Below are positions 1 through 64,000 of a stretch of DNA of 64,000 nucleotides, piece after piece (position 1 is the stretch's first letter; each line of letters opens with the position of its first letter). The notes under the pieces are model-generated. The model was given only the letters and a program-made list of their open reading frames with translations. It searched no databases and was not told the origin of the DNA. The position numbers and the translations under genes are program-made. The DNA is taken from NCBI GenBank assembly GCA_900318835.1, contig ONLW01000008.1:1-64000 (forward strand), written 5' to 3'. Source of the stretch: an uncultured Bacteroidales bacterium. GTDB taxonomy: Bacteria; Bacteroidota; Bacteroidia; Bacteroidales; P3.

Positions 1-17
1 AACAAGACCACAACTGC

Positions 18-70
18 CTGTCTTCCACCTACCAACTCCCTACCATCTCCTACCACCGTAGGCCTTGTCC
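18..70. repeat. 11-bp phased intergenic repeat, copy 1 (degenerate)
   Basis: Imperfect member of the family best seen at 55918-56012. Two adjacent 11-mers, CCTACCAACTC and CCTACCATCTC, lead to a short inverted centre (CTAC, four bases, GTAG). The right arm is badly decayed. The rest of 71-230 holds no gene. It has a perfect 14-bp AT-rich palindrome at 139-152 (TATTGTATACAATA) that could be an operator, but nothing else ties it to a regulator. Confidence 0.6.
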
Positions 71-231
71 TGTTTTGGGCAGAAGTTTGACAGAAGAGTA
101 CATGTAGTATGGCACTTCCCTCATATAAAACAATATATTATTGTATACAATATATTTATGCAAAATATGATAAGGTTACCTGTAGACAGAAAGCATATTG
201 CGATTTACTGATGAATGTTGTATTTTTTTTG

Positions 232-239
232 TATATTTG
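232..239 (+). promoter_or_regulatory. -7 element TATATTTG of the porin gene
   Basis: Matches the Bacteroidetes -7 consensus TAnnTTTG and lies 36 bases before the porin start. No good TTTG -33 box stands at the usual 19-base spacing, so the call rests on the -7 box and its position. Confidence 0.6.
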
Positions 240-275
240 CAGTTTCAAATTATAACAAACTAAACAACCAACACT

Positions 276-1337
276 TTGAAAACAAGATTATTAATATCCA
301 TCACCACCCTTCTTATGGTGTCCGTACCCCTCAAGAGTCACGCCCAGATCAACTGGGGCGAGGTCTTTAGCAAGTTCAAACTCGAAGTCCGCGCCGACGG
401 CGAAATCACCACCACCGACTCCACCCCCAACCTCGGCTTCCACGGCAAGTACTTCAACTTCATGCTCGGCGGCGACCTGAGCGGCGGATTCAGCTATTAC
501 TTCAAGCAGCGCATCGTTGCCAATCCCGGCTCCGTCACATTCTTCGACAACACCGATTTCCTATACCTTGACTATATGCCCAACCAGAACTGGCGCCTGC
601 GCTTCGGCAAGGATGCAATGGCATTGGGAGGCTTCGAGTACGATGCCTCCCCCATTGACGTCTACTTCCCCACCAACATATGGCGCAACATTTACTGCTT
701 CCAACTGGCATTCAGCGGCGCCTACATCACCGATGACGGCAACCACACCTTCATCGCCCAGGTCAGCAATTCGCCCTACCTCAACTACAACAACCTCAAT
801 TACGACGCAGGGCTTGTGGCCTACAACCTCTATTGGGCCGGCAACATAGGACACTTCCACACCCTCTGGAGCACCTCGATGGTGGAGTACAAATGGAACC
901 GCTATCTCAACATGACCATGCTGGGAATGAAGTTGATATATGACAAATGGGATCTCTATTTCGATTTCATGCACCATGCCCTTGCCACCGACGACTGGGG
1001 CAAAAACTTTGGCTTCGTCTCATGTGCCAATTACTACTTCACCGACCGCTTCAACATCTTCGTTAAAGGCATGTATGAGCAGAACAAATCGAAAGAGACG
1101 CTAGGTTCATCGGTGTCGATGGACCATCAGTTGGCCGCCGGTCACAAGACTGCCCGCTATGGCCTTGGTTTCGAATGGTTCCCCTCCGAAGCCAAGAATG
1201 TACGCCTGCATATCTATGGTTGTCGCATGACCGACAGCTACACTGACACTAACGACAAGACCGTCACCGACGCCTCGTGGAACTTCAACATCGGTGCCAC
1301 CTGGACGATGGATTACTACAAGCTCTTTAAAAAGTAG
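276..1337 (+). CDS. outer-membrane porin, OprO/OprP-like
   Basis: 353-residue outer-membrane beta-barrel protein with a signal peptide ending near SHAQ (residues 20-24). It is rich in alternating aromatic and polar strands and in Asp/Tyr/Trp girdle residues, and ends in a charged YYKLFKK tail. The stretch LRFGKDAMALGGFEYD near residue 107 resembles the barrel of phosphate-selective-porin-like proteins of Bacteroidetes. The substrate cannot be told. The start is TTG at 276, chosen because it gives a complete signal peptide and follows the TATATTTG box; no ATG is in place upstream. It is separated from the next gene by an 8-bp-unit tract that begins in its last codons. Confidence 0.7.
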   Translation: MKTRLLISITTLLMVSVPLKSHAQINWGEVFSKFKLEVRADGEITTTDSTPNLGFHGKYFNFMLGGDLSGGFSYYFKQRIVANPGSVTFFDNTDFLYLDYMPNQNWRLRFGKDAMALGGFEYDASPIDVYFPTNIWRNIYCFQLAFSGAYITDDGNHTFIAQVSNSPYLNYNNLNYDAGLVAYNLYWAGNIGHFHTLWSTSMVEYKWNRYLNMTMLGMKLIYDKWDLYFDFMHHALATDDWGKNFGFVSCANYYFTDRFNIFVKGMYEQNKSKETLGSSVSMDHQLAAGHKTARYGLGFEWFPSEAKNVRLHIYGCRMTDSYTDTNDKTVTDASWNFNIGATWTMDYYKLFKK

Positions 1338-1369
1338 TTAAGTAGACAGAAGTTTAAGTAGTTAAGACA
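1330..1369 (+). repeat. 8-bp-unit tract upstream of a start codon
   Basis: Five octamers in register: AAAAGTAG, TTAAGTAG, ACAGAAGT, TTAAGTAG, TTAAGACA. The tract begins in the last codons of the porin and ends 13 bases before the ATG at 1383. A closely related tract in the opposite orientation lies at 14143-14175, upstream of wbpA. Confidence 0.75.
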
Positions 1370-1382
1370 ATACCTTACGACA

Positions 1383-2633
1383 ATGAGCGACAAAAATAAC
1401 ACCCTGATGAACACGATGCTGTCGGTGATTGACCCATTGCATGTGTTCCGCCACCACGAGACCGACCCCAACAAGCGCAATGGCAAACCCCGTCGCCTCA
1501 AATTCACCACAAGCCGCAGTTTCGAGGCCTTGGTTTTCCTTGTGCTGTTCTTTGGTTTCTTCGGCTTCCTGGCCTTCAAGATGACGCTTCCGCACATGCT
1601 CAACACTTTCATGCAGACGGCCTATAGCCTGCTGCTCGAAACGGTGTTCTACATCATGGCCATCTGCGTGCTGATGGGTGCCATCTCGAAACTGCTCACC
1701 GAGTTCGGCGTCGTGCGTCTGATGGAAAACATCCTGCGCCCCCTGATGAGACCCCTCTACAACCTGCCCGGCGTGGCAGCCTTGGGCGCTGTAATGACAT
1801 TCCTCTCCGACAACCCCGCCATCATCTCGCTGGCCAAGGATAACAACTTTGCCCGCTACTTCAAGAAATACCAGCTTGTTAGCCTGACCAACTTCGGCAC
1901 TGCATTCGGCATGGGACTGGTGGTCATTGCCTTTATGACTGGCAAGGGCTACGGCTCCGGTGCCTTGGTGGGACTCCTCGGTGCCGTTATCGGCAGCATT
2001 GTCTCCACACGCCTCATGCAACGATTCACCCTTAAAAGCTATCCCGAGCTCGACAGTCCAGTAACCGAGGACGATGGAACCGAGCAGAATATCTCTTTCA
2101 AGAGTGAGGGTAACGCCTTCCAGCGCTTCCTCAACGCCATGCTCGACGGTGGCAAGAGCGGCGTGGGTATCGGCGTGGCCATCATCCCCGGCGTGCTCTG
2201 CATCTCCACCATCGTTATGATGCTCACCTTCGGCCCTGCCGGTGAAAACGGAGAATATCTAGGCAAGGCCTATGAGGGTGTACCCGTCATCACATGGCTT
2301 GCCAACAAGGTCAACGTTGTATTCTACTGGCTCTTCGGCTTCGAAAGTGGTGCCTTGGTGGGCTTTCCCATTACCGCCCTCGGTGCTGTAGGTGCTGCCA
2401 TCGGTCTGGTACCCACCTTTGACGCTATGGGTATCATCAACAACAACGCCATCGCCGTCTTCACCGCCATGGGCATGTGCTGGAGCGGCTACCTCAGCAC
2501 CCACACCGCCATGCTCGACTCCCTGGGATACCGCAAACTCATCGGCAAAGCCATCGGAGCCCACACCATCGGCGGACTCTGCGCCGGCATAGCGGCCCAC
2601 TGGCTGTGGGTATTGTTGAGCATGATATTCTAA
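1383..2633 (+). CDS. Gate-domain (nucleoside-recognition-like) inner-membrane protein
   Basis: 416-residue polytopic membrane protein. After a basic cytoplasmic N-terminus (to about residue 48) come many hydrophobic segments, with two related halves: one around residues 95-215 (LLTEFGVVRLMENILRPLM, FLSDNPAIISLAKDN) and one around 245-415. This matches the Gate domain found in nucleoside transporters and SpmA-like proteins. Transport of a small polar molecule is the family expectation; the substrate is unknown. The gene ends 3 bases before the DUF3667 gene, so the two are probably co-transcribed. Confidence 0.65.
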   Translation: MSDKNNTLMNTMLSVIDPLHVFRHHETDPNKRNGKPRRLKFTTSRSFEALVFLVLFFGFFGFLAFKMTLPHMLNTFMQTAYSLLLETVFYIMAICVLMGAISKLLTEFGVVRLMENILRPLMRPLYNLPGVAALGAVMTFLSDNPAIISLAKDNNFARYFKKYQLVSLTNFGTAFGMGLVVIAFMTGKGYGSGALVGLLGAVIGSIVSTRLMQRFTLKSYPELDSPVTEDDGTEQNISFKSEGNAFQRFLNAMLDGGKSGVGIGVAIIPGVLCISTIVMMLTFGPAGENGEYLGKAYEGVPVITWLANKVNVVFYWLFGFESGALVGFPITALGAVGAAIGLVPTFDAMGIINNNAIAVFTAMGMCWSGYLSTHTAMLDSLGYRKLIGKAIGAHTIGGLCAGIAAHWLWVLLSMIF

Positions 2634-2636
2634 AAC

Positions 2637-3554
2637 ATGAACCTTAAAGATAGATACCACCGATTCCGCACTTGGCAGAAGGAACCCCGCCACTACGCTG
2701 TCAGGGATACGGCCATGCACCACTGCAACAACTGCGACCACGAGTTCACCGGCAACTACTGCCCCGTCTGCGGACAGAAAGCCACCTGGGGACGCATCAC
2801 CTGGGCTGCCGTGCGTGAAAACGTGATGCTCCTCTGGGGTATGGAATCCCACTCAATGCCATATACCCTGTACCAGTTACTGCTGCGTCCCGGCTACCTC
2901 ATCGCCGAATACATCAGCGGTCGCCGCCAAGCAAGCTATCCCCCCGTGAAGATGCTCTTCGTCGTCGCCGTTGTCTACGCCGTCATAAGACATTTGCTCG
3001 GAATTGAATCAGAACCATTTACAGCAAAAGAAGAGAATATCGAATTCTTTGTCATAGTCATCAATTGGCTGAAAGACAATCCCGGCTGGGGCATGATGAC
3101 TCTGACCATATTCCTCACCATACCCACTTGGTTCTTCTTCCGTTTCGCCCCCCACTATCCCCAACACTCTCTCCCGGAAAGTTTCTTCATCCAGATTTTT
3201 ATGAGCTCTTTGATGCTCATCTGCCTGCTTCTTTCTGAAATCAATGAAGTACTCATACTCCTCATTCCCTTCTACTACTACATCACCTATCGACAACTGT
3301 TCGGCTACCGCTTCTGGGGAACGACATGGCGTCTTCTATTGGCATTAATTGTCTGGTTCTCAGTCATTGCTATGCTAGTCGTAACGATAGTCCTGTTTGG
3401 TGATACCAAAACCTACCATGAATTATTTAACCAAGAAGGCATCATCGGGATTGCCTGCTACTTCCTCGTCTTCCTTGTCCCAATAGCAGTGTTTCTTTTC
3501 GTCGGTTACTGGATTAGCAAAAAGGCCGAAAAAAGAAGAAATAAAATGAAATAA
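2637..3554 (+). CDS. DUF3667 membrane protein with zinc ribbon
   Basis: 305 residues. An N-terminal four-cysteine zinc ribbon (CNNCDHEFTGNYCPVCGQK, about residues 31-49) is followed by the conserved region ending in LRPGYLIAEYISGRRQ and YPPVKML. Four or five membrane helices fill the C-terminal half. This is the DUF3667 architecture common in Bacteroidetes; no function is established. It starts 3 bases after the Gate-domain gene. The C-terminal half is more AT-rich than the N-terminal half. Confidence 0.8.
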   Translation: MNLKDRYHRFRTWQKEPRHYAVRDTAMHHCNNCDHEFTGNYCPVCGQKATWGRITWAAVRENVMLLWGMESHSMPYTLYQLLLRPGYLIAEYISGRRQASYPPVKMLFVVAVVYAVIRHLLGIESEPFTAKEENIEFFVIVINWLKDNPGWGMMTLTIFLTIPTWFFFRFAPHYPQHSLPESFFIQIFMSSLMLICLLLSEINEVLILLIPFYYYITYRQLFGYRFWGTTWRLLLALIVWFSVIAMLVVTIVLFGDTKTYHELFNQEGIIGIACYFLVFLVPIAVFLFVGYWISKKAEKRRNKMK

Positions 3555-3555
3555 T

Positions 3556-3586
3556 TTTGCCACATCGGAAATTATTCGTATTTTTG
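3556..3586 (+). promoter_or_regulatory. promoter of the ferredoxin gene
   Basis: TTTG at 3556-3559, 19 bases, then TATTTTTG at 3579-3586, an exact fit to the Bacteroidetes housekeeping promoter. The ATG follows 57 bases downstream. Confidence 0.8.
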
Positions 3587-3643
3587 CATTTGCTTTAAAG
3601 CAAAAAAATTGATCAATTATTAATCCTAAAAAACAGAAAGAAA

Positions 3644-3811
3644 ATGGCTTACAAAATTACTGACATCTGTGTTGCTTGCGGCACCTGCATCGATGAGTGC
3701 CCCGTCGGAGCTATCAGCGAAGGCGACATCTACAAGATTGACGAGAACGCTTGCGTTAGCTGCGGCACCTGCGCTGGCGCCTGCCCCACCGGTGCTATCC
3801 AGGAGGGTTAA
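3644..3811 (+). CDS. 2[4Fe-4S] ferredoxin, clostridial type
   Basis: 55-residue protein with two CxxCxxCxxxCP cluster motifs. Cys9, 12, 15 and 47 would bind one cluster and Cys19, 37, 40 and 43 the other, in the usual crossed pattern. A low-potential electron carrier for cytoplasmic anaerobic metabolism is the family role. It is a one-gene transcript, with its own promoter upstream and a strong hairpin terminator 25 bases after the stop. A purine-rich AGAAAGAAA precedes the ATG. Confidence 0.95.
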   Translation: MAYKITDICVACGTCIDECPVGAISEGDIYKIDENACVSCGTCAGACPTGAIQEG

Positions 3812-3835
3812 TCGCTCACAGATTAAAAGAAAGAG

Positions 3836-3862
3836 AAGCCGCCCGCAAGGACGGCTTTTTTT
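3836..3862 (+). terminator. intrinsic terminator after the ferredoxin gene
   Basis: Stem AAGCCG/CGGCTT extended by CC/GG across one mismatch, loop GCAA, followed by a run of T. Confidence 0.85.
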
Positions 3863-3888
3863 AGATAAAAGATAATAGTTGGGAAGGT

Positions 3889-6264
3889 ATGCGTCTTTTG
3901 GTTTGCGTCAGCCTATTTATCACTTTTCAATTATCATTTTTCAATTTAGTCCAAGCCCAAGAACGCGACCGGCTGGCGGAACTCCCTGTGGAGTGCCTCA
4001 ACCCAGCAGTTACCTATACCTCGGTGGCTCCCGACGGCTCGCTCTGGATGACGAGCATATGTGGAGAGATATTTCAGGCTGACAACATCCACTCACCATG
4101 GAGAATTCTGCAAGAGGGGCATCCGGGGAGCAGCGTCGATGAGTTTGAAAACATCATCGCCTTCGACCGCAACACCGCGGTCATCGTGGGAAATATGTAT
4201 CGTTTCATGCGAACCTCAAATGGCGGTCAGGAATGGAGCAAAATCAAGTATCATAACAAGAGGAATTATGAGTGGTTCCACCCCGTCTGGCGCGGTCAAG
4301 AGGGGAACATGTGGGCCGGCTCACAGAACGGCTTTCTGACCTTCAGTGCTGACAGTGGTCGCACCTTCACCACGCTGCGCGACACCGCCTTCGACCATAA
4401 GACAGGCATCGACAATATCTATATGCTCACAGCCCACAGCGGCTGGATTGTTTGCTGTGACGGAAACCTCTATTCCTCCAGCGACAACTGGCACACCTAT
4501 CACCGTTGGCCTACACCCAATGACAAAGGAGTGGACGCGGTCCGACCCTGGAAGAACTACCTAGTGGCGACACAAGGCTCCAAGAGCTACTACACAACCC
4601 TCGGCGACACCCTACAATGGCAGCGCACGCCGCTGACAATATGGTACTTGGAGGTAGACACCGCCACTGGGATGATGTGGGCGGAGGACGACAAAAAGCA
4701 GGTGGTTCTGATGGAGGACATCGACCGATGGAAACCCATGGGGGTGAAAGCGTTGTCCTTCATCGGGATTCACGACGGCCGCCTCTATTGTCGAGTCGAC
4801 GGCGGCGTGATACGCGTGTCCCCCGACGGGGTGGTGGACAACTGCCCGTTCCTCACCGACGAGCGCCCCCTCAAGCAGCCGGAGCACACCTTCACTCATG
4901 GCAACCTTCTCTGGGGTCACGACGGGAAGAGCGTCTATATCCAAGATGCCGAAGGCTGGTACCGCGTGGCGCGGCCCTTCGACATCGAAGGCATGACTCC
5001 CGACCCCGACCGCGACGACCGCGTCATCGTGATGACCGAAATAAGTGAGTGGCTAGGGTCGGAATCGGGGAAGACCTTTAGCGTCGATACCGCCGGCCAC
5101 ATAGAGCCCTACACCCACCGCCAGCCGCTGGCGGCTTTTGTCAAGCCCGGCTTGCAAAACCTTGAAATCCTGACCTACGAAACCTTCGGGTGGAATGTCC
5201 ATAAGGAAATCATCACCTTCGAGCGCAAGGGCAAATGGCTGAAGGAGGCCTCGCGCCGGGTTGTCAAAGTGAGCTACGACCCTCACTTTGGCGATGGCCT
5301 TAGGAAAAAACACCTCCCCATGGAATGTGGTAACGACACCGCCAAGCGTCAACTGCCGCTGGCCACTGTGGAGAAAGGCTTGCTCGCCCTTGGCGAACGC
5401 TACAATCTCTACCCCACCCCACAGGACTTCGGCCTGACAGACACGACGCTGGACATGCACAAGGTTTATTACCAACGCAATACTACTAGCAGCAACGTGT
5501 ACGGCTATCTTATCACCATCGTCAACCAAGCAGGCGATTCCCTCACGGCAGAAGGCCACTCTTCCGCGGGTCTAGACTTAGGTTCCTCCACCCATTTCCC
5601 CTGGATGCTCCCGATGACGGTGCGCTGGCGCGGTGCCGAATTCTTCACCTACCAACCTGCACTGTGGCAAGCCCTGCGCGAGGCGATGCCCGACAGTATG
5701 ATGCACAAAAACTATCTGGACAACAGCACCCTGCACGTAAAGGACACGCTCAAGAGTGGCGACCTGGTGTTTCTGAGCAACGACTGGTCGGATATATGGA
5801 AAGCCACCATCGCCAGCACAGGACGCTACTCGCATGTGGCAATAGTGGAACGCGACAGCGCCGGAGTGTGGGTCATCGAGTCCACACCCAAGGAAGGAGT
5901 GAGGAAACAAGCGTATGGTGAACTCAAAAACAGGTACAGTTGGCCTCGCATGGGCTTCCACGTCTACCGCCCCACCATTCCCTTTGATACCTCCGCCGTC
6001 ATTACCCGTGCCAAGAGTCTCATCGGCAAACCTTTCGACAACGCCTTCCAACCCAACAACGATGCCTACTACGGTTCGGAACTCATTCAGGCGGCCTTCA
6101 GCGACCTCGTTGAGTCGGAGCCCATGAACTGGCGCGACAAAGACGGCAAGCTGGTTCCTTATTGGGAGAAACACTTCAAGGAACTCGGCATCCCGGTGCC
6201 CGAAGGCATTCCTGGAACCAGCCCGACAGGCATCAGCCGTTCAAAATGGCTACGCAAACTATAA
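3889..6264 (+). CDS. secreted beta-propeller plus YiiX-like hydrolase domain, catalytic Cys replaced by Gly
   Basis: 791 residues. A signal peptide (residues 1-24) is followed by a large region of BNR/Ycf48-like propeller repeats (for example SNGGQEWSK and SADSGRTF), roughly residues 40-450. The C-terminal domain, about residues 620-791, is a permuted papain-fold (YiiX/NlpC-like) hydrolase: SGDLVFL, YSHVAIVE with His649, and SLIGKPFDNAF. At the site where the close paralogue at 8326-8886 has YYCSEL, this protein has YYGSEL (Gly729). Codon GGT instead of TGT is a one-base change, so the domain should be catalytically dead unless it is a sequencing error. The signal peptide contains a 7-bp-unit tract (3918-3945). 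The family cleaves peptide or amide bonds in the envelope; the substrate is unknown. Confidence 0.75.
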   Translation: MRLLVCVSLFITFQLSFFNLVQAQERDRLAELPVECLNPAVTYTSVAPDGSLWMTSICGEIFQADNIHSPWRILQEGHPGSSVDEFENIIAFDRNTAVIVGNMYRFMRTSNGGQEWSKIKYHNKRNYEWFHPVWRGQEGNMWAGSQNGFLTFSADSGRTFTTLRDTAFDHKTGIDNIYMLTAHSGWIVCCDGNLYSSSDNWHTYHRWPTPNDKGVDAVRPWKNYLVATQGSKSYYTTLGDTLQWQRTPLTIWYLEVDTATGMMWAEDDKKQVVLMEDIDRWKPMGVKALSFIGIHDGRLYCRVDGGVIRVSPDGVVDNCPFLTDERPLKQPEHTFTHGNLLWGHDGKSVYIQDAEGWYRVARPFDIEGMTPDPDRDDRVIVMTEISEWLGSESGKTFSVDTAGHIEPYTHRQPLAAFVKPGLQNLEILTYETFGWNVHKEIITFERKGKWLKEASRRVVKVSYDPHFGDGLRKKHLPMECGNDTAKRQLPLATVEKGLLALGERYNLYPTPQDFGLTDTTLDMHKVYYQRNTTSSNVYGYLITIVNQAGDSLTAEGHSSAGLDLGSSTHFPWMLPMTVRWRGAEFFTYQPALWQALREAMPDSMMHKNYLDNSTLHVKDTLKSGDLVFLSNDWSDIWKATIASTGRYSHVAIVERDSAGVWVIESTPKEGVRKQAYGELKNRYSWPRMGFHVYRPTIPFDTSAVITRAKSLIGKPFDNAFQPNNDAYYGSELIQAAFSDLVESEPMNWRDKDGKLVPYWEKHFKELGIPVPEGIPGTSPTGISRSKWLRKL
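3918..3945 (+). repeat. 7-bp-unit tract inside a signal peptide
   Basis: Exactly four heptamers: TATCACT, TTTCAAT, TATCATT, TTTCAAT. It encodes the hydrophobic core (ITFQLSFFN) of the signal peptide of the 791-residue protein. It belongs to the set of heptamer tracts also seen at 31070, 38609, 50406, 50591 and 61465. Confidence 0.7.
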
Positions 6265-6315
6265 GCCATACAATAATATTGCAGAAACATCGTTACTAAG
6301 GGAAAAACCAACAAC

Positions 6316-6825
6316 ATGAAACCTATCGTCAGCATCATCATGGGCTCAACCTCCGACCTGCCGGTCATGGAGAAAGCCTGTCAGTTTTTCGAGGAGATGG
6401 AGATACCCTTCGAGGTCATTGCCTTCTCCGCCCACCGCACGCCTTCCGAAGTGAGCAACTATGCCCTTAACACCGCCGGTCGCGGCATCAAGGTCATTAT
6501 CGCCGGTGCCGGTATGGCTGCTGCCCTGCCAGGAGTCATCGCTGCCGAGACACCGCTACCCGTCATCGGTGTGCCCATCAAAGGCTCCTGCCTCGAGGGC
6601 CTCGACGCCACCCTCTCCATGCTCCAGATGCCTCCGGGAATCCCCGTGGCCACCGTAGCCATCAACGGTGCTCAGAACGCCGCCATCCTCGCCATGCAGA
6701 TGCTCGCCCTCAGCGACGACACCATGATGAAGAAACTCATTGACTACAAAGCTGGTCTCAAGAAGAAAATCATCAAAGCCAACGAGGAACTGGACAAGCT
6801 GGAGTACAAGTACAAATGCAAATAG
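6316..6825 (+). CDS. purE: N5-carboxyaminoimidazole ribonucleotide mutase PurE
   Basis: 169 residues, full length for class I PurE, which converts N5-CAIR to CAIR in purine synthesis in the cytoplasm. The phosphate-binding GSTSDLPVM (residues 10-18), the SAHRTP motif with the catalytic His, and the GAGMAAALPGVIAAETPLP glycine-rich segment are all present. No purK lies next to it. It stands about 50 bases after the propeller gene and 19 bases before the kinase-deaminase fusion, both on the same strand, so a short nucleotide-metabolism operon purE / dCMP deaminase / guanine deaminase is plausible. Confidence 0.95.
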   Translation: MKPIVSIIMGSTSDLPVMEKACQFFEEMEIPFEVIAFSAHRTPSEVSNYALNTAGRGIKVIIAGAGMAAALPGVIAAETPLPVIGVPIKGSCLEGLDATLSMLQMPPGIPVATVAINGAQNAAILAMQMLALSDDTMMKKLIDYKAGLKKKIIKANEELDKLEYKYKCK

Positions 6826-6844
6826 CCTTTAAACCTTAAACCTA

Positions 6845-7873
6845 ATGATTACCATAGGCATCACCGGGACGCTTGGCGCCGGAAAAGGCACCATCGTAGA
6901 CTATCTGGTACAGAACAAGGGGTTTGTACACTATAGTGTCCGCGCCTTTATTACCGAGGAGATTAAGAAACGCGGACTGGAGGTGAACCGCGACACGATG
7001 ACGCTGGTGGGCAACGACCTGCGCGCCAAGCACACGCCGTCGTGGATTGTCGAGCAACTCTATGAGAAGGCCGTGGCTTCGGGCTGCAACTGCATCATCG
7101 AGAGCGTACGCACCCCCGGTGAGGTGGCGTCTCTGCGCGGCAAGCCCAATTTCTACCTCTTCGCTGTCGACGCCGACCCCAAGGTGCGCTACGAGCGTGC
7201 CGTGCTGCGCGGAAGCGAGACTGACCATGTCTCCTACGAGACCTTCATCGCCAACGAAAAGCGCGAGATGGACAATACCGACCCCAACAAGCAGAATCTC
7301 GGTGTCTGCATCCGTGAAGCCGACTTCCGCTTCGACAACGGCGGCACCATCGAGGACCTGCACGAACAGGTCGAGGAGGTGTTGCAGCAGATAACCTACA
7401 AGCGCCCCTCATGGGACGAGTATTTCATGGACCTCGCCAATGCCGCCAGCCGCCGTGCCACCTGCGACCGCGGCCGGAGTGGTTGCGTCATTGTGAAGGA
7501 CAAGCAGTTGCTGGTCACCGGCTACGTGGGCTCGCCCAGCGGGTTACCGCACTGCGACGAGGTGGGACACCTCTTCCGCCAAACCATCGACGCCGACGGC
7601 CATATCTCGACCCACTGTGTGCGCACCGTGCATGCCGAGCAAAACGCCATCTGTCAGGCTGCCCGTCGCGGCATCGCCCTCGACGGCGCCACGCTCTATT
7701 GCCGTATGACGCCCTGCCGTACCTGCGCCATGCTCATCATCAACTGCGGCATCAAACGCGTGGTGTGCGAACGCAAATACCATGCCGGTGCCGAGAGCGA
7801 GGAGCTTTTCCGCCAGGCCGGCATCCAGCTGGAGTTCTTCCACAACGAGGTGCAGCAGTATGACAACCAATAG
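6845..7873 (+). CDS. P-loop kinase-like domain fused to dCMP deaminase
   Basis: 342 residues in two domains. Residues 1-185 are a P-loop nucleotide kinase-like domain with Walker A GTLGAGKGT (8-16) and an ADFRFDNGGTIEDL tail typical of dephospho-CoA/dNMP kinase relatives. Residues 190-330 are a ComEB-type dCMP deaminase with zinc ligands His263 (HAE, Glu265 catalytic), Cys291 and Cys294 (PCRTC), and the SGLPHCDE signature. The deaminase would turn dCMP into dUMP; the role of the kinase part is unknown. The same domain order is found in yeast Dcd1 and, in longer form, in the anti-phage DcdV/AvcD nucleotide-depletion proteins. It overlaps the following deaminase gene by 14 bases. Confidence 0.85.
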   Translation: MITIGITGTLGAGKGTIVDYLVQNKGFVHYSVRAFITEEIKKRGLEVNRDTMTLVGNDLRAKHTPSWIVEQLYEKAVASGCNCIIESVRTPGEVASLRGKPNFYLFAVDADPKVRYERAVLRGSETDHVSYETFIANEKREMDNTDPNKQNLGVCIREADFRFDNGGTIEDLHEQVEEVLQQITYKRPSWDEYFMDLANAASRRATCDRGRSGCVIVKDKQLLVTGYVGSPSGLPHCDEVGHLFRQTIDADGHISTHCVRTVHAEQNAICQAARRGIALDGATLYCRMTPCRTCAMLIINCGIKRVVCERKYHAGAESEELFRQAGIQLEFFHNEVQQYDNQ

Positions 7874-8324
7874 ATTCATGCAACAGGCCATCGACGAGGC
7901 CAGAAAGGGCATTGCCTGTGGCGACGGTGGCCCTTTTGGATCGGTGGTGGTGAAGGGCGGCGAAGTCATAGGCCGCGGACACAACCGTGTGTTGGGACTT
8001 AACGACCCCACCGCCCATGGCGAGGTGGAGGCCATCCGCGACGCCTGTCGCCGATTGGGTACTCATGACCTCTCCGGCTGCGATATCTATACCACGGGCG
8101 AACCGTGCCACATGTGCCTTTGCGCCTGCATGTGGTCCAATATCAAACGAATATACTACGGCTGCACCATCGACGACAACTCCATCATTGGCTTCCGCGA
8201 CGGCAAGTTCAACGACCTCTTCGAAGGACGCGATCGCCTTGGCGACTACCTCACCGAAGTGGACCGCGAAGCCTGTCTGCAGCTCTTCGACGACTATCGG
8301 AAGATGCCACACCAAGGCTATTGA
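7860..8324 (+). CDS. guaD: guanine deaminase-like nucleoside/base deaminase
   Basis: 154 residues with the cytidine-deaminase fold: GGPFGSVVV, NDPTAHGEVEAIRDAC (His and Glu of HxE) and EPCHMC (two Cys ligands). The NDPTAH context and overall length match Bacillus GuaD, which converts guanine to xanthine, better than TadA. The C-terminal swap region typical of GuaD ends in DYRKMPHQGY. An ATG at 7860 was chosen because it overlaps the upstream stop by 14 bases and gives the family length; ATG 7878 is an alternative. Coupling to the dCMP deaminase suggests joint nucleobase salvage. Substrate specificity remains an inference. Confidence 0.8.
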   Translation: MTTNRFMQQAIDEARKGIACGDGGPFGSVVVKGGEVIGRGHNRVLGLNDPTAHGEVEAIRDACRRLGTHDLSGCDIYTTGEPCHMCLCACMWSNIKRIYYGCTIDDNSIIGFRDGKFNDLFEGRDRLGDYLTEVDREACLQLFDDYRKMPHQGY

Positions 8325-8325
8325 T

Positions 8326-8886
8326 TCACTGTTTCCGTAGCAGCGGCGACCGTGAGAGGTCGGTGGGGTTGGTGCCGGGAACCCCTTCGGGCACAGGAAC
8401 ACCGAGTTTCTCAAAATGTTCTATCCAATATTTGGGCAAGGTGCCATCCTTGTCGCGCCAATTCATAGGCCTTGATTCAAAAAGATTGTCAAACGCCACC
8501 TGGATAAGTTCCGAACAGTAGTAGGCGTCGTTGTAGGGCAGAAAAGCGTTGTCGTAAGGCTTGCCGATGAGACTTTTGGCACGGGCGATGACAGCAACGG
8601 TGTCGAAGGGAATGGTGAGACGGTAGAGATGAAAAGTGCAATATGAGACGTGAGAGGAGAAAGGACGACGAGCGACGCCATGCGTGGGAGTGGCATCAAT
8701 GAGGAAGAGACTATCGCCCACGCGTTCCACCAACGCCACATGGGTATACTGCCCAGTACTCGCTTCCACAGCTTGCCCCATGCCGCTAGTGTCAGAGAAG
8801 AACAGCAGGTCACCGCTCTGCTGTCCGAAGGCGCTACCATCCGTTAGGGAAAATGTTAAAATCAGGAACAAGAGGTTTCTCGACAT
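8326..8886 (-). CDS. secreted YiiX-like permuted papain-fold hydrolase
   Basis: 186 residues with a signal peptide ending at AFGQ and a single YiiX/NlpC-like domain. The predicted catalytic pair is His49 (YTHVALVE) and Cys124 (YYCSELIQ). It is clearly a paralogue of the C-terminal domain of the 791-residue protein at 3889-6264: both share IPFDT, RAKSLIGKP, NDAYY, PMNWRDKDG and the closing LSRS/ISRS-LRK. Here the catalytic Cys is intact. It converges with the guanine deaminase gene with one base between them. A -7-like TATTTTTG lies on the minus strand at 8912-8919. Confidence 0.8.
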   Translation of the reverse strand: MSRNLLFLILTFSLTDGSAFGQQSGDLLFFSDTSGMGQAVEASTGQYTHVALVERVGDSLFLIDATPTHGVARRPFSSHVSYCTFHLYRLTIPFDTVAVIARAKSLIGKPYDNAFLPYNDAYYCSELIQVAFDNLFESRPMNWRDKDGTLPKYWIEHFEKLGVPVPEGVPGTNPTDLSRSPLLRKQ

Positions 8887-8990
8887 AGTTCACTTTTTAG
8901 TTTTCGGGGTGCAAAAATACGAAAAAATCTCCACCTCTTGTTAAAAAAGGCCAAGATACTGAATACTAAAAAGATAACAAAAACACATCC

Positions 8991-9090
8991 ACTAGCCACC
9001 AACTAAGAACTAACTACCTATCAATCACCTATCAACTCCTAACCAACTCCTACCATAGTAGGTGTTGATAGGGGTATGGCAGGACGATGG
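8991..9090. repeat. 11-bp phased intergenic repeat, copy 2
   Basis: Reading from 8991, six 11-mers follow in register, such as ACTACCTATCA, ATCACCTATCA and ACTCCTAACCA. The centre is CTAC-CATA-GTAG, and then units in the opposite sense (AGTAGGTGTTG). It fills most of the gap between the end of the minus-strand sugar operon and the gene at 8886; the stretch 8920-8990 shows nothing else. Confidence 0.8.
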
Positions 9091-9093
9091 TGT

Positions 9094-10881
9094 TTAACGG
9101 GTAGAAAGTGCGGCGGTGGTGGAGTAAAGTTTTTGTAGCAGACACTCAATGAAGGTGCGGCTTCCAGCATCCTCCGGAGTCTCGGCACCGCTCACACAGT
9201 CGTAAAACCAATGTCCTTCAGGGGTGAAGAGGTTAAGACAGTTTTTATCGGAGTGCATGGCGAATTGTTTTCTCGACAAGTATCTTGTTCCAAGCACATT
9301 ACGACTAAATATAAAGGCCGACGCATTGAGGTGCATCTGTGCCAGAAGGGTAGCCGCGAGGTCGCTCTGGTTCATCATGCGTTCGATCGTCAACCCTTTC
9401 TTTTTCAGCGCACCGCCCACCCATACCATAGGGATATGCGGCACAGCAGCATCGGAGGTCGCCATGCCGTCGGCAAAAGGGATGCCATGGTCGGGGATAA
9501 TAATCACTAACAAACTATCCCACAGGGGGGTAGCATGGAGACTATCAATCAGGCTTCCGATGCAGGAGTCGGCATATGCGAAAGCGTTCCGACGGTAGTC
9601 GCCGAGGCGGTGCATAGGCACCTCCCAAGGCTCGTGACTACTGAGGGTCAATGCTGTAGCGAAGAACGGATGTTCTTCCGGGATAAGAGCGGAGCGGAGC
9701 AAGTACTCGTCGGGGACACCCCAAGCCGTCGTCTTCTGCGCGGAGGGGAACCACTCGCTGCCGCGCACTTGGGAGAAACCTGTCTCGGAAAAGTAGAGCC
9801 GCATGTTGGTGAAGTCGATATCACCTCCGTAAGTAATTGAGGTATTGTATCCTGCCACCTTCAGCGAGCCTGCGATGGAAGGCAGGCAGCGGCAAAGGTC
9901 GGGGCGCTTCATGAGGGTGGTGGTGGGCAAACCGAGCCAGCCGCTGAGCACCGAGACGAGGCCACGGTCGGTGCGGTAGCTATTGGCATAACAATCTGAA
10001 AAATAGACTCCTTCACGCATGTATCGGTGCAGATTGGGCGCCACGGTATCGGAACCCACCATCCCCATGCCGGCCCCCTCCCAGATGATGAGCAGGATAT
10101 TGGGCCGGTCGAAATGCAAAAGGGTGTCAGTCAGCGTACTGTCGGGCTCGAAGGCGTCGTCGAGCGTGGCCGTCACCTCCTCCTCGGAATGGCCACTGAA
10201 CTCGTTTCCGAGGTCCTGTACCTTGAAGAGGGAGTGGAAGAGGTTGAAGGCGGGATTGAGGGCGGCGTGGTTGCAGAAGGGGTACTGGGAGAAGTAGGCG
10301 TAGGAAGGGTTAGCCGTTGATTCTGAGAGTCCCCCGCGCATGCCTAGGAAAATGAGCGCTGCCAGTGGCAAGAGGACGGTGGCCCACCAAGACGACTGCT
10401 TGGTGAGCTCCCACGGAGTAACCCATCGGAAAAGCAGTACATAGCCCACAACAATGGCAGCTACCACGGTGAAAGCCAGAATGGTAGCCCATACGGGCAG
10501 ACTGGCAAGCATGTCCTTGGGCTTGGCGGCATAGATGAGGTCGTTGGCATCGAGCTTGGCACCCCAGAAGCTGTAGAGGATGGTGTCGGAAACAAAAATG
10601 AGTGATAACACTATGGCCACCAATATATAGTAAGGCATCAGCACCTTACGCAGCGGAAACTTTTTTAAAAAGAAACAGATAAGCACCACCACGGTGGGCA
10701 GGATGATAAGATAGCAGGCGGTGGCAATGTCGAGCCGCAACCCATGCCAAAGCGAGGCCACACACGAGAGGAACGGCGCCCCGTCGACCATACCCATGTT
10801 GTAGAACATGAAGAGCACCTTCTGCGAGACGAAAACAAGCAGAAGGATAATGAACAGACGGCCGAGGAAGCGCAGTCTCAT
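9094..10881 (-). CDS. LTA synthase-like sulfatase-fold phosphotransferase
   Basis: 595 residues. Five membrane helices occupy about residues 1-190, and a periplasmic alkaline-phosphatase/sulfatase-fold domain fills about 255-540. Visible site residues are the Glu in ILLIIWEGAG, the Thr in SYRTDRG (the nucleophile position of LtaS/OpgB relatives) and the DH in IIPDHGIPF. The family transfers phosphoglycerol or phosphoethanolamine groups onto membrane glycans. It closes the minus-strand operon, 12 bases after the dehydratase gene, so it may decorate the polysaccharide made from the sugars of that operon. The exact donor and acceptor are unknown. Confidence 0.8.
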   Translation of the reverse strand: MRLRFLGRLFIILLLVFVSQKVLFMFYNMGMVDGAPFLSCVASLWHGLRLDIATACYLIILPTVVVLICFFLKKFPLRKVLMPYYILVAIVLSLIFVSDTILYSFWGAKLDANDLIYAAKPKDMLASLPVWATILAFTVVAAIVVGYVLLFRWVTPWELTKQSSWWATVLLPLAALIFLGMRGGLSESTANPSYAYFSQYPFCNHAALNPAFNLFHSLFKVQDLGNEFSGHSEEEVTATLDDAFEPDSTLTDTLLHFDRPNILLIIWEGAGMGMVGSDTVAPNLHRYMREGVYFSDCYANSYRTDRGLVSVLSGWLGLPTTTLMKRPDLCRCLPSIAGSLKVAGYNTSITYGGDIDFTNMRLYFSETGFSQVRGSEWFPSAQKTTAWGVPDEYLLRSALIPEEHPFFATALTLSSHEPWEVPMHRLGDYRRNAFAYADSCIGSLIDSLHATPLWDSLLVIIIPDHGIPFADGMATSDAAVPHIPMVWVGGALKKKGLTIERMMNQSDLAATLLAQMHLNASAFIFSRNVLGTRYLSRKQFAMHSDKNCLNLFTPEGHWFYDCVSGAETPEDAGSRTFIECLLQKLYSTTAALSTR

Positions 10882-10893
10882 GACTATAATTTA

Positions 10894-12843
10894 CTAGTAT
10901 TCAGCGAACTGACGGGGGGGGGTATTTTTATCTAACTGACAGTAGATCGAGTTGTTCGAGAGGAATTCGGGGACAATGGTCTTCATCTTGGCAACAATCT
11001 GCATGTCATCCATACCCTCGAGGATGGTCCAAAGCTCGTTGTACTCGCGGTCGATGGCCTCAAGAGGGTAACGGCGAACCTGGGCACGCATAATCTTGGG
11101 ATGATAGGTGGGGATGGTGTTCTCCTTGGTGGCAAGAAGTTCCTCATAGAGTTTCTCGCCAGGGCGGAGGCCTATCTCCTTGATTTCAATATTATGCAAT
11201 CCGCTCAACTGTATCATCTTGCGGGCCATGTCGTAAATCTTGACAGGCTTGCCCATGTCGAAGACAAAGATGTCGCCACCCTCGCCCATGGCACCGGCTT
11301 CGAGCACCAGGTTGCAAGCTTCGGGAATGGTCATGAAGAAGCGGATGATGTCCCTGTGGGTCACCGTGAGGGGGCCTCCCGCGGCTAACTGCTTTTTGAA
11401 AAGTGGAATAACGGATCCATTGGAGCCCAGCACATTGCCGAAACGGGTGGTAACGAAATGGGTAGTATTATTGGAGCGGCTCTGGATATAGATCTCAGCC
11501 ATGCGCTTGGTGGCTCCCATGACGTTGGTGGGATTCACAGCCTTGTCGGTGGAAATCATAACAAACTTCTGCACACCGTACTTAATGGAGAGGTCGGCCA
11601 AGTTTTTGGTACCGAAAACGTTGATATACACAGCCTCGTAGGGGTTCTCCTCCATGAAAGGAACGTGCTTGTAAGCAGCGGCATGGTAGACCAGTTGCGG
11701 ATGGAAAGCCTCGAAGACCTCCTCCATACGGGCCTTGTCTTTGACATTGGCAATGACAAACTCCATACGCTCCAGCTGGTCCTTGTAGGTGTTCTTCAGT
11801 TCGAACTGCAGGTCGTACATGGGACTCTCGGCCTGGTCGAGCATGATGACTTTCTTGGGCTGGTAGGTCATCAGCTGACGGCAAATCTCCGAGCCGATTG
11901 AGCCTGCGGCGCCAGTGACAAGAACCACCTTGTCAACCACCTCGCGGACGATGTTCACGTTGTCCATCTTGATGGGGTCACGCTCGAGCAAGTCCTCAAT
12001 CTTGATATCCTGAATCTGGTTTACGGTGAACGAGCCATTGAGCCAGGTAGAGACATGGGGCACCGCCTTGACGGTCATACCCAGGTCAAGTGCCTTGGTA
12101 GTGATGGCCTGCTTGTGCAACGTTCTGATGGAGGGGATAGCGATAATCAGCTGGTTGACCTTCTTGGATTGGATAAACTTGGGATTGAGTACCGAGCGGA
12201 CACGCATAACGGGCACACCGTTAAGCGACTGGTTGACCTTCGACATATCGTCATCGATAAAAGCCACCACACGGTAGTCAAAGTTAGTATCCTGCTGGAG
12301 AGCATTGTAGGCAATGATACCTGCCGCACCGGCACCGTAGATCAAAACATTGACCGACGGACGGCGGCGACGGAAATAATCATTGTAGACACGCTGCATG
12401 GCCAATCTCGACAGTATCATCATGATGGCGAGAAGCAAATAAAGCACCAGAGACTCACCATAGGACATCATATATTCTGTCGAGACAAACTTAGGCGAAA
12501 ACTGGTTGTTGATGAAATTACAAAACCATATCAGGGCAAGCACACTAAGGTTGGCAATCATTATTTTATGAATATCCTCCATACCCGCATGACGGATGAT
12601 GCCGCGGAATGAGCCCGTGAACAAGAAAATAAAGGTGGTCGTCATGAGCAGACTCCCGAATTTGAAAAAGCTGATTCGGGAGAAAACATTCTCCCAACCA
12701 TCGTTGCGGATTGCTTCCACTATGAAGAACGCCAGCACAAACAAGAGAATGTCGATAATCAGCACCAACGTCTGTGGCAAAGTGGAGTGCCTGTACTTCT
12801 TGACAAGCATAAAGGCAAACTTTTTGTACCAATTCCTACGCAT
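10894..12843 (-). CDS. FlaA1/CapD/WbpM-type membrane-bound UDP-HexNAc dehydratase
   Basis: 649 residues. Four N-terminal helices (about 20-140) precede a CoA-binding-like Rossmann region (YGAGAAG near 170) and a C-terminal SDR domain with GAAGSIGSEI and STDKAVNPTNVMGATKR, where Met takes the place of the usual Tyr as in the WbpM group. Members are 4,6-dehydratases (or 5-epimerising dehydratases) acting on UDP-GlcNAc, giving 4-keto-6-deoxy sugars such as precursors of QuiNAc or FucNAc. The last eight residues (PPRQFAEY) are read from a run of nine C on the coding strand, so the C-terminus is prone to frameshift. Confidence 0.85.
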   Translation of the reverse strand: MRRNWYKKFAFMLVKKYRHSTLPQTLVLIIDILLFVLAFFIVEAIRNDGWENVFSRISFFKFGSLLMTTTFIFLFTGSFRGIIRHAGMEDIHKIMIANLSVLALIWFCNFINNQFSPKFVSTEYMMSYGESLVLYLLLAIMMILSRLAMQRVYNDYFRRRRPSVNVLIYGAGAAGIIAYNALQQDTNFDYRVVAFIDDDMSKVNQSLNGVPVMRVRSVLNPKFIQSKKVNQLIIAIPSIRTLHKQAITTKALDLGMTVKAVPHVSTWLNGSFTVNQIQDIKIEDLLERDPIKMDNVNIVREVVDKVVLVTGAAGSIGSEICRQLMTYQPKKVIMLDQAESPMYDLQFELKNTYKDQLERMEFVIANVKDKARMEEVFEAFHPQLVYHAAAYKHVPFMEENPYEAVYINVFGTKNLADLSIKYGVQKFVMISTDKAVNPTNVMGATKRMAEIYIQSRSNNTTHFVTTRFGNVLGSNGSVIPLFKKQLAAGGPLTVTHRDIIRFFMTIPEACNLVLEAGAMGEGGDIFVFDMGKPVKIYDMARKMIQLSGLHNIEIKEIGLRPGEKLYEELLATKENTIPTYHPKIMRAQVRRYPLEAIDREYNELWTILEGMDDMQIVAKMKTIVPEFLSNNSIYCQLDKNTPPRQFAEY

Positions 12844-12872
12844 ATATTCTAGTTTTGTTATTCATTCATTTT

Positions 12873-14135
12873 TTATAGTCTGGCATCCACCAAAGTGCGT
12901 GGCAAAACACCTTTCACATCGTATATCACCCCGGGTTGTGGCACCAGTAAACGAACATCGAGCTCACGGAACGCGTCATGGGCGACAGTAAGGATGGCCG
13001 CATCATAGGGACCGTCGGGCAACTGGTTGGTGACCATGGGGTTCTGAATGGTGTCGACCCAAGGGTCATAAATAGTGATATCGGGAGTGTATTCTCGAAG
13101 GGTGTGGTAAATGTCCACCACCTTGGTGTTGCGGGTATCGGGGCAATTCTCCTTGAAGGTGTAGCCGAGGATAAGGATGCGGGCATCCTTGACGGGCACA
13201 CCTTTGAGGTTCATCTGCCTGATAGTTTGCATGGCCACATAGTTGCCCATGCTGTTGTTGAGCCTGCGGGCATTGCTCATCACACGTGGCAGCACACCGT
13301 AAAGCTGCGACTTCTGGATGAGGTAATAGGGGTCGACACTTATGCAGTGGCCACCCACCAGGCCCGGTTTCATCTTGATGAAATTCCACTTGGAGGCGGC
13401 GGCATCAAGCACGTCGTTGGTGTCGATGTCCATGGCATTGAATATCTTGGCCAGCTCGTTGACGAAAGCAATATTGACGTCACGCTGGCTATTTTCGATA
13501 ATCTTACTGGCTTCAGCCACCTTGATGGAAGGGGCTTTGTGGGTGCCGTTGACGAGCACAGAGTTGTACATGTCGTCGATGAGGTCAGCAGCTTCTGGCG
13601 TGGAGCCGGAAGTCACTTTCTTTATCGTCTCCACACGGTGCTGCTTGTCACCGGGGTTGATACGCTCGGGGCTATAGCCGGCACAGAAGTCAGTATTAAG
13701 TTTCAATCCCGACACCCGCTCGACAACCGGCAGGCATTCTTCCTCGGTGACGCCGGGGTAGACTGTGCTTTCGTAGATGACGATATTGCCTTTTGAGATG
13801 ACCTTACCTACCACTTCGGAGGCGCCGATAAGGGGTGTGAGGTCGGGACGGTTGTTGTCGTCCACCGGCGTGGGCACAGCAACAATATAGACGTTGCTGG
13901 CCTTGATATCCTCAAGCGAGGACGTGCAGCGGAAGCCATGGTTACGGATAGCCTCCTGCAGCAGGTCGTCCTCCACCTCCAGCGTGGCATCATGTCCCTG
14001 CATGAGAGCCTCCACACGGCGGCTATTGATGTCGAAGCCCATGGTGGGGTACTTCGTCGAGAAGAGACACGCCAAGGGGAGACCCACGTAACCGAGGCCC
14101 ACCACACAAATCTTTATATCACTGAGTGTCATCAT
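12873..14135 (-). CDS. wbpA: UDP-N-acetylhexosamine 6-dehydrogenase, WbpA/WbpO/TviB type
   Basis: 420 residues, the full length of NAD-dependent UDP-sugar dehydrogenases, which oxidise C6 to the uronic acid. The N-terminus holds GLGYVGLPLA and the TLEVEDD segment typical of the TviB/WbpO branch. The catalytic Cys is in VGGHCISVDPYYL, and the C-terminal domain has LGYTFKENCPDTRNTKV. With wbpE, wbpD and wbpB directly upstream in the same operon, the natural reading is UDP-GlcNAc to UDP-GlcNAcA as the first step toward UDP-GlcNAc(3NAc)A. UDP-GalNAc as substrate cannot be excluded. Confidence 0.85.
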   Translation of the reverse strand: MMTLSDIKICVVGLGYVGLPLACLFSTKYPTMGFDINSRRVEALMQGHDATLEVEDDLLQEAIRNHGFRCTSSLEDIKASNVYIVAVPTPVDDNNRPDLTPLIGASEVVGKVISKGNIVIYESTVYPGVTEEECLPVVERVSGLKLNTDFCAGYSPERINPGDKQHRVETIKKVTSGSTPEAADLIDDMYNSVLVNGTHKAPSIKVAEASKIIENSQRDVNIAFVNELAKIFNAMDIDTNDVLDAAASKWNFIKMKPGLVGGHCISVDPYYLIQKSQLYGVLPRVMSNARRLNNSMGNYVAMQTIRQMNLKGVPVKDARILILGYTFKENCPDTRNTKVVDIYHTLREYTPDITIYDPWVDTIQNPMVTNQLPDGPYDAAILTVAHDAFRELDVRLLVPQPGVIYDVKGVLPRTLVDARL

Positions 14136-14142
14136 ATTTAGT

Positions 14143-14175
14143 AATTAAGCAGACAGAAGTTAAGTAGTTAAGACA
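14143..14175 (-). repeat. 8-bp-unit tract upstream of wbpA
   Basis: Read on the plus strand it contains ACAGAAG, TTAAGTAG and TTAAGACA, nearly the same words as the tract at 1330-1369 but inverted relative to the gene it precedes. It begins inside the last codons of wbpE (whose C-terminal LTT and stop come from it) and ends 8 bases before the wbpA start. Confidence 0.7.
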
Positions 14176-15260
14176 ATAGATACAACTTGTTCAATTTCCT
14201 CGTCAGTGAGATAGGGATGCAGGGGGAGCGAGAGAACGGTCTTGGTCAGCCGTTTGGCCACGGGACAGGGGTCTTGTTTGAGGTGGGCAAAAGCAGTCTG
14301 CTGGCTCATGGTGCGGGGATAGTAGACCATCGAGGGAATACCAGCTGCCTTGAGGCGAGCCTGTATCTCATCTCGGTTGTCTGTCTGGATGGTGTACTGA
14401 GCCCAGGAAGAGGTGTATCCTTTTGGGACACAAGGTGTCGTCACCTTGCCAAAGAGTAGTTCCGTATATTTTCTTGCCACACGGTTCACGGCGGCTAACT
14501 CCTCGTCGAAATGGCGCATCTTTACCTGAAGCACAGCGGCTTGCAGGGTATCCAAACGGGAGTTAATACCTAGGCGCACATTATCGTATTTATCTAAGCC
14601 TTTGCCATGTACACGAAGTGAACGCAGCATGTCGGCATAGTCGCTGTTGTCGGTAAAAAGGGCGCCACCGTCGCCATAGCAGCCCAGCGGTTTGGCGGGA
14701 AAGAATGAGGTAGTGCTGATGTCGCCAAAGGTGCAGGCTTTCTTTCCGTTGATACTTCCACCAAAGCCTTGCGCACCGTCCTCAATGAGGAATAGGTTGA
14801 ATTCCTTGCAAAACTCTGCCAACATCTTATAGTCGGCAGGTAACCCAAACAGATCAACAGCTATCACTGCCCGTGGTTTCAACCCTAATTCCCGACAAAC
14901 ATCAATGTTATCGTATATGTCAGCAAAATCAATATTGTACGTCTCCTTGAATACATCAATAAATATTGGCGTTGCCCCCACCATGGCCACAGCCTCGGCG
15001 GTGGCGAAGAAGGTAAAGTCGGGCACAAAGACGGCATCGCAGGGGCCGATACCGAGAGCCATCAAGGCCAGTCTAAGAGCATCAGTGCCATTGGCACAGG
15101 TAATGCAATGCTTTACCCCCACATAATCGGCCAGTTGCTGCTCAAGCTCCGCCACCTGCGGTCCCATGATATAGGCACCGCCGCGGGTAACCTTCAGGAG
15201 GGCCTCATCCATCTCGGCACGCATAGCCTCATATTGTCTATGTAGGTCTCTAAACTGCAT
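14160..15260 (-). CDS. wbpE: PLP aminotransferase of the DegT/DnrJ/EryC1 family, WbpE-like
   Basis: 366 residues. The PLP lysine is Lys190 in [15 protein letters not shown], with the [12 protein letters not shown] cofactor-phosphate segment near residue 55 and EDGAQGFGG near 160. WbpE transfers an amino group from glutamate to C3 of UDP-3-keto-GlcNAcA; the [14 protein letters not shown] sequence is typical of that subgroup. It overlaps wbpD by 11 bases. Neighbours wbpA, wbpB and wbpD supply the other three steps, which makes the assignment strong. Confidence 0.9.
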
Positions 15261-15732
15261 CTACCTTTCCTATTATCTTTGCCGGTACTCCAGCCACTAT
15301 TACATAATCGGGTACATCCTTGGTTACCACGGCGCCAGCCCCCACCATGGCGTGACGACCAATAGTGTGGCCACAGACGATGGTGCAATTGGCACCCAGC
15401 GAGGCTCCTTCGCGCACCAGCGTGCGCTCATATTTTCCCTGTGCCGGACGGTCGAGCCGAGGCATCAGCACATTGGTAAACACACACGAAGGGCCGAGGA
15501 ACACATTGTCCTCAATTTCCACGCCTTCGTAAACCGACACATTGTTCTGGATACGTACCCCATTGCCAATCTTAACATTGGGACCGATATTAACATTTTG
15601 TCCCAATGAACAATTCTCACCCAAGACAGCCCCCTTCTGGATATGGCAGAAATGCCACACCTTGGTACCCCTGCCTAGGGTCACGCCCTCGTCAACATAC
15701 GAGCTCTCATGTATGAATACGTCGTTTACCAT
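15250..15732 (-). CDS. wbpD: left-handed beta-helix N-acetyltransferase, WbpD-like
   Basis: 160 residues built almost wholly of hexapeptide repeats (from about residue 15: [28 protein letters not shown]). The [30 protein letters not shown] end is typical of WbpD/WlbB enzymes. Expected reaction: acetylation of the 3-amino group of UDP-GlcNAc(3N)A with acetyl-CoA. It overlaps wbpB by 7 bases and wbpE by 11, implying translational coupling. Confidence 0.9.
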
Positions 15733-16679
15733 CCGAAGGGGTGTTTTGTTAATGGGAATTTTGCCATGGGGTGATAGTCGCCGATGAGGCCAACAGGCTC
15801 GGCATGACGTATATCATAGACGGTCTGGATGCAGGGCTTGGCCTCGGCGATGCGGAATCCGCGGCCCGCGAGAACCTCCTCATAGCTGCGGGTGTGAAGG
15901 TCGGTGAAGCCATTGCTGAACTCAAACTCCTCGCCGTCAACCAGTATGGCACGGTAGCTGCCAGTATGGCCTTCGGGGAGGTGCTCGCCATTGATGCTGA
16001 GGAAGTAGCGCACTCGCGCTTGGCACAGTTCAAGATAACCCGCCACACGGTCGTGGCTGCTAACATGCACTACACTCTTCCGCACCGGACCAAATATCCA
16101 TTGCAGCATGTCGTAGAAATGCACGCCGATGTTGGTAGCCACACCGCCGCTTTTCTGCACATTGCCCTTCCACGAGGCGTAGTACCAGTTACCACGGGGT
16201 GTAATATATGTCAAATCAACGTCGTAGACCTTACCCTTCGGACCGTTCTCAATCTTCTTCTTCAGCTCGACCACCGACGGATGAAGTCGCAGTTGAAAGA
16301 TGGTGTAGGCCTTGTGGCCAGTCTCATTCTCAATCTGTTCCAGTGCATCGATATTCCACGGACTCAGTACCACGGGTTTCTCGCAGATGACATCGCACCC
16401 CAAGCGAAGACCATAGCGGGTGTGGGCATCGTGGAGGTAGTTGGGCGAGCAGACGGTGAGGTAGTGTATATGGCCTCCGGTGGCCTTCACATGGTTGTTG
16501 TGGCGGTCGAAGAGTTCCTGTTCGGTGAAAAACGAAGCTCGGGGGAAGTAGCTGTCGATAATGCCGACAGAGTCGTTCTTGTCGTAGGCCGCCACCAGGT
16601 TGTTACCAGTCTCCTTGATGGCCTTGAGATGACGAGGGGCGATGTATCCGCCAACCCCTATGAGCGCAAAGTTCTTCAT
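15726..16679 (-). CDS. wbpB: Gfo/Idh/MocA-family 3-dehydrogenase, WbpB-like
   Basis: 317 residues. It has an N-terminal Rossmann fold ([17 protein letters not shown]), the [13 protein letters not shown] motif whose Lys is the usual catalytic residue of the family, and [15 protein letters not shown] in the substrate domain. WbpB oxidises C3 of UDP-GlcNAcA with recycling of bound NAD. It overlaps rfbD by 4 bases and wbpD by 7. Its place in a wbpB-D-E-A gene row supports the role. Confidence 0.9.
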
Positions 16680-17533
16680 CTGTTGATGTTTTTAAGGCAG
16701 ACCGTCAAACTGTCGGTCCAGTAAGGTATGGTTTTGTGGAAAGTATCTTTGTATTTTGTCTTGTCGAGCACCGAGTAGGCCGGGCGCTTGACGGGGCTGG
16801 GGAATTCGTTGCTGTGACACGGCATGATGTTGCAATCCGTGTAACCACTCTGGCGGGCAATCTCCTTGGTGAAGTCAAACCAACTGCAGACTCCCTCGTT
16901 GCTGAAATGGAAAATCCCCTGATGGTTGCGGAAAGCCTCCTCCTCGATGATGTCGAAGATGGCACGTGCCAGGTCACCGGCATAGGTAGGTGTGCCCACT
17001 TGGTCGAAAACCACCTTCAACTCGGACCGGGTGGCCGTGAGGTTGAGCATAGTGAGCAGGAAGTTCTTCCCATATTCGCTATAGAGCCATCCAGTACGGA
17101 AAATCAGATGGTTGCAGCCCATGGCAGCCTGCTCGCCAGCCAACTTGGTGCGGCCATAGGCGCCAGTGGGGTTGCTGGGTTCGTCCTCGCGGCAGGGAGT
17201 ATTGCTGGGGTTGCCGCCAAAGACATAGTCGGTGGAGATGTGGATCAGCATGCCGTCGGCACCTTTCATGGCCTCAGCCAAGTAGCCCACAGCCTCGGCA
17301 TTGATGCGCAGGGCAATGCTTTCTTCACTTTCGGCACGGTCGACATTGGTGTAGGCAGCACAGTTGACAACCAGCTGTATTCCGTTTTTGGTCACAAAGT
17401 CAAGCACCGCCTCACGCGACGTGATATCCAACTCGGCCACGTCGGTAAAGAGCCATGTGTGCTTCGACTGCGGCGCCAGCAATCGCATGTGGGTGCCGAG
17501 CTGTCCGTTTGAGCCTGTGACCAGAATATTCAT
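16676..17533 (-). CDS. rfbD: dTDP-4-dehydrorhamnose reductase RfbD
   Basis: 285 residues, normal for the family, which performs the last NAD(P)H-dependent step to dTDP-L-rhamnose. ILVTGSNGQLG is the nucleotide-binding motif, NCAAYTNVDRAE is typical of RmlD, and the catalytic YGRTKLAGE (YxxxK) is complete. It follows rfbC with 4 bases between them and overlaps wbpB. Confidence 0.95.
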   Translation of the reverse strand: MNILVTGSNGQLGTHMRLLAPQSKHTWLFTDVAELDITSREAVLDFVTKNGIQLVVNCAAYTNVDRAESEESIALRINAEAVGYLAEAMKGADGMLIHISTDYVFGGNPSNTPCREDEPSNPTGAYGRTKLAGEQAAMGCNHLIFRTGWLYSEYGKNFLLTMLNLTATRSELKVVFDQVGTPTYAGDLARAIFDIIEEEAFRNHQGIFHFSNEGVCSWFDFTKEIARQSGYTDCNIMPCHSNEFPSPVKRPAYSVLDKTKYKDTFHKTIPYWTDSLTVCLKNINR

Positions 17534-17537
17534 TGCT

Positions 17538-18095
17538 TTAGAATGGCGTTACAAATTCGTTAAAAGTTGGATGGTGACTGTCTTTCTCCGAGAGGAGCAC
17601 GTCGCCCTTGGGCAAGCGCCAGTCAATGGCCAGCGCGGGGTCGTCCCAGGCGATGGCACCCTCGGCCTCGGGGTGGTAGTATTCGTCGCATTTGTACTGA
17701 AACACCACCTCGTCGCTCAGTACGGCGAAACCATGGGCCATACCCTTGGGGAGGAAGAGCTGGCGATGATTCTCGCCAGTGAGTTCCACCGCCACATGCC
17801 GCCCGTAGGTAGGCGAGCCTTTTCGAATGTCGACGGCCACGTCGAGCACCGTGCCACTCACCACCCGTACCAGTTTGGCTTGTGCAAAAGGCGGCTTCTG
17901 GAAATGCAGGCCTCGCACCACGCCGTAGCGCGACTTCGACTCGTTGTCCTGCACGAAAGTCACTTGCATGCCCGTCTGCTCGGCGAAGTCACGCACACTG
18001 AAACTCTCAAAAAAGTATCCTCGGGCGTCGCCAAAGATGCGGGGTTCAATTATCTTTACACCTTCTATCTCAGTATCAATCACGTTCATTGTCAA
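17538..18095 (-). CDS. rfbC: dTDP-4-dehydrorhamnose 3,5-epimerase RfbC
   Basis: 185 residues, a single RmlC cupin. It shows [13 protein letters not shown], the catalytic His in [33 protein letters not shown] and the [13 protein letters not shown] segment. It overlaps the end of rfbA by 20 bases. Confidence 0.95.
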
Positions 18096-18960
18096 CCAAT
18101 TTCACTAAATATTGTCCGTATTGGTTCTTAAGCATGGGCTGCGCCACACGGCGCACATCGTCGGCCGAAAGCCACCCCTGCTCGTAGCCAATGCTCTCGA
18201 GGCAGGCCACCTTCAGGCCCTGACGTTTCTCGATGACCTCGATAAAGGTCGAAGCCTCGGCCAGCGAATCGTGGGTGCCGGTGTCGAGCCAAGCGAAACC
18301 GCGTCCCATAAGTTGCACGTTGAGCTCACCGTCTTTAAGGAATTCCTGATTGACAGAGGTGATCTCCAATTCGCCACGGGCGCTGGGCTTGATACTCTTG
18401 GCCACTTCAACCACCTTGTTGGGGTAGAAATAAAGACCCACCACGGCATAATTGCTCTTGGGTTCCTTGGGTTTCTCCTCGATGGAGAGCACACGGCCGT
18501 TCTCGTCGAACTCAGCCACACCGTAGCGCTCAGGGTCAGCCACCCAGTAGCCAAAGACCGTGGCCTTCTTGTCCTGCTCGGCCGAAGCCACTGCCGTACG
18601 CAGCATCTTGCTCAATCCATTGCCATGGAAAATATTGTCTCCCAGCACCAAACACGCCGAATCGTCACCAATAAATTCCTCGCCAATGATGAAAGCCTGC
18701 GCCAAACCGTCGGGAGAGGGCTGCTCGGCATAAGAGAAATGCACACCGAAGTCGCTACCGTCGCCCAGCAGGCGGCGAAATCCCGGCAAGTCGTGCGGGG
18801 TGGAGATGATAAGTATGTCGCGGATGCCGGCTAGCATCAGCACCGAGATGGGATAGTACACCATCGGCTTGTCATAAATGGGCAGCAACTGCTTGCTGAC
18901 ACCCTTGGTAATAGGGTATAAACGTGTGCCGGAACCTCCGGCCAGTACAATGCCTTTCAT
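18076..18960 (-). CDS. rfbA: glucose-1-phosphate thymidylyltransferase RfbA
   Basis: 294 residues, normal length. It has the nucleotidyltransferase motif [20 protein letters not shown] and the [17 protein letters not shown] signature of RmlA. It makes dTDP-glucose from dTTP and glucose-1-phosphate. First gene of the minus-strand sugar operon. The expected next enzyme, RfbB (4,6-dehydratase), is not encoded in this window. Confidence 0.95.
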
Positions 18961-19048
18961 TCTTTTTCCTTTTTCCTATATTAAAATAAGCCCAGTCCAA
19001 ACTCATACACAAACACTTACAATTTACGTCACATGGAGGCTGGAAATG

Positions 19049-19056
19049 CAAATTTA
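19049..19056 (-). promoter_or_regulatory. possible -7 element TAAATTTG of the rfbA operon
   Basis: On the minus strand TAAATTTG fits TAnnTTTG and lies 89 bases before the rfbA start. No clear TTTG -33 box at 19 bases, so this is a weak call. Confidence 0.4.
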
Positions 19057-19150
19057 CATAAATTTTCCGAATAATGCACCCCGAACCCAAAATTATTTTA
19101 CAAACCCAGAAAAACCTCCGTACGGAAACACTGGTATTCAGCATTTCACC

Positions 19151-19216
19151 GTCAGTTGTCCGTTAGTTGTCCGATGTTTTATTGGACAACTAACGGACAA
19201 ATAACGGACAACGAAT
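19151..19216. repeat. 11-bp phased inverted element between divergent polysaccharide operons
   Basis: Six exact 11-base steps: GTCAGTTGTCC, GTTAGTTGTCC, a central GATGTTTTATT, then GGACAACTAAC, GGACAAATAAC and GGACAACGAAT. The inner arms (19156-19172 and 19184-19200) are a perfect 17-bp inverted repeat with an 11-base loop. It has the same architecture as the CTACCAAC family but a different word. It sits between the rfbA operon and the promoter at 19293, so it may be a regulatory site for both. Apart from the two promoters, the remaining gap 18961-19336 shows nothing else clear. Confidence 0.8.
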
Positions 19217-19292
19217 GTACAACAGAGAGACCAGACAGGGGAAGCCTGAGAGTGCCTCGCGGATTTTTTTTCCCATATATAAAAAAAAGTTG

Positions 19293-19300
19293 TATCTTTG
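19293..19300 (+). promoter_or_regulatory. -7 element TATCTTTG of the SLBB export operon
   Basis: Good TAnnTTTG match, 36 bases before the ATG at 19337, followed by CAG as often seen at Bacteroidetes starts. The -33 position is a T-run (19264-19271). Confidence 0.7.
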
Positions 19301-19336
19301 CAGTTCAATATCGTATACTAGAAAACATACAACATA

Positions 19337-22300
19337 ATGAAAAAGACGTTATTACTGGCTTTAATGTTCTTTGCGCTTCCCTTAGTGTCGCTGGCGCAGA
19401 GCCCCAACATGATGGCAATGGCCCGTGCCGAACTGCAGAAACGAGGGCTTGAAGAAACCGAAGTACGTGCCCGCCTGTTGCAAGAAGGCATCGACGTGGA
19501 CAACATTTCCCCCACCGAATATGCCAACTATCAGGATCGCGTCACCTCCATCCTGAACAAGATGCAGGCCGAGAAGGCTGCCGCCAAGGCGACCCTCACC
19601 GAAGCCACCCCCGCCGCTGCCGCCACCGAAGTCTCCAATATCTCGACTGCCACTTCGACCGCCTCCGGCACAGCGCTTATCGCCACTGCCGCCAGCGAGG
19701 CCCAATCCCCCAACGATTTCCCGCAAACAACCGCGGGTGAGGCTGCCGCTGAGGAAGCTTTGGAAGAAACCCTGAAAGAGAACCATGTCTCCAAAACTGC
19801 TGGCGACGACATCTATGGTCACTCCCTCTTCACTGGCACCTCGATGGATGTGTTCCGCACCACCGACGGAGCCCAAGCCCCTGACACCTACGTACTCGGT
19901 GAAGGTGACGAGATACACATCTCCATTTTCGGTTCATCGCAAACCGAAATACACCAACGCATTGCAGCCGACGGCTCCATCCAGCCTGCCGGTTCCTCCA
20001 AGATATTCCTCAAAGGAATGACCCTGGCCCAAGGACGCATGGCCATCCAGAACAAGCTGAGCCAGCACTACTCCTTCCGCCCCGACCAGATTGCCGTCAC
20101 CATTACCACCGCCCGCACCGTGAGAGTGAGCATCTATGGTGAGGTGGGCGTGCAGGGAGGTTTCACCCTCAGTGCCCTCAACACCGCTTTCAACGCCCTG
20201 GCTGCCGCTGGTGGTCCCACCGCCATCGGTTCTATCCGCAACATCATGCGCTCCCGTGGCACCAAGACCGATCGCCTTGACCTCTATCAATACATGACCG
20301 GCAAGAGCAAGGACATGCTGTTCGACCTCCAGAATGGCGACGTAATCTTCGTTCCTGTGGCCAACAACATCGTGAGTATCGAAGGCGCAGTCCGCCGCCC
20401 CATGCGTTACGAAATGATTGATGGCGAGAGCCTCAAAGACCTCATCGAATACGCCGGTGGCCCCACCTACGATGTCTACCCCGACTTCGTCCAGATTGAA
20501 CGCCGCGAAAATGACGAAATCAAATATCTGGAATACAACCTTGACAAGGTTCTCTCCGGCAAAGATGTTGTCACCCTGAAGGGTGGTGATGTGGTCCGCA
20601 TCAAGAATTCCAACCGCCCAATGGAGAACTATGTTGCCATCCGCGGTGATGTCTACTATGGTGGCAATTTCGACCTGCGCCAGAACAGCAGCCTCATCAA
20701 ACTTCTGGAGAAAGTGCAGCCCCGCTACACAGCCCGCAGAGATTATGTCTATGTGGAGCGCACCAGCCCCGATGAGACCGTCGAGTTCCTCACCATTCCC
20801 TTCCCTGGCGAAAACGGCAATCCCGACTTTACGCTGCAAGCCCGCGATGTCGTCACTGTTCTTGCTCAGGACAGCTACCTCGAGAAATGGGACATTGCTG
20901 TCTCCGGTGAGGTCCGTCATCCCTTCACCCGCACTTTCGGCCTTAACGACCAGATGACCCTCGGCCAAGCCATTGAATATGCTGGCGGTGCCACCCACAC
21001 GGCCCGCACCGACTATGTCTATGTGGAGCGTACCCGTCCCGACTTAACCGTCGAGGTTCTCACCCTCCCCTACCCCTCCGACAACAATGATGCCGCCAAC
21101 TTCCAGCTGCAAGCCAAGGACAGAGTGCGTGTGCTCAGCCTCGCCTCCTTCCGCGATGAGGACGAGATCTCCGTCAGCGGCCAAGTTCGCGAACCTTTCA
21201 CCCGCACTTTCGGCCTCAACGACCGCATGACAGTGGCACAAGCCATTGAATATGCCCACGGTCTCAAGCAGAGCGTATTCCCCGTGGCCTACATTGTCCG
21301 TCGCGACCTCACCAATCCCGTCAAGCGTCAGTACATCCGTGTCGACCTCGACAAAGATGGCGAGACCCTGCTGCAACCTGGTGACCGTCTGAACATCTAC
21401 GACAACACCACCTACACCAACGTGGGCGAGGTGCGTGTTAGCGGTGCCGTAAAGAACCCCATGGGCACCACCTACGACCCCTCCCTCACGCTGCACGACC
21501 TGTTGATGATGGCCGGTGGCTTCGCTGTGGGAGCCGCCTACGACCGCGTGGAAGTGTTCCGTCTCAATATTGATAAAAAGAAAGAAGTCGAACTGGAGCT
21601 CCTCACCCTCACCGTCGACGAGAACTACAATATCGTCGAAACCAAGAAATCCCCCAAAGACTTCCAGCTGCAGCCCTTTGACCACGTCGTGGTACGTATG
21701 ACCCCCAACTACACAACAGGGCGCTATGTCGAGGTGAACGGCCGTGTGAGATATCCCGGCACATATGTCCTCGAGGACAATGAGACCCAGCTCTGGCAAA
21801 TCATCAAGAAGGCCGGTGGCCTCCTCGACGATGCCGAACCCCACTCCATCCTTTTCCGCACCAAAGGCCGCTTCAACGGCAACATCGCCATCAACCTCGA
21901 CAAGGTGAAGAAGCGCAAAGGCAACATGAAAAACAACCCCATCCTGATGGACGGCGACGTCATCACCATCCCTCGTCGCGAGAATACGGTGGTTATCCGT
22001 GAGACTGGTACCCGCATGGCTCAGTATGTGCCGGCCGAGTTCGCCTCCACCCAGAAGAACATCGTCTACCACGGTTCGCATACCGCCGCTTGGTATATCA
22101 AACATTTTGCCGGTGGATTTGATAAGAATGCCGACCGCAGAAGTGTCACCGTCACCCTGCCCAACAATGAAACCAAAGCCACCCGTCGCTTCCTATTCTT
22201 CCGCCGCACCCCCAAAGTAGAGCCCGGTAGCGTCATCACTGTGCGTATGGATGCGAAAAAGATTGAGAAGGAATCGCAGCCCAAAGAAAAGGTCGACTGG

Positions 22301-22393
22301 GGCGCAGAGATTTCAAAGATGCTGAGCTCGGTCACCTCAATCATGTCTGTCATTCTCCTTGTCAACAGTTTTAGCAAATTAAACAACAACTAA
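19337..22393 (+). CDS. large SLBB-domain polysaccharide export protein (Wza-related)
   Basis: 1018 residues. A signal peptide (ends SLAQ, residue 21) and an Ala/Thr-rich low-complexity stretch (about 75-150) come before the polysaccharide-export domain (YVLGEGDEIHISIFG, about 181-195) and at least five SLBB modules to about residue 880. Two neighbouring modules are near-copies at about 90-residue spacing (PFTRTFGLND twice, DYVYVERT twice), pointing to recent tandem duplication. One membrane segment close to the C-terminus (about 995-1013) is unusual for classic Wza. It probably forms the periplasmic/outer-membrane conduit for an exopolysaccharide. The Wzz-like gene follows 8 bases later. Confidence 0.85.
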   Translation: MKKTLLLALMFFALPLVSLAQSPNMMAMARAELQKRGLEETEVRARLLQEGIDVDNISPTEYANYQDRVTSILNKMQAEKAAAKATLTEATPAAAATEVSNISTATSTASGTALIATAASEAQSPNDFPQTTAGEAAAEEALEETLKENHVSKTAGDDIYGHSLFTGTSMDVFRTTDGAQAPDTYVLGEGDEIHISIFGSSQTEIHQRIAADGSIQPAGSSKIFLKGMTLAQGRMAIQNKLSQHYSFRPDQIAVTITTARTVRVSIYGEVGVQGGFTLSALNTAFNALAAAGGPTAIGSIRNIMRSRGTKTDRLDLYQYMTGKSKDMLFDLQNGDVIFVPVANNIVSIEGAVRRPMRYEMIDGESLKDLIEYAGGPTYDVYPDFVQIERRENDEIKYLEYNLDKVLSGKDVVTLKGGDVVRIKNSNRPMENYVAIRGDVYYGGNFDLRQNSSLIKLLEKVQPRYTARRDYVYVERTSPDETVEFLTIPFPGENGNPDFTLQARDVVTVLAQDSYLEKWDIAVSGEVRHPFTRTFGLNDQMTLGQAIEYAGGATHTARTDYVYVERTRPDLTVEVLTLPYPSDNNDAANFQLQAKDRVRVLSLASFRDEDEISVSGQVREPFTRTFGLNDRMTVAQAIEYAHGLKQSVFPVAYIVRRDLTNPVKRQYIRVDLDKDGETLLQPGDRLNIYDNTTYTNVGEVRVSGAVKNPMGTTYDPSLTLHDLLMMAGGFAVGAAYDRVEVFRLNIDKKKEVELELLTLTVDENYNIVETKKSPKDFQLQPFDHVVVRMTPNYTTGRYVEVNGRVRYPGTYVLEDNETQLWQIIKKAGGLLDDAEPHSILFRTKGRFNGNIAINLDKVKKRKGNMKNNPILMDGDVITIPRRENTVVIRETGTRMAQYVPAEFASTQKNIVYHGSHTAAWYIKHFAGGFDKNADRRSVTVTLPNNETKATRRFLFFRRTPKVEPGSVITVRMDAKKIEKESQPKEKVDWGAEISKMLSSVTSIMSVILLVNSFSKLNNN

Positions 22394-22401
22394 CCACACG
22401 T

Positions 22402-23577
22402 ATGGAAGAAAATATCAACAAAGCCAACACTCCCGACGAGGAGAAGGAAGGCCTTGATATCATGGCCATGGTGCGTAGCCTGTGGGACGGTCGCAAGACT
22501 ATTTTCATCACCCTGGGCATTTTCTTTGCCTTGGGACTCATTGCCGCCTTGACAATGAAACGCACCTATACAGTCCAAACCGTGATGGTGCCCCAGATGG
22601 GAAACGATGCAAAATCAGGCCTGGGTGGTTTGGCAGCACTGGCAGGCTTCGACTTGGGCGCCACTAACAACAATGGTGAGCTCTCGCCCCTCGTCTACCC
22701 GCAGATAGTGAACAGCACGCCCTTCCGTCTCAGTATGATGCACACCCCGCTGCACTACCAAAAGTCAGACACTCTCATCAGTATGTTCGACTATGCTATG
22801 TCCGACTACGAAAAGCCCTCCGTGTTCTCCTACATACTGAAATACACCATTGGTCTGCCGGGTGTCATTATCGGTTCGCTCCGCAGCAAGCCGGAGGAGA
22901 TTGTATACCCCAACGCGAACAGCAGAAAAGATGAGAAAGACTTTCGGCCGATAGTGGTAAGCCTTGATGAACAGCAGATGTTGGAGAAAATGGGTCAAGT
23001 CATCTCGCTCAATGTTGACAAGAAGGAAGGTTACATCACCCTTACCGTCAATGGCTCCGAACCCGTGCAGACAGCCGAACTTGCCCTGAGAGCCCAAAAG
23101 TTGCTTGAGACCGAGATAACACGCTTCCGCACCGAGAAATCGCAGAGCGAATTAGATTATATCCAGGCCCGTTACGACGAGGCCAAAGCCGAAGCCGACC
23201 GCTATCAGTCGGCTTGGGCCTCGACAACCGACCGCTCTCAGTTCCTGACCACAACGAGTGCCACTATCAGCAAAGCCCGCCTGCAAACGAAGTTCAACGT
23301 CGCCAACAGCGTCTTCATGGAGATGGCCAAGCAATTGGAACAAGCCAAGATGAAAGTCAAAAAGGACACCCCGACATTCTCCATCATCCAGCCTGTCACC
23401 CTTCCCACCAAGCCCTCCAATAGCCGTGCCAAGACCCTCATCGTCTGGCTCTTCCTTGGAGGTGTTATAGGTTGCGGAATCGTACTCGGCAAAGGCTACT
23501 GGCCCAAGGCAAAAGCCATGTTCAAGAAACCTGAGATCGAGGAAAAAGAAAAGAAAACAGAAGAAGAGAAAAAGTAA
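22402..23577 (+). CDS. Wzz-like chain-length determinant protein
   Basis: 391 residues. There is an N-terminal membrane helix (about 34-52), a periplasmic Wzz domain with predicted long coiled helices (about 195-310), the PxxPxxP-like TLPTKPSNSRAK before a second helix (about 340-362), and a charged Lys/Glu-rich cytoplasmic tail. No ATPase domain is fused, unlike the Wzc protein at 51824. It likely pairs with the SLBB protein just upstream to set chain length or build the export channel. Confidence 0.85.
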   Translation: MEENINKANTPDEEKEGLDIMAMVRSLWDGRKTIFITLGIFFALGLIAALTMKRTYTVQTVMVPQMGNDAKSGLGGLAALAGFDLGATNNNGELSPLVYPQIVNSTPFRLSMMHTPLHYQKSDTLISMFDYAMSDYEKPSVFSYILKYTIGLPGVIIGSLRSKPEEIVYPNANSRKDEKDFRPIVVSLDEQQMLEKMGQVISLNVDKKEGYITLTVNGSEPVQTAELALRAQKLLETEITRFRTEKSQSELDYIQARYDEAKAEADRYQSAWASTTDRSQFLTTTSATISKARLQTKFNVANSVFMEMAKQLEQAKMKVKKDTPTFSIIQPVTLPTKPSNSRAKTLIVWLFLGGVIGCGIVLGKGYWPKAKAMFKKPEIEEKEKKTEEEKK

Positions 23578-23580
23578 GTC

Positions 23581-24588
23581 GTGCCTTTCGTCCGCGATAT
23601 ATTACATTATAACAGTCTTTCCATCGTAGGTCTTGAAAAGAATACCGGAAAGACTGTTTGCCTTAATTATATATTGAATAGGCTCAACGACATGGGAGTG
23701 CATGTCGGAGTCACCTCCATCGGAGTCGACGGAGAGCAGGTGGACGCCGTCTTCGCCACCGCCAAGCCCGAGATCACCCTCTTCCGTGGCACCCATTTCA
23801 TCACCTCCGAAAAGCACTACCTCGTCCGGCAGGCCGTCAGCAAGCTGGTGGCCGTCGACAGTCAGCGCACCTCGCTCGGCCCACTGGTCACGGCCGAGGT
23901 GCTCATCCAAGGAAAAGTTCTCCTTTCGGGAGCTGCCACCACAGCAGTGCTCAAGCGACAGATACAAGGCTTTAGCCACCTGGGTGTCGACCTCTCCATC
24001 GTCGACGGCGCACTCTCGCGCCTCAGCCTGGCCTCTCCCACCGTCACCGAGGCCATGATCCTCGCCACTGGTGCCGCTGTATCGGCCAATGTCAAGCAAC
24101 TCATCGCCAAGACCAAGTTTCTCCACTCCCTCATCCTCCTCGACGAGGTGGGCGCCGCCTTGCGCGAGCGCCTCGTCACCATTCCCTCGGGACTCTGGGC
24201 CATCGATGACGAAGGCCAGCCACACGACCTCGGCATCGCCTCCGTCTTCCTCATCGACAAAGCCGAGAAAGACATCCTCCGCTTTGGCAAGACCCTCTTC
24301 GCCTCTGGCGCCGTGAGCGACCGCCTGCTCCGTATTCTCGCGGCGAAGGACAAGGGCATCACGCTGATAGCGCGCGACTTCACCAAATTCTTCCTCACTC
24401 CAGAAACCCATGTGGAATTCACCCGTCGCGGCGGACGCCTCATGGTCCTGCAGCGTTCCCGTCTTATCGCCGTCACACTCAACCCCACCTCGCCGCAAGG
24501 TTTCCTCTTGGACAGCAAATCCACCTGCGATGCCCTCAGCGACGCACTCCAAACCCCCGTCTACGACGTAAAAAAGATTGACCAATGA
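23581..24588 (+). CDS. kamB: KamB-like subunit of aminomutase reactivase
   Basis: 335 residues starting at GTG (23581), 3 bases after the Wzz gene. The N-terminal GLEKNTGKTVCLN (residues 17-29) is a P-loop-like motif. The rest resembles the protein encoded beside MutS-like KamC in lysine 5,6-aminomutase and ornithine 4,5-aminomutase gene clusters, where the pair is thought to reactivate the B12 enzyme. The stop overlaps the next gene's start by 4 bases. No aminomutase gene is in the window, so the role is inferred from family recognition only. Confidence 0.55.
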   Translation: MPFVRDILHYNSLSIVGLEKNTGKTVCLNYILNRLNDMGVHVGVTSIGVDGEQVDAVFATAKPEITLFRGTHFITSEKHYLVRQAVSKLVAVDSQRTSLGPLVTAEVLIQGKVLLSGAATTAVLKRQIQGFSHLGVDLSIVDGALSRLSLASPTVTEAMILATGAAVSANVKQLIAKTKFLHSLILLDEVGAALRERLVTIPSGLWAIDDEGQPHDLGIASVFLIDKAEKDILRFGKTLFASGAVSDRLLRILAAKDKGITLIARDFTKFFLTPETHVEFTRRGGRLMVLQRSRLIAVTLNPTSPQGFLLDSKSTCDALSDALQTPVYDVKKIDQ

Positions 24589-25970
24589 GAATCAAAGACC
24601 TGATAAAAAGCGACGCTGGTTTCCAGTTTGTCATCGACAACATGGAATTCATGTCCGCTGCCGGACGGCGCAAAATGCTGGACACCGAGTTCCTCACCGA
24701 CCCCACCGCACTGCAGACCGAATGGGACCGTTTAGAAAGCGCCATCCGGGCCGTCCGCGAATACAAATACAAGAAGCCCTACATCGAGCTGCGCCACTGC
24801 CTGATGTGTCTGCACGACCTTCAGGGCACCCTCGGCCACCTGGCCAACCACACCACCCTCAACGAAGTGGAACTCTTCGAAATCAAAAATCTCGCCCAAC
24901 TGGCTCAAACCGCCACCGGTGCCATAGCCGAGGTGGGGCTTGCTGATATGCTGCCCTTGCCCGACACTACAGAAGTATTCGCCATTCTCGACCCCGACCA
25001 CACAGGCATCGCCAACTTCTACATCTATGACAGTTACGACATCCGCCTCGCACCCCTGCGTCGCGAGCTCAACGGCCTGCAGACCTCCGGAGGCGATCCC
25101 GTGCGCATCAGCGAACTGCTGGCCGAACAGAGCGAGATACAGAACGAGGTCTGCATCCACCTCTCCGACCAACTTGTCCAGTGGACAGAGGTGCTTGTAA
25201 CCACCATGGAACAAATGGCCTATGCCGACTTCCTGCTGGCCAATGCCGAACTGGCCATCCAGTGGACGCTGACACGCCCGAAGCTGGGCGACCATATCGA
25301 ATACACCGACCTTTTCAACCCGCGCCTCAAGAAACGCAACGAGGAGATGCACCTGCGCTACCAGCCTGTCAGCATTGCGATCCGCCCCGGTGTATGCCTC
25401 GTCACCGGTGCCAACATGGCCGGCAAGACCGTATTGCTCAAGAGCATCGGCACCTCCCAGACAATGGCCCAGTGCGGCATGTATGTGCCGGCCAAAGAAG
25501 CCATGGTAAAGCTGGTTGAAGGCGTAGCCACCTCCATCGGCGACGACCAAGACGAGATGAACGGTCTTTCCTCCTACGCCTCCGAGATTATCAAAATCAG
25601 CAACATACTCTCCGACTGCCGTCAGCACGAGCTGCTGGTGCTCATCGACGAACCCGCCCGCACCACCAACCCCGTCGAGGGAAAAGCCCTAGTACAGGCC
25701 ATCATCAAGATTCTCGAACAGTGTCCATCGTTCACCCTCATCACCACCCACTACGGCCAGCTGGGTTCCACCTGCCGTCGCCTCAGGGTGAAGGGCTTCG
25801 TCGAGGACATGGACAACATCCCACTTACCCCGCAAAGCATCAACCGTTTCATCGACTACTCCCTCACCGAGGACCAAAGCGACAATGTGCCCCACGAGGC
25901 TCTCCGCATCGCCACCATCCTCCAGTGCGACCCTGAGATGATAGCCCTCGCGTCGGAACAGATACAATAA
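24585..25970 (+). CDS. kamC: MutS-like ATPase, KamC-type reactivase
   Basis: 461 residues, far shorter than mismatch-repair MutS (about 850). It keeps only the helical lever-like region (about 20-255) and the ABC ATPase: Walker A in GANMAGKTVLLKS (about 275-287), the SSYASEI signature-region equivalent, Walker B VLIDEPARTTNP, and the TTHYGQL His loop. There is no mismatch-recognition domain, so DNA repair is unlikely. The coupling to the KamB-like gene (4-base overlap) fits the lysine 5,6-aminomutase reactivase ATPase. A hairpin terminator follows at once. Confidence 0.65.
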   Translation: MRIKDLIKSDAGFQFVIDNMEFMSAAGRRKMLDTEFLTDPTALQTEWDRLESAIRAVREYKYKKPYIELRHCLMCLHDLQGTLGHLANHTTLNEVELFEIKNLAQLAQTATGAIAEVGLADMLPLPDTTEVFAILDPDHTGIANFYIYDSYDIRLAPLRRELNGLQTSGGDPVRISELLAEQSEIQNEVCIHLSDQLVQWTEVLVTTMEQMAYADFLLANAELAIQWTLTRPKLGDHIEYTDLFNPRLKKRNEEMHLRYQPVSIAIRPGVCLVTGANMAGKTVLLKSIGTSQTMAQCGMYVPAKEAMVKLVEGVATSIGDDQDEMNGLSSYASEIIKISNILSDCRQHELLVLIDEPARTTNPVEGKALVQAIIKILEQCPSFTLITTHYGQLGSTCRRLRVKGFVEDMDNIPLTPQSINRFIDYSLTEDQSDNVPHEALRIATILQCDPEMIALASEQIQ

Positions 25971-25971
25971 G

Positions 25972-26002
25972 AAAAAGGAGGCCTTATCAGTCTCCTTTTT
26001 TT
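25972..26002. terminator. bidirectional hairpin terminator
   Basis: AAAAAGGAG and CTCCTTTTTT arms around an 11-base loop, with A-run before and T-run after. It ends the SLBB-Wzz-Kam transcript and also stands just past the tRNA-Ser 3' end on the other strand. Confidence 0.85.
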
Positions 26003-26005
26003 CAG

Positions 26006-26093
26006 CGGAAAGGAGGGGATTCGAACCCCTGAAGCGCTGTTAACGCTTACTCGCTTTCCAGGCGGGCCTCTTCAACCACTCGAGCACCTTTCC
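26006..26093 (-). tRNA. tRNA-Ser (anticodon GGA)
   Basis: 88 nt on the minus strand. Acceptor GGAAAGG pairs with CCTTTCC plus discriminator G; the D arm contains GAGTGGTTGAAGAG, the anticodon loop is CTGGAAA, there is a long class II variable arm (AAGCG/CGCTT), and the T arm is GGGGTTCGAATCCCC. CCA is not encoded. The anticodon stem has one C-A mismatch (CCCGC against GCGAG). Confidence 0.95.
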
Positions 26094-26171
26094 ATTCTTC
26101 CTCTAACCAAATCATCCAAATCCTTCCGAATTTCAGTTTCTATCGATTTTTTCGGTTAGCGAAATCGGGTG

Positions 26172-26202
26172 CAAAAGTACAACTTTTTTTCGATATGACA
26201 AA
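26172..26202 (-). promoter_or_regulatory. promoter of tRNA-Ser
   Basis: On the minus strand TTTG (26199-26202), 19 bases, then TACTTTTG (26172-26179): an exact Bacteroidetes promoter layout pointing toward the tRNA. Confidence 0.7.
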
Positions 26203-26209
26203 AAAAATG

Positions 26210-26217
26210 TATCTTTG
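26210..26217 (+). promoter_or_regulatory. -7 element TATCTTTG of the M49-like peptidase gene
   Basis: TAnnTTTG match 42 bases before the ATG. Its T-rich -33 position (26184-26190) lies inside the divergent tRNA promoter. Confidence 0.7.
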
Positions 26218-26259
26218 TAGATTGAAACAATAAGCAAAAAACCTTAAAACATATTAATA

Positions 26260-27897
26260 ATGAAAAAGTTAATAATTTGCGCTATGGCTATTTCAATGTT
26301 AGCCGCCATGGGCTGCAAAGGCAAAAAAGCAGCCGAAGAGAAGTTGGAAATCCAACAAAAAGTGGATGAGTATGCCGAGTTCGAACTCAAATCCGACCTC
26401 ATTCAGAACCTTTCCGCCAATGAAAAGGAGCTGGTGAAAATCTTTATCGAAATCGGCAAAGTGATGGACGACATCTACTGGGACCAATATTTCGGCAATG
26501 AGAACCGTGCCAGCCTCGACACCATCAGCGATCCTGCCATCCGCGCCTTCGCCAACATCCAGTACGGCGCCTGGGACCGTCTTGACAGCGAGATGCCATT
26601 CATCCCTGGCTACGGCGAACGTCCCGCAGGCTGCAACTTCTACCCCAAGGACATGACCCGCGAGGAATTCGACGCCCTTGAGGACCCGCTAAAGAACAGC
26701 GAGTACAGCGTCATCCGCCGCGACGAGAACGGCAAACTCTACGTCCTCCCCTACCACGAGGCCTACAAGGAGCAGCTCGCCAAAGTTGACGTCCTCATGG
26801 AGAAAGCCATCGCTCTGGCCGAAAACCCCGGTTTGAAGAAATACCTTGAGGCACGCCGCGAGGCCTTCCGCACCGACGACTACTTCAACTCCGACATGGT
26901 GTGGATGGACATGAAAGACAGCAAGCTCGACTTCGTCGTCGGCCCCATCGAGAACTACGATGACGGCATCAACGGTCTGAAATGCAGCCACGAAGCTTTC
27001 GTCCTTGTGAAAGACGAACAGTGGAGCAACGACCTCAGCAAGTTCGCCGCCCTCCTGCCCGAGATGCAGAAACTCCTTCCCTGCGACGAGAAATACAAGA
27101 AAGAGGTGCCCGGCACCGACTGCGACATCAACGTCTACGACGTGGTCTATTACGCAGGCGACTGCAATGCGGGTTCCAAAACCATTGCCATCAATCTGCC
27201 CAACGACGAGCGCGTGCAGCTCAAGAAAGGCTCCCGCCGCCTCCAGCTCAAGAACGCCATGCAGGCCAAATTCGACAACATCATGGTGCCCATCGCCAAG
27301 CTGATGGTCTGCCCCGAACAGGTCGACAGCGTCACCTTCAACGCATTCTTCGGAAACACCTGCTACCACGAAGTGGCCCATGGCCTGGGCATCAAGAACA
27401 CCGTCACCGGCCGTGGTCCCTGCCGTCAGGCCCTGGGGGCCCAGTACAGCGCCTGGGAGGAAGCCAAAGCCGACGTCTGCGGCCTCTTCCTCACCGAGCA
27501 GCTCATCAACCGTGGCCTCATCACCAACACCACTGTCAACCAGAACTACATCACCTTCATCGCAGGCATCCTCCGCAGTGTCCGCTTCGGTGCCACCGAG
27601 GCTCACGGCGTAGCCAACATCATGTGCTACAACTTCTTCGAGCAGGCCGGTGCCTTCACCCGCAATGCCGACGGCAAGTATGTCATCAACGTGGAGAAAG
27701 CCCGCGAGGCCGCCCGCGCCTGGGCCTCCCTCATCATCGCCATGGAAGGCGAGGGCGACATGGCTGCCGCCAAAGACTACAGCGACAAGAATGGCAAGAT
27801 CGGCAAAGCCCTCCAGAAAGACCTCAATGCCATCCGCGATGCCAACATCCCGCGCGACATCATCTACAAACAGGGTGCCGAGGTGCTGGGTTTGTAA
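26260..27897 (+). CDS. lipoprotein zinc peptidase of the M49 (dipeptidyl peptidase III-like) family
   Basis: 545 residues. The N-terminal signal has a lipobox ending at Cys19 (LAAMGC), so it is a membrane-anchored envelope lipoprotein. Zinc site: HEVAH at residues 370-374 and EEAKAD at 400-405, the latter corresponding to the EECRAD motif of M49. The pentapeptide HEXXH, rather than the classic HEXXGH, is known in some bacterial M49 enzymes. Expected activity is removal of dipeptides from peptide N-termini. It is monocistronic, with its own promoter and a following hairpin. Confidence 0.8.
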   Translation: MKKLIICAMAISMLAAMGCKGKKAAEEKLEIQQKVDEYAEFELKSDLIQNLSANEKELVKIFIEIGKVMDDIYWDQYFGNENRASLDTISDPAIRAFANIQYGAWDRLDSEMPFIPGYGERPAGCNFYPKDMTREEFDALEDPLKNSEYSVIRRDENGKLYVLPYHEAYKEQLAKVDVLMEKAIALAENPGLKKYLEARREAFRTDDYFNSDMVWMDMKDSKLDFVVGPIENYDDGINGLKCSHEAFVLVKDEQWSNDLSKFAALLPEMQKLLPCDEKYKKEVPGTDCDINVYDVVYYAGDCNAGSKTIAINLPNDERVQLKKGSRRLQLKNAMQAKFDNIMVPIAKLMVCPEQVDSVTFNAFFGNTCYHEVAHGLGIKNTVTGRGPCRQALGAQYSAWEEAKADVCGLFLTEQLINRGLITNTTVNQNYITFIAGILRSVRFGATEAHGVANIMCYNFFEQAGAFTRNADGKYVINVEKAREAARAWASLIIAMEGEGDMAAAKDYSDKNGKIGKALQKDLNAIRDANIPRDIIYKQGAEVLGL

Positions 27898-27929
27898 TAT
27901 TTCATTAACATAATTTTAACAATTCTACT

Positions 27930-27966
27930 GAGGGAGCCTCCATTTCCGGGGCTCCCTCACTCGTTT
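27930..27966 (+). terminator. hairpin terminator after the M49-like gene
   Basis: Perfect 9-bp arms GAGGGAGCC (27930-27938) and GGCTCCCTC (27950-27958), 11-base loop, then a short T-rich stretch. Confidence 0.75.
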
Positions 27967-27978
27967 TCATAAGGTTAC

Positions 27979-28060
27979 ACTACCTACCATCACCTTATCA
28001 ACTCCCTACCAACTCCTACCCAACTCCTACCACAGTAGGTATTGATAGGTCGTTCGACAG
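27979..28060. repeat. 11-bp phased intergenic repeat, copy 3
   Basis: Units such as CTACCTACCAT, CTCCCTACCAA and CTCCTACCCAA in 11-base register, a short inverted centre, then AGTAGGTATTG and ATAGGTCG in the opposite sense. The arms are imperfect (two mismatches in the inner ten pairs). Confidence 0.75.
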
Positions 28061-28088
28061 TTGATTATGTTAAGTAGAAATCCTGTTT

Positions 28089-28216
28089 ACCCCCACCCCC
28101 TGCCCCTCTCCGAGGGAGGGGATGTGCTACGCTGGTTAATTGATAACCTTACCGGCCGGATAGCCCTCCCCTGCCCCTCCTCAAGGAAGGGATGGCCAAA
28201 GTCCGGGGTGGGGGAA
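28089..28216. repeat. GC-rich REP-like doublet
   Basis: Two related blocks in inverted layout. The left block starts CCCCCACCCC and contains CCCCTCTCCGAGGGAGGGG, a hairpin. The right block contains CCCCTGCCCCTCCTCAAGG and ends GGGGTGGGGG, complementary to the left end. The 128-base unit lies in the gap between the M49 gene and the capsule leader and looks like a mobile REP/BIME-type element. A short open frame across it is not credible. Confidence 0.6.
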
Positions 28217-28268
28217 ATCCCCTCTTTAACTCTTCTTATATTTTTTTTCATTATATAAAAAAATTTTG

Positions 28269-28276
28269 TATATTTG
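28269..28276 (+). promoter_or_regulatory. -7 element TATATTTG of the capsule/O-antigen operon
   Basis: TAnnTTTG match followed by CAG. It precedes a leader of about 190 bases before the UpxY-like gene. The -33 area is a T-run (28241-28248). Confidence 0.7.
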
Positions 28277-28465
28277 CAGTAGACTTTCCATGTATTCCAA
28301 AAAACACTAGATACTGGAAATGATAGGGTTGCGGCAACGCCCTTGGACAGGGGTGCCCGTGAATCGGAGCATGAACAACCGATGAACCTGCCAGAAACTC
28401 CAGCTATTGTGCTGGAGGAGAGGGAGAATTGCCCCTATCACAAGTCCACAGACAAACACCAAAAG
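28277..28465 (+). promoter_or_regulatory. structured 5' leader of the polysaccharide operon
   Basis: About 190 transcribed bases before the likely UpxY start. Visible hairpins are GTTGCGGCAAC near 28330 and a perfect CTCCAGC/GCTGGAG stem at 28398-28404 and 28411-28417 with a 6-base loop. In Bacteroides capsule operons the UpxY antiterminator acts on such a leader; no known recognition word was identified here. The frame is open from 28343, so an N-terminally extended UpxY is the alternative. Confidence 0.5.
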
Positions 28466-28948
28466 ATGTCAGAAGAGCCCCTACACTGGTACGCCCTCAA
28501 GGTATTCTACAACAAAGTGCAGCCACTGATAGCCGACTGCAAAGAGGTGGCTTTGGAGTTTTTCGCTCCTGTGGAGGTCATCCAATCCCTGCTGTTCCTC
28601 CATTGTACCGAGGCTGAACTCGTAGAATTTATGGCCGACCATCAGCAGGGTGTGTTTGTCTACCGTCAAGCCGCCAGCCGCCAGCCGGCAGCCATTCCCG
28701 ACCGCGAGATGGAGGTGTTCCGCTTCGTGGTGACGGCTGGCCAGCAGGGGCTTACCCTCCTTGGCGACGACCGTCCGGAGTATCACCAAGGCGACCGTGT
28801 GGTGGTGACCGACGGCCCCTTCAAGGGTGCCGAGGGCCACATCAAACGCATCAAGAAAGACCGCCGCCTGGTGGTGACCATCCCCGGCATAGTGGCCGTA
28901 GCCACCGCCTACATCCACCCGGACCTGCTTCGCAGGGTAACCGAGTAA
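28466..28948 (+). CDS. UpxY-like NusG-family transcription antiterminator
   Basis: 160 residues from the ATG at 28466. NGN domain begins at HWYALKVFYNKVQ; the C-terminal KOW domain contains GDRVVVTDGPFKGAEGHIKRI. UpxY proteins ride with RNA polymerase to let it read through long capsule operons. First gene of the plus-strand glycan locus, 8 bases before the sugar transferase. An in-frame ATG at 28343 would add 41 residues unlike NusG; the shorter form fits the family, in which W lies about ten residues from the start. Confidence 0.85.
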   Translation: MSEEPLHWYALKVFYNKVQPLIADCKEVALEFFAPVEVIQSLLFLHCTEAELVEFMADHQQGVFVYRQAASRQPAAIPDREMEVFRFVVTAGQQGLTLLGDDRPEYHQGDRVVVTDGPFKGAEGHIKRIKKDRRLVVTIPGIVAVATAYIHPDLLRRVTE

Positions 28949-28956
28949 CTCCAAAG

Positions 28957-30126
28957 ATGAAAAAAGCGCTGTTCCAGCTGCAATATGAATTCGAAGGCGA
29001 CCACGCCTACTCCGAGCAAGGCACGGAGCAGGGAGCCAAATTATCGGTGGCCGACATCGAGAACGCGACAGTGAGGGACATCCTGATGGAGACCTCCAAG
29101 ATGACGCAGAAGGAGCTCTTCCATTGGCTCCATGTCAACAAAGAGACCCATCCCGAAATGCTCATCGTGCCGCTGACCACCTCAACCTCCGAGGCCCTGC
29201 GCTACCGCTTCGGCAACCATCACCCACAACTGCTCTACCTCACACGTCCGCTGCACACTTTGGACGACCTCAACCGTTTCCTCTATACCGCCAACGAGTT
29301 ACTGGACAATGGTGCCTACCTCTACTGCCACTCAAGGACCGCAGCGCTCAAGCGTCAAATGCTCAGGCAGAAATATTCCTGGGGCATCCGCCACATCGCC
29401 ATCGGTTACGACTATCTGTGGAACCGCGTGGCACCCAAGATGGTACTCACCCATGAGCTCTACTACACGCTGACCCACGGCAAGAGCCGCACCTTCACAC
29501 GTGTGGAGATCCTCGGCAGACTCTACCGTGCCGGCTTCGAGGTCATTGACGAGCAGTTCCGCTACGGCGAGTTCTTCGTGGTGGCCCGCAAGATCAAAGA
29601 TCCGATCAACGACGTGGCACCCATCGGATCGCCCATCATCCACCTGCGGCGTAAAGGCAAAGACGGCAAAGAAATCATCGTTCACAAGTTCCGCACGATG
29701 TACAACTACTCTGAGTACCTGCAACCCTACGTCTATCAATACCAGCACCTGCAGCGGGGAGGCAAGTTCAAGGACGACTATCGTGTGAACACCCTGGGAC
29801 GGCTGTTGCGCAGGACCTGGCTCGACGAACTGCCCATGGTGTGGAACATGCTGCGGGGTGAGATGAAGCTGGTGGGCGTGAGGCCTTTGAGCAAACAGTA
29901 TTTCAACCTCTACACCCCCGAAATGCAAGAACTCCGCACCCGCACCAAGCCTGGCATGCTGCCGCCGTTCTACTACGAGAAAAACACGCCCGGAACCCTC
30001 GAAGAGATTCAGGACAGCGAGCGCCGCTACCTCGAAGCCTACCTCCAGCACCCTTTCAAGACCGACTGGCGCTACTTCTGGGGCATCATCGGAAATATCC
30101 TGTTCCACCGAAAACACTCAGCATGA
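28957..30126 (+). CDS. priming sugar transferase (bacterial sugar transferase family) with unusual N-terminus
   Basis: 389 residues. The C-terminal part is a WbaP/PglC-type phosphoglycosyl transferase core: HKFRTM (243-248), TLGRLLRRTWLDELPMVWNM with the catalytic Asp290-Glu291, and GVRPLS. This class moves a sugar-1-phosphate to undecaprenyl phosphate to start a glycan. The usual hydrophobic re-entrant helix before GSPIIHLRRKGKDG is absent; instead residues 1-215 form a soluble-looking domain of unknown origin with a methyltransferase-like flavour (RVEILGRLYRAGFEVIDE). Its stop overlaps wzm by 4 bases. Confidence 0.75.
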   Translation: MKKALFQLQYEFEGDHAYSEQGTEQGAKLSVADIENATVRDILMETSKMTQKELFHWLHVNKETHPEMLIVPLTTSTSEALRYRFGNHHPQLLYLTRPLHTLDDLNRFLYTANELLDNGAYLYCHSRTAALKRQMLRQKYSWGIRHIAIGYDYLWNRVAPKMVLTHELYYTLTHGKSRTFTRVEILGRLYRAGFEVIDEQFRYGEFFVVARKIKDPINDVAPIGSPIIHLRRKGKDGKEIIVHKFRTMYNYSEYLQPYVYQYQHLQRGGKFKDDYRVNTLGRLLRRTWLDELPMVWNMLRGEMKLVGVRPLSKQYFNLYTPEMQELRTRTKPGMLPPFYYEKNTPGTLEEIQDSERRYLEAYLQHPFKTDWRYFWGIIGNILFHRKHSA

Positions 30127-30983
30127 AAGAAGACAACCAAGACTGGACCACCGTTATTAGACCCAAGGAGAAGTTGCTGCAGGTCGACCTAAAAGAACTG
30201 TGGCGCTACCGCGACCTGTGCATGCTGTTCGTCAAGCGCAACATCACCACACAGTTCAAGCAGACCATCCTGGGACCCCTGTGGTACCTCATCCAACCCA
30301 TAATAACGGTCATCATGTATATGGTGGTCTTCGGCGGCATCGCCAATATCTCCACCGACGGCCTGCCGCAGCCGCTGTTCTACCTCAGCGGCATCTGTCT
30401 ATGGCAGTATTTCAGCGACTGCCTGACAAAGACCTCCTCTACCTTCACCGCCAATGCCGGCATCTTCGGCAAGGTCTACTTCCCGCGCATGGTGGTGCCT
30501 CTGGCCACCGTCATCTCCAACCTCCTGCGCTTTGGCATCCAACTCGGCCTCTTTCTGGTGGTCTACGCCATCTACCAGATATGGATCATCCCAGAACAGA
30601 TACACACCAACTGGTATGCACTCCTGCTACCGCTACTGGTAGTGATGCTGGCGGGCCTAGCGCTGGGCTTCGGCATCCTCTTCTCGAGTCTGACGACGAA
30701 ATACCGCGACATGACGTTGCTGCTCGAATACTTCGTGCGGCTGTGGATGTACGCCACCCCGGTCATCTACCCCTTGAGCACCATCACCAACGAGAAGCTG
30801 CGCTTCGTGATGAGCCTCAACCCCTTGACGGGCATTGTCGAGGCCTTCAAATACGGTATGCTCGGCGAAGGACAGTTCAGCTGGGGTCTGCTGACCTACA
30901 GCTTCGCCTTCATGGTGGTGCTGCTGGCCGTCGGACTGGTCATCTTCAACCGAGTGCAACGCACCTTTATGGACACTGTGTGA
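30123..30983 (+). CDS. wzm: O-antigen/capsule ABC transporter permease Wzm
   Basis: 286 residues with six predicted membrane helices. It has an ABC-2 permease N-terminus (YRDLCMLFVKRNITTQFKQTILGPLWYLIQP) and conserved RYRDM-like KYRDMTLLLEYFVRLWMYATPV. It exports a finished polysaccharide chain across the inner membrane together with Wzt at 32288; the nucleotidyltransferase gene lies between the two. Confidence 0.9.
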   Translation: MKEDNQDWTTVIRPKEKLLQVDLKELWRYRDLCMLFVKRNITTQFKQTILGPLWYLIQPIITVIMYMVVFGGIANISTDGLPQPLFYLSGICLWQYFSDCLTKTSSTFTANAGIFGKVYFPRMVVPLATVISNLLRFGIQLGLFLVVYAIYQIWIIPEQIHTNWYALLLPLLVVMLAGLALGFGILFSSLTTKYRDMTLLLEYFVRLWMYATPVIYPLSTITNEKLRFVMSLNPLTGIVEAFKYGMLGEGQFSWGLLTYSFAFMVVLLAVGLVIFNRVQRTFMDTV

Positions 30984-31013
30984 TTGCTTGAATGCTTGAT
31001 TGTTTGAATGAGA
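30982..31013 (+). repeat. 8-bp-unit tract overlapping a start codon
   Basis: Four octamers: GATTGCTT, GAATGCTT, GATTGTTT, GAATGAGA. It starts at the wzm stop codon, and the ATG of the next gene (31008) is inside the fourth unit. Confidence 0.7.
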
Positions 31014-32054
31014 GAAATTGATACAGCCTTTCTGTTACTGCGTGCAGCTATCACAGGAGTTGACAAGGATTCACCTTTTACCTCCCACCTTTCACCTATC
31101 TCCTCAAAAGACTGGTGGAACCTTTTCCGACTGTTGCAGCAGAATCATGTGGCGGCACTGACAGCCGACACCATGGCCGCATTGGACGTGCCTCGCGAGG
31201 TAAAGATTCCTTGGTTGGCCGAACGTGCCAAAGCCGAGTGCTGGCACCGCTACCAAGAGGAGGTGCAACAGGACATCATCGGCACCATGAAGCGGCATGG
31301 CATCGAGACCCTAGTGCTCAAGGGCGCACACACGGCACAATACTACCCGCAGCCAGAGTTGCGCGAGTTCAGTGACCTTGACCTCTACTTCTTCGACCAG
31401 CACAACAAGGCCGACGCCATTGCGAGAAAACACCTGCATGTCACGGTGAGCAACGATGCCCACCACCACAGCAAATACGACTACCGCGGCGTGACGGTGG
31501 AGAGTCATTACGACTTCGTCAACACCCACTACCCTCCCTCAAACCGCCGCTACGAGTCCCTGCTCAAGGATCTAGTCGGCGACACTCAACTCCCAACCTT
31601 CGAGGTGCTTTTCCTCCTCCGCCACATGGCTGGCCATTTCGCCGCCAGCCGCATCACCTTGCGCGATCTGGTGGACTGGACGCTCACCTGCCGGGCATTG
31701 CAGGACAAGGTCGACTGGCAACTGGTAGACAAAACCATCGAAGATTACGGCATGGCCGACTTCGTCGCCGTTCTCAACAACATCGCCGAACGACGCCTAG
31801 GAGTCTCGATGTCTCAGAGCCTCGGTGTCTCGATGTCTCGATGTCTCGAAGTCTCTTTAGAGCGCGACATCGTCTACGGCAGTGTGGACGACAGCAATGC
31901 CGACGGCCCCAGCCGCCTCCTTTGGAAGCTGCGCCGCTGGCGTTCCCTCGCCTGGAAGCGCCGCATGGTTTACAACGACGCCCCGAGCAGCCTCCTCCTC
32001 GCCTCCCTCACCTCCCACACCCTCAAACCCAAAAGCATCCTGCACAAACAATAA
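31008..32054 (+). CDS. nucleotidyltransferase-fold protein (NTP_transf_5 type)
   Basis: 348 residues. The core shows VLKGAHTAQYYPQPELREFSDLDLYF, the polymerase-beta-like SDLDLYF motif supplying the metal-binding Asp pair. Such genes are frequent in Bacteroidetes glycan loci and their substrate is unknown. Two repeat tracts have been absorbed in frame: heptamers at 31070-31097 (SPFTSHLSPI) and octamers at 31803-31858 (GVSMSQSLGVSMSRCLEVSL). The start codon lies inside a third tract. It sits between wzm and wzt in the same direction. Confidence 0.7.
   Translation: MREIDTAFLLLRAAITGVDKDSPFTSHLSPISSKDWWNLFRLLQQNHVAALTADTMAALDVPREVKIPWLAERAKAECWHRYQEEVQQDIIGTMKRHGIETLVLKGAHTAQYYPQPELREFSDLDLYFFDQHNKADAIARKHLHVTVSNDAHHHSKYDYRGVTVESHYDFVNTHYPPSNRRYESLLKDLVGDTQLPTFEVLFLLRHMAGHFAASRITLRDLVDWTLTCRALQDKVDWQLVDKTIEDYGMADFVAVLNNIAERRLGVSMSQSLGVSMSRCLEVSLERDIVYGSVDDSNADGPSRLLWKLRRWRSLAWKRRMVYNDAPSSLLLASLTSHTLKPKSILHKQ
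31070..31097 (+). repeat. 7-bp-unit tract inside a coding region
   Basis: Exactly four heptamers (TTCACCT, TTTACCT, CCCACCT, TTCACCT) encoding SPFTSHLSP near the N-terminus of the nucleotidyltransferase-fold protein. Confidence 0.75.
31803..31858 (+). repeat. 8-bp-unit tract inside a coding region
   Basis: Seven octamers of type GTCTCGAT, in frame as an eight-residue period (GVSMSQSL, GVSMSRCL, EVSL). The same words occur in the intergenic tracts at 32244 and 43763. Confidence 0.85.
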
Positions 32055-32104
32055 CGTTCAGATATCGTGGCGTAGGCGTAGCATAGGCCAGTTGGGAGGA
32101 ATGG

Positions 32105-32203
32105 CCGAGGGTAAGAGGAGGACAAGAAGAGAGGTAGATGATGGTAAGATGACTCGAAGATGTAACGTAGATCTAACGGTGATGTAACGGTGATTCACGC
32201 TAC
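32105..32203 (+). repeat. one-directional 11-bp array in the nucleotidyltransferase-wzt gap
   Basis: Nine consecutive 11-base units without a gap, from CCGAGGGTAAG through ATGATGGTAAG, ATGACTCGAAG and ATGTAACGTAG to ATGTAACGGTG and ATTCACGCTAC. Most end in AAG, TAG or GTG. No open frame of note is in the 233-base gap 32055-32287, which otherwise holds a small hairpin (ACGCT/AGCGT at about 32197-32212) and the octamer tract. Confidence 0.75.
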
Positions 32204-32243
32204 CAGGAGCGTCACACTATCTCAAATTAAAGAACAAATAGAA

Positions 32244-32283
32244 ACTCGAAGTCTTGATGTCTAGAAGACTTGATGACTCAATA
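32244..32283 (+). repeat. 8-bp-unit tract upstream of wzt
   Basis: Five octamers: ACTCGAAG, TCTTGATG, TCTAGAAG, ACTTGATG, ACTCAATA. It ends 4 bases before the wzt ATG. Confidence 0.8.
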
Positions 32284-32287
32284 AAAC

Positions 32288-33579
<1,292 letters not shown>

Positions 33580-33583
<4 letters not shown>

Positions 33584-34527
33584 GATACGTCACTATTGCA
33601 GAGTTAAGCGACACGATTCGCAAGAATCTCTGGAAGATTCCTCACGATATCGACCTTGTTGTCGGCATTCCACGAAGTGGTATGCTCCCTGCCAACATGA
33701 TTGCTCTGTTCTTGAACACACGGTTGACAGACATAGATTCCTTTGTAGAGCGCGGAAAAGTGTATAGTTACGGCATATCTCGGGGCGAATTCATCAAGGG
33801 AAAGGAAATAAAGAAGATTCTGATAGTTGACGACAGCATTTGCTCCGGAACGTCCCTATCTGATGCCAAGAAAAAGTTGAACGCCATCACCGACAGAGAT
33901 TACAAATACATCTTTTGTGCTCCAATTGCCACTTCTGCCGGAGCCGAAATGGTAGACCTCTCTTTTGAGATTATCGACGACGACAGAGTGTTTGAATGGA
34001 ACATCTTTCACCATTCCATATTAAATAGTGCCTGCATTGATATCGACGGAGTGTTATGCGTTGATCCCACTGAGGACGATGACGGCAAGAAATATCAATC
34101 CTTCTTGCAGACAGCAAAACCATTATTCTCCCCGACATGCAAAATCAACACACTGATTTCTTGCCGACTTGAGAAATACCGATCCTTGACCGAAGAGTGG
34201 CTGAAGCGGAACAACATCACCTACGACCAACTCGTCATGCTTGATTTCCCAAACAAAGCTGCACGTTTAGCATGGAACAAACACGGTGAATACAAGGGAG
34301 AATACTTTAAGCAACGGGGAGATTGCACACTATTCATTGAAAGCTCCTACCAGCAAGCCAAGACGATTGTCGAGGTATCGGGCAAACCAGTCTACTGCGT
34401 TGAAACAAATACACTCATATTGCCGACCTTACAAAAAAAGATACTGATTCTTCACGCCTTACGGAAAAGATTTCCCAACCAATACCGCCGACTGAAGACT
34501 GCATACAATAGAATTAAGCAGAAATAA
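33580..34527 (+). CDS. phosphoribosyltransferase-HAD phosphatase fusion, probable ribofuranosyl addition
   Basis: 315 residues. Residues 1-140 are a type I phosphoribosyltransferase fold with the PRPP-binding loop ILIVDDSICSGTS (80-92) and GIPRSGMLPANMIA. Residues 150-270 are HAD-like: motif I DIDGVL with Asp154 and Asp156, an SCRLEKYRSLTEEWL segment, and a FIESSYQQA end. In bacterial O-antigens, ribofuranose is known to be added by a PRPP-using transferase followed by a 5-phosphate phosphatase; a fused pair inside a Wzm/Wzt locus fits that chemistry. It overlaps wzt by 4 bases. AT-rich compared with flanking genes. A nucleotide-salvage role is less likely here. Confidence 0.65.
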
Positions 34528-34536
34528 CTGCGCAAA

Positions 34537-35403
34537 ATGAATCCTAATCCTCTTTTTTCTATTCTTATTGCCAACTACAACAATGGCCAGTATCTGATGG
34601 AGGCCGTTGAGAGTGTTCGTGTTCAATCGTACTCGAATTGGGAGATAATCATTGTTGATGATGGCTCGAGCGACAACTCTGGTGAGGTATACAAACAGCT
34701 GGAGAAAGACCCACAAATACATGTTTTCCCTAATGGGGAGAATAAAGGGTGTGGATATACAAAGCGTCGTTGTGTAGATTTAGCCCACGGTGTGTTATGT
34801 GGTTTTCTTGATGCTGACGATATTCTACTTCCCGACGCACTCAAAGACCATGCCGGTAGCCATGCGCATCATCCCGAAGTATCCTGTGTCTTTTCGAGGT
34901 TTTACTATTGTGACCAACAGCTGAATATCACGAATGAATCACGGAAACTAAACATTCCCATTGATAAAAACTATTTTACAAACAGGGATTATCTACCCGA
35001 GCACTTCGCATCATTCAAGAAAGATTGTTACATTAGGACGGAAGGCATTTCACAAGATCTTCGCGCTGGCGTGGATCAGGATCTTTATTTTAAGTTGGAG
35101 GAGGTGGCTCCCGTATATGTTCTCGATAGTTTCACCAATAAATACAGGTCTACCCCGTCGCAAATTTCACAGGGAGAGCGATGGATTACCACCCTCTACT
35201 GGAATCTCGTAGTACGGCAACGCACATGCGAAAGGCGGCATTTGTCGCCAGAGGAATATCCGATACAAGATCTCCATGACCTCATAACCGAGATGCAGAA
35301 CGAGTACGACAAAACCAAACAGGAATTAATCCGTACAAGGTCTTCTCGGGCTTTTCGATTAGGAAAGACCCTTTTACATCCTTTCTCTAAAAGAAACACT
35401 TAA
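34537..35403 (+). CDS. family 2 glycosyltransferase
   Basis: 288 residues. N-terminal GT-A fold: SILIANYNNGQYLMEAVESVRVQSY, the VDDGSSDNS motif, and FLDADD as the metal-binding DxD. The C-terminal tail (from about 245) is helical and charged. Donor and acceptor cannot be told. It follows the PRTase-HAD gene by 9 bases and shares its AT-rich composition. Confidence 0.85.
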   Translation: MNPNPLFSILIANYNNGQYLMEAVESVRVQSYSNWEIIIVDDGSSDNSGEVYKQLEKDPQIHVFPNGENKGCGYTKRRCVDLAHGVLCGFLDADDILLPDALKDHAGSHAHHPEVSCVFSRFYYCDQQLNITNESRKLNIPIDKNYFTNRDYLPEHFASFKKDCYIRTEGISQDLRAGVDQDLYFKLEEVAPVYVLDSFTNKYRSTPSQISQGERWITTLYWNLVVRQRTCERRHLSPEEYPIQDLHDLITEMQNEYDKTKQELIRTRSSRAFRLGKTLLHPFSKRNT

Positions 35404-36347
35404 TGTTATCCGTTGCACTCTGCACATATAACGGCGAGAAATATATCCGCAAACAACTTGAGTCTATCCTACATCAGACCATGCCTGTGGACGAGATTGT
35501 GGTGTGTGACGACGGCAGCACAGACGGCACACTGGACATAATAGAATCTTATTCCTCCTCAGGACATCCCCAAATTCGTATATACCGCAACGAGAAGAAT
35601 CTTGGCCCAGCTCGCAACTTCCAACAAGCCCTTAACCTCTGCCAAGGTGACATCATCTTCCTCTCCGACCAAGACGATGTATGGCATAACGACAAGGTCG
35701 AAATCATCGTCAACTATTTCAATCATAACCATCAAAAGCAAGTGGTCTTCACCGATGGTCAACTTATAGATGGTTCAGGGAAAGCCATATACAACGGAAC
35801 ACTATGGAGATGCTTCGGCGTAGACGGCAGATGCTTGAAACAAATTGAGGATGGCTTCGGTATAGAAATCTTTGCCTTTGAAAACCGTGCAACTGGTGCG
35901 ACCATGGCAATCCGGCGTGAGTTTAAATACACATCATATTTCTCCTGTTTTTGCATTGACGATATTTTGCATGACGGGGCTTTAGCCATGCTTGCGTTAA
36001 CCAACAATCAGCTAGGTTTCATAAACAAATGCCTAATTGATTACCGTATTCATAGTAATCAGGAATGTGGTATTGGGGAGAGTCTGAACAATCCCGTGAG
36101 TAACAACCCAAGAGAGGCCAGCTACACCGCAACATTGTGGAGCAAACTACCGTTGCCATCACCCATTGACAAACGCATTGCATTTATCATATTACGCCAA
36201 CGCCGACAACACCAACCCTTAGGATTATTCCGCATGATAGGTTCCATAGGTTTCTATTGCAGATATTATCGCAGCAAATGGCTTGGTTTTCTTTTCTTCG
36301 ACATAAAACAATGGTCTATCGTCATGTGGCGACGGATCATCAAATAA
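35403..36347 (+). CDS. family 2 glycosyltransferase
   Basis: 314 residues. It starts on the last base of the previous stop (TAATG). SVALCTYNGEKYIRKQLESIL, VVCDDGSTDGTLDI and the LSDQDDVW metal site resemble RfbF-like rhamnosyltransferases of GT2, which would fit the dTDP-rhamnose genes at 16.7-19 kb. That donor is an inference from motif style only. Confidence 0.85.
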   Translation: MLSVALCTYNGEKYIRKQLESILHQTMPVDEIVVCDDGSTDGTLDIIESYSSSGHPQIRIYRNEKNLGPARNFQQALNLCQGDIIFLSDQDDVWHNDKVEIIVNYFNHNHQKQVVFTDGQLIDGSGKAIYNGTLWRCFGVDGRCLKQIEDGFGIEIFAFENRATGATMAIRREFKYTSYFSCFCIDDILHDGALAMLALTNNQLGFINKCLIDYRIHSNQECGIGESLNNPVSNNPREASYTATLWSKLPLPSPIDKRIAFIILRQRRQHQPLGLFRMIGSIGFYCRYYRSKWLGFLFFDIKQWSIVMWRRIIK

Positions 36348-36350
36348 CCC

Positions 36351-37250
36351 ATGCCAACTGTTTCCGTCATAGTGCCCAACTACAACCATGCGCCGTTTCT
36401 CAAGCAACGCATCGACAGCATCATGGGGCAGACGTACCAGGACTTTGAGTTGATACTGCTAGACGATTGCTCAACAGATGGGAGCCGCGACATCATGGAA
36501 AGCTACCGCAGCGATTCGCATGTGAGTCACATCATTTACGGTGAGAGCAATAGTGGCAGCGCCTTCCGACAGTGGGATAAGGGGATAGCCCTCTCCAAAG
36601 GCGACTGGATATGGATAGCGGAAAGCGACGACTATTGTGAGCCTACATTCCTCGAACGCCTTATGAAAGAGGTGGTCCAAGAACCCGACTGTGTGCTGGC
36701 CTACAGCGCCACCTGGTGGGTTGATCAACAAGAAAAAAAACTCTGGGAGACACCGCATAGCGACAAGGTAAACACCTACCACGGTCACGACTTCATCCGC
36801 AAAAAGCTGGCCGTCTGCAACTCTATCGCCAACGTCAGCGAATGCATCTTCCGTCGCAACAAATTTCGTCCCGAGGAAAGCTACCGCTACGAACAGATGC
36901 GACTCTGCGGCGATTGGTTCTTTTACGTCCTTTTCGCCGAGCAGGGAAAAGTGGTGGCGGTAGATGAACCACTAAGCTACTACCGTCAGCACAACTGCAA
37001 CATCTCCTCCGAGGCTGAGCATCGAGGACTTACCTTCCTCGAGGGTATTGATGTGCTGGAGTATATGAAGCAAAACAATGGATTGAAAATCAAAGACTAT
37101 GCCCGCGGGTGGGGTCATCTTTGGGCCAGATACAAACGACGCTACAATTTCCCTCCCGAGGTGCAAAAAGAGATCCGCTGGCGTTTTATGACCCAACACC
37201 CCGAAATATTCATTTACTACTTGATTTTCAATTACCTGAAGAAAAAATAG
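36351..37250 (+). CDS. family 2 glycosyltransferase
   Basis: 299 residues. VSVIVPNYNHAPFLKQRIDSIMGQTY, LLDDCSTDGSRDIM and the IAESDDYCEP metal site. C-terminal helical part ends KKK. It starts 3 bases after the preceding gene. An 11-bp phased repeat follows its stop. Confidence 0.85.
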   Translation: MPTVSVIVPNYNHAPFLKQRIDSIMGQTYQDFELILLDDCSTDGSRDIMESYRSDSHVSHIIYGESNSGSAFRQWDKGIALSKGDWIWIAESDDYCEPTFLERLMKEVVQEPDCVLAYSATWWVDQQEKKLWETPHSDKVNTYHGHDFIRKKLAVCNSIANVSECIFRRNKFRPEESYRYEQMRLCGDWFFYVLFAEQGKVVAVDEPLSYYRQHNCNISSEAEHRGLTFLEGIDVLEYMKQNNGLKIKDYARGWGHLWARYKRRYNFPPEVQKEIRWRFMTQHPEIFIYYLIFNYLKKK

Positions 37251-37300
37251 CAACAACACCTCCCCTTCCCACCTAATTAACACCAAATCAATATCATCGC

Positions 37301-37376
37301 CTTACCAACTCCTACCCAACTCCTACCATAGTAGGAGTTGATGGGGAGATGACAGGGGGATGGTAGGTCGATCAAC
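37301..37376. repeat. 11-bp phased intergenic repeat, copy 4
   Basis: Inner arms CAACTCCTAC (37317-37326) and GTAGGAGTTG (37331-37340) around CATA, flanked on the right by 11-base units ATGGGGAGATG, ACAGGGGGATG and GTAGGTCGATC. It lies inside the glycan operon, between two glycosyltransferase genes of the same direction. Confidence 0.8.
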
Positions 37377-37386
37377 GATAAAAAAT

Positions 37387-38403
37387 ATGCCCAAAGTCAC
37401 AGTGTTGATGCCGACATATAACGTGGCCCCCTATGTCAAGGAGGCTATCGACAGCGTGTTGTGGCAGACCTACCGCGACTTCGAGTTATTGGTTATCGAC
37501 GACTGCTCGACAGACGAAACGGTCGAAATGGTGCGGAGCATTGAGGATGCACGTATCCGTATCGTGCAGAACGAGAAGAACGTAGGCCTTGCCGAGAACC
37601 TCAACCGCGGCTTGAGTCACATCACCACCGAGTATGTGGCACGCATGGACGGCGACGATATCGCGGAGCCTTTCTGGCTTGAGCGCGAGGTAGCCATTCT
37701 CGACAGCCACCCCGAGATCGGCATCTGCAGTGCTGGTTTTGAGCGATTTGGCACAGCAAATTCGCTGGTATGCTTCCCCGAGCGGCACGAGGACATCATG
37801 GCCAACATGCTGTTCGAATGCAGCGTCATCGTGCCCACCTTCCGCATGAGCCTCTACCGCGACCACGGCCTGCGCTACAGCACCGAGGCCTTCCCTGCCG
37901 AGGACTATCGCTTTTGGGCCGACTGTCTGCGTATCACTAAGATGTACAACATCCAGGAGACCCTCTTCCGCTACCGCATGCATCCAACGCAGATTTGCAC
38001 CGCCCGTCGCGAGGAGCAGCAAAGTAAGGTAGCTGAGGTGCGACGCTATATACTTGAATGGCTGAGCAGTGACTTCATCGAGGAGGAGAGGGCGTATTAC
38101 ACAGGACCTTTCATGGCACCGCAAATAGCCTCCAGACAAGATCTCAATGAACGCAAAGCCTTTTGTCAGAAAATGATTGAGAAGAACCGCAGCGTAGGGA
38201 ATTTTGACGAGGCGGCCTTACGCCACCGACTCGACAAACACCTGAAGCTTACGCTCTACAGCACCATCGTCGGACGCTTTTTTGCTGACGGATATTCCCT
38301 TCCGCGCTATCTGCGATACCTCAACAGCGGCCTGGCTCTTCGTACCAGCTGCAAATACGAAACCAAGCTCTTGCTAAAAAGCCTGTTGCACAAAAAAGTA
38401 TGA
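37387..38403 (+). CDS. family 2 glycosyltransferase
   Basis: 338 residues from ATG 37387. VTVLMPTYNVAPYVKEAIDSVL, IDDCSTDETVEM, RMDGDDIAEP as metal site, and a FPAEDYRFWADCL segment in the acceptor half. An in-frame ATG at 37360 falls in the repeat copy 4 and is rejected because homologous enzymes begin at MPKVTV. It overlaps the deacetylase gene by 4 bases. Confidence 0.85.
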   Translation: MPKVTVLMPTYNVAPYVKEAIDSVLWQTYRDFELLVIDDCSTDETVEMVRSIEDARIRIVQNEKNVGLAENLNRGLSHITTEYVARMDGDDIAEPFWLEREVAILDSHPEIGICSAGFERFGTANSLVCFPERHEDIMANMLFECSVIVPTFRMSLYRDHGLRYSTEAFPAEDYRFWADCLRITKMYNIQETLFRYRMHPTQICTARREEQQSKVAEVRRYILEWLSSDFIEEERAYYTGPFMAPQIASRQDLNERKAFCQKMIEKNRSVGNFDEAALRHRLDKHLKLTLYSTIVGRFFADGYSLPRYLRYLNSGLALRTSCKYETKLLLKSLLHKKV

Positions 38404-39110
38404 TATTCCACCGAATCAAACGGAACCTATATAAGGCCACCCACCCTGTGGCGGGTGAGATTTGGATGTTACACAGAGTGGTAGTGCAACGGAGCAACGT
38501 ACCCGAACAACGCGAGCTAGAGGTAACCGTCGACTGGCTAGAGCAAAAGATACTGGAATACAAATCCAAAGGCTATAAATTCATTTCTATTGACAACATC
38601 CCCTTCCATACACCTTACACTTTACACTTTACACCTTTTGTGTGCCTTACCTTTGACGACGGCTACCGCGACAATTACACCCTCGCCTACCCCTTGCTGA
38701 AACGCCTCAATGTGCCATTCACCGTGTATGTTACCATCGGTTTCATCGACAACCAACTGCCAATGTGGTGGTACCCGGAGGAAAAACTGGGACTCAGCAC
38801 AGAAGAACTGAAAGCACTCGATGCCGACCCACTCTGCGCCATCGCTGCCCATACGGTGAGCCACCCAAAACTCGACACTCTCACGCGAGAGCAGCAATAC
38901 CAAGAGATTGCCAAATCAAAGCAGGCACTCGAAGCCATCCTCAGCCACGAGACAAGTCATTTCTCCTTCCCTCATGGCGCCCACAACGACGACACCCTCG
39001 CCATCTGCCGCGAGCTCGGTTTCCAGACCGTCCTGATGGCCTGGGGTGGTCCATGGCGACACGGCACCGACCAATGGCTACTGCCACGGGTAAACATAAA
39101 AGAGCCATGA
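38400..39110 (+). CDS. polysaccharide deacetylase (NodB-like)
   Basis: 236 residues. CE4 motifs: LTFDDGYRDN (motif 1, the two Asp), AHTVSHPKLDTL (motif 2, the metal His pair) and FSFPHGAHND (motif 3 region). No signal peptide, so it may act in the cytoplasm on a lipid-linked intermediate. A heptamer tract (38609-38636) encodes TPYTLHFTP in the loop just before motif 1. The next gene starts within its stop (ATGA). Confidence 0.8.
   Translation: MIFHRIKRNLYKATHPVAGEIWMLHRVVVQRSNVPEQRELEVTVDWLEQKILEYKSKGYKFISIDNIPFHTPYTLHFTPFVCLTFDDGYRDNYTLAYPLLKRLNVPFTVYVTIGFIDNQLPMWWYPEEKLGLSTEELKALDADPLCAIAAHTVSHPKLDTLTREQQYQEIAKSKQALEAILSHETSHFSFPHGAHNDDTLAICRELGFQTVLMAWGGPWRHGTDQWLLPRVNIKEP
38609..38636 (+). 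repeat. 7-bp-unit tract inside a coding region
   Basis: Exactly four heptamers: TACACCT, TACACTT, TACACTT, TACACCT. It lies in the loop before the first catalytic motif of the deacetylase. Confidence 0.8.
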
Positions 39111-40024
39111 CTTTCTCCATTATCGTACCCGTATATAATGTGGAGGCCTATCTCAGCCAATGCCTCGAAAGTCTGCAAGCTCAGGATTATACAGACTTCG
39201 AGGTCATCTGCGTCAACGATGGCTCTACGGACCGTAGCCGTGAGATTCTCTCGGAATGGGATGAGAAATTCCCGCAAATAAGGGTGATAGACCGAAAAAA
39301 TGGTGGTCTCAGTGCAGCACGCAACACTGGACTACAGGCTGCCACCGGCGACTATGTGGTGTTTATAGATAGTGACGACTGGGTGGAACCAAAAATGTTA
39401 GCCCAACTTGCAAAGGAAGCCAATGGCGAAGACATGATCTGCTTCGCATGCCGACAGACAGACAATAACACTTACGACACCCTCGATCCCGAACAATCCG
39501 ATGGCTGGAGCTACTACAACCGTCATGCACTGGAACACCGTGAGGTGTCTTTTGTCTGCGTGTGGCAACGATGCTACCGACGCGTGTTTCTGGAGGAAAA
39601 CGGTCTTCGCTTCCTCGAAGGAATTCTGCACGAGGACAACGAGTTTACTCCTCAAGCCTGCCTCAAAGCCAAGTCAATAAAGGTCATCCCAGACATTCTC
39701 TACAATTACCGTGTGCGGTCGGGGAGTATAATGACTACAAGAGGGTTAAAAAGCAAGGAAAGCCTAATAGTCATAGGCAACGAGCTGTCGGCGTTATTTG
39801 ACAAAGAAAAAGGCTTCGACAAGACAACCGTCTATCGCGCTCTGACACAATACTACCAAATGGCCTTCATCAACAATACCCTTGAAGAAGACCAACACCT
39901 TCTTTCATTGATTGACTGGTACTGCTACCGCCGCGTGAGCCGCACCAAATTACGCCACCGAATACACTATTCTGCATTAAGATTCTCACCTCGGTTATTC
40001 CGGTTCATCAATCGCCACGTCTAA
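39107..40024 (+). CDS. family 2 glycosyltransferase
   Basis: 305 residues from ATG 39107, which overlaps the upstream TGA. FSIIVPVYNVEAYLSQCLESLQ, VNDGSTDRSREIL, FIDSDDWVEP metal site, and a HEDNEFTPQACLKA segment in the acceptor half. The frame is open further upstream (from 38765) but that extension is the shadow of the deacetylase gene. Confidence 0.88.
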   Translation: MTFSIIVPVYNVEAYLSQCLESLQAQDYTDFEVICVNDGSTDRSREILSEWDEKFPQIRVIDRKNGGLSAARNTGLQAATGDYVVFIDSDDWVEPKMLAQLAKEANGEDMICFACRQTDNNTYDTLDPEQSDGWSYYNRHALEHREVSFVCVWQRCYRRVFLEENGLRFLEGILHEDNEFTPQACLKAKSIKVIPDILYNYRVRSGSIMTTRGLKSKESLIVIGNELSALFDKEKGFDKTTVYRALTQYYQMAFINNTLEEDQHLLSLIDWYCYRRVSRTKLRHRIHYSALRFSPRLFRFINRHV

Positions 40025-40026
40025 CA

Positions 40027-41100
40027 ATGCCCCAAAGCATCCACCTGCCCGGACTTAACGGACTGCGAGCCATCGCAGCACTCTCGGTCATGTGGGGGCA
40101 TACCTTCCAAAGCGACTTCGGAGACTGGGGGGTCGAAGGATTCAGACTGCCTGCCGTGGCCGACGGTGTCACGCTCTTCTTCGTCATCAGCGGCTTCCTC
40201 ATCACCTACCTGCTACTGCACGAACAGGGGCAAAGTCGGACGGTGAGCATACCCAAATTCTATATGCGACGCATACTGAGGATATGGCCTATCTACTACA
40301 TCTATCTGCTCATCGCCGTGTTCGCCACATCCACCTGGCACGACACCAACATCTGGTACTATTGTTTCTTTTCTGCCAACATACCGTTCGTTCTATCAGT
40401 CGGAATCTGGCCTATAGTTCACTACTGGAGCTTGGGCGTTGAGGAGCAGTTCTACCTGTTCTGGCCATGGCTGGCGAAACTGACAAAAGGCAAAACGAAG
40501 AGGTTGTTGACGATAGCCGTCATCGTCTGCGTAGCTTGGCTCGTCTGCAAATGGGGCATATACCTAGTTTACGGCACAAACACAGCCTACCGCTTTTTCG
40601 CCGTCACACGCTTCGACTGCATGATGATAGGTGCTATTGGCGCCATCCTCTACTTCATGAAAAGCAAGCTATTTACCAACATCCTAATGAATCGCACGTT
40701 GGGTTTTGTCAGCTTCCTCTTACTGCTGTTCTCTCTGACTTGGATAGATGTTATCCCCGCACCCATACGACCACAATTGATTGCCATCCTATCCATTGTA
40801 TGTATAGCGAGTCAATTGAAAAGTCCCATTATCAATCTCGAAAACCGCGTGTGCGACTTTGTGGGCAAGATATCCTATGGCATCTATGTCATCCATCCAC
40901 TGCTGATATTTGGATTTTCATCCCTTTACAAGGGGGGCAGTATACAACTTCCAACAGCCGTAGTCCCCATTCTGATCTACTGCATCATCACCGCTGCTAC
41001 AATACTAATCGCCTGGCTGTCCTACAAGTTCTTCGAAAGTCCGTTCCTGCAGCTGAAGAACAGGTTTGCCATCGTGCATAGCCAAAACACAATGAAATAA
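40027..41100 (+). CDS. membrane O-acyltransferase (acyltransferase 3 family)
   Basis: 357 residues, about ten membrane helices. It opens with IHLPGLNGLRAIAALSVMWGH, the hallmark of OafA/WecH-type enzymes with the catalytic His in the first helix, followed by FFVISGFLITYLLL and RRILRIWPIYY. It transfers acyl (often acetyl) groups to sugars of surface glycans. The next gene's ATG uses the last A of its TAA. Confidence 0.9.
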   Translation: MPQSIHLPGLNGLRAIAALSVMWGHTFQSDFGDWGVEGFRLPAVADGVTLFFVISGFLITYLLLHEQGQSRTVSIPKFYMRRILRIWPIYYIYLLIAVFATSTWHDTNIWYYCFFSANIPFVLSVGIWPIVHYWSLGVEEQFYLFWPWLAKLTKGKTKRLLTIAVIVCVAWLVCKWGIYLVYGTNTAYRFFAVTRFDCMMIGAIGAILYFMKSKLFTNILMNRTLGFVSFLLLLFSLTWIDVIPAPIRPQLIAILSIVCIASQLKSPIINLENRVCDFVGKISYGIYVIHPLLIFGFSSLYKGGSIQLPTAVVPILIYCIITAATILIAWLSYKFFESPFLQLKNRFAIVHSQNTMK

Positions 41101-42053
41101 TGCCTCAATTCTCCGTCATCATACCACTCTACAACAAAGCGCCACACGTCGGCAAGACGGTGGAAAGTGTCTTGGGGCAGACTTTTTGTGATTACGAACT
41201 GATTATCATTGACAATGGGTCGACCGATGGTAGCAATGAGATTGTGGCAAACTTCACCGATTCCCGCATTCGAATTGTCCGTTTAGAGGATAATGTCGGT
41301 GTCAGCAACGCCCGCAACAAAGGAGTCACCTTATCTACAGCACCCTATGTCACCTTCCTTGATGCCGACGACTGGTGGGAGCCCACCTTCCTTGAAGAGA
41401 TGGCTGGCCTGATTGAACGCCATCCTGATGCCGGAATCTACGGCACGGGCTACTATATCGTCAAGAATGGCAAGAAATCTATAGCACCTATCGGAGTGGA
41501 AGGAACCTTCATTGAAGGAGAAATCAATTACTGTCAAGTCTATGCCCAAACACTCTGTATGCCGCTGACAAGCATCACAATAGTCATTCCGAGGGTTGTC
41601 TTCGACGAAAGTGGTGGCTTTAAGCCTCACTTAAAGCTGGGGGAAGACTTCGATTTATGGATTCGCATCGCACTAAAACATAAAGTAGTGTTCCTCAACA
41701 AACCTTTGAGCAACTACAATCAGGATGTGGATGTCACCTACCGCGGCACAAACCACTTGCACGACCCAAAGGAACACATGCTGTGGGGGCTCGGATATCT
41801 GGAGCCTGAAGAGAAAACCAATCCCGACTATAAACAACTGATAGATAAGCTGCGAACCTATGGACTTCTCCCTTACCTAATTACCAACCAATACCGAAAT
41901 GCCGCTCGTACAGAACTCAACAAAGTGGACTGGAACCATCAGCCCTCCAAGACTCGACGGCTTTATCAAAAGCCCATCCTATACCTAAAACTGCGGTGTC
42001 TGTTTCTTAAACTTGGATCAAAGGTTAAACAAGCCCTCATCAAACATGTTTAA
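41100..42053 (+). CDS. family 2 glycosyltransferase
   Basis: 317 residues. FSVIIPLYNKAPHVGKTVESVL, DNGSTDGSNEIV, FLDADDWWEP metal site, and GEDFDLWIRIAL in the acceptor half. Coupled to both neighbours (TAATG upstream, 8-base overlap downstream). Confidence 0.88.
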   Translation: MPQFSVIIPLYNKAPHVGKTVESVLGQTFCDYELIIIDNGSTDGSNEIVANFTDSRIRIVRLEDNVGVSNARNKGVTLSTAPYVTFLDADDWWEPTFLEEMAGLIERHPDAGIYGTGYYIVKNGKKSIAPIGVEGTFIEGEINYCQVYAQTLCMPLTSITIVIPRVVFDESGGFKPHLKLGEDFDLWIRIALKHKVVFLNKPLSNYNQDVDVTYRGTNHLHDPKEHMLWGLGYLEPEEKTNPDYKQLIDKLRTYGLLPYLITNQYRNAARTELNKVDWNHQPSKTRRLYQKPILYLKLRCLFLKLGSKVKQALIKHV

Positions 42054-43032
42054 CTATTCCATCGTCATCCGAACACTTGGCAACACTGGAGAGAAATACT
42101 TGCTGATGCTGCGGGCCATCGAACGGCAGACGGTGAAACCGATGGAAATTCTTGTGGTTATTCCTGAGGGGTATACGCTTGACCATCAATTGGGCAACGA
42201 GAGAATTATCCGTTCGGGAAAAGGGATGGTGACTCAAAGGGCTGTCGGTATTGCGGAAGCCATGGGCGACTACCTACTGGTGCTGGACGACGACTTGGAT
42301 TTCCCGCCCGATTTCGCGGAGAAATTATATGAGACGCTACAAAGACGACAGTTGGATTGTGTATTAGCTTATGGCGGTGGTGGTAAAACAAATGAAAATA
42401 AAACGCTTCCGACAAAAACATTTTTCATAAATAAGCTGAAGCAACGCACTAAACAAATATGCCTTGCTTTCACGGGGCAAGCGTTTCAAAGTCGTCGGGA
42501 ATCGCAATGGTTTGATACCATTGCCTCCACTGGTGGACACTGTACCTACGTCAACTGCGAAGAAGGATTGTGCCAAACTGGAGCATTCGCCTGCTTCTTC
42601 ATCAAGACCGACAAAGCCAAAGCCGTCCATTTTGAGGAAGAACAATGGCTGGAGCAAGGCCGAATATCGACTTACGCAGCCTACGATGACGCTGTGTTCT
42701 ACTATAAAATATTCCTACAAGGAGGGAGGATTGCCTATACACACAACACCGACTTCGTGCACCTCGACGCAGCATCCGGACGTCCGGCACAAGACCGTCT
42801 CACAGCCAAACGCATACGTCTGTATACCATTGCACGCAACCGAACGATTTTCTGGTACAAACATATATGGTCAAACCGCCACACCCTGCATAACTTGGCA
42901 GGTGGCATTTACGGCATGGTAAACTACGCTCTATATAACCTCGTGATAAACCTGCACCCCAAGTATTGGCCTGCCATCGGTGCCATGATGAAAGGCTACC
43001 GAGATGCCTTCAGTTATATTAGACAGTCATGA
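42046..43032 (+). CDS. family 2-like glycosyltransferase
   Basis: 328 residues from ATG 42046, 8 bases inside the previous gene. YSIVIRTLGNTGEKYLLMLRAI, IPEGYTLD in place of the usual DDGSTD, and VLDDDLDFPPDF as the likely metal site. This is a divergent GT-A enzyme; the acceptor is unknown. A start at 42013 would place 33 more bases inside the upstream gene and is less likely. Confidence 0.75.
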   Translation: MFNYSIVIRTLGNTGEKYLLMLRAIERQTVKPMEILVVIPEGYTLDHQLGNERIIRSGKGMVTQRAVGIAEAMGDYLLVLDDDLDFPPDFAEKLYETLQRRQLDCVLAYGGGGKTNENKTLPTKTFFINKLKQRTKQICLAFTGQAFQSRRESQWFDTIASTGGHCTYVNCEEGLCQTGAFACFFIKTDKAKAVHFEEEQWLEQGRISTYAAYDDAVFYYKIFLQGGRIAYTHNTDFVHLDAASGRPAQDRLTAKRIRLYTIARNRTIFWYKHIWSNRHTLHNLAGGIYGMVNYALYNLVINLHPKYWPAIGAMMKGYRDAFSYIRQS

Positions 43033-43760
43033 TACCAAAGAAGATTCACTACTGCTGGTTTGGCCGTGGAGAGATGCCTCAACTGGCCATAGATTGTATC
43101 GCTTCGTGGCATAGTTTTATGCCTGACTGGGAGTACAAGCCGTGGAACGAGGAAAACTTCGATGTCAACAGCAACTCTTACACGAAAGAAGCTTATATGG
43201 CTGGCAAGTATGCGTTTGTAAGTGACTATGTGCGACTGTATGCTCTTGAGAAAGAGGGTGGCGTGTACATGGATGTAGACTTCGAGGTATATAAACCATT
43301 TGATGATTTACTAAACCACCATGCGTTTGCAGGCATCGAAGGTAGCAAACATCAGCCTGTAATGATGGGTGTTTGTGCTTCTGAACCTCATGGCCAGTGG
43401 GTAACGGAAATGTTGGAAGCCTATAATAACCGGCATTTTCTAAAACCCGATGGTACTCCAGACTTGACTACCAATGTGCTGTTCATTACCGGAATTATTG
43501 CCGCCAATGGATTCCGACAAGATGGTACCGAACAAGACTATAAAGATTTACATATCTTCCCTGTGGATTATTTTTCCCCACGCCACACCACAGGGGAATA
43601 TATTCGCACAGAAAATACTTACTGCGAGCACAAAGGACTGGATTCCTGGTCTAATAAAAAGAAAGGCTGGAAAGCCCATGTGCTTAGCCTTGTGGGGCAG
43701 AAAAACATGACGAGACTCATCAAGCTAAAAAGACGCCTCGAAAAACTCAAACAAAACTAA
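43029..43760 (+). CDS. family 32-type glycosyltransferase (DXD sugar-binding)
   Basis: 243 residues. IPKKIHYCWFGRGEMP at the N-terminus and KYAFVSDYVRLYALEKEGGVYMDVDFEV with the DVD metal site are typical of Gly_transf_sug/GT32 capsular enzymes (mannosyl- or galactosyltransferase relatives). It overlaps the previous gene by 4 bases. An octamer tract follows the stop. Confidence 0.85.
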   Translation: MIPKKIHYCWFGRGEMPQLAIDCIASWHSFMPDWEYKPWNEENFDVNSNSYTKEAYMAGKYAFVSDYVRLYALEKEGGVYMDVDFEVYKPFDDLLNHHAFAGIEGSKHQPVMMGVCASEPHGQWVTEMLEAYNNRHFLKPDGTPDLTTNVLFITGIIAANGFRQDGTEQDYKDLHIFPVDYFSPRHTTGEYIRTENTYCEHKGLDSWSNKKKGWKAHVLSLVGQKNMTRLIKLKRRLEKLKQN

Positions 43761-43762
43761 AA

Positions 43763-43801
43763 ACTCGATGTCTTGAAGTCTTTTACTTAAACATTCAATA
43801 G
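43763..43801 (+). repeat. 8-bp-unit tract upstream of a start codon
   Basis: ACTCGATG, TCTTGAAG, TCTTTTAC and a decayed fourth unit, ending at the ATG of 43802. The words match the tract before wzt. Confidence 0.7.
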
Positions 43802-45205
43802 ATGCTACCATTTTTTCCAAAACAAATAGCCTCCAAGGGCATCTACCTCTACTTCGGTGCATTGGCGGCGGTTTTCCTTTTCTTCTTCCGACACGCCATG
43901 TCATGGGAATACTATCTCATGGGTATCGGCTGGGTCATAGGATTCTTTATGCTGACTTCCTACTGTAGCCAGAAATGGGCCACCATCCCTCAGAAGAAAC
44001 TCATGCTACACCTGTTTTTCATCTCCTTAGGGCTTCGCTTCGCCTGGGTATTCTTTTCTTTCTTCTATTATACTGCCAAAACCGGCATCCCATTCGAATT
44101 CTCTGCCGGTGACTCACTCTGGTATTACGAAGAGTCCGTTGGAAACATAAACACTTCTTGGAAAGACATCTGGCACTACCTCTTTATCGACACCGCCGCC
44201 GTATCCGACTCAGGATATGTATTCTACCTCACCTTCCTAGCGAAGATATTCGGTGAAGGAGTTCTTTTCCCTCGACTAATCAACTCCGTCTTTAGTGCAA
44301 CAACAGTATTGCTCATCTATTCCCTGGCCAAACGCAACATGGGGGAAGGGACCGGACGTCTGTCAGCCATCTTTGCCTGCTTCATGCCCAACCTTATCTT
44401 CTACTGCGGACTGCACCTGAAAGAGTCTTTCATGATTTTCTTAGTGATAGCCTACCTGGAACGTGCCGACTATCTGGTACGCACCAAGCGATACACCATA
44501 GGATCCATCGCCATACCTGTCTTTCTTGCACTAACACTCTTCACTTTCCGGACGGTGCTTGGTGCCGCTGCCGTATTCGCCTTTGTCACAGCCGTCGTTT
44601 TCACCAACACGTCCATCATTGGATACAAGAAAAGAATCATGCTTATCAGTTGGGGTATCCTAACCGCCCTCACACTGACAGGAGGAACCATCATGAATGA
44701 GCTCGACGGATATCTGGAAGACCGTGAAACAAATGTAAGCAACAAACGGCTTATGCAAACCAACAAAGGCAATCTCTGGGCAAAATACGCCACCGGCACC
44801 GTCATGACTCCCTTGATGTTCGTACTGCCGTTCCCCACCATGGTAAATGTCGATGAACAATACACCCAGCAGATGCTCCATGGCGGCAACTATGTGCGCA
44901 ATTTCCTCGGAGGATTCGTACTCATAGCCTTGTTCAGCGCCTTGTTCATCACCAAGAACTGGCGCAACTTGTCGCTGATAGGCTCTTTCACCATTGCCTA
45001 CCTCGGAGTCGTCTCCATAAGCGGCTTTTCCAACTCGGAGCGGTTCCTGTTGCCAGGACTTCCCCTGCTACTTATCATGGCGGCCTACGGCATCACGCAG
45101 CTCAACGCCAAGAACTACAAGTTCATCAAGATCTGGTATTGTGTGGTGCCGGTGATGGTCTTCGCCTGGGCATTCTTCAAACTCGGCTCCCGCGGCCTGT
45201 TCTGA
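43802..45205 (+). CDS. polytopic membrane protein, GT-C glycosyltransferase/polymerase-like
   Basis: 467 residues with about eleven membrane helices. A large loop near residues 95-140 (SAGDSLWYYE) and the segment FPRLINSVFSATTVLLIYSLAKRNMGEGTGRLSAIFACFMPN resemble GT39/ArnT-like lipid-linked sugar transferases. It could add a side sugar from an undecaprenyl donor or act as a polymerase; Wzm/Wzt pathways do not require a Wzy. No signature decides between these. Confidence 0.6.
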   Translation: MLPFFPKQIASKGIYLYFGALAAVFLFFFRHAMSWEYYLMGIGWVIGFFMLTSYCSQKWATIPQKKLMLHLFFISLGLRFAWVFFSFFYYTAKTGIPFEFSAGDSLWYYEESVGNINTSWKDIWHYLFIDTAAVSDSGYVFYLTFLAKIFGEGVLFPRLINSVFSATTVLLIYSLAKRNMGEGTGRLSAIFACFMPNLIFYCGLHLKESFMIFLVIAYLERADYLVRTKRYTIGSIAIPVFLALTLFTFRTVLGAAAVFAFVTAVVFTNTSIIGYKKRIMLISWGILTALTLTGGTIMNELDGYLEDRETNVSNKRLMQTNKGNLWAKYATGTVMTPLMFVLPFPTMVNVDEQYTQQMLHGGNYVRNFLGGFVLIALFSALFITKNWRNLSLIGSFTIAYLGVVSISGFSNSERFLLPGLPLLLIMAAYGITQLNAKNYKFIKIWYCVVPVMVFAWAFFKLGSRGLF

Positions 45206-45207
45206 TT

Positions 45208-46215
45208 ATGAAGATTCTACTGATATGTAACTATAAGCCGGGTGTCGGGGGTATCTCCGGACAAGTGCGGCTCCTGCAGAAGTATCTGCGAGAGGAGGGG
45301 CATACCGTCGATATATTCTCCACCAAGGCCTCCATTCTGCGCCGCCTTCTACTGCCTCTGCAGCTTCGTTCTGTGGCTCACAGCTACGATGTGTTGCATA
45401 TCCACTGCTGCTCGGACTGGGGCTTTCTTCCTGCCATCATAGGTGTTTCTGTGGGGCGGTGGCTGAAAAAGCGCATCGTACTGACCTACCACGGCGGCGG
45501 TGGTGAAACCTTTTTCGATAAGCACCCCAAACTAGTGCGCCATTACCTCACCCGCACCGACACCAATATCGTCCTCTCCGGCTTCCTCGCCAAAATCTTC
45601 GACAAGCATCACCTCCCTTATTCTATCATCCCCAATATCATCGAACTTGACGAGAAACAACATCGTCTGCGAGAGACCTTGAATCCCAACTTCATCTGCA
45701 CCCGCGCACATGAAGAATTGTACAACATTCCTTGCATACTGAGAGCCTTCCAGAAAGTGCTAACCGAATTACCGGAATCCACTTTAACGCTAGTCGGTGA
45801 CGGAACACAGCACAATGAACTGGTGGAAATGGCGAAAGAGATGGGCTTGACAAATGTCACTTTTACTGGCAAGGTGGGCAACAACGACATCTACTCCTAT
45901 CTCCACCGGGCCGACATCTTCCTTTCTGCACCAATTGTCGACAACATGCCGGTCTCCATCCTCGAGGCCATGAATGCAGGACTACTGGTTATATCCAGCC
46001 ATGTAGGAGGAGTACCCTATATGATTAAAAATGGAGCCACAGGATTGCTCTTTGATTGCGACAATCACGACGAGTTAGCACAGAAGATGTTTTGGGCCAT
46101 CAGAAACCAAACTGTCGCCAGAGCAATTATCCAACAGGCACATCGCGCCATCGCCAACTACCGTTGGGAGAATGTCAAAAACAAACTATACCAGGCCTAT
46201 GGGATTCCTTCATGA
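45208..46215 (+). CDS. family 4 glycosyltransferase
   Basis: 335 residues from ATG 45208, two bases after the previous stop. GT-B fold: N-terminal MKILLICNYKPGVGGISGQVRLL, and the GT4 donor-site region TLTLVGDGTQHNELVEMAKEM then NMPVSILEAMNAGLLVISSHVGG, with the ExxxxxxxE motif in its usual place. Confidence 0.9.
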   Translation: MKILLICNYKPGVGGISGQVRLLQKYLREEGHTVDIFSTKASILRRLLLPLQLRSVAHSYDVLHIHCCSDWGFLPAIIGVSVGRWLKKRIVLTYHGGGGETFFDKHPKLVRHYLTRTDTNIVLSGFLAKIFDKHHLPYSIIPNIIELDEKQHRLRETLNPNFICTRAHEELYNIPCILRAFQKVLTELPESTLTLVGDGTQHNELVEMAKEMGLTNVTFTGKVGNNDIYSYLHRADIFLSAPIVDNMPVSILEAMNAGLLVISSHVGGVPYMIKNGATGLLFDCDNHDELAQKMFWAIRNQTVARAIIQQAHRAIANYRWENVKNKLYQAYGIPS

Positions 46216-47488
46216 ACAAATCATACTTCCGCTGAGCGACTTGCTTCGTGGCGAACAGGTTCACAAATACCTGAAATTGATGAAAATTGCCGAGGACTGG
46301 GCGCCAGAACAGATGGAGGCTTTCCAAAAAGAGCGTCTGCAGAATCTCATCATCCTTGCCGCCACGGAAGTGCCATTCTACCGTGACTGGTTCCATGACC
46401 ACAACCTTGACCCGCAAACCGCCATCCTCGACCAATTACCCATTGTCTCAAAAGCCATTATGCGGCAGGGAGGTATCAAACGTTTCACTGCTGAGCACTT
46501 CCCCGTCAAGGATCGAATCCTGTCACGTTCCAGCGGCTCTACAGGTGAGCCATTTTCATTCTATGTCTCCAAAACGGCATATTCCGTCAACACCGCAGCA
46601 AAACTCCGCACATGGTATCTGGCAGGCTACCGTCTCGGTGACCGCTATATAAAGATTGCCAATGGTGCCCGTCATGGCAAACTCAAGAAGCTTCAAGACA
46701 AGACAAACAACTGTCTCTATGTGCCGTTCTACTCCATGAACGACGACGTACTCAAATCCATACTCGACAAAATAGAACGCTCACGCCCCACCATTATCCG
46801 CTCCTACCCTATTCCGCTTTATCTGCTGGCCAAATACCGAAACAGCCATATGGGATATTCTTTCTGTCCACGCCATATCATGACCACCGGTTCCACCTTG
46901 CCTGCCGCCTATCGAACCGAGATTGAACACGCTTTCGGATGCGACATCATCGACTCATACAGCTGTGAGGGCACACCCAACACCTATGAGACGCCTGCCC
47001 ATAATGGATATAATATCTGTGGTTACTATGGTATTATCGAAGTGCTTGACGATAAAAACCAGCCTATAAAAAATGGTATCGGACATGTCGTAAGTACCGA
47101 TTTATGGAATCTTGCCCATCCTTTTATCCGCTACAACACACAAGACCTCGTCGAGGTGAAAGATGGCAAGATAATACGTATCATGGGGCGTGAGTGCGAG
47201 AGTTATATCAACGCCAACGGACAGCGCTTCACCGTTCATAACTTCGTCGGTTTCTTCCAAGAGGACGACCGTCCGACACATCAGTCTGTTACCGCATATC
47301 AAGTGGTCAAACGCAAGGATGGAGGCATCACCTTCCGTCTGGTAGTCAACGAGCAGTACAGCCCCAATATCGAGCGCTATATCATCGACTTCTGGCAAAA
47401 ACAGCTATCTGTACCCATATCCATCACTCTCGTCGACGAGATTCCTTTAATGCATAACAACAAACGTCTCACCATTATAGAAGAATAA
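46199..47488 (+). CDS. CapK/PaaK-like adenylate-forming enzyme
   Basis: 429 residues from ATG 46199 (a start at 46172 is also possible). The AMP-binding motif SRSSGSTGEPFSFYV lies near residue 110, with YSCEGTPNTYE and the FIRYNTQDLVEVKDG hinge later on. This is the phenylacetate-CoA-ligase-like family, of which CapK members are found in capsule loci. It overlaps the glycosyltransferase gene by 17 bases and stands 1 base before a hexapeptide acyltransferase gene, so the two may activate and transfer an acyl or amino-acid group to the glycan. The substrate is unknown. Confidence 0.8.
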   Translation: MGFLHEQIILPLSDLLRGEQVHKYLKLMKIAEDWAPEQMEAFQKERLQNLIILAATEVPFYRDWFHDHNLDPQTAILDQLPIVSKAIMRQGGIKRFTAEHFPVKDRILSRSSGSTGEPFSFYVSKTAYSVNTAAKLRTWYLAGYRLGDRYIKIANGARHGKLKKLQDKTNNCLYVPFYSMNDDVLKSILDKIERSRPTIIRSYPIPLYLLAKYRNSHMGYSFCPRHIMTTGSTLPAAYRTEIEHAFGCDIIDSYSCEGTPNTYETPAHNGYNICGYYGIIEVLDDKNQPIKNGIGHVVSTDLWNLAHPFIRYNTQDLVEVKDGKIIRIMGRECESYINANGQRFTVHNFVGFFQEDDRPTHQSVTAYQVVKRKDGGITFRLVVNEQYSPNIERYIIDFWQKQLSVPISITLVDEIPLMHNNKRLTIIEE

Positions 47489-47489
47489 T

Positions 47490-47999
47490 ATGCCCAGCAA
47501 AGAAATACTGCAATACCATCACCTGGACAGTCCGTTGGGGCGCTTCAGATACACTTTCATCCAGCTTTGGCGCTTCAGCCTCTCGCGCCTGGCATTTTTT
47601 GTCCCTTTCAAAGGATGGCGAACCAGAATGACCCGATGGAGCGGCATACACGTTGGCAAACGCGTCTATATAGGCCATGACTGTCTCTTCGACCGTGCAT
47701 TTCCCGAACAGATCACCATAGGGGACGACACGTCCATTGGGGACCGCTGCACCATCACCGCCCATGGGTGCATCCCCGCACAAACACCTCTCAAAAAAAT
47801 CTACCCCCTCACCGTCAAACCCGTCAACATCGGCAGCCGAGTGTGGATAATGCCCAATGTAACAATCATCTACGGTGTCACCATAGGAGATGAGGCCGTG
47901 GTAGCCACCGGGGCTGTTGTGACACGCGACGTACCCCCTCGTACCCTGGTAGGAGGAATTCCCGCCAAAATCATCAAGCATCTTGATGATATTCAATAG
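47490..47999 (+). CDS. left-handed beta-helix O-acetyltransferase
   Basis: 169 residues. Hexapeptide repeats run from about residue 52 (IHVGKRVYIGHDCLFD) to VGGIPAKII at the C-terminus, with ATGAVVTRDVPPRTLVGG typical of maltose/WcaF-type acetyltransferases that use acetyl-CoA. Second acyltransferase of the locus. Confidence 0.88.
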   Translation: MPSKEILQYHHLDSPLGRFRYTFIQLWRFSLSRLAFFVPFKGWRTRMTRWSGIHVGKRVYIGHDCLFDRAFPEQITIGDDTSIGDRCTITAHGCIPAQTPLKKIYPLTVKPVNIGSRVWIMPNVTIIYGVTIGDEAVVATGAVVTRDVPPRTLVGGIPAKIIKHLDDIQ

Positions 48000-48000
48000 C

Positions 48001-48090
48001 GTACATACACTTACCAACTACCTACCAACACCCTACCAACTCCTACCGTGGTAGGAGTTGGTAGGGTGTTGGTAGGGCGATAATAGGTAG
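48001..48090. repeat. 11-bp phased intergenic repeat, copy 5 (27-bp perfect arms)
   Basis: Perfect inverted arms 48021-48047 and 48050-48076 separated by GT. Each arm is made of 11-base units (CACCCTACCAA type on the left, TTGGTAGGGTG type on the right). It fills the 99-base gap between the acetyltransferase and the DUF354 gene. Confidence 0.9.
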
Positions 48091-48098
48091 TTCAGCTT

Positions 48099-49130
48099 AT
48101 GAATATACTTTTCCAACTAGGACACCCTGCCCACTTCCACCTTTTCAAGAACACTATCGCTGACCTGCAGCGCGACGGACATCAGGCCTACATCCTTATC
48201 CGCAGGAAAGATATCCTTGAAGACCTGCTGCAACAGTCCGGAATGTCTTATGTCAACATCTTGCCAAGCGGCAAGAAATCTGTATTCACGTTGATGCTAC
48301 GGCTTTGGCGCGTATTCCAATTCACACTCACTCATCACATTGACATTCTTGTAGGATCCACCCCCGAAGTGGCACAAGTGGCATGGCTGCTCCACAGACG
48401 CTCGGTCGTCATGGCCGAGGACGATGCCGCCATCGTGCCACAGTTTATCAAGTCCGTCAAACCTTTTGTCGACAACTACCTCTCCCCCGTTTCGTGCAAC
48501 AATGGTCCATTGGAGGCTGTCACCACACACTACGAAGGGTTCCACAAACTGGCTTACCTGCACCCTAACCGCTTCACTCCCAACCCTACTGTGGTGGATA
48601 AATATTTCGACCACCGTGAGCCCTATTTCCTGCTGCGCTTCGCACAACTGAGCGCCTACCATGACGTGAGTGCCAAAGTTCATGGAATCAGCGACAAAAC
48701 AGCGCAGGAACTCATCAAGATTCTTTCGCCTCATGGTAGGGTTTACATCACTTCGGAACGGGAAATAAGTCCCGGACTGGAGAAATACAGACTTAGGATA
48801 AATCCATTGGACATCCATCACATCATGACATTCGCGACACTCTATATCGGTGACAGCCAGAGCATGGCTGTCGAGGCTGCAATGCTCGGAACGCCTGCCA
48901 TCCGTTTCAATGACTTTGCCGGAAAAATCGGTGTATTGGAAGAACTTGAAAAAAAGTACCAACTGACCATCGGCATTCCGTCGAGTGAACCCGAGCGGCT
49001 ATATCAGACTGTGAACAAACTGATTGCCACAGAGCATCTCCGGGACATCTACCAGTCGCGGCGACAAAAGATGATTGCAGAAAAAATCGACGTAGCCACA
49101 TTCTTCACAAACTTTATTGAGAAACTATAA
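48099..49130 (+). CDS. DUF354 family protein, GT-B-like
   Basis: 343 residues. The opening MNILFQLGHPAHFHLFKN and the C-terminal YIGDSQSMAVEAAMLGTPAIRFND are characteristic of DUF354, a GT-B-fold group related to LpxB/WecB-like enzymes and often found in glycan loci next to 2-epimerases. The reaction is unknown. The next gene follows after 2 bases. Confidence 0.8.
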   Translation: MNILFQLGHPAHFHLFKNTIADLQRDGHQAYILIRRKDILEDLLQQSGMSYVNILPSGKKSVFTLMLRLWRVFQFTLTHHIDILVGSTPEVAQVAWLLHRRSVVMAEDDAAIVPQFIKSVKPFVDNYLSPVSCNNGPLEAVTTHYEGFHKLAYLHPNRFTPNPTVVDKYFDHREPYFLLRFAQLSAYHDVSAKVHGISDKTAQELIKILSPHGRVYITSEREISPGLEKYRLRINPLDIHHIMTFATLYIGDSQSMAVEAAMLGTPAIRFNDFAGKIGVLEELEKKYQLTIGIPSSEPERLYQTVNKLIATEHLRDIYQSRRQKMIAEKIDVATFFTNFIEKL

Positions 49131-49132
49131 CC

Positions 49133-49870
49133 ATGGACTTCACCATCGAGAAATATAGCGAACTGCTAAAGGCGCTCAAGACTCACAACAACTTTATTAT
49201 CAGGCACGATGTAGACCTACGGCCGGACTACTCGCTACGCATCGCACAGGTGGAGGCAGAACTGGGGATGAGAGCCACCTACTACTTTCGGACGGTGGCA
49301 GAAAGTTATGACGAAAAGACTATCCAACAGATTGTTTCCTTAGGACATAGGGCGGGTTATCATTATGAAAGCCTCACCACCTGCAACGGAGACATGACGG
49401 CGGCCTACGAGGATTTCTGTAAAAATCTGACTAGGCTACGCAAGCTTGTGCCCGTCACGACCGCTTGTGCCCACGGGAGCCCAAAGTCGAAATGGAACAG
49501 CCAGGACATTTGGAATCAGTACGATATACAAGCTCTCGGCATTGAATACGAGCCGATGATGGACACCGACTTCTCCCAAACGCTCTACCTCACCGACACA
49601 GGACGACGCTGGGACGGCTACAAGGTGAGCGTGCGCGACAAAGTGCCGCAGTATCAGAGGCAGTGGACAGAAGAAGGGCTCACATTCCACTCCACAGAGG
49701 ATATCATACATGCTATCAGTGACATAAACCATCCCATTCACAAGTACAACCTCCTCATCAACACCCACCCCCAGCGCTGGATGCCCTTTGGTAGGGGTTG
49801 GCTGAGAGAAGCCGTCATGCAGAACCTCAAGAACATCGCAAAAAGAATCATCGTATGCACAAAATATTGA
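49133..49870 (+). CDS. polysaccharide deacetylase-like protein
   Basis: 245 residues without a signal peptide. FIIRHDVDLRPDYSLRIAQVEAELGMRATYYFR resembles the CE4 entry motif (RHDVD for TFDDG), HRAGYHYESL stands where the metal His pair is expected, and LLINTHPQRWM lies near the C-terminus. Often found with DUF354 genes. It may remove an acetyl group from a sugar of the repeat unit; no activity has been assigned that I know of. Confidence 0.65.
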   Translation: MDFTIEKYSELLKALKTHNNFIIRHDVDLRPDYSLRIAQVEAELGMRATYYFRTVAESYDEKTIQQIVSLGHRAGYHYESLTTCNGDMTAAYEDFCKNLTRLRKLVPVTTACAHGSPKSKWNSQDIWNQYDIQALGIEYEPMMDTDFSQTLYLTDTGRRWDGYKVSVRDKVPQYQRQWTEEGLTFHSTEDIIHAISDINHPIHKYNLLINTHPQRWMPFGRGWLREAVMQNLKNIAKRIIVCTKY

Positions 49871-50940
49871 CCATCGTCGGGGCGCGTCCCCAGTTCATCA
49901 AGGCAGCAGCCATCTCTCATGTTATCAAAGAGAAATACACCAACCGCATCAGCGAAGACATCCTCCATACGGGACAGCACTATGACAACAACATGTCGGG
50001 TCAGTTCTTCACTGAACTTGACATACCCCTCCCAAAGTACAACCTCGGAGTAGGCTCCGGTTCCCATGGAGCACAGACCGCAATCATGCTAAAAGGCATC
50101 GAAGATATCTTACTATCAAAGCATTATGATGGAGTACTGGTCTACGGTGACACCAACTCGACCCTTGCCGGTGCATTGGCAGCATCCAAGCTACATATCC
50201 CTGTCTATCATGTGGAAGCGGGGCTCCGTTCGTTCAACCGCAACATGCCGGAAGAAATCAATCGCATTGTGACCGACCATGTCTCGTCACTCCTGTTTGC
50301 CCCCACACAGACCGCCATGCAAAACCTATGGAACGAGGGGTTTAAGGGAAACAACGTAGTCTTCAGCGGCGACGTGATGTACGACAACGTCCTCCATTAT
50401 TCAAGCCTTTCACCTTTCACCTCTCACCTTTCACCTTTCATCCTCGCCACTGTCCACCGCGACTTCAACACCGACCATCCGGAGAGGTTAAACAACATAC
50501 TATCAGCGCTTAATACAATAGCAGAACATTATAACACCAAAGTATTATTTCCCGTTCATCCCCGGACAAAGAAACAATTAGATACTTTTAACCTTCACCT
50601 TTCACCTTTCACCTTTCACCTTGTTGAGCCCCTCTCCTATCTGGAGACTCTGGCGGCATTGCAGAAATCGCGCCTTGTCCTGACCGACAGCGGTGGACTG
50701 CAGAAAGAGGCCTACTTCTGCCGAAAAGGCTGTGTGGTATTGCGTCCGGAGACGGAATGGGAGGAACTCGTCGAAGACGGCGCCGCCCTGCTGGCCGATG
50801 CCGACAAAGAGAAAATTTTAAAGGCAACCGAAGCTCTCATTGACAAAAAGATAGAACCGTCACATCACTTCGGAGACGGAAATGCTGCCGAAATAATTGT
50901 AGAAAAAATAGTTAACAGGCAAAAAGATTTTGCTGTTTGA
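49855..50940 (+). CDS. wecB: non-hydrolysing UDP-GlcNAc 2-epimerase family, WecB/WbpI-like
   Basis: 361 residues from ATG 49855 (16-base overlap with the deacetylase-like gene). ILTIVGARPQFIKAAA, HTGQHYDNNMS, VYGDTNSTLAGALAASKLHIPVYHVEAGLRS and TDSGGLQKEA are all intact. The closest motif match I recall is WbpI, which turns UDP-GlcNAc(3NAc)A into UDP-ManNAc(3NAc)A; that would use the product of wbpA-B-E-D at 12.9-16.7 kb. Plain WecB activity is the alternative. Two heptamer tracts (50406-50440, 50591-50622) are inserted in frame in loops. Its last codons contain the -33 box of the next promoter. Confidence 0.85.
   Translation: MHKILTIVGARPQFIKAAAISHVIKEKYTNRISEDILHTGQHYDNNMSGQFFTELDIPLPKYNLGVGSGSHGAQTAIMLKGIEDILLSKHYDGVLVYGDTNSTLAGALAASKLHIPVYHVEAGLRSFNRNMPEEINRIVTDHVSSLLFAPTQTAMQNLWNEGFKGNNVVFSGDVMYDNVLHYSSLSPFTSHLSPFILATVHRDFNTDHPERLNNILSALNTIAEHYNTKVLFPVHPRTKKQLDTFNLHLSPFTFHLVEPLSYLETLAALQKSRLVLTDSGGLQKEAYFCRKGCVVLRPETEWEELVEDGAALLADADKEKILKATEALIDKKIEPSHHFGDGNAAEIIVEKIVNRQKDFAV
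50406..50440 (+). repeat. 7-bp-unit tract inside the 2-epimerase gene, first
   Basis: Five heptamers of type CCTTTCA, encoding LSPFTSHLSPFI in the loop before the ILATVHR strand. Confidence 0.85.
50591..50622 (+). repeat. 7-bp-unit tract inside the 2-epimerase gene, second
   Basis: Four to five heptamers of type ACCTTTC, encoding LHLSPFTFHL in the loop between the HPRTKKQL helix and the VEPLSYLE segment. Confidence 0.85.
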
Positions 50941-50959
50941 TAAATAATACGTATCTTTG
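50929..50959 (+). promoter_or_regulatory. internal promoter of the wza-wzc-ompA module
   Basis: TTTG (50929-50932), 19 bases, TATCTTTG (50952-50959), then CAG. It overlaps the end of the 2-epimerase gene and gives a leader of about 70 bases before the wza start. Confidence 0.8.
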
Positions 50960-51035
50960 CAGATACAAAACGAATGCTGCACATAAGTGCAACGCATTTG
51001 TTTTTAGTGCAATAAAAGAAAGATGGTTGCATTTT

Positions 51036-51818
51036 ATGAATAAGGAAAATATTATAATATCTGTCGTGAGTCTCACAATAGCCATTCTTATGGCATCATG
51101 TGTCACGCCCAGACGTGTGAACTACCTACAAGACATGACCCAAGGCAGCCAGATTCAGATAGAGAACAAATTTGAGGCCGCAATAGCCAGCTATGACGAA
51201 CTGAGCATCACCGTCTCCACCTCCAGCAGCAAGAAAGAGCTTGCTGCACCATTCAACTTCTCCAGTGGTGCCAACAGTCCTTCTGCCAACAACAACTCCC
51301 TTTACCTTGTAGATGTTAACGGCAACATCCAGATGCCCATTCTCGGCAACATCCATGTGGCCGGTCTCACCCGACTGCAACTTCAGGACACCCTAACCGC
51401 CATGCTCAAAAACGGAGGTTACATTGACGAGCCCTTTGTGATGGTCCGCTTCAACAACTTCAAGGTCTTCTTCCTTGGTGGTGGCAAAGGGAAGGTATTG
51501 AATATCCCTAACGAGCGTTGCACATTCCTGGAAGCTCTGGCCATGCTGGGAAGCGACGTGGACCTCCACACCCGCCGCGACCATATCGCCGTCATGCGTG
51601 AAATCAACGGCAAGATGGTGATGCGCTACCTCGACCCCCGTTCCTCCGATGTCTTCAACGACCCCTTCTTCATGCTCCAGCAAAACGACTTCATCATTGC
51701 CGACACCTACAACAATGGCATCGTGAGGAACGAATTCTCCTACTGGCTCGGCATCGCCTCTGTCATGATGTCGGCCGCCTCCCTGATTCTTTCCATCGCC
51801 GTTCTCAGCAAAAAATAA
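51036..51818 (+). CDS. wza: polysaccharide export lipoprotein, Wza-like
   Basis: 260 residues from ATG 51036. Lipoprotein signal with Cys22 (ILMASC). Polysaccharide-export domain from about residue 35 (VNYLQDMTQGS, DELSITVSTSS) with the SLYLVDVNGNIQMPILGNIHVAGLT stretch, one SLBB-like module (KVFFLGGGKGKVLN), and a C-terminal hydrophobic segment. It forms the outer-membrane exit together with Wzc. An ORF start at 50937 would lie in the promoter and lacks a signal peptide. Confidence 0.88.
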   Translation: MNKENIIISVVSLTIAILMASCVTPRRVNYLQDMTQGSQIQIENKFEAAIASYDELSITVSTSSSKKELAAPFNFSSGANSPSANNNSLYLVDVNGNIQMPILGNIHVAGLTRLQLQDTLTAMLKNGGYIDEPFVMVRFNNFKVFFLGGGKGKVLNIPNERCTFLEALAMLGSDVDLHTRRDHIAVMREINGKMVMRYLDPRSSDVFNDPFFMLQQNDFIIADTYNNGIVRNEFSYWLGIASVMMSAASLILSIAVLSKK

Positions 51819-51823
51819 TTCCC

Positions 51824-54313
51824 ATGGCCGAAGAAAAGAAGAACGCAGACCTCTCTTTCCTCGAAGAAAAGAACACACAGAAGATTCATGTCAAGGACAT
51901 CCTCTTCACCATGCTGAGGAATATCCATTGGCTGGTACTCTGCGGTGCTATGGGAGCCATCGTCGCAGGCTACTATGTACGCCATCAAGACAGGATTTAC
52001 GAGAGCAACGCCCGTGTTCTTATTAAAGGTTCTTCCACCGGAAGCAACGAAAACGCCATCCGCGAGGCCAACATCAAGAACATGTTCTCCACCCGGGCGC
52101 TCTACAACAGCTCCATCAACAATGAGATGATGCTTCTCACATCAAAATCAGCCCTGACAGATGTAGCGAGAAACCTGAAGCTCAATATCGTATATACCGC
52201 AAAAACCCGCTTGGTCAACCGCACCAAGGACCTCTACGGAGAATCGCCTTTCACTATCGACTTCATTGACAACGACGAGGAAGATTATGTCACTTTCACA
52301 GCCACCGTCAATGACGAGAACCGCATCACCATTGCCACCCCGGACTATTCTCCCCTAAGAATCAGATTCGATGATACCGTAGCTACCCCCTTCGGACGCA
52401 TCGTGGCCCACAAGACATGGTTCTTCAACACCAGCTATCGCGAAATTCCCATCACCGTAACCCACTACAGCCTCAGTGCTGCAGCAGAAAAATACCGTGC
52501 CGCACTGCAAGTCAGCCGCAACGATGACTATAACACCATCGTCAATATCTCGCTCCGCGACGTCTCCCCCATCCGTGCAAAAGAAGTCATCAGCGAAGCC
52601 ATCACAGTCTACAACAACGATGCCGTCAAGGACAAGGAGCGCATCATTGCCGAGACCTACGACTACATCAACACCCGTCTTGCAATGCTGCATTCCGACC
52701 TCGGTATTCAGGAGAATGCCTTGGCCAACTTCAAACGCGAAAACCAACTCCTCGACATCTCCTCTTACGGACAGAGCTACCTCCAGTCGAGCATCCAGTC
52801 GTCGGAGGAAATCGACCGTCTGAAGAAACAACTCTCGCAGGCACGATACCTGACGCAAATCAACCAATCCAGTGATGCCGCCAGACTTATCCCTCCCACC
52901 ATCGGCCTTGACGACGAGAACATCATGAACCTCATCAACAAGCACAACACCTTGGTACTTGAACTGGAGAAATACCAGAGTCCCAATAGCCCTGTTGTGA
53001 AGGCCAAGACGGAGGAGCTCCGCACGCTACGGACGAATATGAACCACCTGCTCGACGGCTATATCGGCATGCTTCAGGAACGTATAGCAGAGACCCAGAT
53101 CATTGCCTCAAAAGCCTCCTCAAAAATGAGCCAGGTTCCCCAGCAGCAGCTCTATATCGAAAATTTGGAACGCCTGCAGAAGATCAAGGAAGAGCTCTAT
53201 CTCCACCTATTAAGCCGACGCGAGGAGTTGATGATCAGCAAGCCCTCCATCGAGCCGAACGGCAAGATTCTCGACCCTGCCCGAATCAACCGCACCCCCG
53301 TGTCGCCCAACGAAACAAAGACCACTTTGACAGGTCTCCTCATCGGCCTGCTCATCCCCGTGAGTATCTTCTTCCTGCGTCGACTGCTCGACACCAAAGT
53401 CAAATACCATAACGACATCACAGGTGTCACCAGCGCACCATTCCTCTGCGAGATTCCCGCACGTCAAAAAGACGACGACCGCGAAGTGGTGGTAACCTCG
53501 CACGACCACGACATCATGTCGGAATCCTTCCGCCTGCTGCGCACCAAGATCGACTTCCTCGGCACCCGCGAGGAAGGCAGCAAGTGCAGGGTGCTCATGG
53601 TCACCTCCCTGCTCCCCGGCATGGGCAAGACATTCATCTCGGCCAATATCGCCTCAGGATTCGGCATCGCCGACAAACAGGTGATACTCATCGACCTTGA
53701 CCTGCGCAGAGGCTCCCTTACCCGCAAGTTTTACTCCCGCAAACACCCCGGCCTCTCCAACTACTTGTCAGGACACACCGACGACTGGCAGTCCATCATC
53801 ACCTCCAACCTCATCAGTAATGGTGTCGACAGCATCTTCACCGGCACCATCCCGCCCAACCCTGCCGAGTTGCTCAGCAACGGCCGTTTCGAGAATCTCA
53901 TTGCACATTTGCGCGAACAATACGACTACATCATCCTCGACACTGCCCCCACAGGTCTGGTGGTCGACACCGATATCATCAAGAAGATGGTCGACAACAC
54001 CCTGTTTGTCATCCGATACAACAAATTCGACAAACGCCTTCTCAATACCATCGACGAGATGTACAAAGACCAGACGTACCCCAACCTCTCGCTCGTACTC
54101 AACGATGTCCACTACAAGAAGCTGATGCCGTATGAAAAGAAATACGGCTACGGTTACGGATATGGCTACGGATATGGCTATGGTTACGGATATGGCTACG
54201 GGTATGGCTATGGTTACGGATATGGCTACGGGGAGAGCGAACGGGAAAAAGATGCAGCAGAAAATGACGCCGCGAAAAAAAACAAAAATAATCATGACAA
54301 CCGTCAAGGCTGA
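51824..54313 (+). CDS. wzc: Wzc-like tyrosine kinase / chain-length regulator with Tyr-Gly tail
   Basis: 829 residues. A Wzz domain with helices near 30-50 and 505-525 flanks a long coiled periplasmic part (about 265-460). The cytoplasmic BY-kinase has Walker A LPGMGKT (around 597-603; Met at the third position is unusual), Walker A' VILIDLDLRRG and Walker B YIILDTAPTG. The tail carries fifteen consecutive Tyr-Gly pairs (774-803), the substrate of autophosphorylation in this family, followed by a charged end. It controls polymer length and export with Wza, 5 bases upstream. Confidence 0.93.
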   Translation: MAEEKKNADLSFLEEKNTQKIHVKDILFTMLRNIHWLVLCGAMGAIVAGYYVRHQDRIYESNARVLIKGSSTGSNENAIREANIKNMFSTRALYNSSINNEMMLLTSKSALTDVARNLKLNIVYTAKTRLVNRTKDLYGESPFTIDFIDNDEEDYVTFTATVNDENRITIATPDYSPLRIRFDDTVATPFGRIVAHKTWFFNTSYREIPITVTHYSLSAAAEKYRAALQVSRNDDYNTIVNISLRDVSPIRAKEVISEAITVYNNDAVKDKERIIAETYDYINTRLAMLHSDLGIQENALANFKRENQLLDISSYGQSYLQSSIQSSEEIDRLKKQLSQARYLTQINQSSDAARLIPPTIGLDDENIMNLINKHNTLVLELEKYQSPNSPVVKAKTEELRTLRTNMNHLLDGYIGMLQERIAETQIIASKASSKMSQVPQQQLYIENLERLQKIKEELYLHLLSRREELMISKPSIEPNGKILDPARINRTPVSPNETKTTLTGLLIGLLIPVSIFFLRRLLDTKVKYHNDITGVTSAPFLCEIPARQKDDDREVVVTSHDHDIMSESFRLLRTKIDFLGTREEGSKCRVLMVTSLLPGMGKTFISANIASGFGIADKQVILIDLDLRRGSLTRKFYSRKHPGLSNYLSGHTDDWQSIITSNLISNGVDSIFTGTIPPNPAELLSNGRFENLIAHLREQYDYIILDTAPTGLVVDTDIIKKMVDNTLFVIRYNKFDKRLLNTIDEMYKDQTYPNLSLVLNDVHYKKLMPYEKKYGYGYGYGYGYGYGYGYGYGYGYGYGYGYGESEREKDAAENDAAKKNKNNHDNRQG
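54143..54232 (+). repeat. Tyr-Gly codon microsatellite in wzc
   Basis: Fifteen TAY-GGN pairs in a row. Codon choice is itself patterned (TACGGATATGGC recurs), so the tract can change length by 6, 12 or more bases without loss of frame. Confidence 0.9.
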
Positions 54314-54331
54314 AAAGCAGAAAATAAGGAA

Positions 54332-55822
54332 ATGAAAAAAGTTCTGACTGTACTATTATTTCTGATAGCAAGTTCGAGTTACTCGATGGCTCAAAAAAGC
54401 GGATGGCGTGGAGTCGCACTCGGTGCCGACCGTGACTCTCTGATGTATATCATAGCGTCACCATTCGACAACTGGTACATCAACACCAGCATCGGAGTGC
54501 AGACCTACATCGGCAACACACCCGACAATCCGGCAGCATGGAACAAGGCAGACCTCGGCACACGTGTCGAGATAGGGAAATGGGTTATCCCCGATGTTGC
54601 CGTCTCCCTCCGTCTGGGCTTTGCCACCGCCCATAGCAAATCGATTCACGTCGGAAACAACCCCTTGACCGACCCCGACAACGCCGTCACCTACGACGGT
54701 GCCGAACACATCTACTACCCTATCAGCGCTTACCTCGCCACAGCCATGGGTATTGTAACCTTTGACTGGACCAACTTCTTCCACGGCTACGAAGCCGGAA
54801 AACGCCGCCATTGGCATTTCTACACTCCGGTGGGGCTGGGTGGTATCGTCATGTTTGGCAAAATCGTCAACCAAAACTATGTAAACAAGGTTAACAACAA
54901 CCCCGACGAAAAGGATGTAGAACTCGGTGACTTCAGCAGAAACTTCGAATTCGCATTCACAGGTGGAATGGCCACCGAATTCTTTGCCACTAAGCACATC
55001 TCCTTCAACGCCTCACTCGAATTCCTCATTGCCCGAGGCAGCCTCGACGACTACAACTACAACCTCGATGCCGACATGCGCCACGTGGACATCATCCCCT
55101 CGCTCTACCTCGGCGCACGATTCAACCTGCTGAAGAGCGTCACAAAATACAACCCCTACACGCATGAATCAAGCCGCGAAAAAGTCAACCACGAATTCCT
55201 CGCCTATGGCACACGGGGCACCATACCGAACCTCAACGCCAAAATTGAGCGCCTCTATCGCGAACGCGACTCCATCCAGAACCTGGCTGGCGACCGTGCC
55301 CATGCCGACTCGCTGCGCATCGACGACATCGACCACGAGCTCGACAGCATCAGAGCGCTGATAGACCAACTGCGGAACGAGCAAGACAAGCCCCGGAATA
55401 TCTTTGATGAACTCTTGGATGTCAACGAGATTCTCAACCTACCTGCCGCCATTGTCTACTATCAGCTCGACAAATACGACCTCGACTATAACGCCTGCAA
55501 ACGCCTGGAAGACTTCGCCAAAGTAGTCCGTCGCCTCGACGACACTACCGAGTACTACATCATCGGTGCTGCCGACTCCGTCACCGGCTCAATCCGCCAC
55601 AACCAATGGCTCTCCGAACGCCGCTCCGAGGCCGCCTACAACATGCTGGTCGATACCTACGGCATCAACGCCAATCAGCTTATCCGCGTAAATGCCGGTG
55701 GTATCAATATCTACGACCCCAAGGAAAACAACCGCATGGCCATGATCATTCAGCGCACCCCGATTACCGAAGAAATTGTCGAACGCTGGAAGCGAATGAG
55801 CACAGAGCGAATGAAACAGTAA
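54332..55822 (+). CDS. OmpA-family outer-membrane protein
   Basis: 496 residues. Signal peptide (ends SMAQ, residue 21), N-terminal beta-barrel (about 45-275), a coiled-coil linker (about 300-350: LNAKIERLYRERDSIQ, IDDIDHELDSIRALIDQL), and a C-terminal OmpA/MotB domain (FQLD-like YYQLDKYDLDYNACKRLEDFAKVV). It probably anchors the envelope to peptidoglycan near the polysaccharide export site. It ends the wza-wzc module; a terminator follows. Confidence 0.88.
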   Translation: MKKVLTVLLFLIASSSYSMAQKSGWRGVALGADRDSLMYIIASPFDNWYINTSIGVQTYIGNTPDNPAAWNKADLGTRVEIGKWVIPDVAVSLRLGFATAHSKSIHVGNNPLTDPDNAVTYDGAEHIYYPISAYLATAMGIVTFDWTNFFHGYEAGKRRHWHFYTPVGLGGIVMFGKIVNQNYVNKVNNNPDEKDVELGDFSRNFEFAFTGGMATEFFATKHISFNASLEFLIARGSLDDYNYNLDADMRHVDIIPSLYLGARFNLLKSVTKYNPYTHESSREKVNHEFLAYGTRGTIPNLNAKIERLYRERDSIQNLAGDRAHADSLRIDDIDHELDSIRALIDQLRNEQDKPRNIFDELLDVNEILNLPAAIVYYQLDKYDLDYNACKRLEDFAKVVRRLDDTTEYYIIGAADSVTGSIRHNQWLSERRSEAAYNMLVDTYGINANQLIRVNAGGINIYDPKENNRMAMIIQRTPITEEIVERWKRMSTERMKQ

Positions 55823-55850
55823 GTCCGTCCTCTCGACGACACCCAGCCAT

Positions 55851-55889
55851 AGGCCGGAATCCCACCCTACGGATTTCAGCCTTTTTTTG
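55851..55889 (+). terminator. intrinsic terminator of the polysaccharide locus
   Basis: Stem of twelve positions (AGGC and GGAATCC arms with one mismatch and one wobble), 8-base loop, then seven T. Confidence 0.85.
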
Positions 55890-55917
55890 TTAACAAACCT
55901 TAACACCCTCTTGCCCC

Positions 55918-56012
55918 AATCACCCTACCATCCCCCTACCAACACCCTACCAACTCCTACCATGGTAGGAGTTGGTAGGGTGTTGGTAGGGAGTTAACAG
56001 GTTGTTGACAAT
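55918..56012. repeat. 11-bp phased intergenic repeat, copy 6 (58-bp perfect palindrome)
   Basis: Positions 55934-55991 are a perfect 58-bp palindrome with no spacer, centre between 55962 and 55963 (CCTACCA/TGGTAGG). Outside it the 11-base rhythm continues on the right (TTAACAGGTTG, then TTGACAATTAG) and on the left (CACCCTACCAT). It stands between convergent operons. Confidence 0.95.
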
Positions 56013-56030
56013 TAGTTAGCATTAGGCATG

Positions 56031-56072
56031 AAAAAGGGGTCGCGGAATGGATTTCTGCCCATTCCGCGACCC
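56031..56072 (-). terminator. intrinsic terminator of the ompH operon
   Basis: Perfect 14-bp stem (56037-56050 with 56059-56072) and an 8-base loop. On the minus strand it is followed by five T (56035-56031). It lies 23 bases past the stop of the gene at 56096. Confidence 0.9.
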
Positions 56073-56095
56073 TAAATTTTGTTAAACGGAATATC

Positions 56096-56608
56096 TTACT
56101 TCAGGCCAAGTTTCTTCTTGACAAGAGGCATAATGTCGTCGCTGTCCTGCGAGTAGAGGACGGCCGCGGTGCCGGAGTCGAGGACGTAGGTGTAGCCACC
56201 CTCGGCCGCCACATCGGAGATGGCCTTCTTGGCACGGTCGATGATAGGCTTCAGCAGGTCTTGCTCACGCTGCTGGAGCTGTTTCTGGGCATTCTCCTGA
56301 AACTCCTGGATACGGGTGCCCATGTCCTGAAGCTCACGCTGTTTGGTGTTGCGGATAAGCTCGGTCCAACCCGACTGCTTCTCCATGTACTCGTTGTAAC
56401 GCTTCTCCATCTCAGACTGCATAGACTTGAGCTGCTCCTCAAGGCCGGTCACTTCCTGCTGGAGGATGGCCTGGGCCGAGTCGCGGCCGGGCATAATCTG
56501 CATCAGGTCGTTGGAGTTGATGTGGCCAAGTTTGATGTTCTTCTGGGCCATGGCGTTGCCGCCGCAAAGGAAGAGGCAGGCAACAATTGCGATTAAGGTC
56601 TTTTTCAT
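56096..56608 (-). CDS. skp: OmpH/Skp-family periplasmic chaperone
   Basis: 170 residues. Signal peptide (ends AMAQ, residue 22), then IKLGHINSNDLMQIMPG and a long charged coiled coil (about 50-125), the Skp tentacles, ending in YTYVLDSGTAAVLYSQDSDDI. It carries unfolded outer-membrane proteins across the periplasm to BamA. Last gene of the bamA-ompH-ompH row, 14 bases after its paralogue. Confidence 0.9.
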   Translation of the reverse strand: MKKTLIAIVACLFLCGGNAMAQKNIKLGHINSNDLMQIMPGRDSAQAILQQEVTGLEEQLKSMQSEMEKRYNEYMEKQSGWTELIRNTKQRELQDMGTRIQEFQENAQKQLQQREQDLLKPIIDRAKKAISDVAAEGGYTYVLDSGTAAVLYSQDSDDIMPLVKKKLGLK

Positions 56609-56622
56609 CTGTTGTATATTTT

Positions 56623-57276
56623 TTAGAGTTTTTTCGGTCTCATGGGTTCCATGTCCTTCCCCGGACGGCTACCGCGGTCGTTGTCGCGTTTCCGCATCTC
56701 GGGGTTGGTGGGTTTCTTCTTGGGCTCGTCAGCGCCAGCGGGTTCCGAAGAAGCACCTGGTTTGTAGCCAAGCGATTGGAGGACATCGTCACTGATGTCG
56801 AATTTCTTGTTGGCGAAAAGCACAGCGGGGCTGCCAGCCTTGTCGAAGACAAAGGCGTAGTTCTTCTCCTGCGAGATGCGCTCGATGGCGGCATAAACGC
56901 GGTCTTGAACGGGTTTAAGCAGCTCGGCACGCTTCTTGTCAAGGTCGCCGCCTGCACCAAAACGCTGCTGTTGAAGAGCTCTCAATTCCTGTTCTCTGGA
57001 CTTGATTTCCTCCTGACGGCGTTTCTTCAGATTATCAGGCAGCAAATAACTCTCCTGCTCATATTCAGCACGAAGGGCTTCAATCTCCGACACCTTGTCT
57101 TCCAGCTCTTTCTGCCAGTCGGACACATACTTGTCGAGACGCTTCTGGGCATTGGCATAATCGGGGATGCTACGCAACACATAGTCGGTGTTGACGCAGG
57201 CGAACTTCTGCTGCGCCGCTACAGGCATAACAGCGAAGCAAAAGACCGAGAGGAATATCAATATCCTGGTTTTCAT
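56623..57276 (-). CDS. OmpH/Skp-family periplasmic chaperone, second copy
   Basis: 217 residues. Signal peptide ends VAAQ (residue 21). KFACVNTDYVLRSIPDYANAQKRLDKY opens the Skp fold, a coiled coil runs from about 45 to 110, and YAFVFDKAGSPAVLFANKKFDI closes the head. It has a Pro/Lys/Arg-rich tail of about 45 residues that the neighbour lacks. Three bases separate it from bamA. Confidence 0.9.
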   Translation of the reverse strand: MKTRILIFLSVFCFAVMPVAAQQKFACVNTDYVLRSIPDYANAQKRLDKYVSDWQKELEDKVSEIEALRAEYEQESYLLPDNLKKRRQEEIKSREQELRALQQQRFGAGGDLDKKRAELLKPVQDRVYAAIERISQEKNYAFVFDKAGSPAVLFANKKFDISDDVLQSLGYKPGASSEPAGADEPKKKPTNPEMRKRDNDRGSRPGKDMEPMRPKKL

Positions 57277-57279
57277 GTT

Positions 57280-59817
57280 TTAATCGAGACTTTGACCTAT
57301 GGAGAAGTGGAACTGACTGCCACCGGTATTGCCGTCAAAACCATAGCCCCAGTCGATACCAATAAGTCCCAGCATGGGGAGGTAGAAACGGAAACCGAGG
57401 CCTGCGGAGTTGTACATCTTGAAAGGCTGGAAATCCGAGAGACGGGACCAGCAGTTGCCGCCTTCGATGAATCCGAGGACCCAGATGGTGGCGCTGCCGC
57501 TCTCGACAATGGGCTGACGCAGTTCAATGATGAAACGGTCGAAGACCGAACCGCCACCGTCGGGGGTGAGTGAGTTGTTCTCATAGCCTCGCAGGGGGAT
57601 AACCTCGCGACCGTCGAGCACCCACGACGATAGACCGTCACCACCGAGGAAATAGCGTCCAAAGGGAGCCAAACCGATGTCGCCGTTATAATAGCTCATC
57701 CAGCCGAAGCGGAAACGGGTGCTGAGCACCACATCGCCCACAAGATTGAGGAACCAAGAGCCATGAAGGTTCACTTTGTAGTACTCTATCCATTTATACT
57801 TCTCTTCGGGTGTGGCACTGGAATAGTCGATACCTGTGAAGAGCGAGAATGGAGGCGTGATGTAGGTACTCAGGGATATCTCGGAACCGCTGCGGGTATA
57901 GAAGGGGGAATCGAACGAATTGCGCGAGATGGTAAAGATATAGGAGATGTCGTTGGAGGTGCCGTCGGTGAAGAGTCCTGCGGCAAGGTTGTTGTAGTTA
58001 TTGAGGATGTAATGTTTATAGGCGATGCCATGCGACATGATGAAGTAGTCGTCGGGCCATTTGAGGCGCTTGGAGAAACTGACGCCGGCACCGGTAATCT
58101 GCAGGCTGTAGAAACTGTTGTCGTTCTTACGCACCCAGAGGCCGTTGCTCAGGTAGTTGTGGTATATCTGACCAGTGAGCGACTGTGCACGACGACCACC
58201 GAGCCAAGGCTCGGTGAACGAAGCACTGAAGGAGTAATAAGAGCTACCATTGGTAGTGGCGTTGAGTGCCAGCTTTTGACCGTCACCAGCAGGCAGCGGT
58301 ACCCAGGCATCTTTGTTGAAGATATTGCGGACGCTGAAGTTATTAAGTTGGATACCAATCTGGCCGATAAACATGCCGGAGCCATAGCCTCCCTGAAGGT
58401 TGAGCTGACTGGTGGAGCCTTCCTTGACATGGTAAACGATGTCGACCGTGCCGTCCTTGGGGTTGGGTATCGGGTCGGGCCTTACAGACTGTTCCTCGAA
58501 GAAACGGAGATTCAACAACTCGCGGTAGCTACGCATCATGGCCTCACGACTGAAGAGGTCGCCCGGACGGGTGTGCAACTCGCGCATGATGACCTTGTCG
58601 TTGGTGATAGTGTTGCCCTCGATGGAGACATTGCGGATGCGGGCCTGCTTGTCCTCTATAATGCGAATTTCGATGTCGATGCTGTCGTTCTCCACGGCCA
58701 CCTCGACAGGGGTGGCACGGAAGAAGAGGTAACCGTTGTCCATATAGAGCGACGAGATGTCGGTACCCGAAGGGTTGTAAACCAAGTTCTCTTCGAGGAG
58801 TTTCTTGTTGTAGGGGTCACCCTTGGAGATACGCAGCGAACGGTGCAGCACATCGTCGCTGTAGACAGTGTTGCCCGAAAAGGTGATGTTACGGAAATAG
58901 AACTTATGTCCCTCATGGAGGACAACCTTTATCTTCAAACGGTCCTGATTCTTCTTTCCCGACTCGGTCTCGGAGACTTCCCACACAGTATCCATCACAA
59001 TGCGGGCGTCGCGGTAGCCATGCTCGTTGTAGTAGGCAAGGATATTATCAAGATCCTCGCGGTAATCATTCTCCATGTAGCGCGACTTCTTCCAGAAGAC
59101 TTTCTTCCAGAAGCGGAGGCTCTTGCGGAAATGAACGTCGCGGGTCTTCTGCATCTTGCCTTTCAAGGTGGAGGTGGAGATTTCCTGGTTGCCGACAAAG
59201 ATGAGGGAGTCAATCTTCACCTTCTTGCCACGATTGACATTGAAGGTAACGATAAGACGGCCAGTACTGTCGGCCACTTCAGTGGTTGGGGTCACCTCGA
59301 CACGGGTGAATCCCTTCTCGATGAAGTAACTCTTGATTTTGTTCGACGAGGTGCGGAGTAGGTTCTCTGTCACCACATCGCCTGTTTTTATGTTGATTTC
59401 CTCACGCAGCTTCTTATCTTCCCCCTTCTTCACGCCTTCGAAGTTGAATTTCAGCATGCGGGGACGTTCAAGGAGGACAATGGTAAGGAAAGCCAGATTG
59501 CCCTGTATGCGTGACACACGAATCTGGACATCGTCAAACATGCCCTGTTTCCAGAGATTCTCAATGGCACCGGAGATTTTGTCACCGGGGATTTTCACCT
59601 TGTCACCCACCTGCAGGCCAGCCACAAGCTGCACAACACGATGGTCAAAATTGTCAGCACCCTCGAACGAGATACCTCCAATTTCGTATGTCTTGGGAGT
59701 CAAATAGTCAAAGTCGTATTCCGCATTACCACCCACAACAATCTGGGAATAAGCAGCCACAGGCGACATCGCCAGAAGGATGGTAAGCAACAGTAGTTTC
59801 GTTTTCTGTTTCATCAA
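57280..59817 (-). CDS. bamA: outer-membrane assembly protein BamA
   Basis: 845 residues. Signal peptide to about 25, POTRA domains from about 45 to 440 (for example KVKIDSLIFVGNQEIS, FYFRNITFSGNTVYSD, ARIRNVSIEGNTITND), then the 16-strand Omp85 barrel with WVLDGREVIPLRGYENNSLTP (the VRGF-type loop) and a final FHFSIGQSLD. It inserts barrel proteins into the outer membrane. The 85-base gap before it (59818-59902) is very AT-rich and holds a TTTACACTT/AAGTGTAAA inverted pair of unclear role. Confidence 0.95.
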   Translation of the reverse strand: MMKQKTKLLLLTILLAMSPVAAYSQIVVGGNAEYDFDYLTPKTYEIGGISFEGADNFDHRVVQLVAGLQVGDKVKIPGDKISGAIENLWKQGMFDDVQIRVSRIQGNLAFLTIVLLERPRMLKFNFEGVKKGEDKKLREEINIKTGDVVTENLLRTSSNKIKSYFIEKGFTRVEVTPTTEVADSTGRLIVTFNVNRGKKVKIDSLIFVGNQEISTSTLKGKMQKTRDVHFRKSLRFWKKVFWKKSRYMENDYREDLDNILAYYNEHGYRDARIVMDTVWEVSETESGKKNQDRLKIKVVLHEGHKFYFRNITFSGNTVYSDDVLHRSLRISKGDPYNKKLLEENLVYNPSGTDISSLYMDNGYLFFRATPVEVAVENDSIDIEIRIIEDKQARIRNVSIEGNTITNDKVIMRELHTRPGDLFSREAMMRSYRELLNLRFFEEQSVRPDPIPNPKDGTVDIVYHVKEGSTSQLNLQGGYGSGMFIGQIGIQLNNFSVRNIFNKDAWVPLPAGDGQKLALNATTNGSSYYSFSASFTEPWLGGRRAQSLTGQIYHNYLSNGLWVRKNDNSFYSLQITGAGVSFSKRLKWPDDYFIMSHGIAYKHYILNNYNNLAAGLFTDGTSNDISYIFTISRNSFDSPFYTRSGSEISLSTYITPPFSLFTGIDYSSATPEEKYKWIEYYKVNLHGSWFLNLVGDVVLSTRFRFGWMSYYNGDIGLAPFGRYFLGGDGLSSWVLDGREVIPLRGYENNSLTPDGGGSVFDRFIIELRQPIVESGSATIWVLGFIEGGNCWSRLSDFQPFKMYNSAGLGFRFYLPMLGLIGIDWGYGFDGNTGGSQFHFSIGQSLD

Positions 59818-59902
59818 TATTTACACTTAATCCATATAATAACTCACATCTGCATGAATTATTATATATTAGTATAAAAAAAGTGTAAAAAATTGCATTT
59901 TT

Positions 59903-60637
59903 TTATTTTCCAGCCTCTACCTGTGCCTCTGTCTTTCCGAAACGACGTTGACGGCTTTGGTATTCGGCCACGGCCTCGTAGAGGTTCTCCTCGCGAAAGT
60001 CAGGCCATAAAATCTCAGAGAAGTAGAATTCCGTGTAGGCCATCTGCCAAAGGAGAAAGTTGCTCACACGGAGCTCGCCACCCGTGCGAATCAGCAGGTC
60101 AGGGTCGGGGTAATCCTTGGTGGTCAGGTAGCTGCGGAGGGTCTCCTCGTCGATGGTAGCAGGGTCACGGTGCTCGGAGCAAAGGGTCTTCAAGGCCTGC
60201 GCAATCTCCCAGCGCGAACTGTAACTGAGGGCCAGAATGAGGGTCATGGCAGTATTGTCGGCAGTCTCATTAATGCATTGTTCCAACATGATACGCGACT
60301 TCTCGGGCAGACGTTGCATATCACCAATCATAGCCAGACGCACATTATTGTCCATCAACGTCTTGGTCTCTTCGCGGACAGCCTTGATAAGAAGTTCCAT
60401 CAGTCCATCGACTTCAGCCTGTGGACGGTTCCAGTTTTCAGTACTGAAGGTGTAGAGGGTCATGTATTTGACACCCAGTTTCACACCGCCTTCCACCGTC
60501 TGGCGCACCGCCGTAAAAGCATTCTGATGGCCAAAGAGGCGCTCATGCTGCTGCTTCATAGCCCAACGGCCGTTGCCGTCCATAATGATGGCCACATGCC
60601 GTGGCACTCTTGTCTTGTCAATCTGGTCTATCGTCAT
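59903..60637 (-). CDS. uppS: undecaprenyl diphosphate synthase (isoprenyl transferase)
   Basis: 244 residues. AIIMDGNGRWA carries the catalytic Asp; GHQNAFTAVRQTV, LYTFSTENWNRP and the DLLIRTGGELRVSNFLLWQ substrate site are all present. It makes the C55 lipid carrier for peptidoglycan and for the glycans of this window. It lies 11 bases after the DUF6089 gene. Confidence 0.95.
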   Translation of the reverse strand: MTIDQIDKTRVPRHVAIIMDGNGRWAMKQQHERLFGHQNAFTAVRQTVEGGVKLGVKYMTLYTFSTENWNRPQAEVDGLMELLIKAVREETKTLMDNNVRLAMIGDMQRLPEKSRIMLEQCINETADNTAMTLILALSYSSRWEIAQALKTLCSEHRDPATIDEETLRSYLTTKDYPDPDLLIRTGGELRVSNFLLWQMAYTEFYFSEILWPDFREENLYEAVAEYQSRQRRFGKTEAQVEAGK

Positions 60638-60648
60638 TTTTCTTTGAT

Positions 60649-61551
60649 TTATTTTCTACAACGTTTGGAGCGCATCCAGCCCAAAAGTACATCGAAGCTG
60701 ATGCCCAGCGACAGGTGGAAATAGGCATACCAGTCGTTGAGCGAGTCATCACCTCGTTTGATACCCACGGCGTTGACATAGCCCGGTTGAACTTCGCCAC
60801 TGCGGTCAGCCAACTGTGCTGCCAAAGCACCATCAGCGGAGTTGGACATAAGAAAATCGGTCCCCACATAGGTCTTGCTGACATCGTCAAGATAGTCGGT
60901 CCACGTCACACGGAAGCCGTATTCCGCTGACAAAGAGAATGACTTGCCCATCCGCACCTTGATGCCGACACCGAAAGGCAGACTCAGCTGCGTTAGCTGA
61001 TACATCTTGCGGTCGCGGTATTGCGACGTTCCCTGCCCCTCAGTGCACAACGGCTGCAGCTCGGCCCAACGCACCTTTCCGTCGCTTGTGACATAACGTG
61101 CCATGGGGTTAAAATGGAACACAGCCACACCGCCAAAGAGATAAGGTGCCCATAGGCGTTCCGTAGCTCCGGGTCCAAAGGGAGCAAAGTTGAATTCTGC
61201 CAAAGCAGCCAACTCCAGCATATTGGACTTAAAGCTGAGATTGCGCAACTTAAGGTAATCTTTCTCACAGGCTATTGAGCCATAGCTCACTTCTCCCCGG
61301 AAGGCCCATCGGTTGTCGAGGCGGTAGCGCAGACCAATACCTCCTGCGAAACATGGCACGGTGAGAGCACTCTGCTTGTTCAGGTCGCCAATATAATTCA
61401 TCCCGCCCCCCATCAGCAGCAACTCGCTGCGGCTAAGGAAATCGTCCCGCTGGGCATGAAGCGAGTAGAAAGTAAAAAGTGGAAAGTGGAAAGCCATGCT
61501 GACACAAGCCAGCACAACCAACCGCATCATCTTTCCTCTTTTTTCCTTCAT
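60649..61551 (-). CDS. DUF6089-type outer-membrane beta-barrel protein
   Basis: 300 residues from ATG 61551, 8 bases after the DUF4837 stop. The signal peptide ends LHAQ and contains a heptamer tract. The mature part is a small barrel (GGGMNYIGDLNKQS, RYRLDNRWAFRGEVSYGS, YGFRVTWTDYLDDVSKTY), ending ISFDVLLGWMRSKRCRK. This family is regularly next to uppS and bamA in Bacteroidetes, suggesting a role in envelope assembly. Starts at 61572 or 61530 are possible. Confidence 0.75.
   Translation of the reverse strand: MKEKRGKMMRLVVLACVSMAFHFPLFTFYSLHAQRDDFLSRSELLLMGGGMNYIGDLNKQSALTVPCFAGGIGLRYRLDNRWAFRGEVSYGSIACEKDYLKLRNLSFKSNMLELAALAEFNFAPFGPGATERLWAPYLFGGVAVFHFNPMARYVTSDGKVRWAELQPLCTEGQGTSQYRDRKMYQLTQLSLPFGVGIKVRMGKSFSLSAEYGFRVTWTDYLDDVSKTYVGTDFLMSNSADGALAAQLADRSGEVQPGYVNAVGIKRGDDSLNDWYAYFHLSLGISFDVLLGWMRSKRCRK
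61465..61492 (-). repeat. 7-bp-unit tract inside a signal peptide
   Basis: Exactly four heptamers (plus strand GTAGAAA, GTAAAAA, GTGGAAA, GTGGAAA). On the coding strand it gives FHFPLFTFYS, the end of the signal peptide core of the DUF6089 protein. Confidence 0.75.
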
Positions 61552-61559
61552 ATTTCTTT

Positions 61560-62558
61560 TTATTTTTTCCACTTGAGTGAGTTACAAATGCCTTCTACCT
61601 GCATCAAGTAGTCGCGTTTCTCGAAACGCGGAGCATAGACGAATCCGATGACATCGACGATATCCTTTCCGTCGGGCGAAAGTATGGAGTAGCTTACAAA
61701 CGGGCCACCCATCTTGTCGGGAGTGGCAATCAGACGCCACAAACCATGGGTCTCGATGCAGTAGTCGGAGCCCTCGTAGTCCACCTTGCGGGTCCCAAAG
61801 TCCACACGACGCTCGGTACCCATGTAGCCATCCAACGAGGGCGATGGCACATGACGGCGCATGATAGTATCCAAACGGTTATAAATCTTCTCCGATGTCA
61901 ACATGTCTTGACTGCGATAGGGGGTCACATTGACGAGCACACCGAGACTGAAGTCCTTGGTCTCTTTACGGATCCAGGCAAAACCATCATCTTCCTCAGC
62001 CCACACAAAATCCTCACTGAAGGTAAGCTCAAAGCCAAACTTCTCTTTCATACGGTTCATCAACTCCACATTGCGGATATTGAAGAAAGCCTTAATCATG
62101 CGCTTGTGCTCAGCTTCATAGATGGCATTGACAATGTTGGGTTCATACTTGCGCAACAGGTCACGCAATGAAGCCTCGCTCGAGGCGGCAATGTCGACCA
62201 CCACCTGTGGCTCAGCCCATTTGTCACGGTCGATATACACCTTGTCAGGATTACCGTTCTTCACTTCCAGAATGATGATATTTCTATGCATCTGGAACAT
62301 GTGGGTATTGCGGAGCGACGACACGGGAACATTCACCAAGTCAAACCGCTGTTCGGGCTGTGGCAGGCATCCTTGGGGCTGACGAAACACCGAGTCGATT
62401 AACTCGCGAGTCACCTTCATCATCTGACCCTTGTCGGCCGCAAGCAGCACTTCGAGGGTCTTGCCCGAGGAACTCTTCTTCATAATAGCCTCATTCTGAC
62501 GGCTGTTGCAGGCTGCCAGCAACACCACTGCCGACAGAAAAAGAAACGCTTTCTTCAT
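61560..62558 (-). CDS. DUF4837 family lipoprotein
   Basis: 332 residues from ATG 62558; an upstream ATG at 62585 would overlap the next gene. Lipobox LLAAC near residue 17. The rest matches DUF4837, including the FRQPQGCLPQPEQRFDL segment near residue 60 and FGFELTFSEDFVWAEEDDGFAWIRKET. Function unknown; it is a conserved neighbour of the uppS-bamA cluster in the phylum. Confidence 0.8.
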   Translation of the reverse strand: MKKAFLFLSAVVLLAACNSRQNEAIMKKSSSGKTLEVLLAADKGQMMKVTRELIDSVFRQPQGCLPQPEQRFDLVNVPVSSLRNTHMFQMHRNIIILEVKNGNPDKVYIDRDKWAEPQVVVDIAASSEASLRDLLRKYEPNIVNAIYEAEHKRMIKAFFNIRNVELMNRMKEKFGFELTFSEDFVWAEEDDGFAWIRKETKDFSLGVLVNVTPYRSQDMLTSEKIYNRLDTIMRRHVPSPSLDGYMGTERRVDFGTRKVDYEGSDYCIETHGLWRLIATPDKMGGPFVSYSILSPDGKDIVDVIGFVYAPRFEKRDYLMQVEGICNSLKWKK

Positions 62559-62562
62559 ATCA

Positions 62563-63483
62563 TTAACTGTTTTTTCTCCATTCATAAAATTCTTTTATCG
62601 CCACCCCAATCGAGGTCCGCGGCATATTCAGATCACTCTCAGCACGACTGTTATCATAACTCTCCTTCACCAGCAGTTGCCTTATGTTGCATGTCGACAC
62701 CTGAGTCTTCATACCCATCCACCTCAGCATATCCCCCACCTTGCCAACCGTCAACAGAAACCAGTTGGGCGCAAGAAGAACCTTCTGGCGGTAGCCACAT
62801 ACTTTGGACTGCATCTCATAGAGTTCCTTGATTGACAAACAGGCATGGCTATCCACCGCGATATATCGGACACCATTCTCACCACGAGTCAATGCATTCA
62901 CGATAGCCTGTGCCACATCACCCACATGCACGAAAGCTTTTCCTCCCTGTGGGGCGAACATCAGCGGTTTACGATAGGCCGCCAACAACATGCGTCCCGA
63001 CGAAGGCTTCACATCCCACGGCCCCAGCATGAACCCAGGATTGACCACCACCACATGGCGGCCCTCAGTGGCGGCCCTGAGAATCAGAGCCTCCCCCTCG
63101 CGCTTGCTGTCGGCATAGAAAGAGCGGACTCCATTCACTGTGTCCACCGTCGAGGTGTGTACCAACACACTGATTCCCAACTCATCCATCACACTCACCA
63201 TCAGTCGGCACAGTTCACGGTTCACAGGCAGGTAGTCCTCATATCGAAGGAGAGCCATGTCGGTGCATCCGGCACAATTGACGATGGCGTCGCAGCCCTC
63301 GGCAGCTTTCCTAAGAACCTCATAGTCAAGCGGAGACCCCACCACCGTCTCCCATCCGCCTTGCGGAATCCATATGCCGTCGGCGCGACGCACCAAGGCC
63401 ACCACCTGATGCCTCCCGGCCATCAGCCGCAGCAGCACATTGTGCCCCAGCAGGCCAGTCGCTCCCAACAGCAATACTTTCAT
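62563..63483 (-). CDS. NAD-dependent epimerase/dehydratase (extended SDR)
   Basis: 306 residues from ATG 63483. KVLLLGATGLLGHNVLLRLM is the Rossmann motif, the catalytic-type YADSKREGE (YxxxK) follows, and NPGFMLGPWDVKP is also present. This resembles dihydroflavonol-reductase-like SDRs. Substrate unknown. It lies 4 bases before the DUF4837 start and may be the first gene of the envelope operon. Confidence 0.8.
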   Translation of the reverse strand: MKVLLLGATGLLGHNVLLRLMAGRHQVVALVRRADGIWIPQGGWETVVGSPLDYEVLRKAAEGCDAIVNCAGCTDMALLRYEDYLPVNRELCRLMVSVMDELGISVLVHTSTVDTVNGVRSFYADSKREGEALILRAATEGRHVVVVNPGFMLGPWDVKPSSGRMLLAAYRKPLMFAPQGGKAFVHVGDVAQAIVNALTRGENGVRYIAVDSHACLSIKELYEMQSKVCGYRQKVLLAPNWFLLTVGKVGDMLRWMGMKTQVSTCNIRQLLVKESYDNSRAESDLNMPRTSIGVAIKEFYEWRKNS

Positions 63484-63540
63484 ACCCCTAATAACGTTCC
63501 CCACCCATTTTTATTGTACACCAAGGAACAAAAAGGGCCG

Positions 63541-63625
63541 ATCACCCTACCATCGTCCTACCATCACCCTACCAACTCCTACCGCGGTAGGAGTTGGTAG
63601 GGTGATGGTAGGTGATTGTCAGGCA
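63541..63625. repeat. 11-bp phased intergenic repeat, copy 7 (56-bp perfect palindrome)
   Basis: Positions 63557-63612 are a perfect 56-bp palindrome centred on CCG/CGG. Units ATCACCCTACC and GGTAGGGTGAT replace the AACACCCTACC/GGTAGGGTGTT of copies 5 and 6, a paired change in both arms. The rhythm continues outside (ATCGTCCTACC left, GTCAGGCAGTT right). Confidence 0.95.
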
Positions 63626-63667
63626 GTTGGAATCTACCTAAAATCACTCCGTTCGGGGGGCTTTTTG

Positions 63668-64000
63668 TCAGAATTTGCAGCGGAGCTGAAGATGCCATGT
63701 CTGGCGCACAGAGCCGGGAGTGGCGGCGTTGTCGGAACCGATATAATCCTCGCCAGGACGAAAAACCAAAGCATATTTGAAGCTGAGGTTAATCCATCGG
63801 GTAAGGTCGTAGCGCAACACTGCCGAGGCACGCAGACCACGTCCCTGCAGCACAGGCATGCTAAAGGCATACTGGATATAACTCTCGCTGAGATAGATGC
63901 GTGCATAATAGCCATTAATATCATGCCAGGCAGCCTGCACGGCGGTCTGCCAGCGCCCATGACTGTAGCGCACTTCCTGCGAGGCCGCCCAGCCCTGCTG
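63668..64000 (-). CDS. C-terminal fragment of an outer-membrane beta-barrel protein (runs off the window)
   Basis: The last 110 residues are visible; the frame stays open to the window edge. Alternating strands (YYARIYLSESYIQYAF, GLRASAVLRYDLTRWINLSFKYALVF) and the final HLQLRCKF, with a terminal Phe, mark a barrel. The pattern recalls the C-terminus of large helix-hairpin-helix/barrel proteins of Bacteroidetes, but the missing N-terminus prevents a family call. Confidence 0.65.
   Translation of the reverse strand, partial: QQGWAASQEVRYSHGRWQTAVQAAWHDINGYYARIYLSESYIQYAFSMPVLQGRGLRASAVLRYDLTRWINLSFKYALVFRPGEDYIGSDNAATPGSVRQTWHLQLRCKF

Follow-up and report, generated by a model that had tools for sequence, protein, structure and literature searches.

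MatP/matS is a system in which one protein organises a chromosome by reading a dispersed motif. The matS motif is about 13 bp long, conserved in sequence and confined to the terminus. The BIME and REP sequences of enterobacteria are palindromic intergenic repeats that are present in hundreds of copies. REPs are described as short stem-loops, most GTAG stems being 6–9 bp long, with a GTAG or CGTC tag at one end, and the GTAG REPs are reported to be linked to RAYTs (PMC3733652). One BIME, placed in a test cassette, is reported to slow the diffusion of supercoils, which makes BIMEs candidates for barriers between domains; the barriers of E. coli are described as randomly placed, and what forms bacterial supercoil-diffusion barriers is listed as an open question (PMC6907758). 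The parC site of the ParMRC system is described as an array with a step close to one helical turn (11 bp in R1), whose repeats are read by ParR and vary in sequence between systems (PMC9426499). The DUS of Neisseriaceae are presented as species-specific versions, or dialects, of one short motif family (PMC3630211).

The elements described here come from an uncultured Bacteroidales bacterium, from a 64-kb stretch (the window, C15:1-64000) of a 2.34-Mb draft genome in 43 contigs. This genome is called G000, and that of a sister species G009. Like BIMEs and REPs, the elements are intergenic palindromes with many copies, but they are 11-bp-phased, evenly spaced and conserved in position, and they are present in G009, which has no Y1 transposase match. 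GTAG or CTAC occurs in all 82 copies of G000, but it sits within the repeated units and not at the end as in a REP. With parC the elements share arrays of helical-turn-spaced repeats and a sequence that varies between systems. However, the repeats of parC are usually direct ones, carried by a plasmid and upstream of parM, whereas here there are many inverted arrays on a chromosome. No ParM (PF06406) was matched in any of 61 genomes, and the control genomes were also without a match. DUS are short single motifs in thousands of copies, in contrast to the 82 multi-unit phased arrays, evenly spaced, in 856 kb of G000. Species dialects are the one feature that the class has in common with uptake sequences: GGTCCG pairs number 455 in one relative (G010) and 3 in another (G020), and are absent from the other 35 of 37 genomes. 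The confinement, length and sequence conservation of matS set it apart from the present elements. A literature search among open papers, judged by titles and the starts of abstracts, yielded no description of the class, in agreement with the original prediction, which knew of none. We rate the class as categorically new; its architecture, spacing and positions are shown by the data, and the protein and the function are inferred.

Architecture and copy number of the elements

The original prediction listed seven copies in the window of a centre-symmetric intergenic element built from degenerate 11-bp units. All seven GGTAGG-type elements were found where it placed them, and they read as it described. 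Two more 11-bp arrays (19134-19222 and 32106-32200), as well as the results on spacing and conservation, go beyond it. The features of the window are as follows:

18..70, no strand: GGTAGG-type element, dyad near 55
8991..9090, no strand: GGTAGG-type element, dyad 9055, arms asymmetric
19134..19222, no strand: second-class 11-bp element, unit of GTTGTCCGATA type, in a divergent gap
27979..28060, no strand: GGTAGG-type element, dyad 28032
32106..32200, no strand: 11-bp-phased array, unit of GATGTAACGGT type, mostly direct repeats, in the polysaccharide gene cluster
37301..37376, no strand: GGTAGG-type element, dyad 37328, in a 136-bp gap between co-directional glycosyltransferase genes
48001..48090, no strand: GGTAGG-type element, dyad 48048, in a 99-bp gap
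55856..55890, + strand: terminator-like stem and T run, 3' of an OmpA-like gene, upstream of the 55918 element
55918..56012, no strand: the GGTAGG-type element given, dyad 55962, in a convergent gap between OmpA-like and OmpH/Skp-like genes
56036..56073, - strand: terminator-like hairpin of the convergent OmpH-like gene
63541..63625, no strand: GGTAGG-type element, dyad 63584

The element at 55918..56012 is flanked by the two converging terminator-like hairpins. The array at 32106-32200 is absent from the orthologous gaps of G010 (5 bp) and G035 (4 bp). An Rfam scan of the window returned only a tRNA.

A 150-bp profile was seeded on exact CCTACC..GGTAGG centres and iterated, giving the centre CTCCTACC-NN-GGTAGGAG. 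It finds 79 copies in 856,178 bp of G000; a first-order Markov shuffle gives none, even with the threshold lowered to 8. Rescanning with tolerance for stretch edges gives 82 copies in the same G000 sequence and 39 in 398,661 bp of G009, densities that are biased upward since the stretches were picked for containing a seed. This search bears out that the window's copies belong to a larger family. The unit consensus is TTGRTAGGNNG, and an average element is made of about eight arm units and a centre, or about 110 bp. When 61 genomes were searched for the exact 15-mer CTACCAACTCCTACC, it was found 61 times in G000, 135 times in G009 and one to five times in five other genomes of the genus, but not in the remaining 54; the reversed control was absent from all 61. 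Among named genomes, at least 80 stretches carry the element; those listed belong to ten MAGs of uncultured Bacteroidales or Bacteroidetes, including one titled roe-deer rumen and one titled goat reticulum. Viral contigs gave no match to one exact centre pattern.

Identity within arms is highest at a lag of 11 (0.54), followed by 22 (0.46), and does not exceed 0.374 at any other lag from 5 to 23, so the predicted 11-bp phase holds in autocorrelation. A sequence-agnostic score of period and inverted phase, at a threshold of 9, finds 79 windows with period 11 in G000, compared with 2, 7, 1, 4, 0 and 1 for periods 8, 9, 10, 12, 13 and 14. The phase also continues past the perfect palindrome, as had been claimed: the random 95% point is exceeded in 100% of arms by unit 1, 99% by unit 2, 87% by unit 3, 50% by unit 4 and 29% by unit 5 (117 of 121 copies, those near a stretch end or scoring below 40 being left out).

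If selection acted on pairing, the two arms would change together. Arm–arm agreement in G000 is not above shuffle (z -0.9, -2.7 and -4.3 for units 1, 2 and 3), and neighbouring units of the same arm agree beyond shuffle (z 4.8, 6.2). The arms of G000 therefore do not co-vary as those of a common hairpin would. In G009 the arm–arm values are 2.9, 0.4 and -4.7, the unit 1 signal being mainly at the free position, and the same-arm values are 3.2 and 4.7. These z values are inflated, since each copy was entered in both orientations; the set comprised 78 of 82 copies (G000) and all 39 (G009) after dropping those with a score of 40 or less or an N in the core, and 73 and 37 after removing near-identical copies. 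When six window copies (every GGTAGG-type copy but 18-70) were folded as DNA, three proved strong, with z from -9 to -10, and the other three only slightly better than their shuffles (z about -2). For the copy of the second class, at 19134, z is -7, and some elements are near-perfect hairpins. An RNA or cruciform hairpin as a common feature is unsupported by covariation and folding, though some copies fold strongly. Phased A-tracts were also considered and rejected, A4/T4 runs being found inside only 15 of 117 copies compared with 105 of 117 equal-sized flanks.

Spacing along the chromosome and gene context

The elements are evenly spaced in both genomes. In contiguous segments of G000, 41 intervals have a mean of 10.29 kb and a CV of 0.352, the shortest being 4,547 bp; in G009, 22 intervals have a mean of 10.72 kb and a CV of 0.389, the shortest being 4,403 bp. 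Random draws of an equal number of sites from gaps of at least 150 bp have a CV of 0.78 (G000) or 0.75 (G009), and none of 2000 draws in either genome was as even. Draws from gaps that resemble transcription-unit boundaries gave 0.765 ± 0.072 and 0.781, and none of 5000 each was as even. Intervals below 4.4 kb number zero in each genome vs 9.0 (G000) and 5.5 (G009) expected, a result matched by none and two of 5000 simulations, respectively. The test is conditional on the elements that are present.

In the window, the second-class element at 19134-19222 divides the 19-kb interval from 9055 to 28032. Elsewhere in G000, two intervals remain unfilled, one of about 20 kb and one of about 22 kb. 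Fourteen arrays were identified by architecture only (score at least 7, discarded if another period scored within 2 units), some of which score only 7.1–7.7 and may be chance. With these added, the CV becomes 0.418 in G000 (49 intervals, four below 4.4 kb, shortest 960 bp) and 0.444 in G009 (26 intervals, three below 4.4 kb, shortest 316 bp), an evenness that is still reached by none of 5000 simulations in either genome. Separate pattern searches gave position lists, in part of exact matches only, with contigs that had a single site dropped. Among the matches listed, none of 45 G000 intervals is below 4 kb vs 9.8 expected. In UBA2939, again among the matches listed, the shortest of 24 intervals is 10.6 kb (p 0.0003), and the absence of intervals below 4 kb vs 2.0 expected falls short of significance by itself (p 0.095). 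G010 gives a less clear signal, two of 23 intervals among the matches listed being below 4 kb vs 5.1 expected (p 0.05). The CVs of these lists (0.81 in G000, 0.75 in UBA2939 and 0.98 in G010) are not comparable with those of the complete segments. Evenness does not separate insulation from other needs for regular sites.

Genes were predicted with our own codon-usage caller. The 121 copies of G000 and G009 lie in 54 tandem, 42 divergent and 15 convergent gaps, with nine at stretch edges and one that touches a weak predicted gene. For the 111 copies with both neighbours, about 64 tandem, 37 divergent and 10 convergent gaps are expected by gap length, and the gap types are thus occupied in proportion to their length. 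The placement at operon ends in the original prediction was too narrow, as all gap types are used.

TAnnTTTG is the -7 motif of Bacteroidetes. For 138 gene starts that face an element, the motif lies between element and start in 82 (shuffle 18, antisense 10), inside the element in none and beyond it in five. A terminator lies ahead of the element for 30 of 84 stops that face it (shuffle 0.2). The elements are thus placed on the far side of the recognisable promoters and terminators. The motif is about equally frequent in element-free gaps (102 of 164 starts), so promoters are not special to element gaps, and what the context data show is which side of the promoter or terminator an element occupies. 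The copies at 37301 and 48001 are exceptions: both occupy short gaps within the polysaccharide cluster, and transcription probably runs across them. From the dyad to the -7 box the median distance is 140 bp (range 46–735 bp), and the helical phase of 82 promoters has a resultant of 0.083 vs 0.110 by chance. A promoter operator was rejected on these grounds, there being neither a fixed distance nor a fixed phase to the promoter. Among elements in tandem gaps of G000 and G009, 31 have their longer arm pointing against transcription and 13 with it; the orientation results, and those on arm length (r -0.22, p 0.01), are weak and no conclusion is drawn from them.

Conserved positions and other units in the genus

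G000 and G009 share 193 reciprocal best hits with a median protein identity of 85.7%. Among 126 comparable gaps between adjacent genes, 12 have an element in both genomes, 114 in neither and none in one only. The identity of orthologous elements is 0.91 at the centre and declines to 0.54 outside them, and gap openings number 3 per 891 bp inside elements vs 38 per 2,523 bp in the rest of the gap; both figures come from 11 of the 12 pairs, one weak pair being left out. In several orthologous pairs a change in one arm has its counterpart in the other. The element at 48001..48090 is also present in the orthologous G009 gap, with both arms changed in a matched way.

Arrays with an 11-bp phase and other unit sequences are found elsewhere in the genus. 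At a threshold of 9, the period-11 score that gives 79 windows in G000 gives 42 in G009, 30 in 20 genomes of the same genus (734 kb) and 1 in 20 genomes of other families (352 kb). For the other periods from 8 to 14, counts reach at most 7, 3, 20 and 3 in these four sets, respectively, the 20 of the same-genus set being period 9 and made up of simple 7- to 9-bp arrays. The stretches from twenty genomes of other families have no excess of 11-bp arrays, which are thus restricted to one genus among the genomes sampled. G000 itself holds more than one unit class, such as GGTAGG and GTTGTCCG. The units are CTCCGAC/GTCGGAC and GTAGTATTACG in G012, GTTTAACG and ACGGTG in G002, CTTCGGCC in G022 and ATATATAGCAC in G025. 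The G000 profile has no match on the G010 stretches, where 47 matches by architecture are of the GGTCCG (30), CCTAAGC (11) or other (6) type, most of these stretches having been picked for containing a seed. The CCTAAGC arrays of G010 are head-to-tail and lack centre symmetry; on L229, L205, L271, L274 and L276 they are interleaved with the GGTCCG class. The 455 GGTCCG pairs of G010 (218 + 237) compare with no reversed pair in the same genome and one each in G017 and G018.

Some positions are occupied by a different unit in different species. Six reference gaps have an array at a shared place with a differing unit. The gap of the 55918-56012 element has GTTTAACG units in G002 and GGTCCG in G010. 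The gap at L037:3775 has GGTAGG in G000, GTCGGAG in G002 and CTTCGGCC in G022, with flanks that can be partly aligned, and the one at L037:15187 has another unit in G022. Three further reference gaps in G010 hold one GGTCCG and two CCTAAGC arrays. All comparisons with the other, more distant genomes of the genus taken together give 11 gaps with an array in both genomes, 13 in the reference only, five in the other only and 315 in neither. When gaps are at least 120 bp in both genomes, the counts are 11, 5, 2 and 12 (p 0.004). The 11 shared rows represent seven distinct reference gaps, as the 55918-56012 gap, which is 831 bp long in G007 and 2,624 bp in G035, is counted for four other genomes. 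At L065:2003-2197 an element is present in G000 and G009, and the corresponding gap of G002 is a near-empty site of 56 bp; the flanking proteins of G002 are 98% identical to those of G000.

Two G012 arrays, at L236:9210 and L278:6503, are near-perfect palindromes of about 100 bp, both with the unit GTAGTATTACG. Intergenic arrays of 7-, 8- or 9-bp units, such as TCTAGAAAC, CATAACT and CAACATAT, were seen on L218 (G033), L221-L225 (G002) and L239-L240 (G022), some of them shortly before an ATG.

Proposed docking arrays and rival explanations

The best explanation, which is still a tentative one, is that the elements are evenly spaced docking arrays for a putative, fast-evolving DNA-binding protein that would organise the chromosome. 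Each subunit would sit on one 11-bp unit, about one helical turn from the next and hence on one face of the DNA, and an oligomer might assemble outward in both directions from the central dyad over the roughly eight arm units and centre (about 110 bp). With an array about every 10 kb, mostly between transcription units, the arrays could act as topological insulators or loop anchors. The specificity of the protein may shift between species, with the arrays following by changing their unit sequence in place.

The kept phase, the outward decay of conservation, the lack of arm covariation in G000 and the similarity of tandem units fit inverted arrays of protein sites, and the even spacing and side of placement fit a task at the level of the chromosome. 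Insulation or anchoring would be preferred, because it calls for sites at regular intervals that are not crossed by transcription, and the finding of a different unit at the same place is in line with arrays that co-evolve with a changing protein. A binding platform with its units on one face was one of three ideas in the original prediction and is the best supported of them, by the kept phase, the lack of covariation in G000 and the fewer gap openings inside (3/891 vs 38/2,523 bp). No DNA-bending or nucleoid protein of the kind it proposed was identified, and no candidate binding protein was found, which is counted against docking arrays. So is the limited share of starts (82 of 138) and stops (30 of 84) that carry the expected signal. 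The looser spacing once the architecture-only arrays are added, the two unfilled G000 intervals, the weaker G010 spacing, the gaps of other relatives with an array in one genome only, the near-perfect hairpins, the positive unit 1 covariation in G009 and the matched arm changes also weigh against it. The several unit classes per genome, among them the CCTAAGC arrays without symmetry, are a real difficulty for a model with one protein.

The wider reading is more doubtful: the genus may divide its chromosome into units of about 10 kb by encoded, even insulator arrays that are rewritten in place as the putative protein changes. If true, encoded, even and position-conserved sites mostly outside transcription units would make the barrier question testable. 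It would also mean that dispersed DNA sites can be rewritten genome-wide between related species with their places kept.

The strongest rival to docking arrays, itself unlikely, takes the elements as operators of a global regulator of the OmpR/PhoB type that binds 11-bp direct repeats head to tail. Direct repeats of 11 bp are the expected site spacing of this family, and a published study of ArcA sites reportedly bears on such spacing. Many copies indeed lie upstream of a promoter, with a median of 140 bp from dyad to -7 box, but this distance varies from 46 to 735 bp without helical phase, 15 of 111 copies are in convergent gaps, and the long inverted arrays and their even spacing also argue against operators. 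A watermark for DNA uptake or recombination, with dialects that differ by species as in the DUS of Neisseriaceae, is slightly less probable. It would account for species-specific units that are numerous in one genome and absent from most relatives, a between-species pattern that DUS dialects are described as showing, but the elements are present at about one copy per 10 kb as opposed to the thousands of DUS reported per genome (PMC3630211), and they are evenly spaced intergenic arrays of about 110 bp. Just as improbable is curved or structured DNA that would pin plectoneme tips without a dedicated protein, so that only the 11-bp phase matters. A phase that is kept as the unit sequence changes, the even spacing and the several unit classes in one genome would all be consistent with such pinning; however, it has no need for a unit consensus within a genome, and the elements are not phased A-tracts (A4/T4 in 15/117 copies vs 105/117 flanks).

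The repeat-building process of the original prediction can be put as a neutral one, in which tandem slippage in 11-bp steps and template switching made the arrays and old sites were inherited. Such a process is possible for the turnover of units, given the likeness of neighbouring units in the same arm (z 4.8, 6.2), and relatives carry intergenic arrays of 7, 8 and 9 bp too. As an explanation of the whole it is no likelier than pinning, since it leaves unexplained the even spacing and conserved positions, the identical 11-bp step in every class seen and the fewer gap openings inside than beside elements. Mobile palindromes of the REP/BIME kind, spread by a transposase, are very improbable. The elements are intergenic palindromes in many copies with GTAG or CTAC in 82 of 82 G000 copies, G000 has two Y1 transposase matches (PF01797), and CGTC REPs without a transposase are reported from Bacteroidetes (PMC3733652). 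Against this, copy-rich G009 has no Y1 match (PF01797) in a genome that is 95% complete, occupied gaps agree between G000 and G009 in 12 of 12 cases, and CGTC or GACG lies within 53 bp of the dyad in six of 82 copies vs 61% of random windows. The RAYT/REP candidate was rejected on the family search and the orthologous positions, and CGTC REPs on the tag. Least likely of all are transcription terminators or RNA hairpins, even with three of six folded window copies that are strong (z -9 to -10) and the near-perfect palindromes of about 100 bp in G012. Intrinsic terminators were rejected on the gap types, 42 of 111 copies being in divergent gaps, and in 30 of 84 cases a separate terminator lies between the stop and the element. 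The lack of arm covariation in G000 and the three of six copies with z about -2 argue against hairpins. The folded RNA of the original prediction is not supported as a common feature, given the weak folding in half of the six copies and the recognisable promoters and terminators on the gene side.

A gene for a KOW-domain, NusG-like protein at 28343-28948 of the window heads the long polysaccharide cluster, with an element upstream of it, and is perhaps a dedicated antiterminator.
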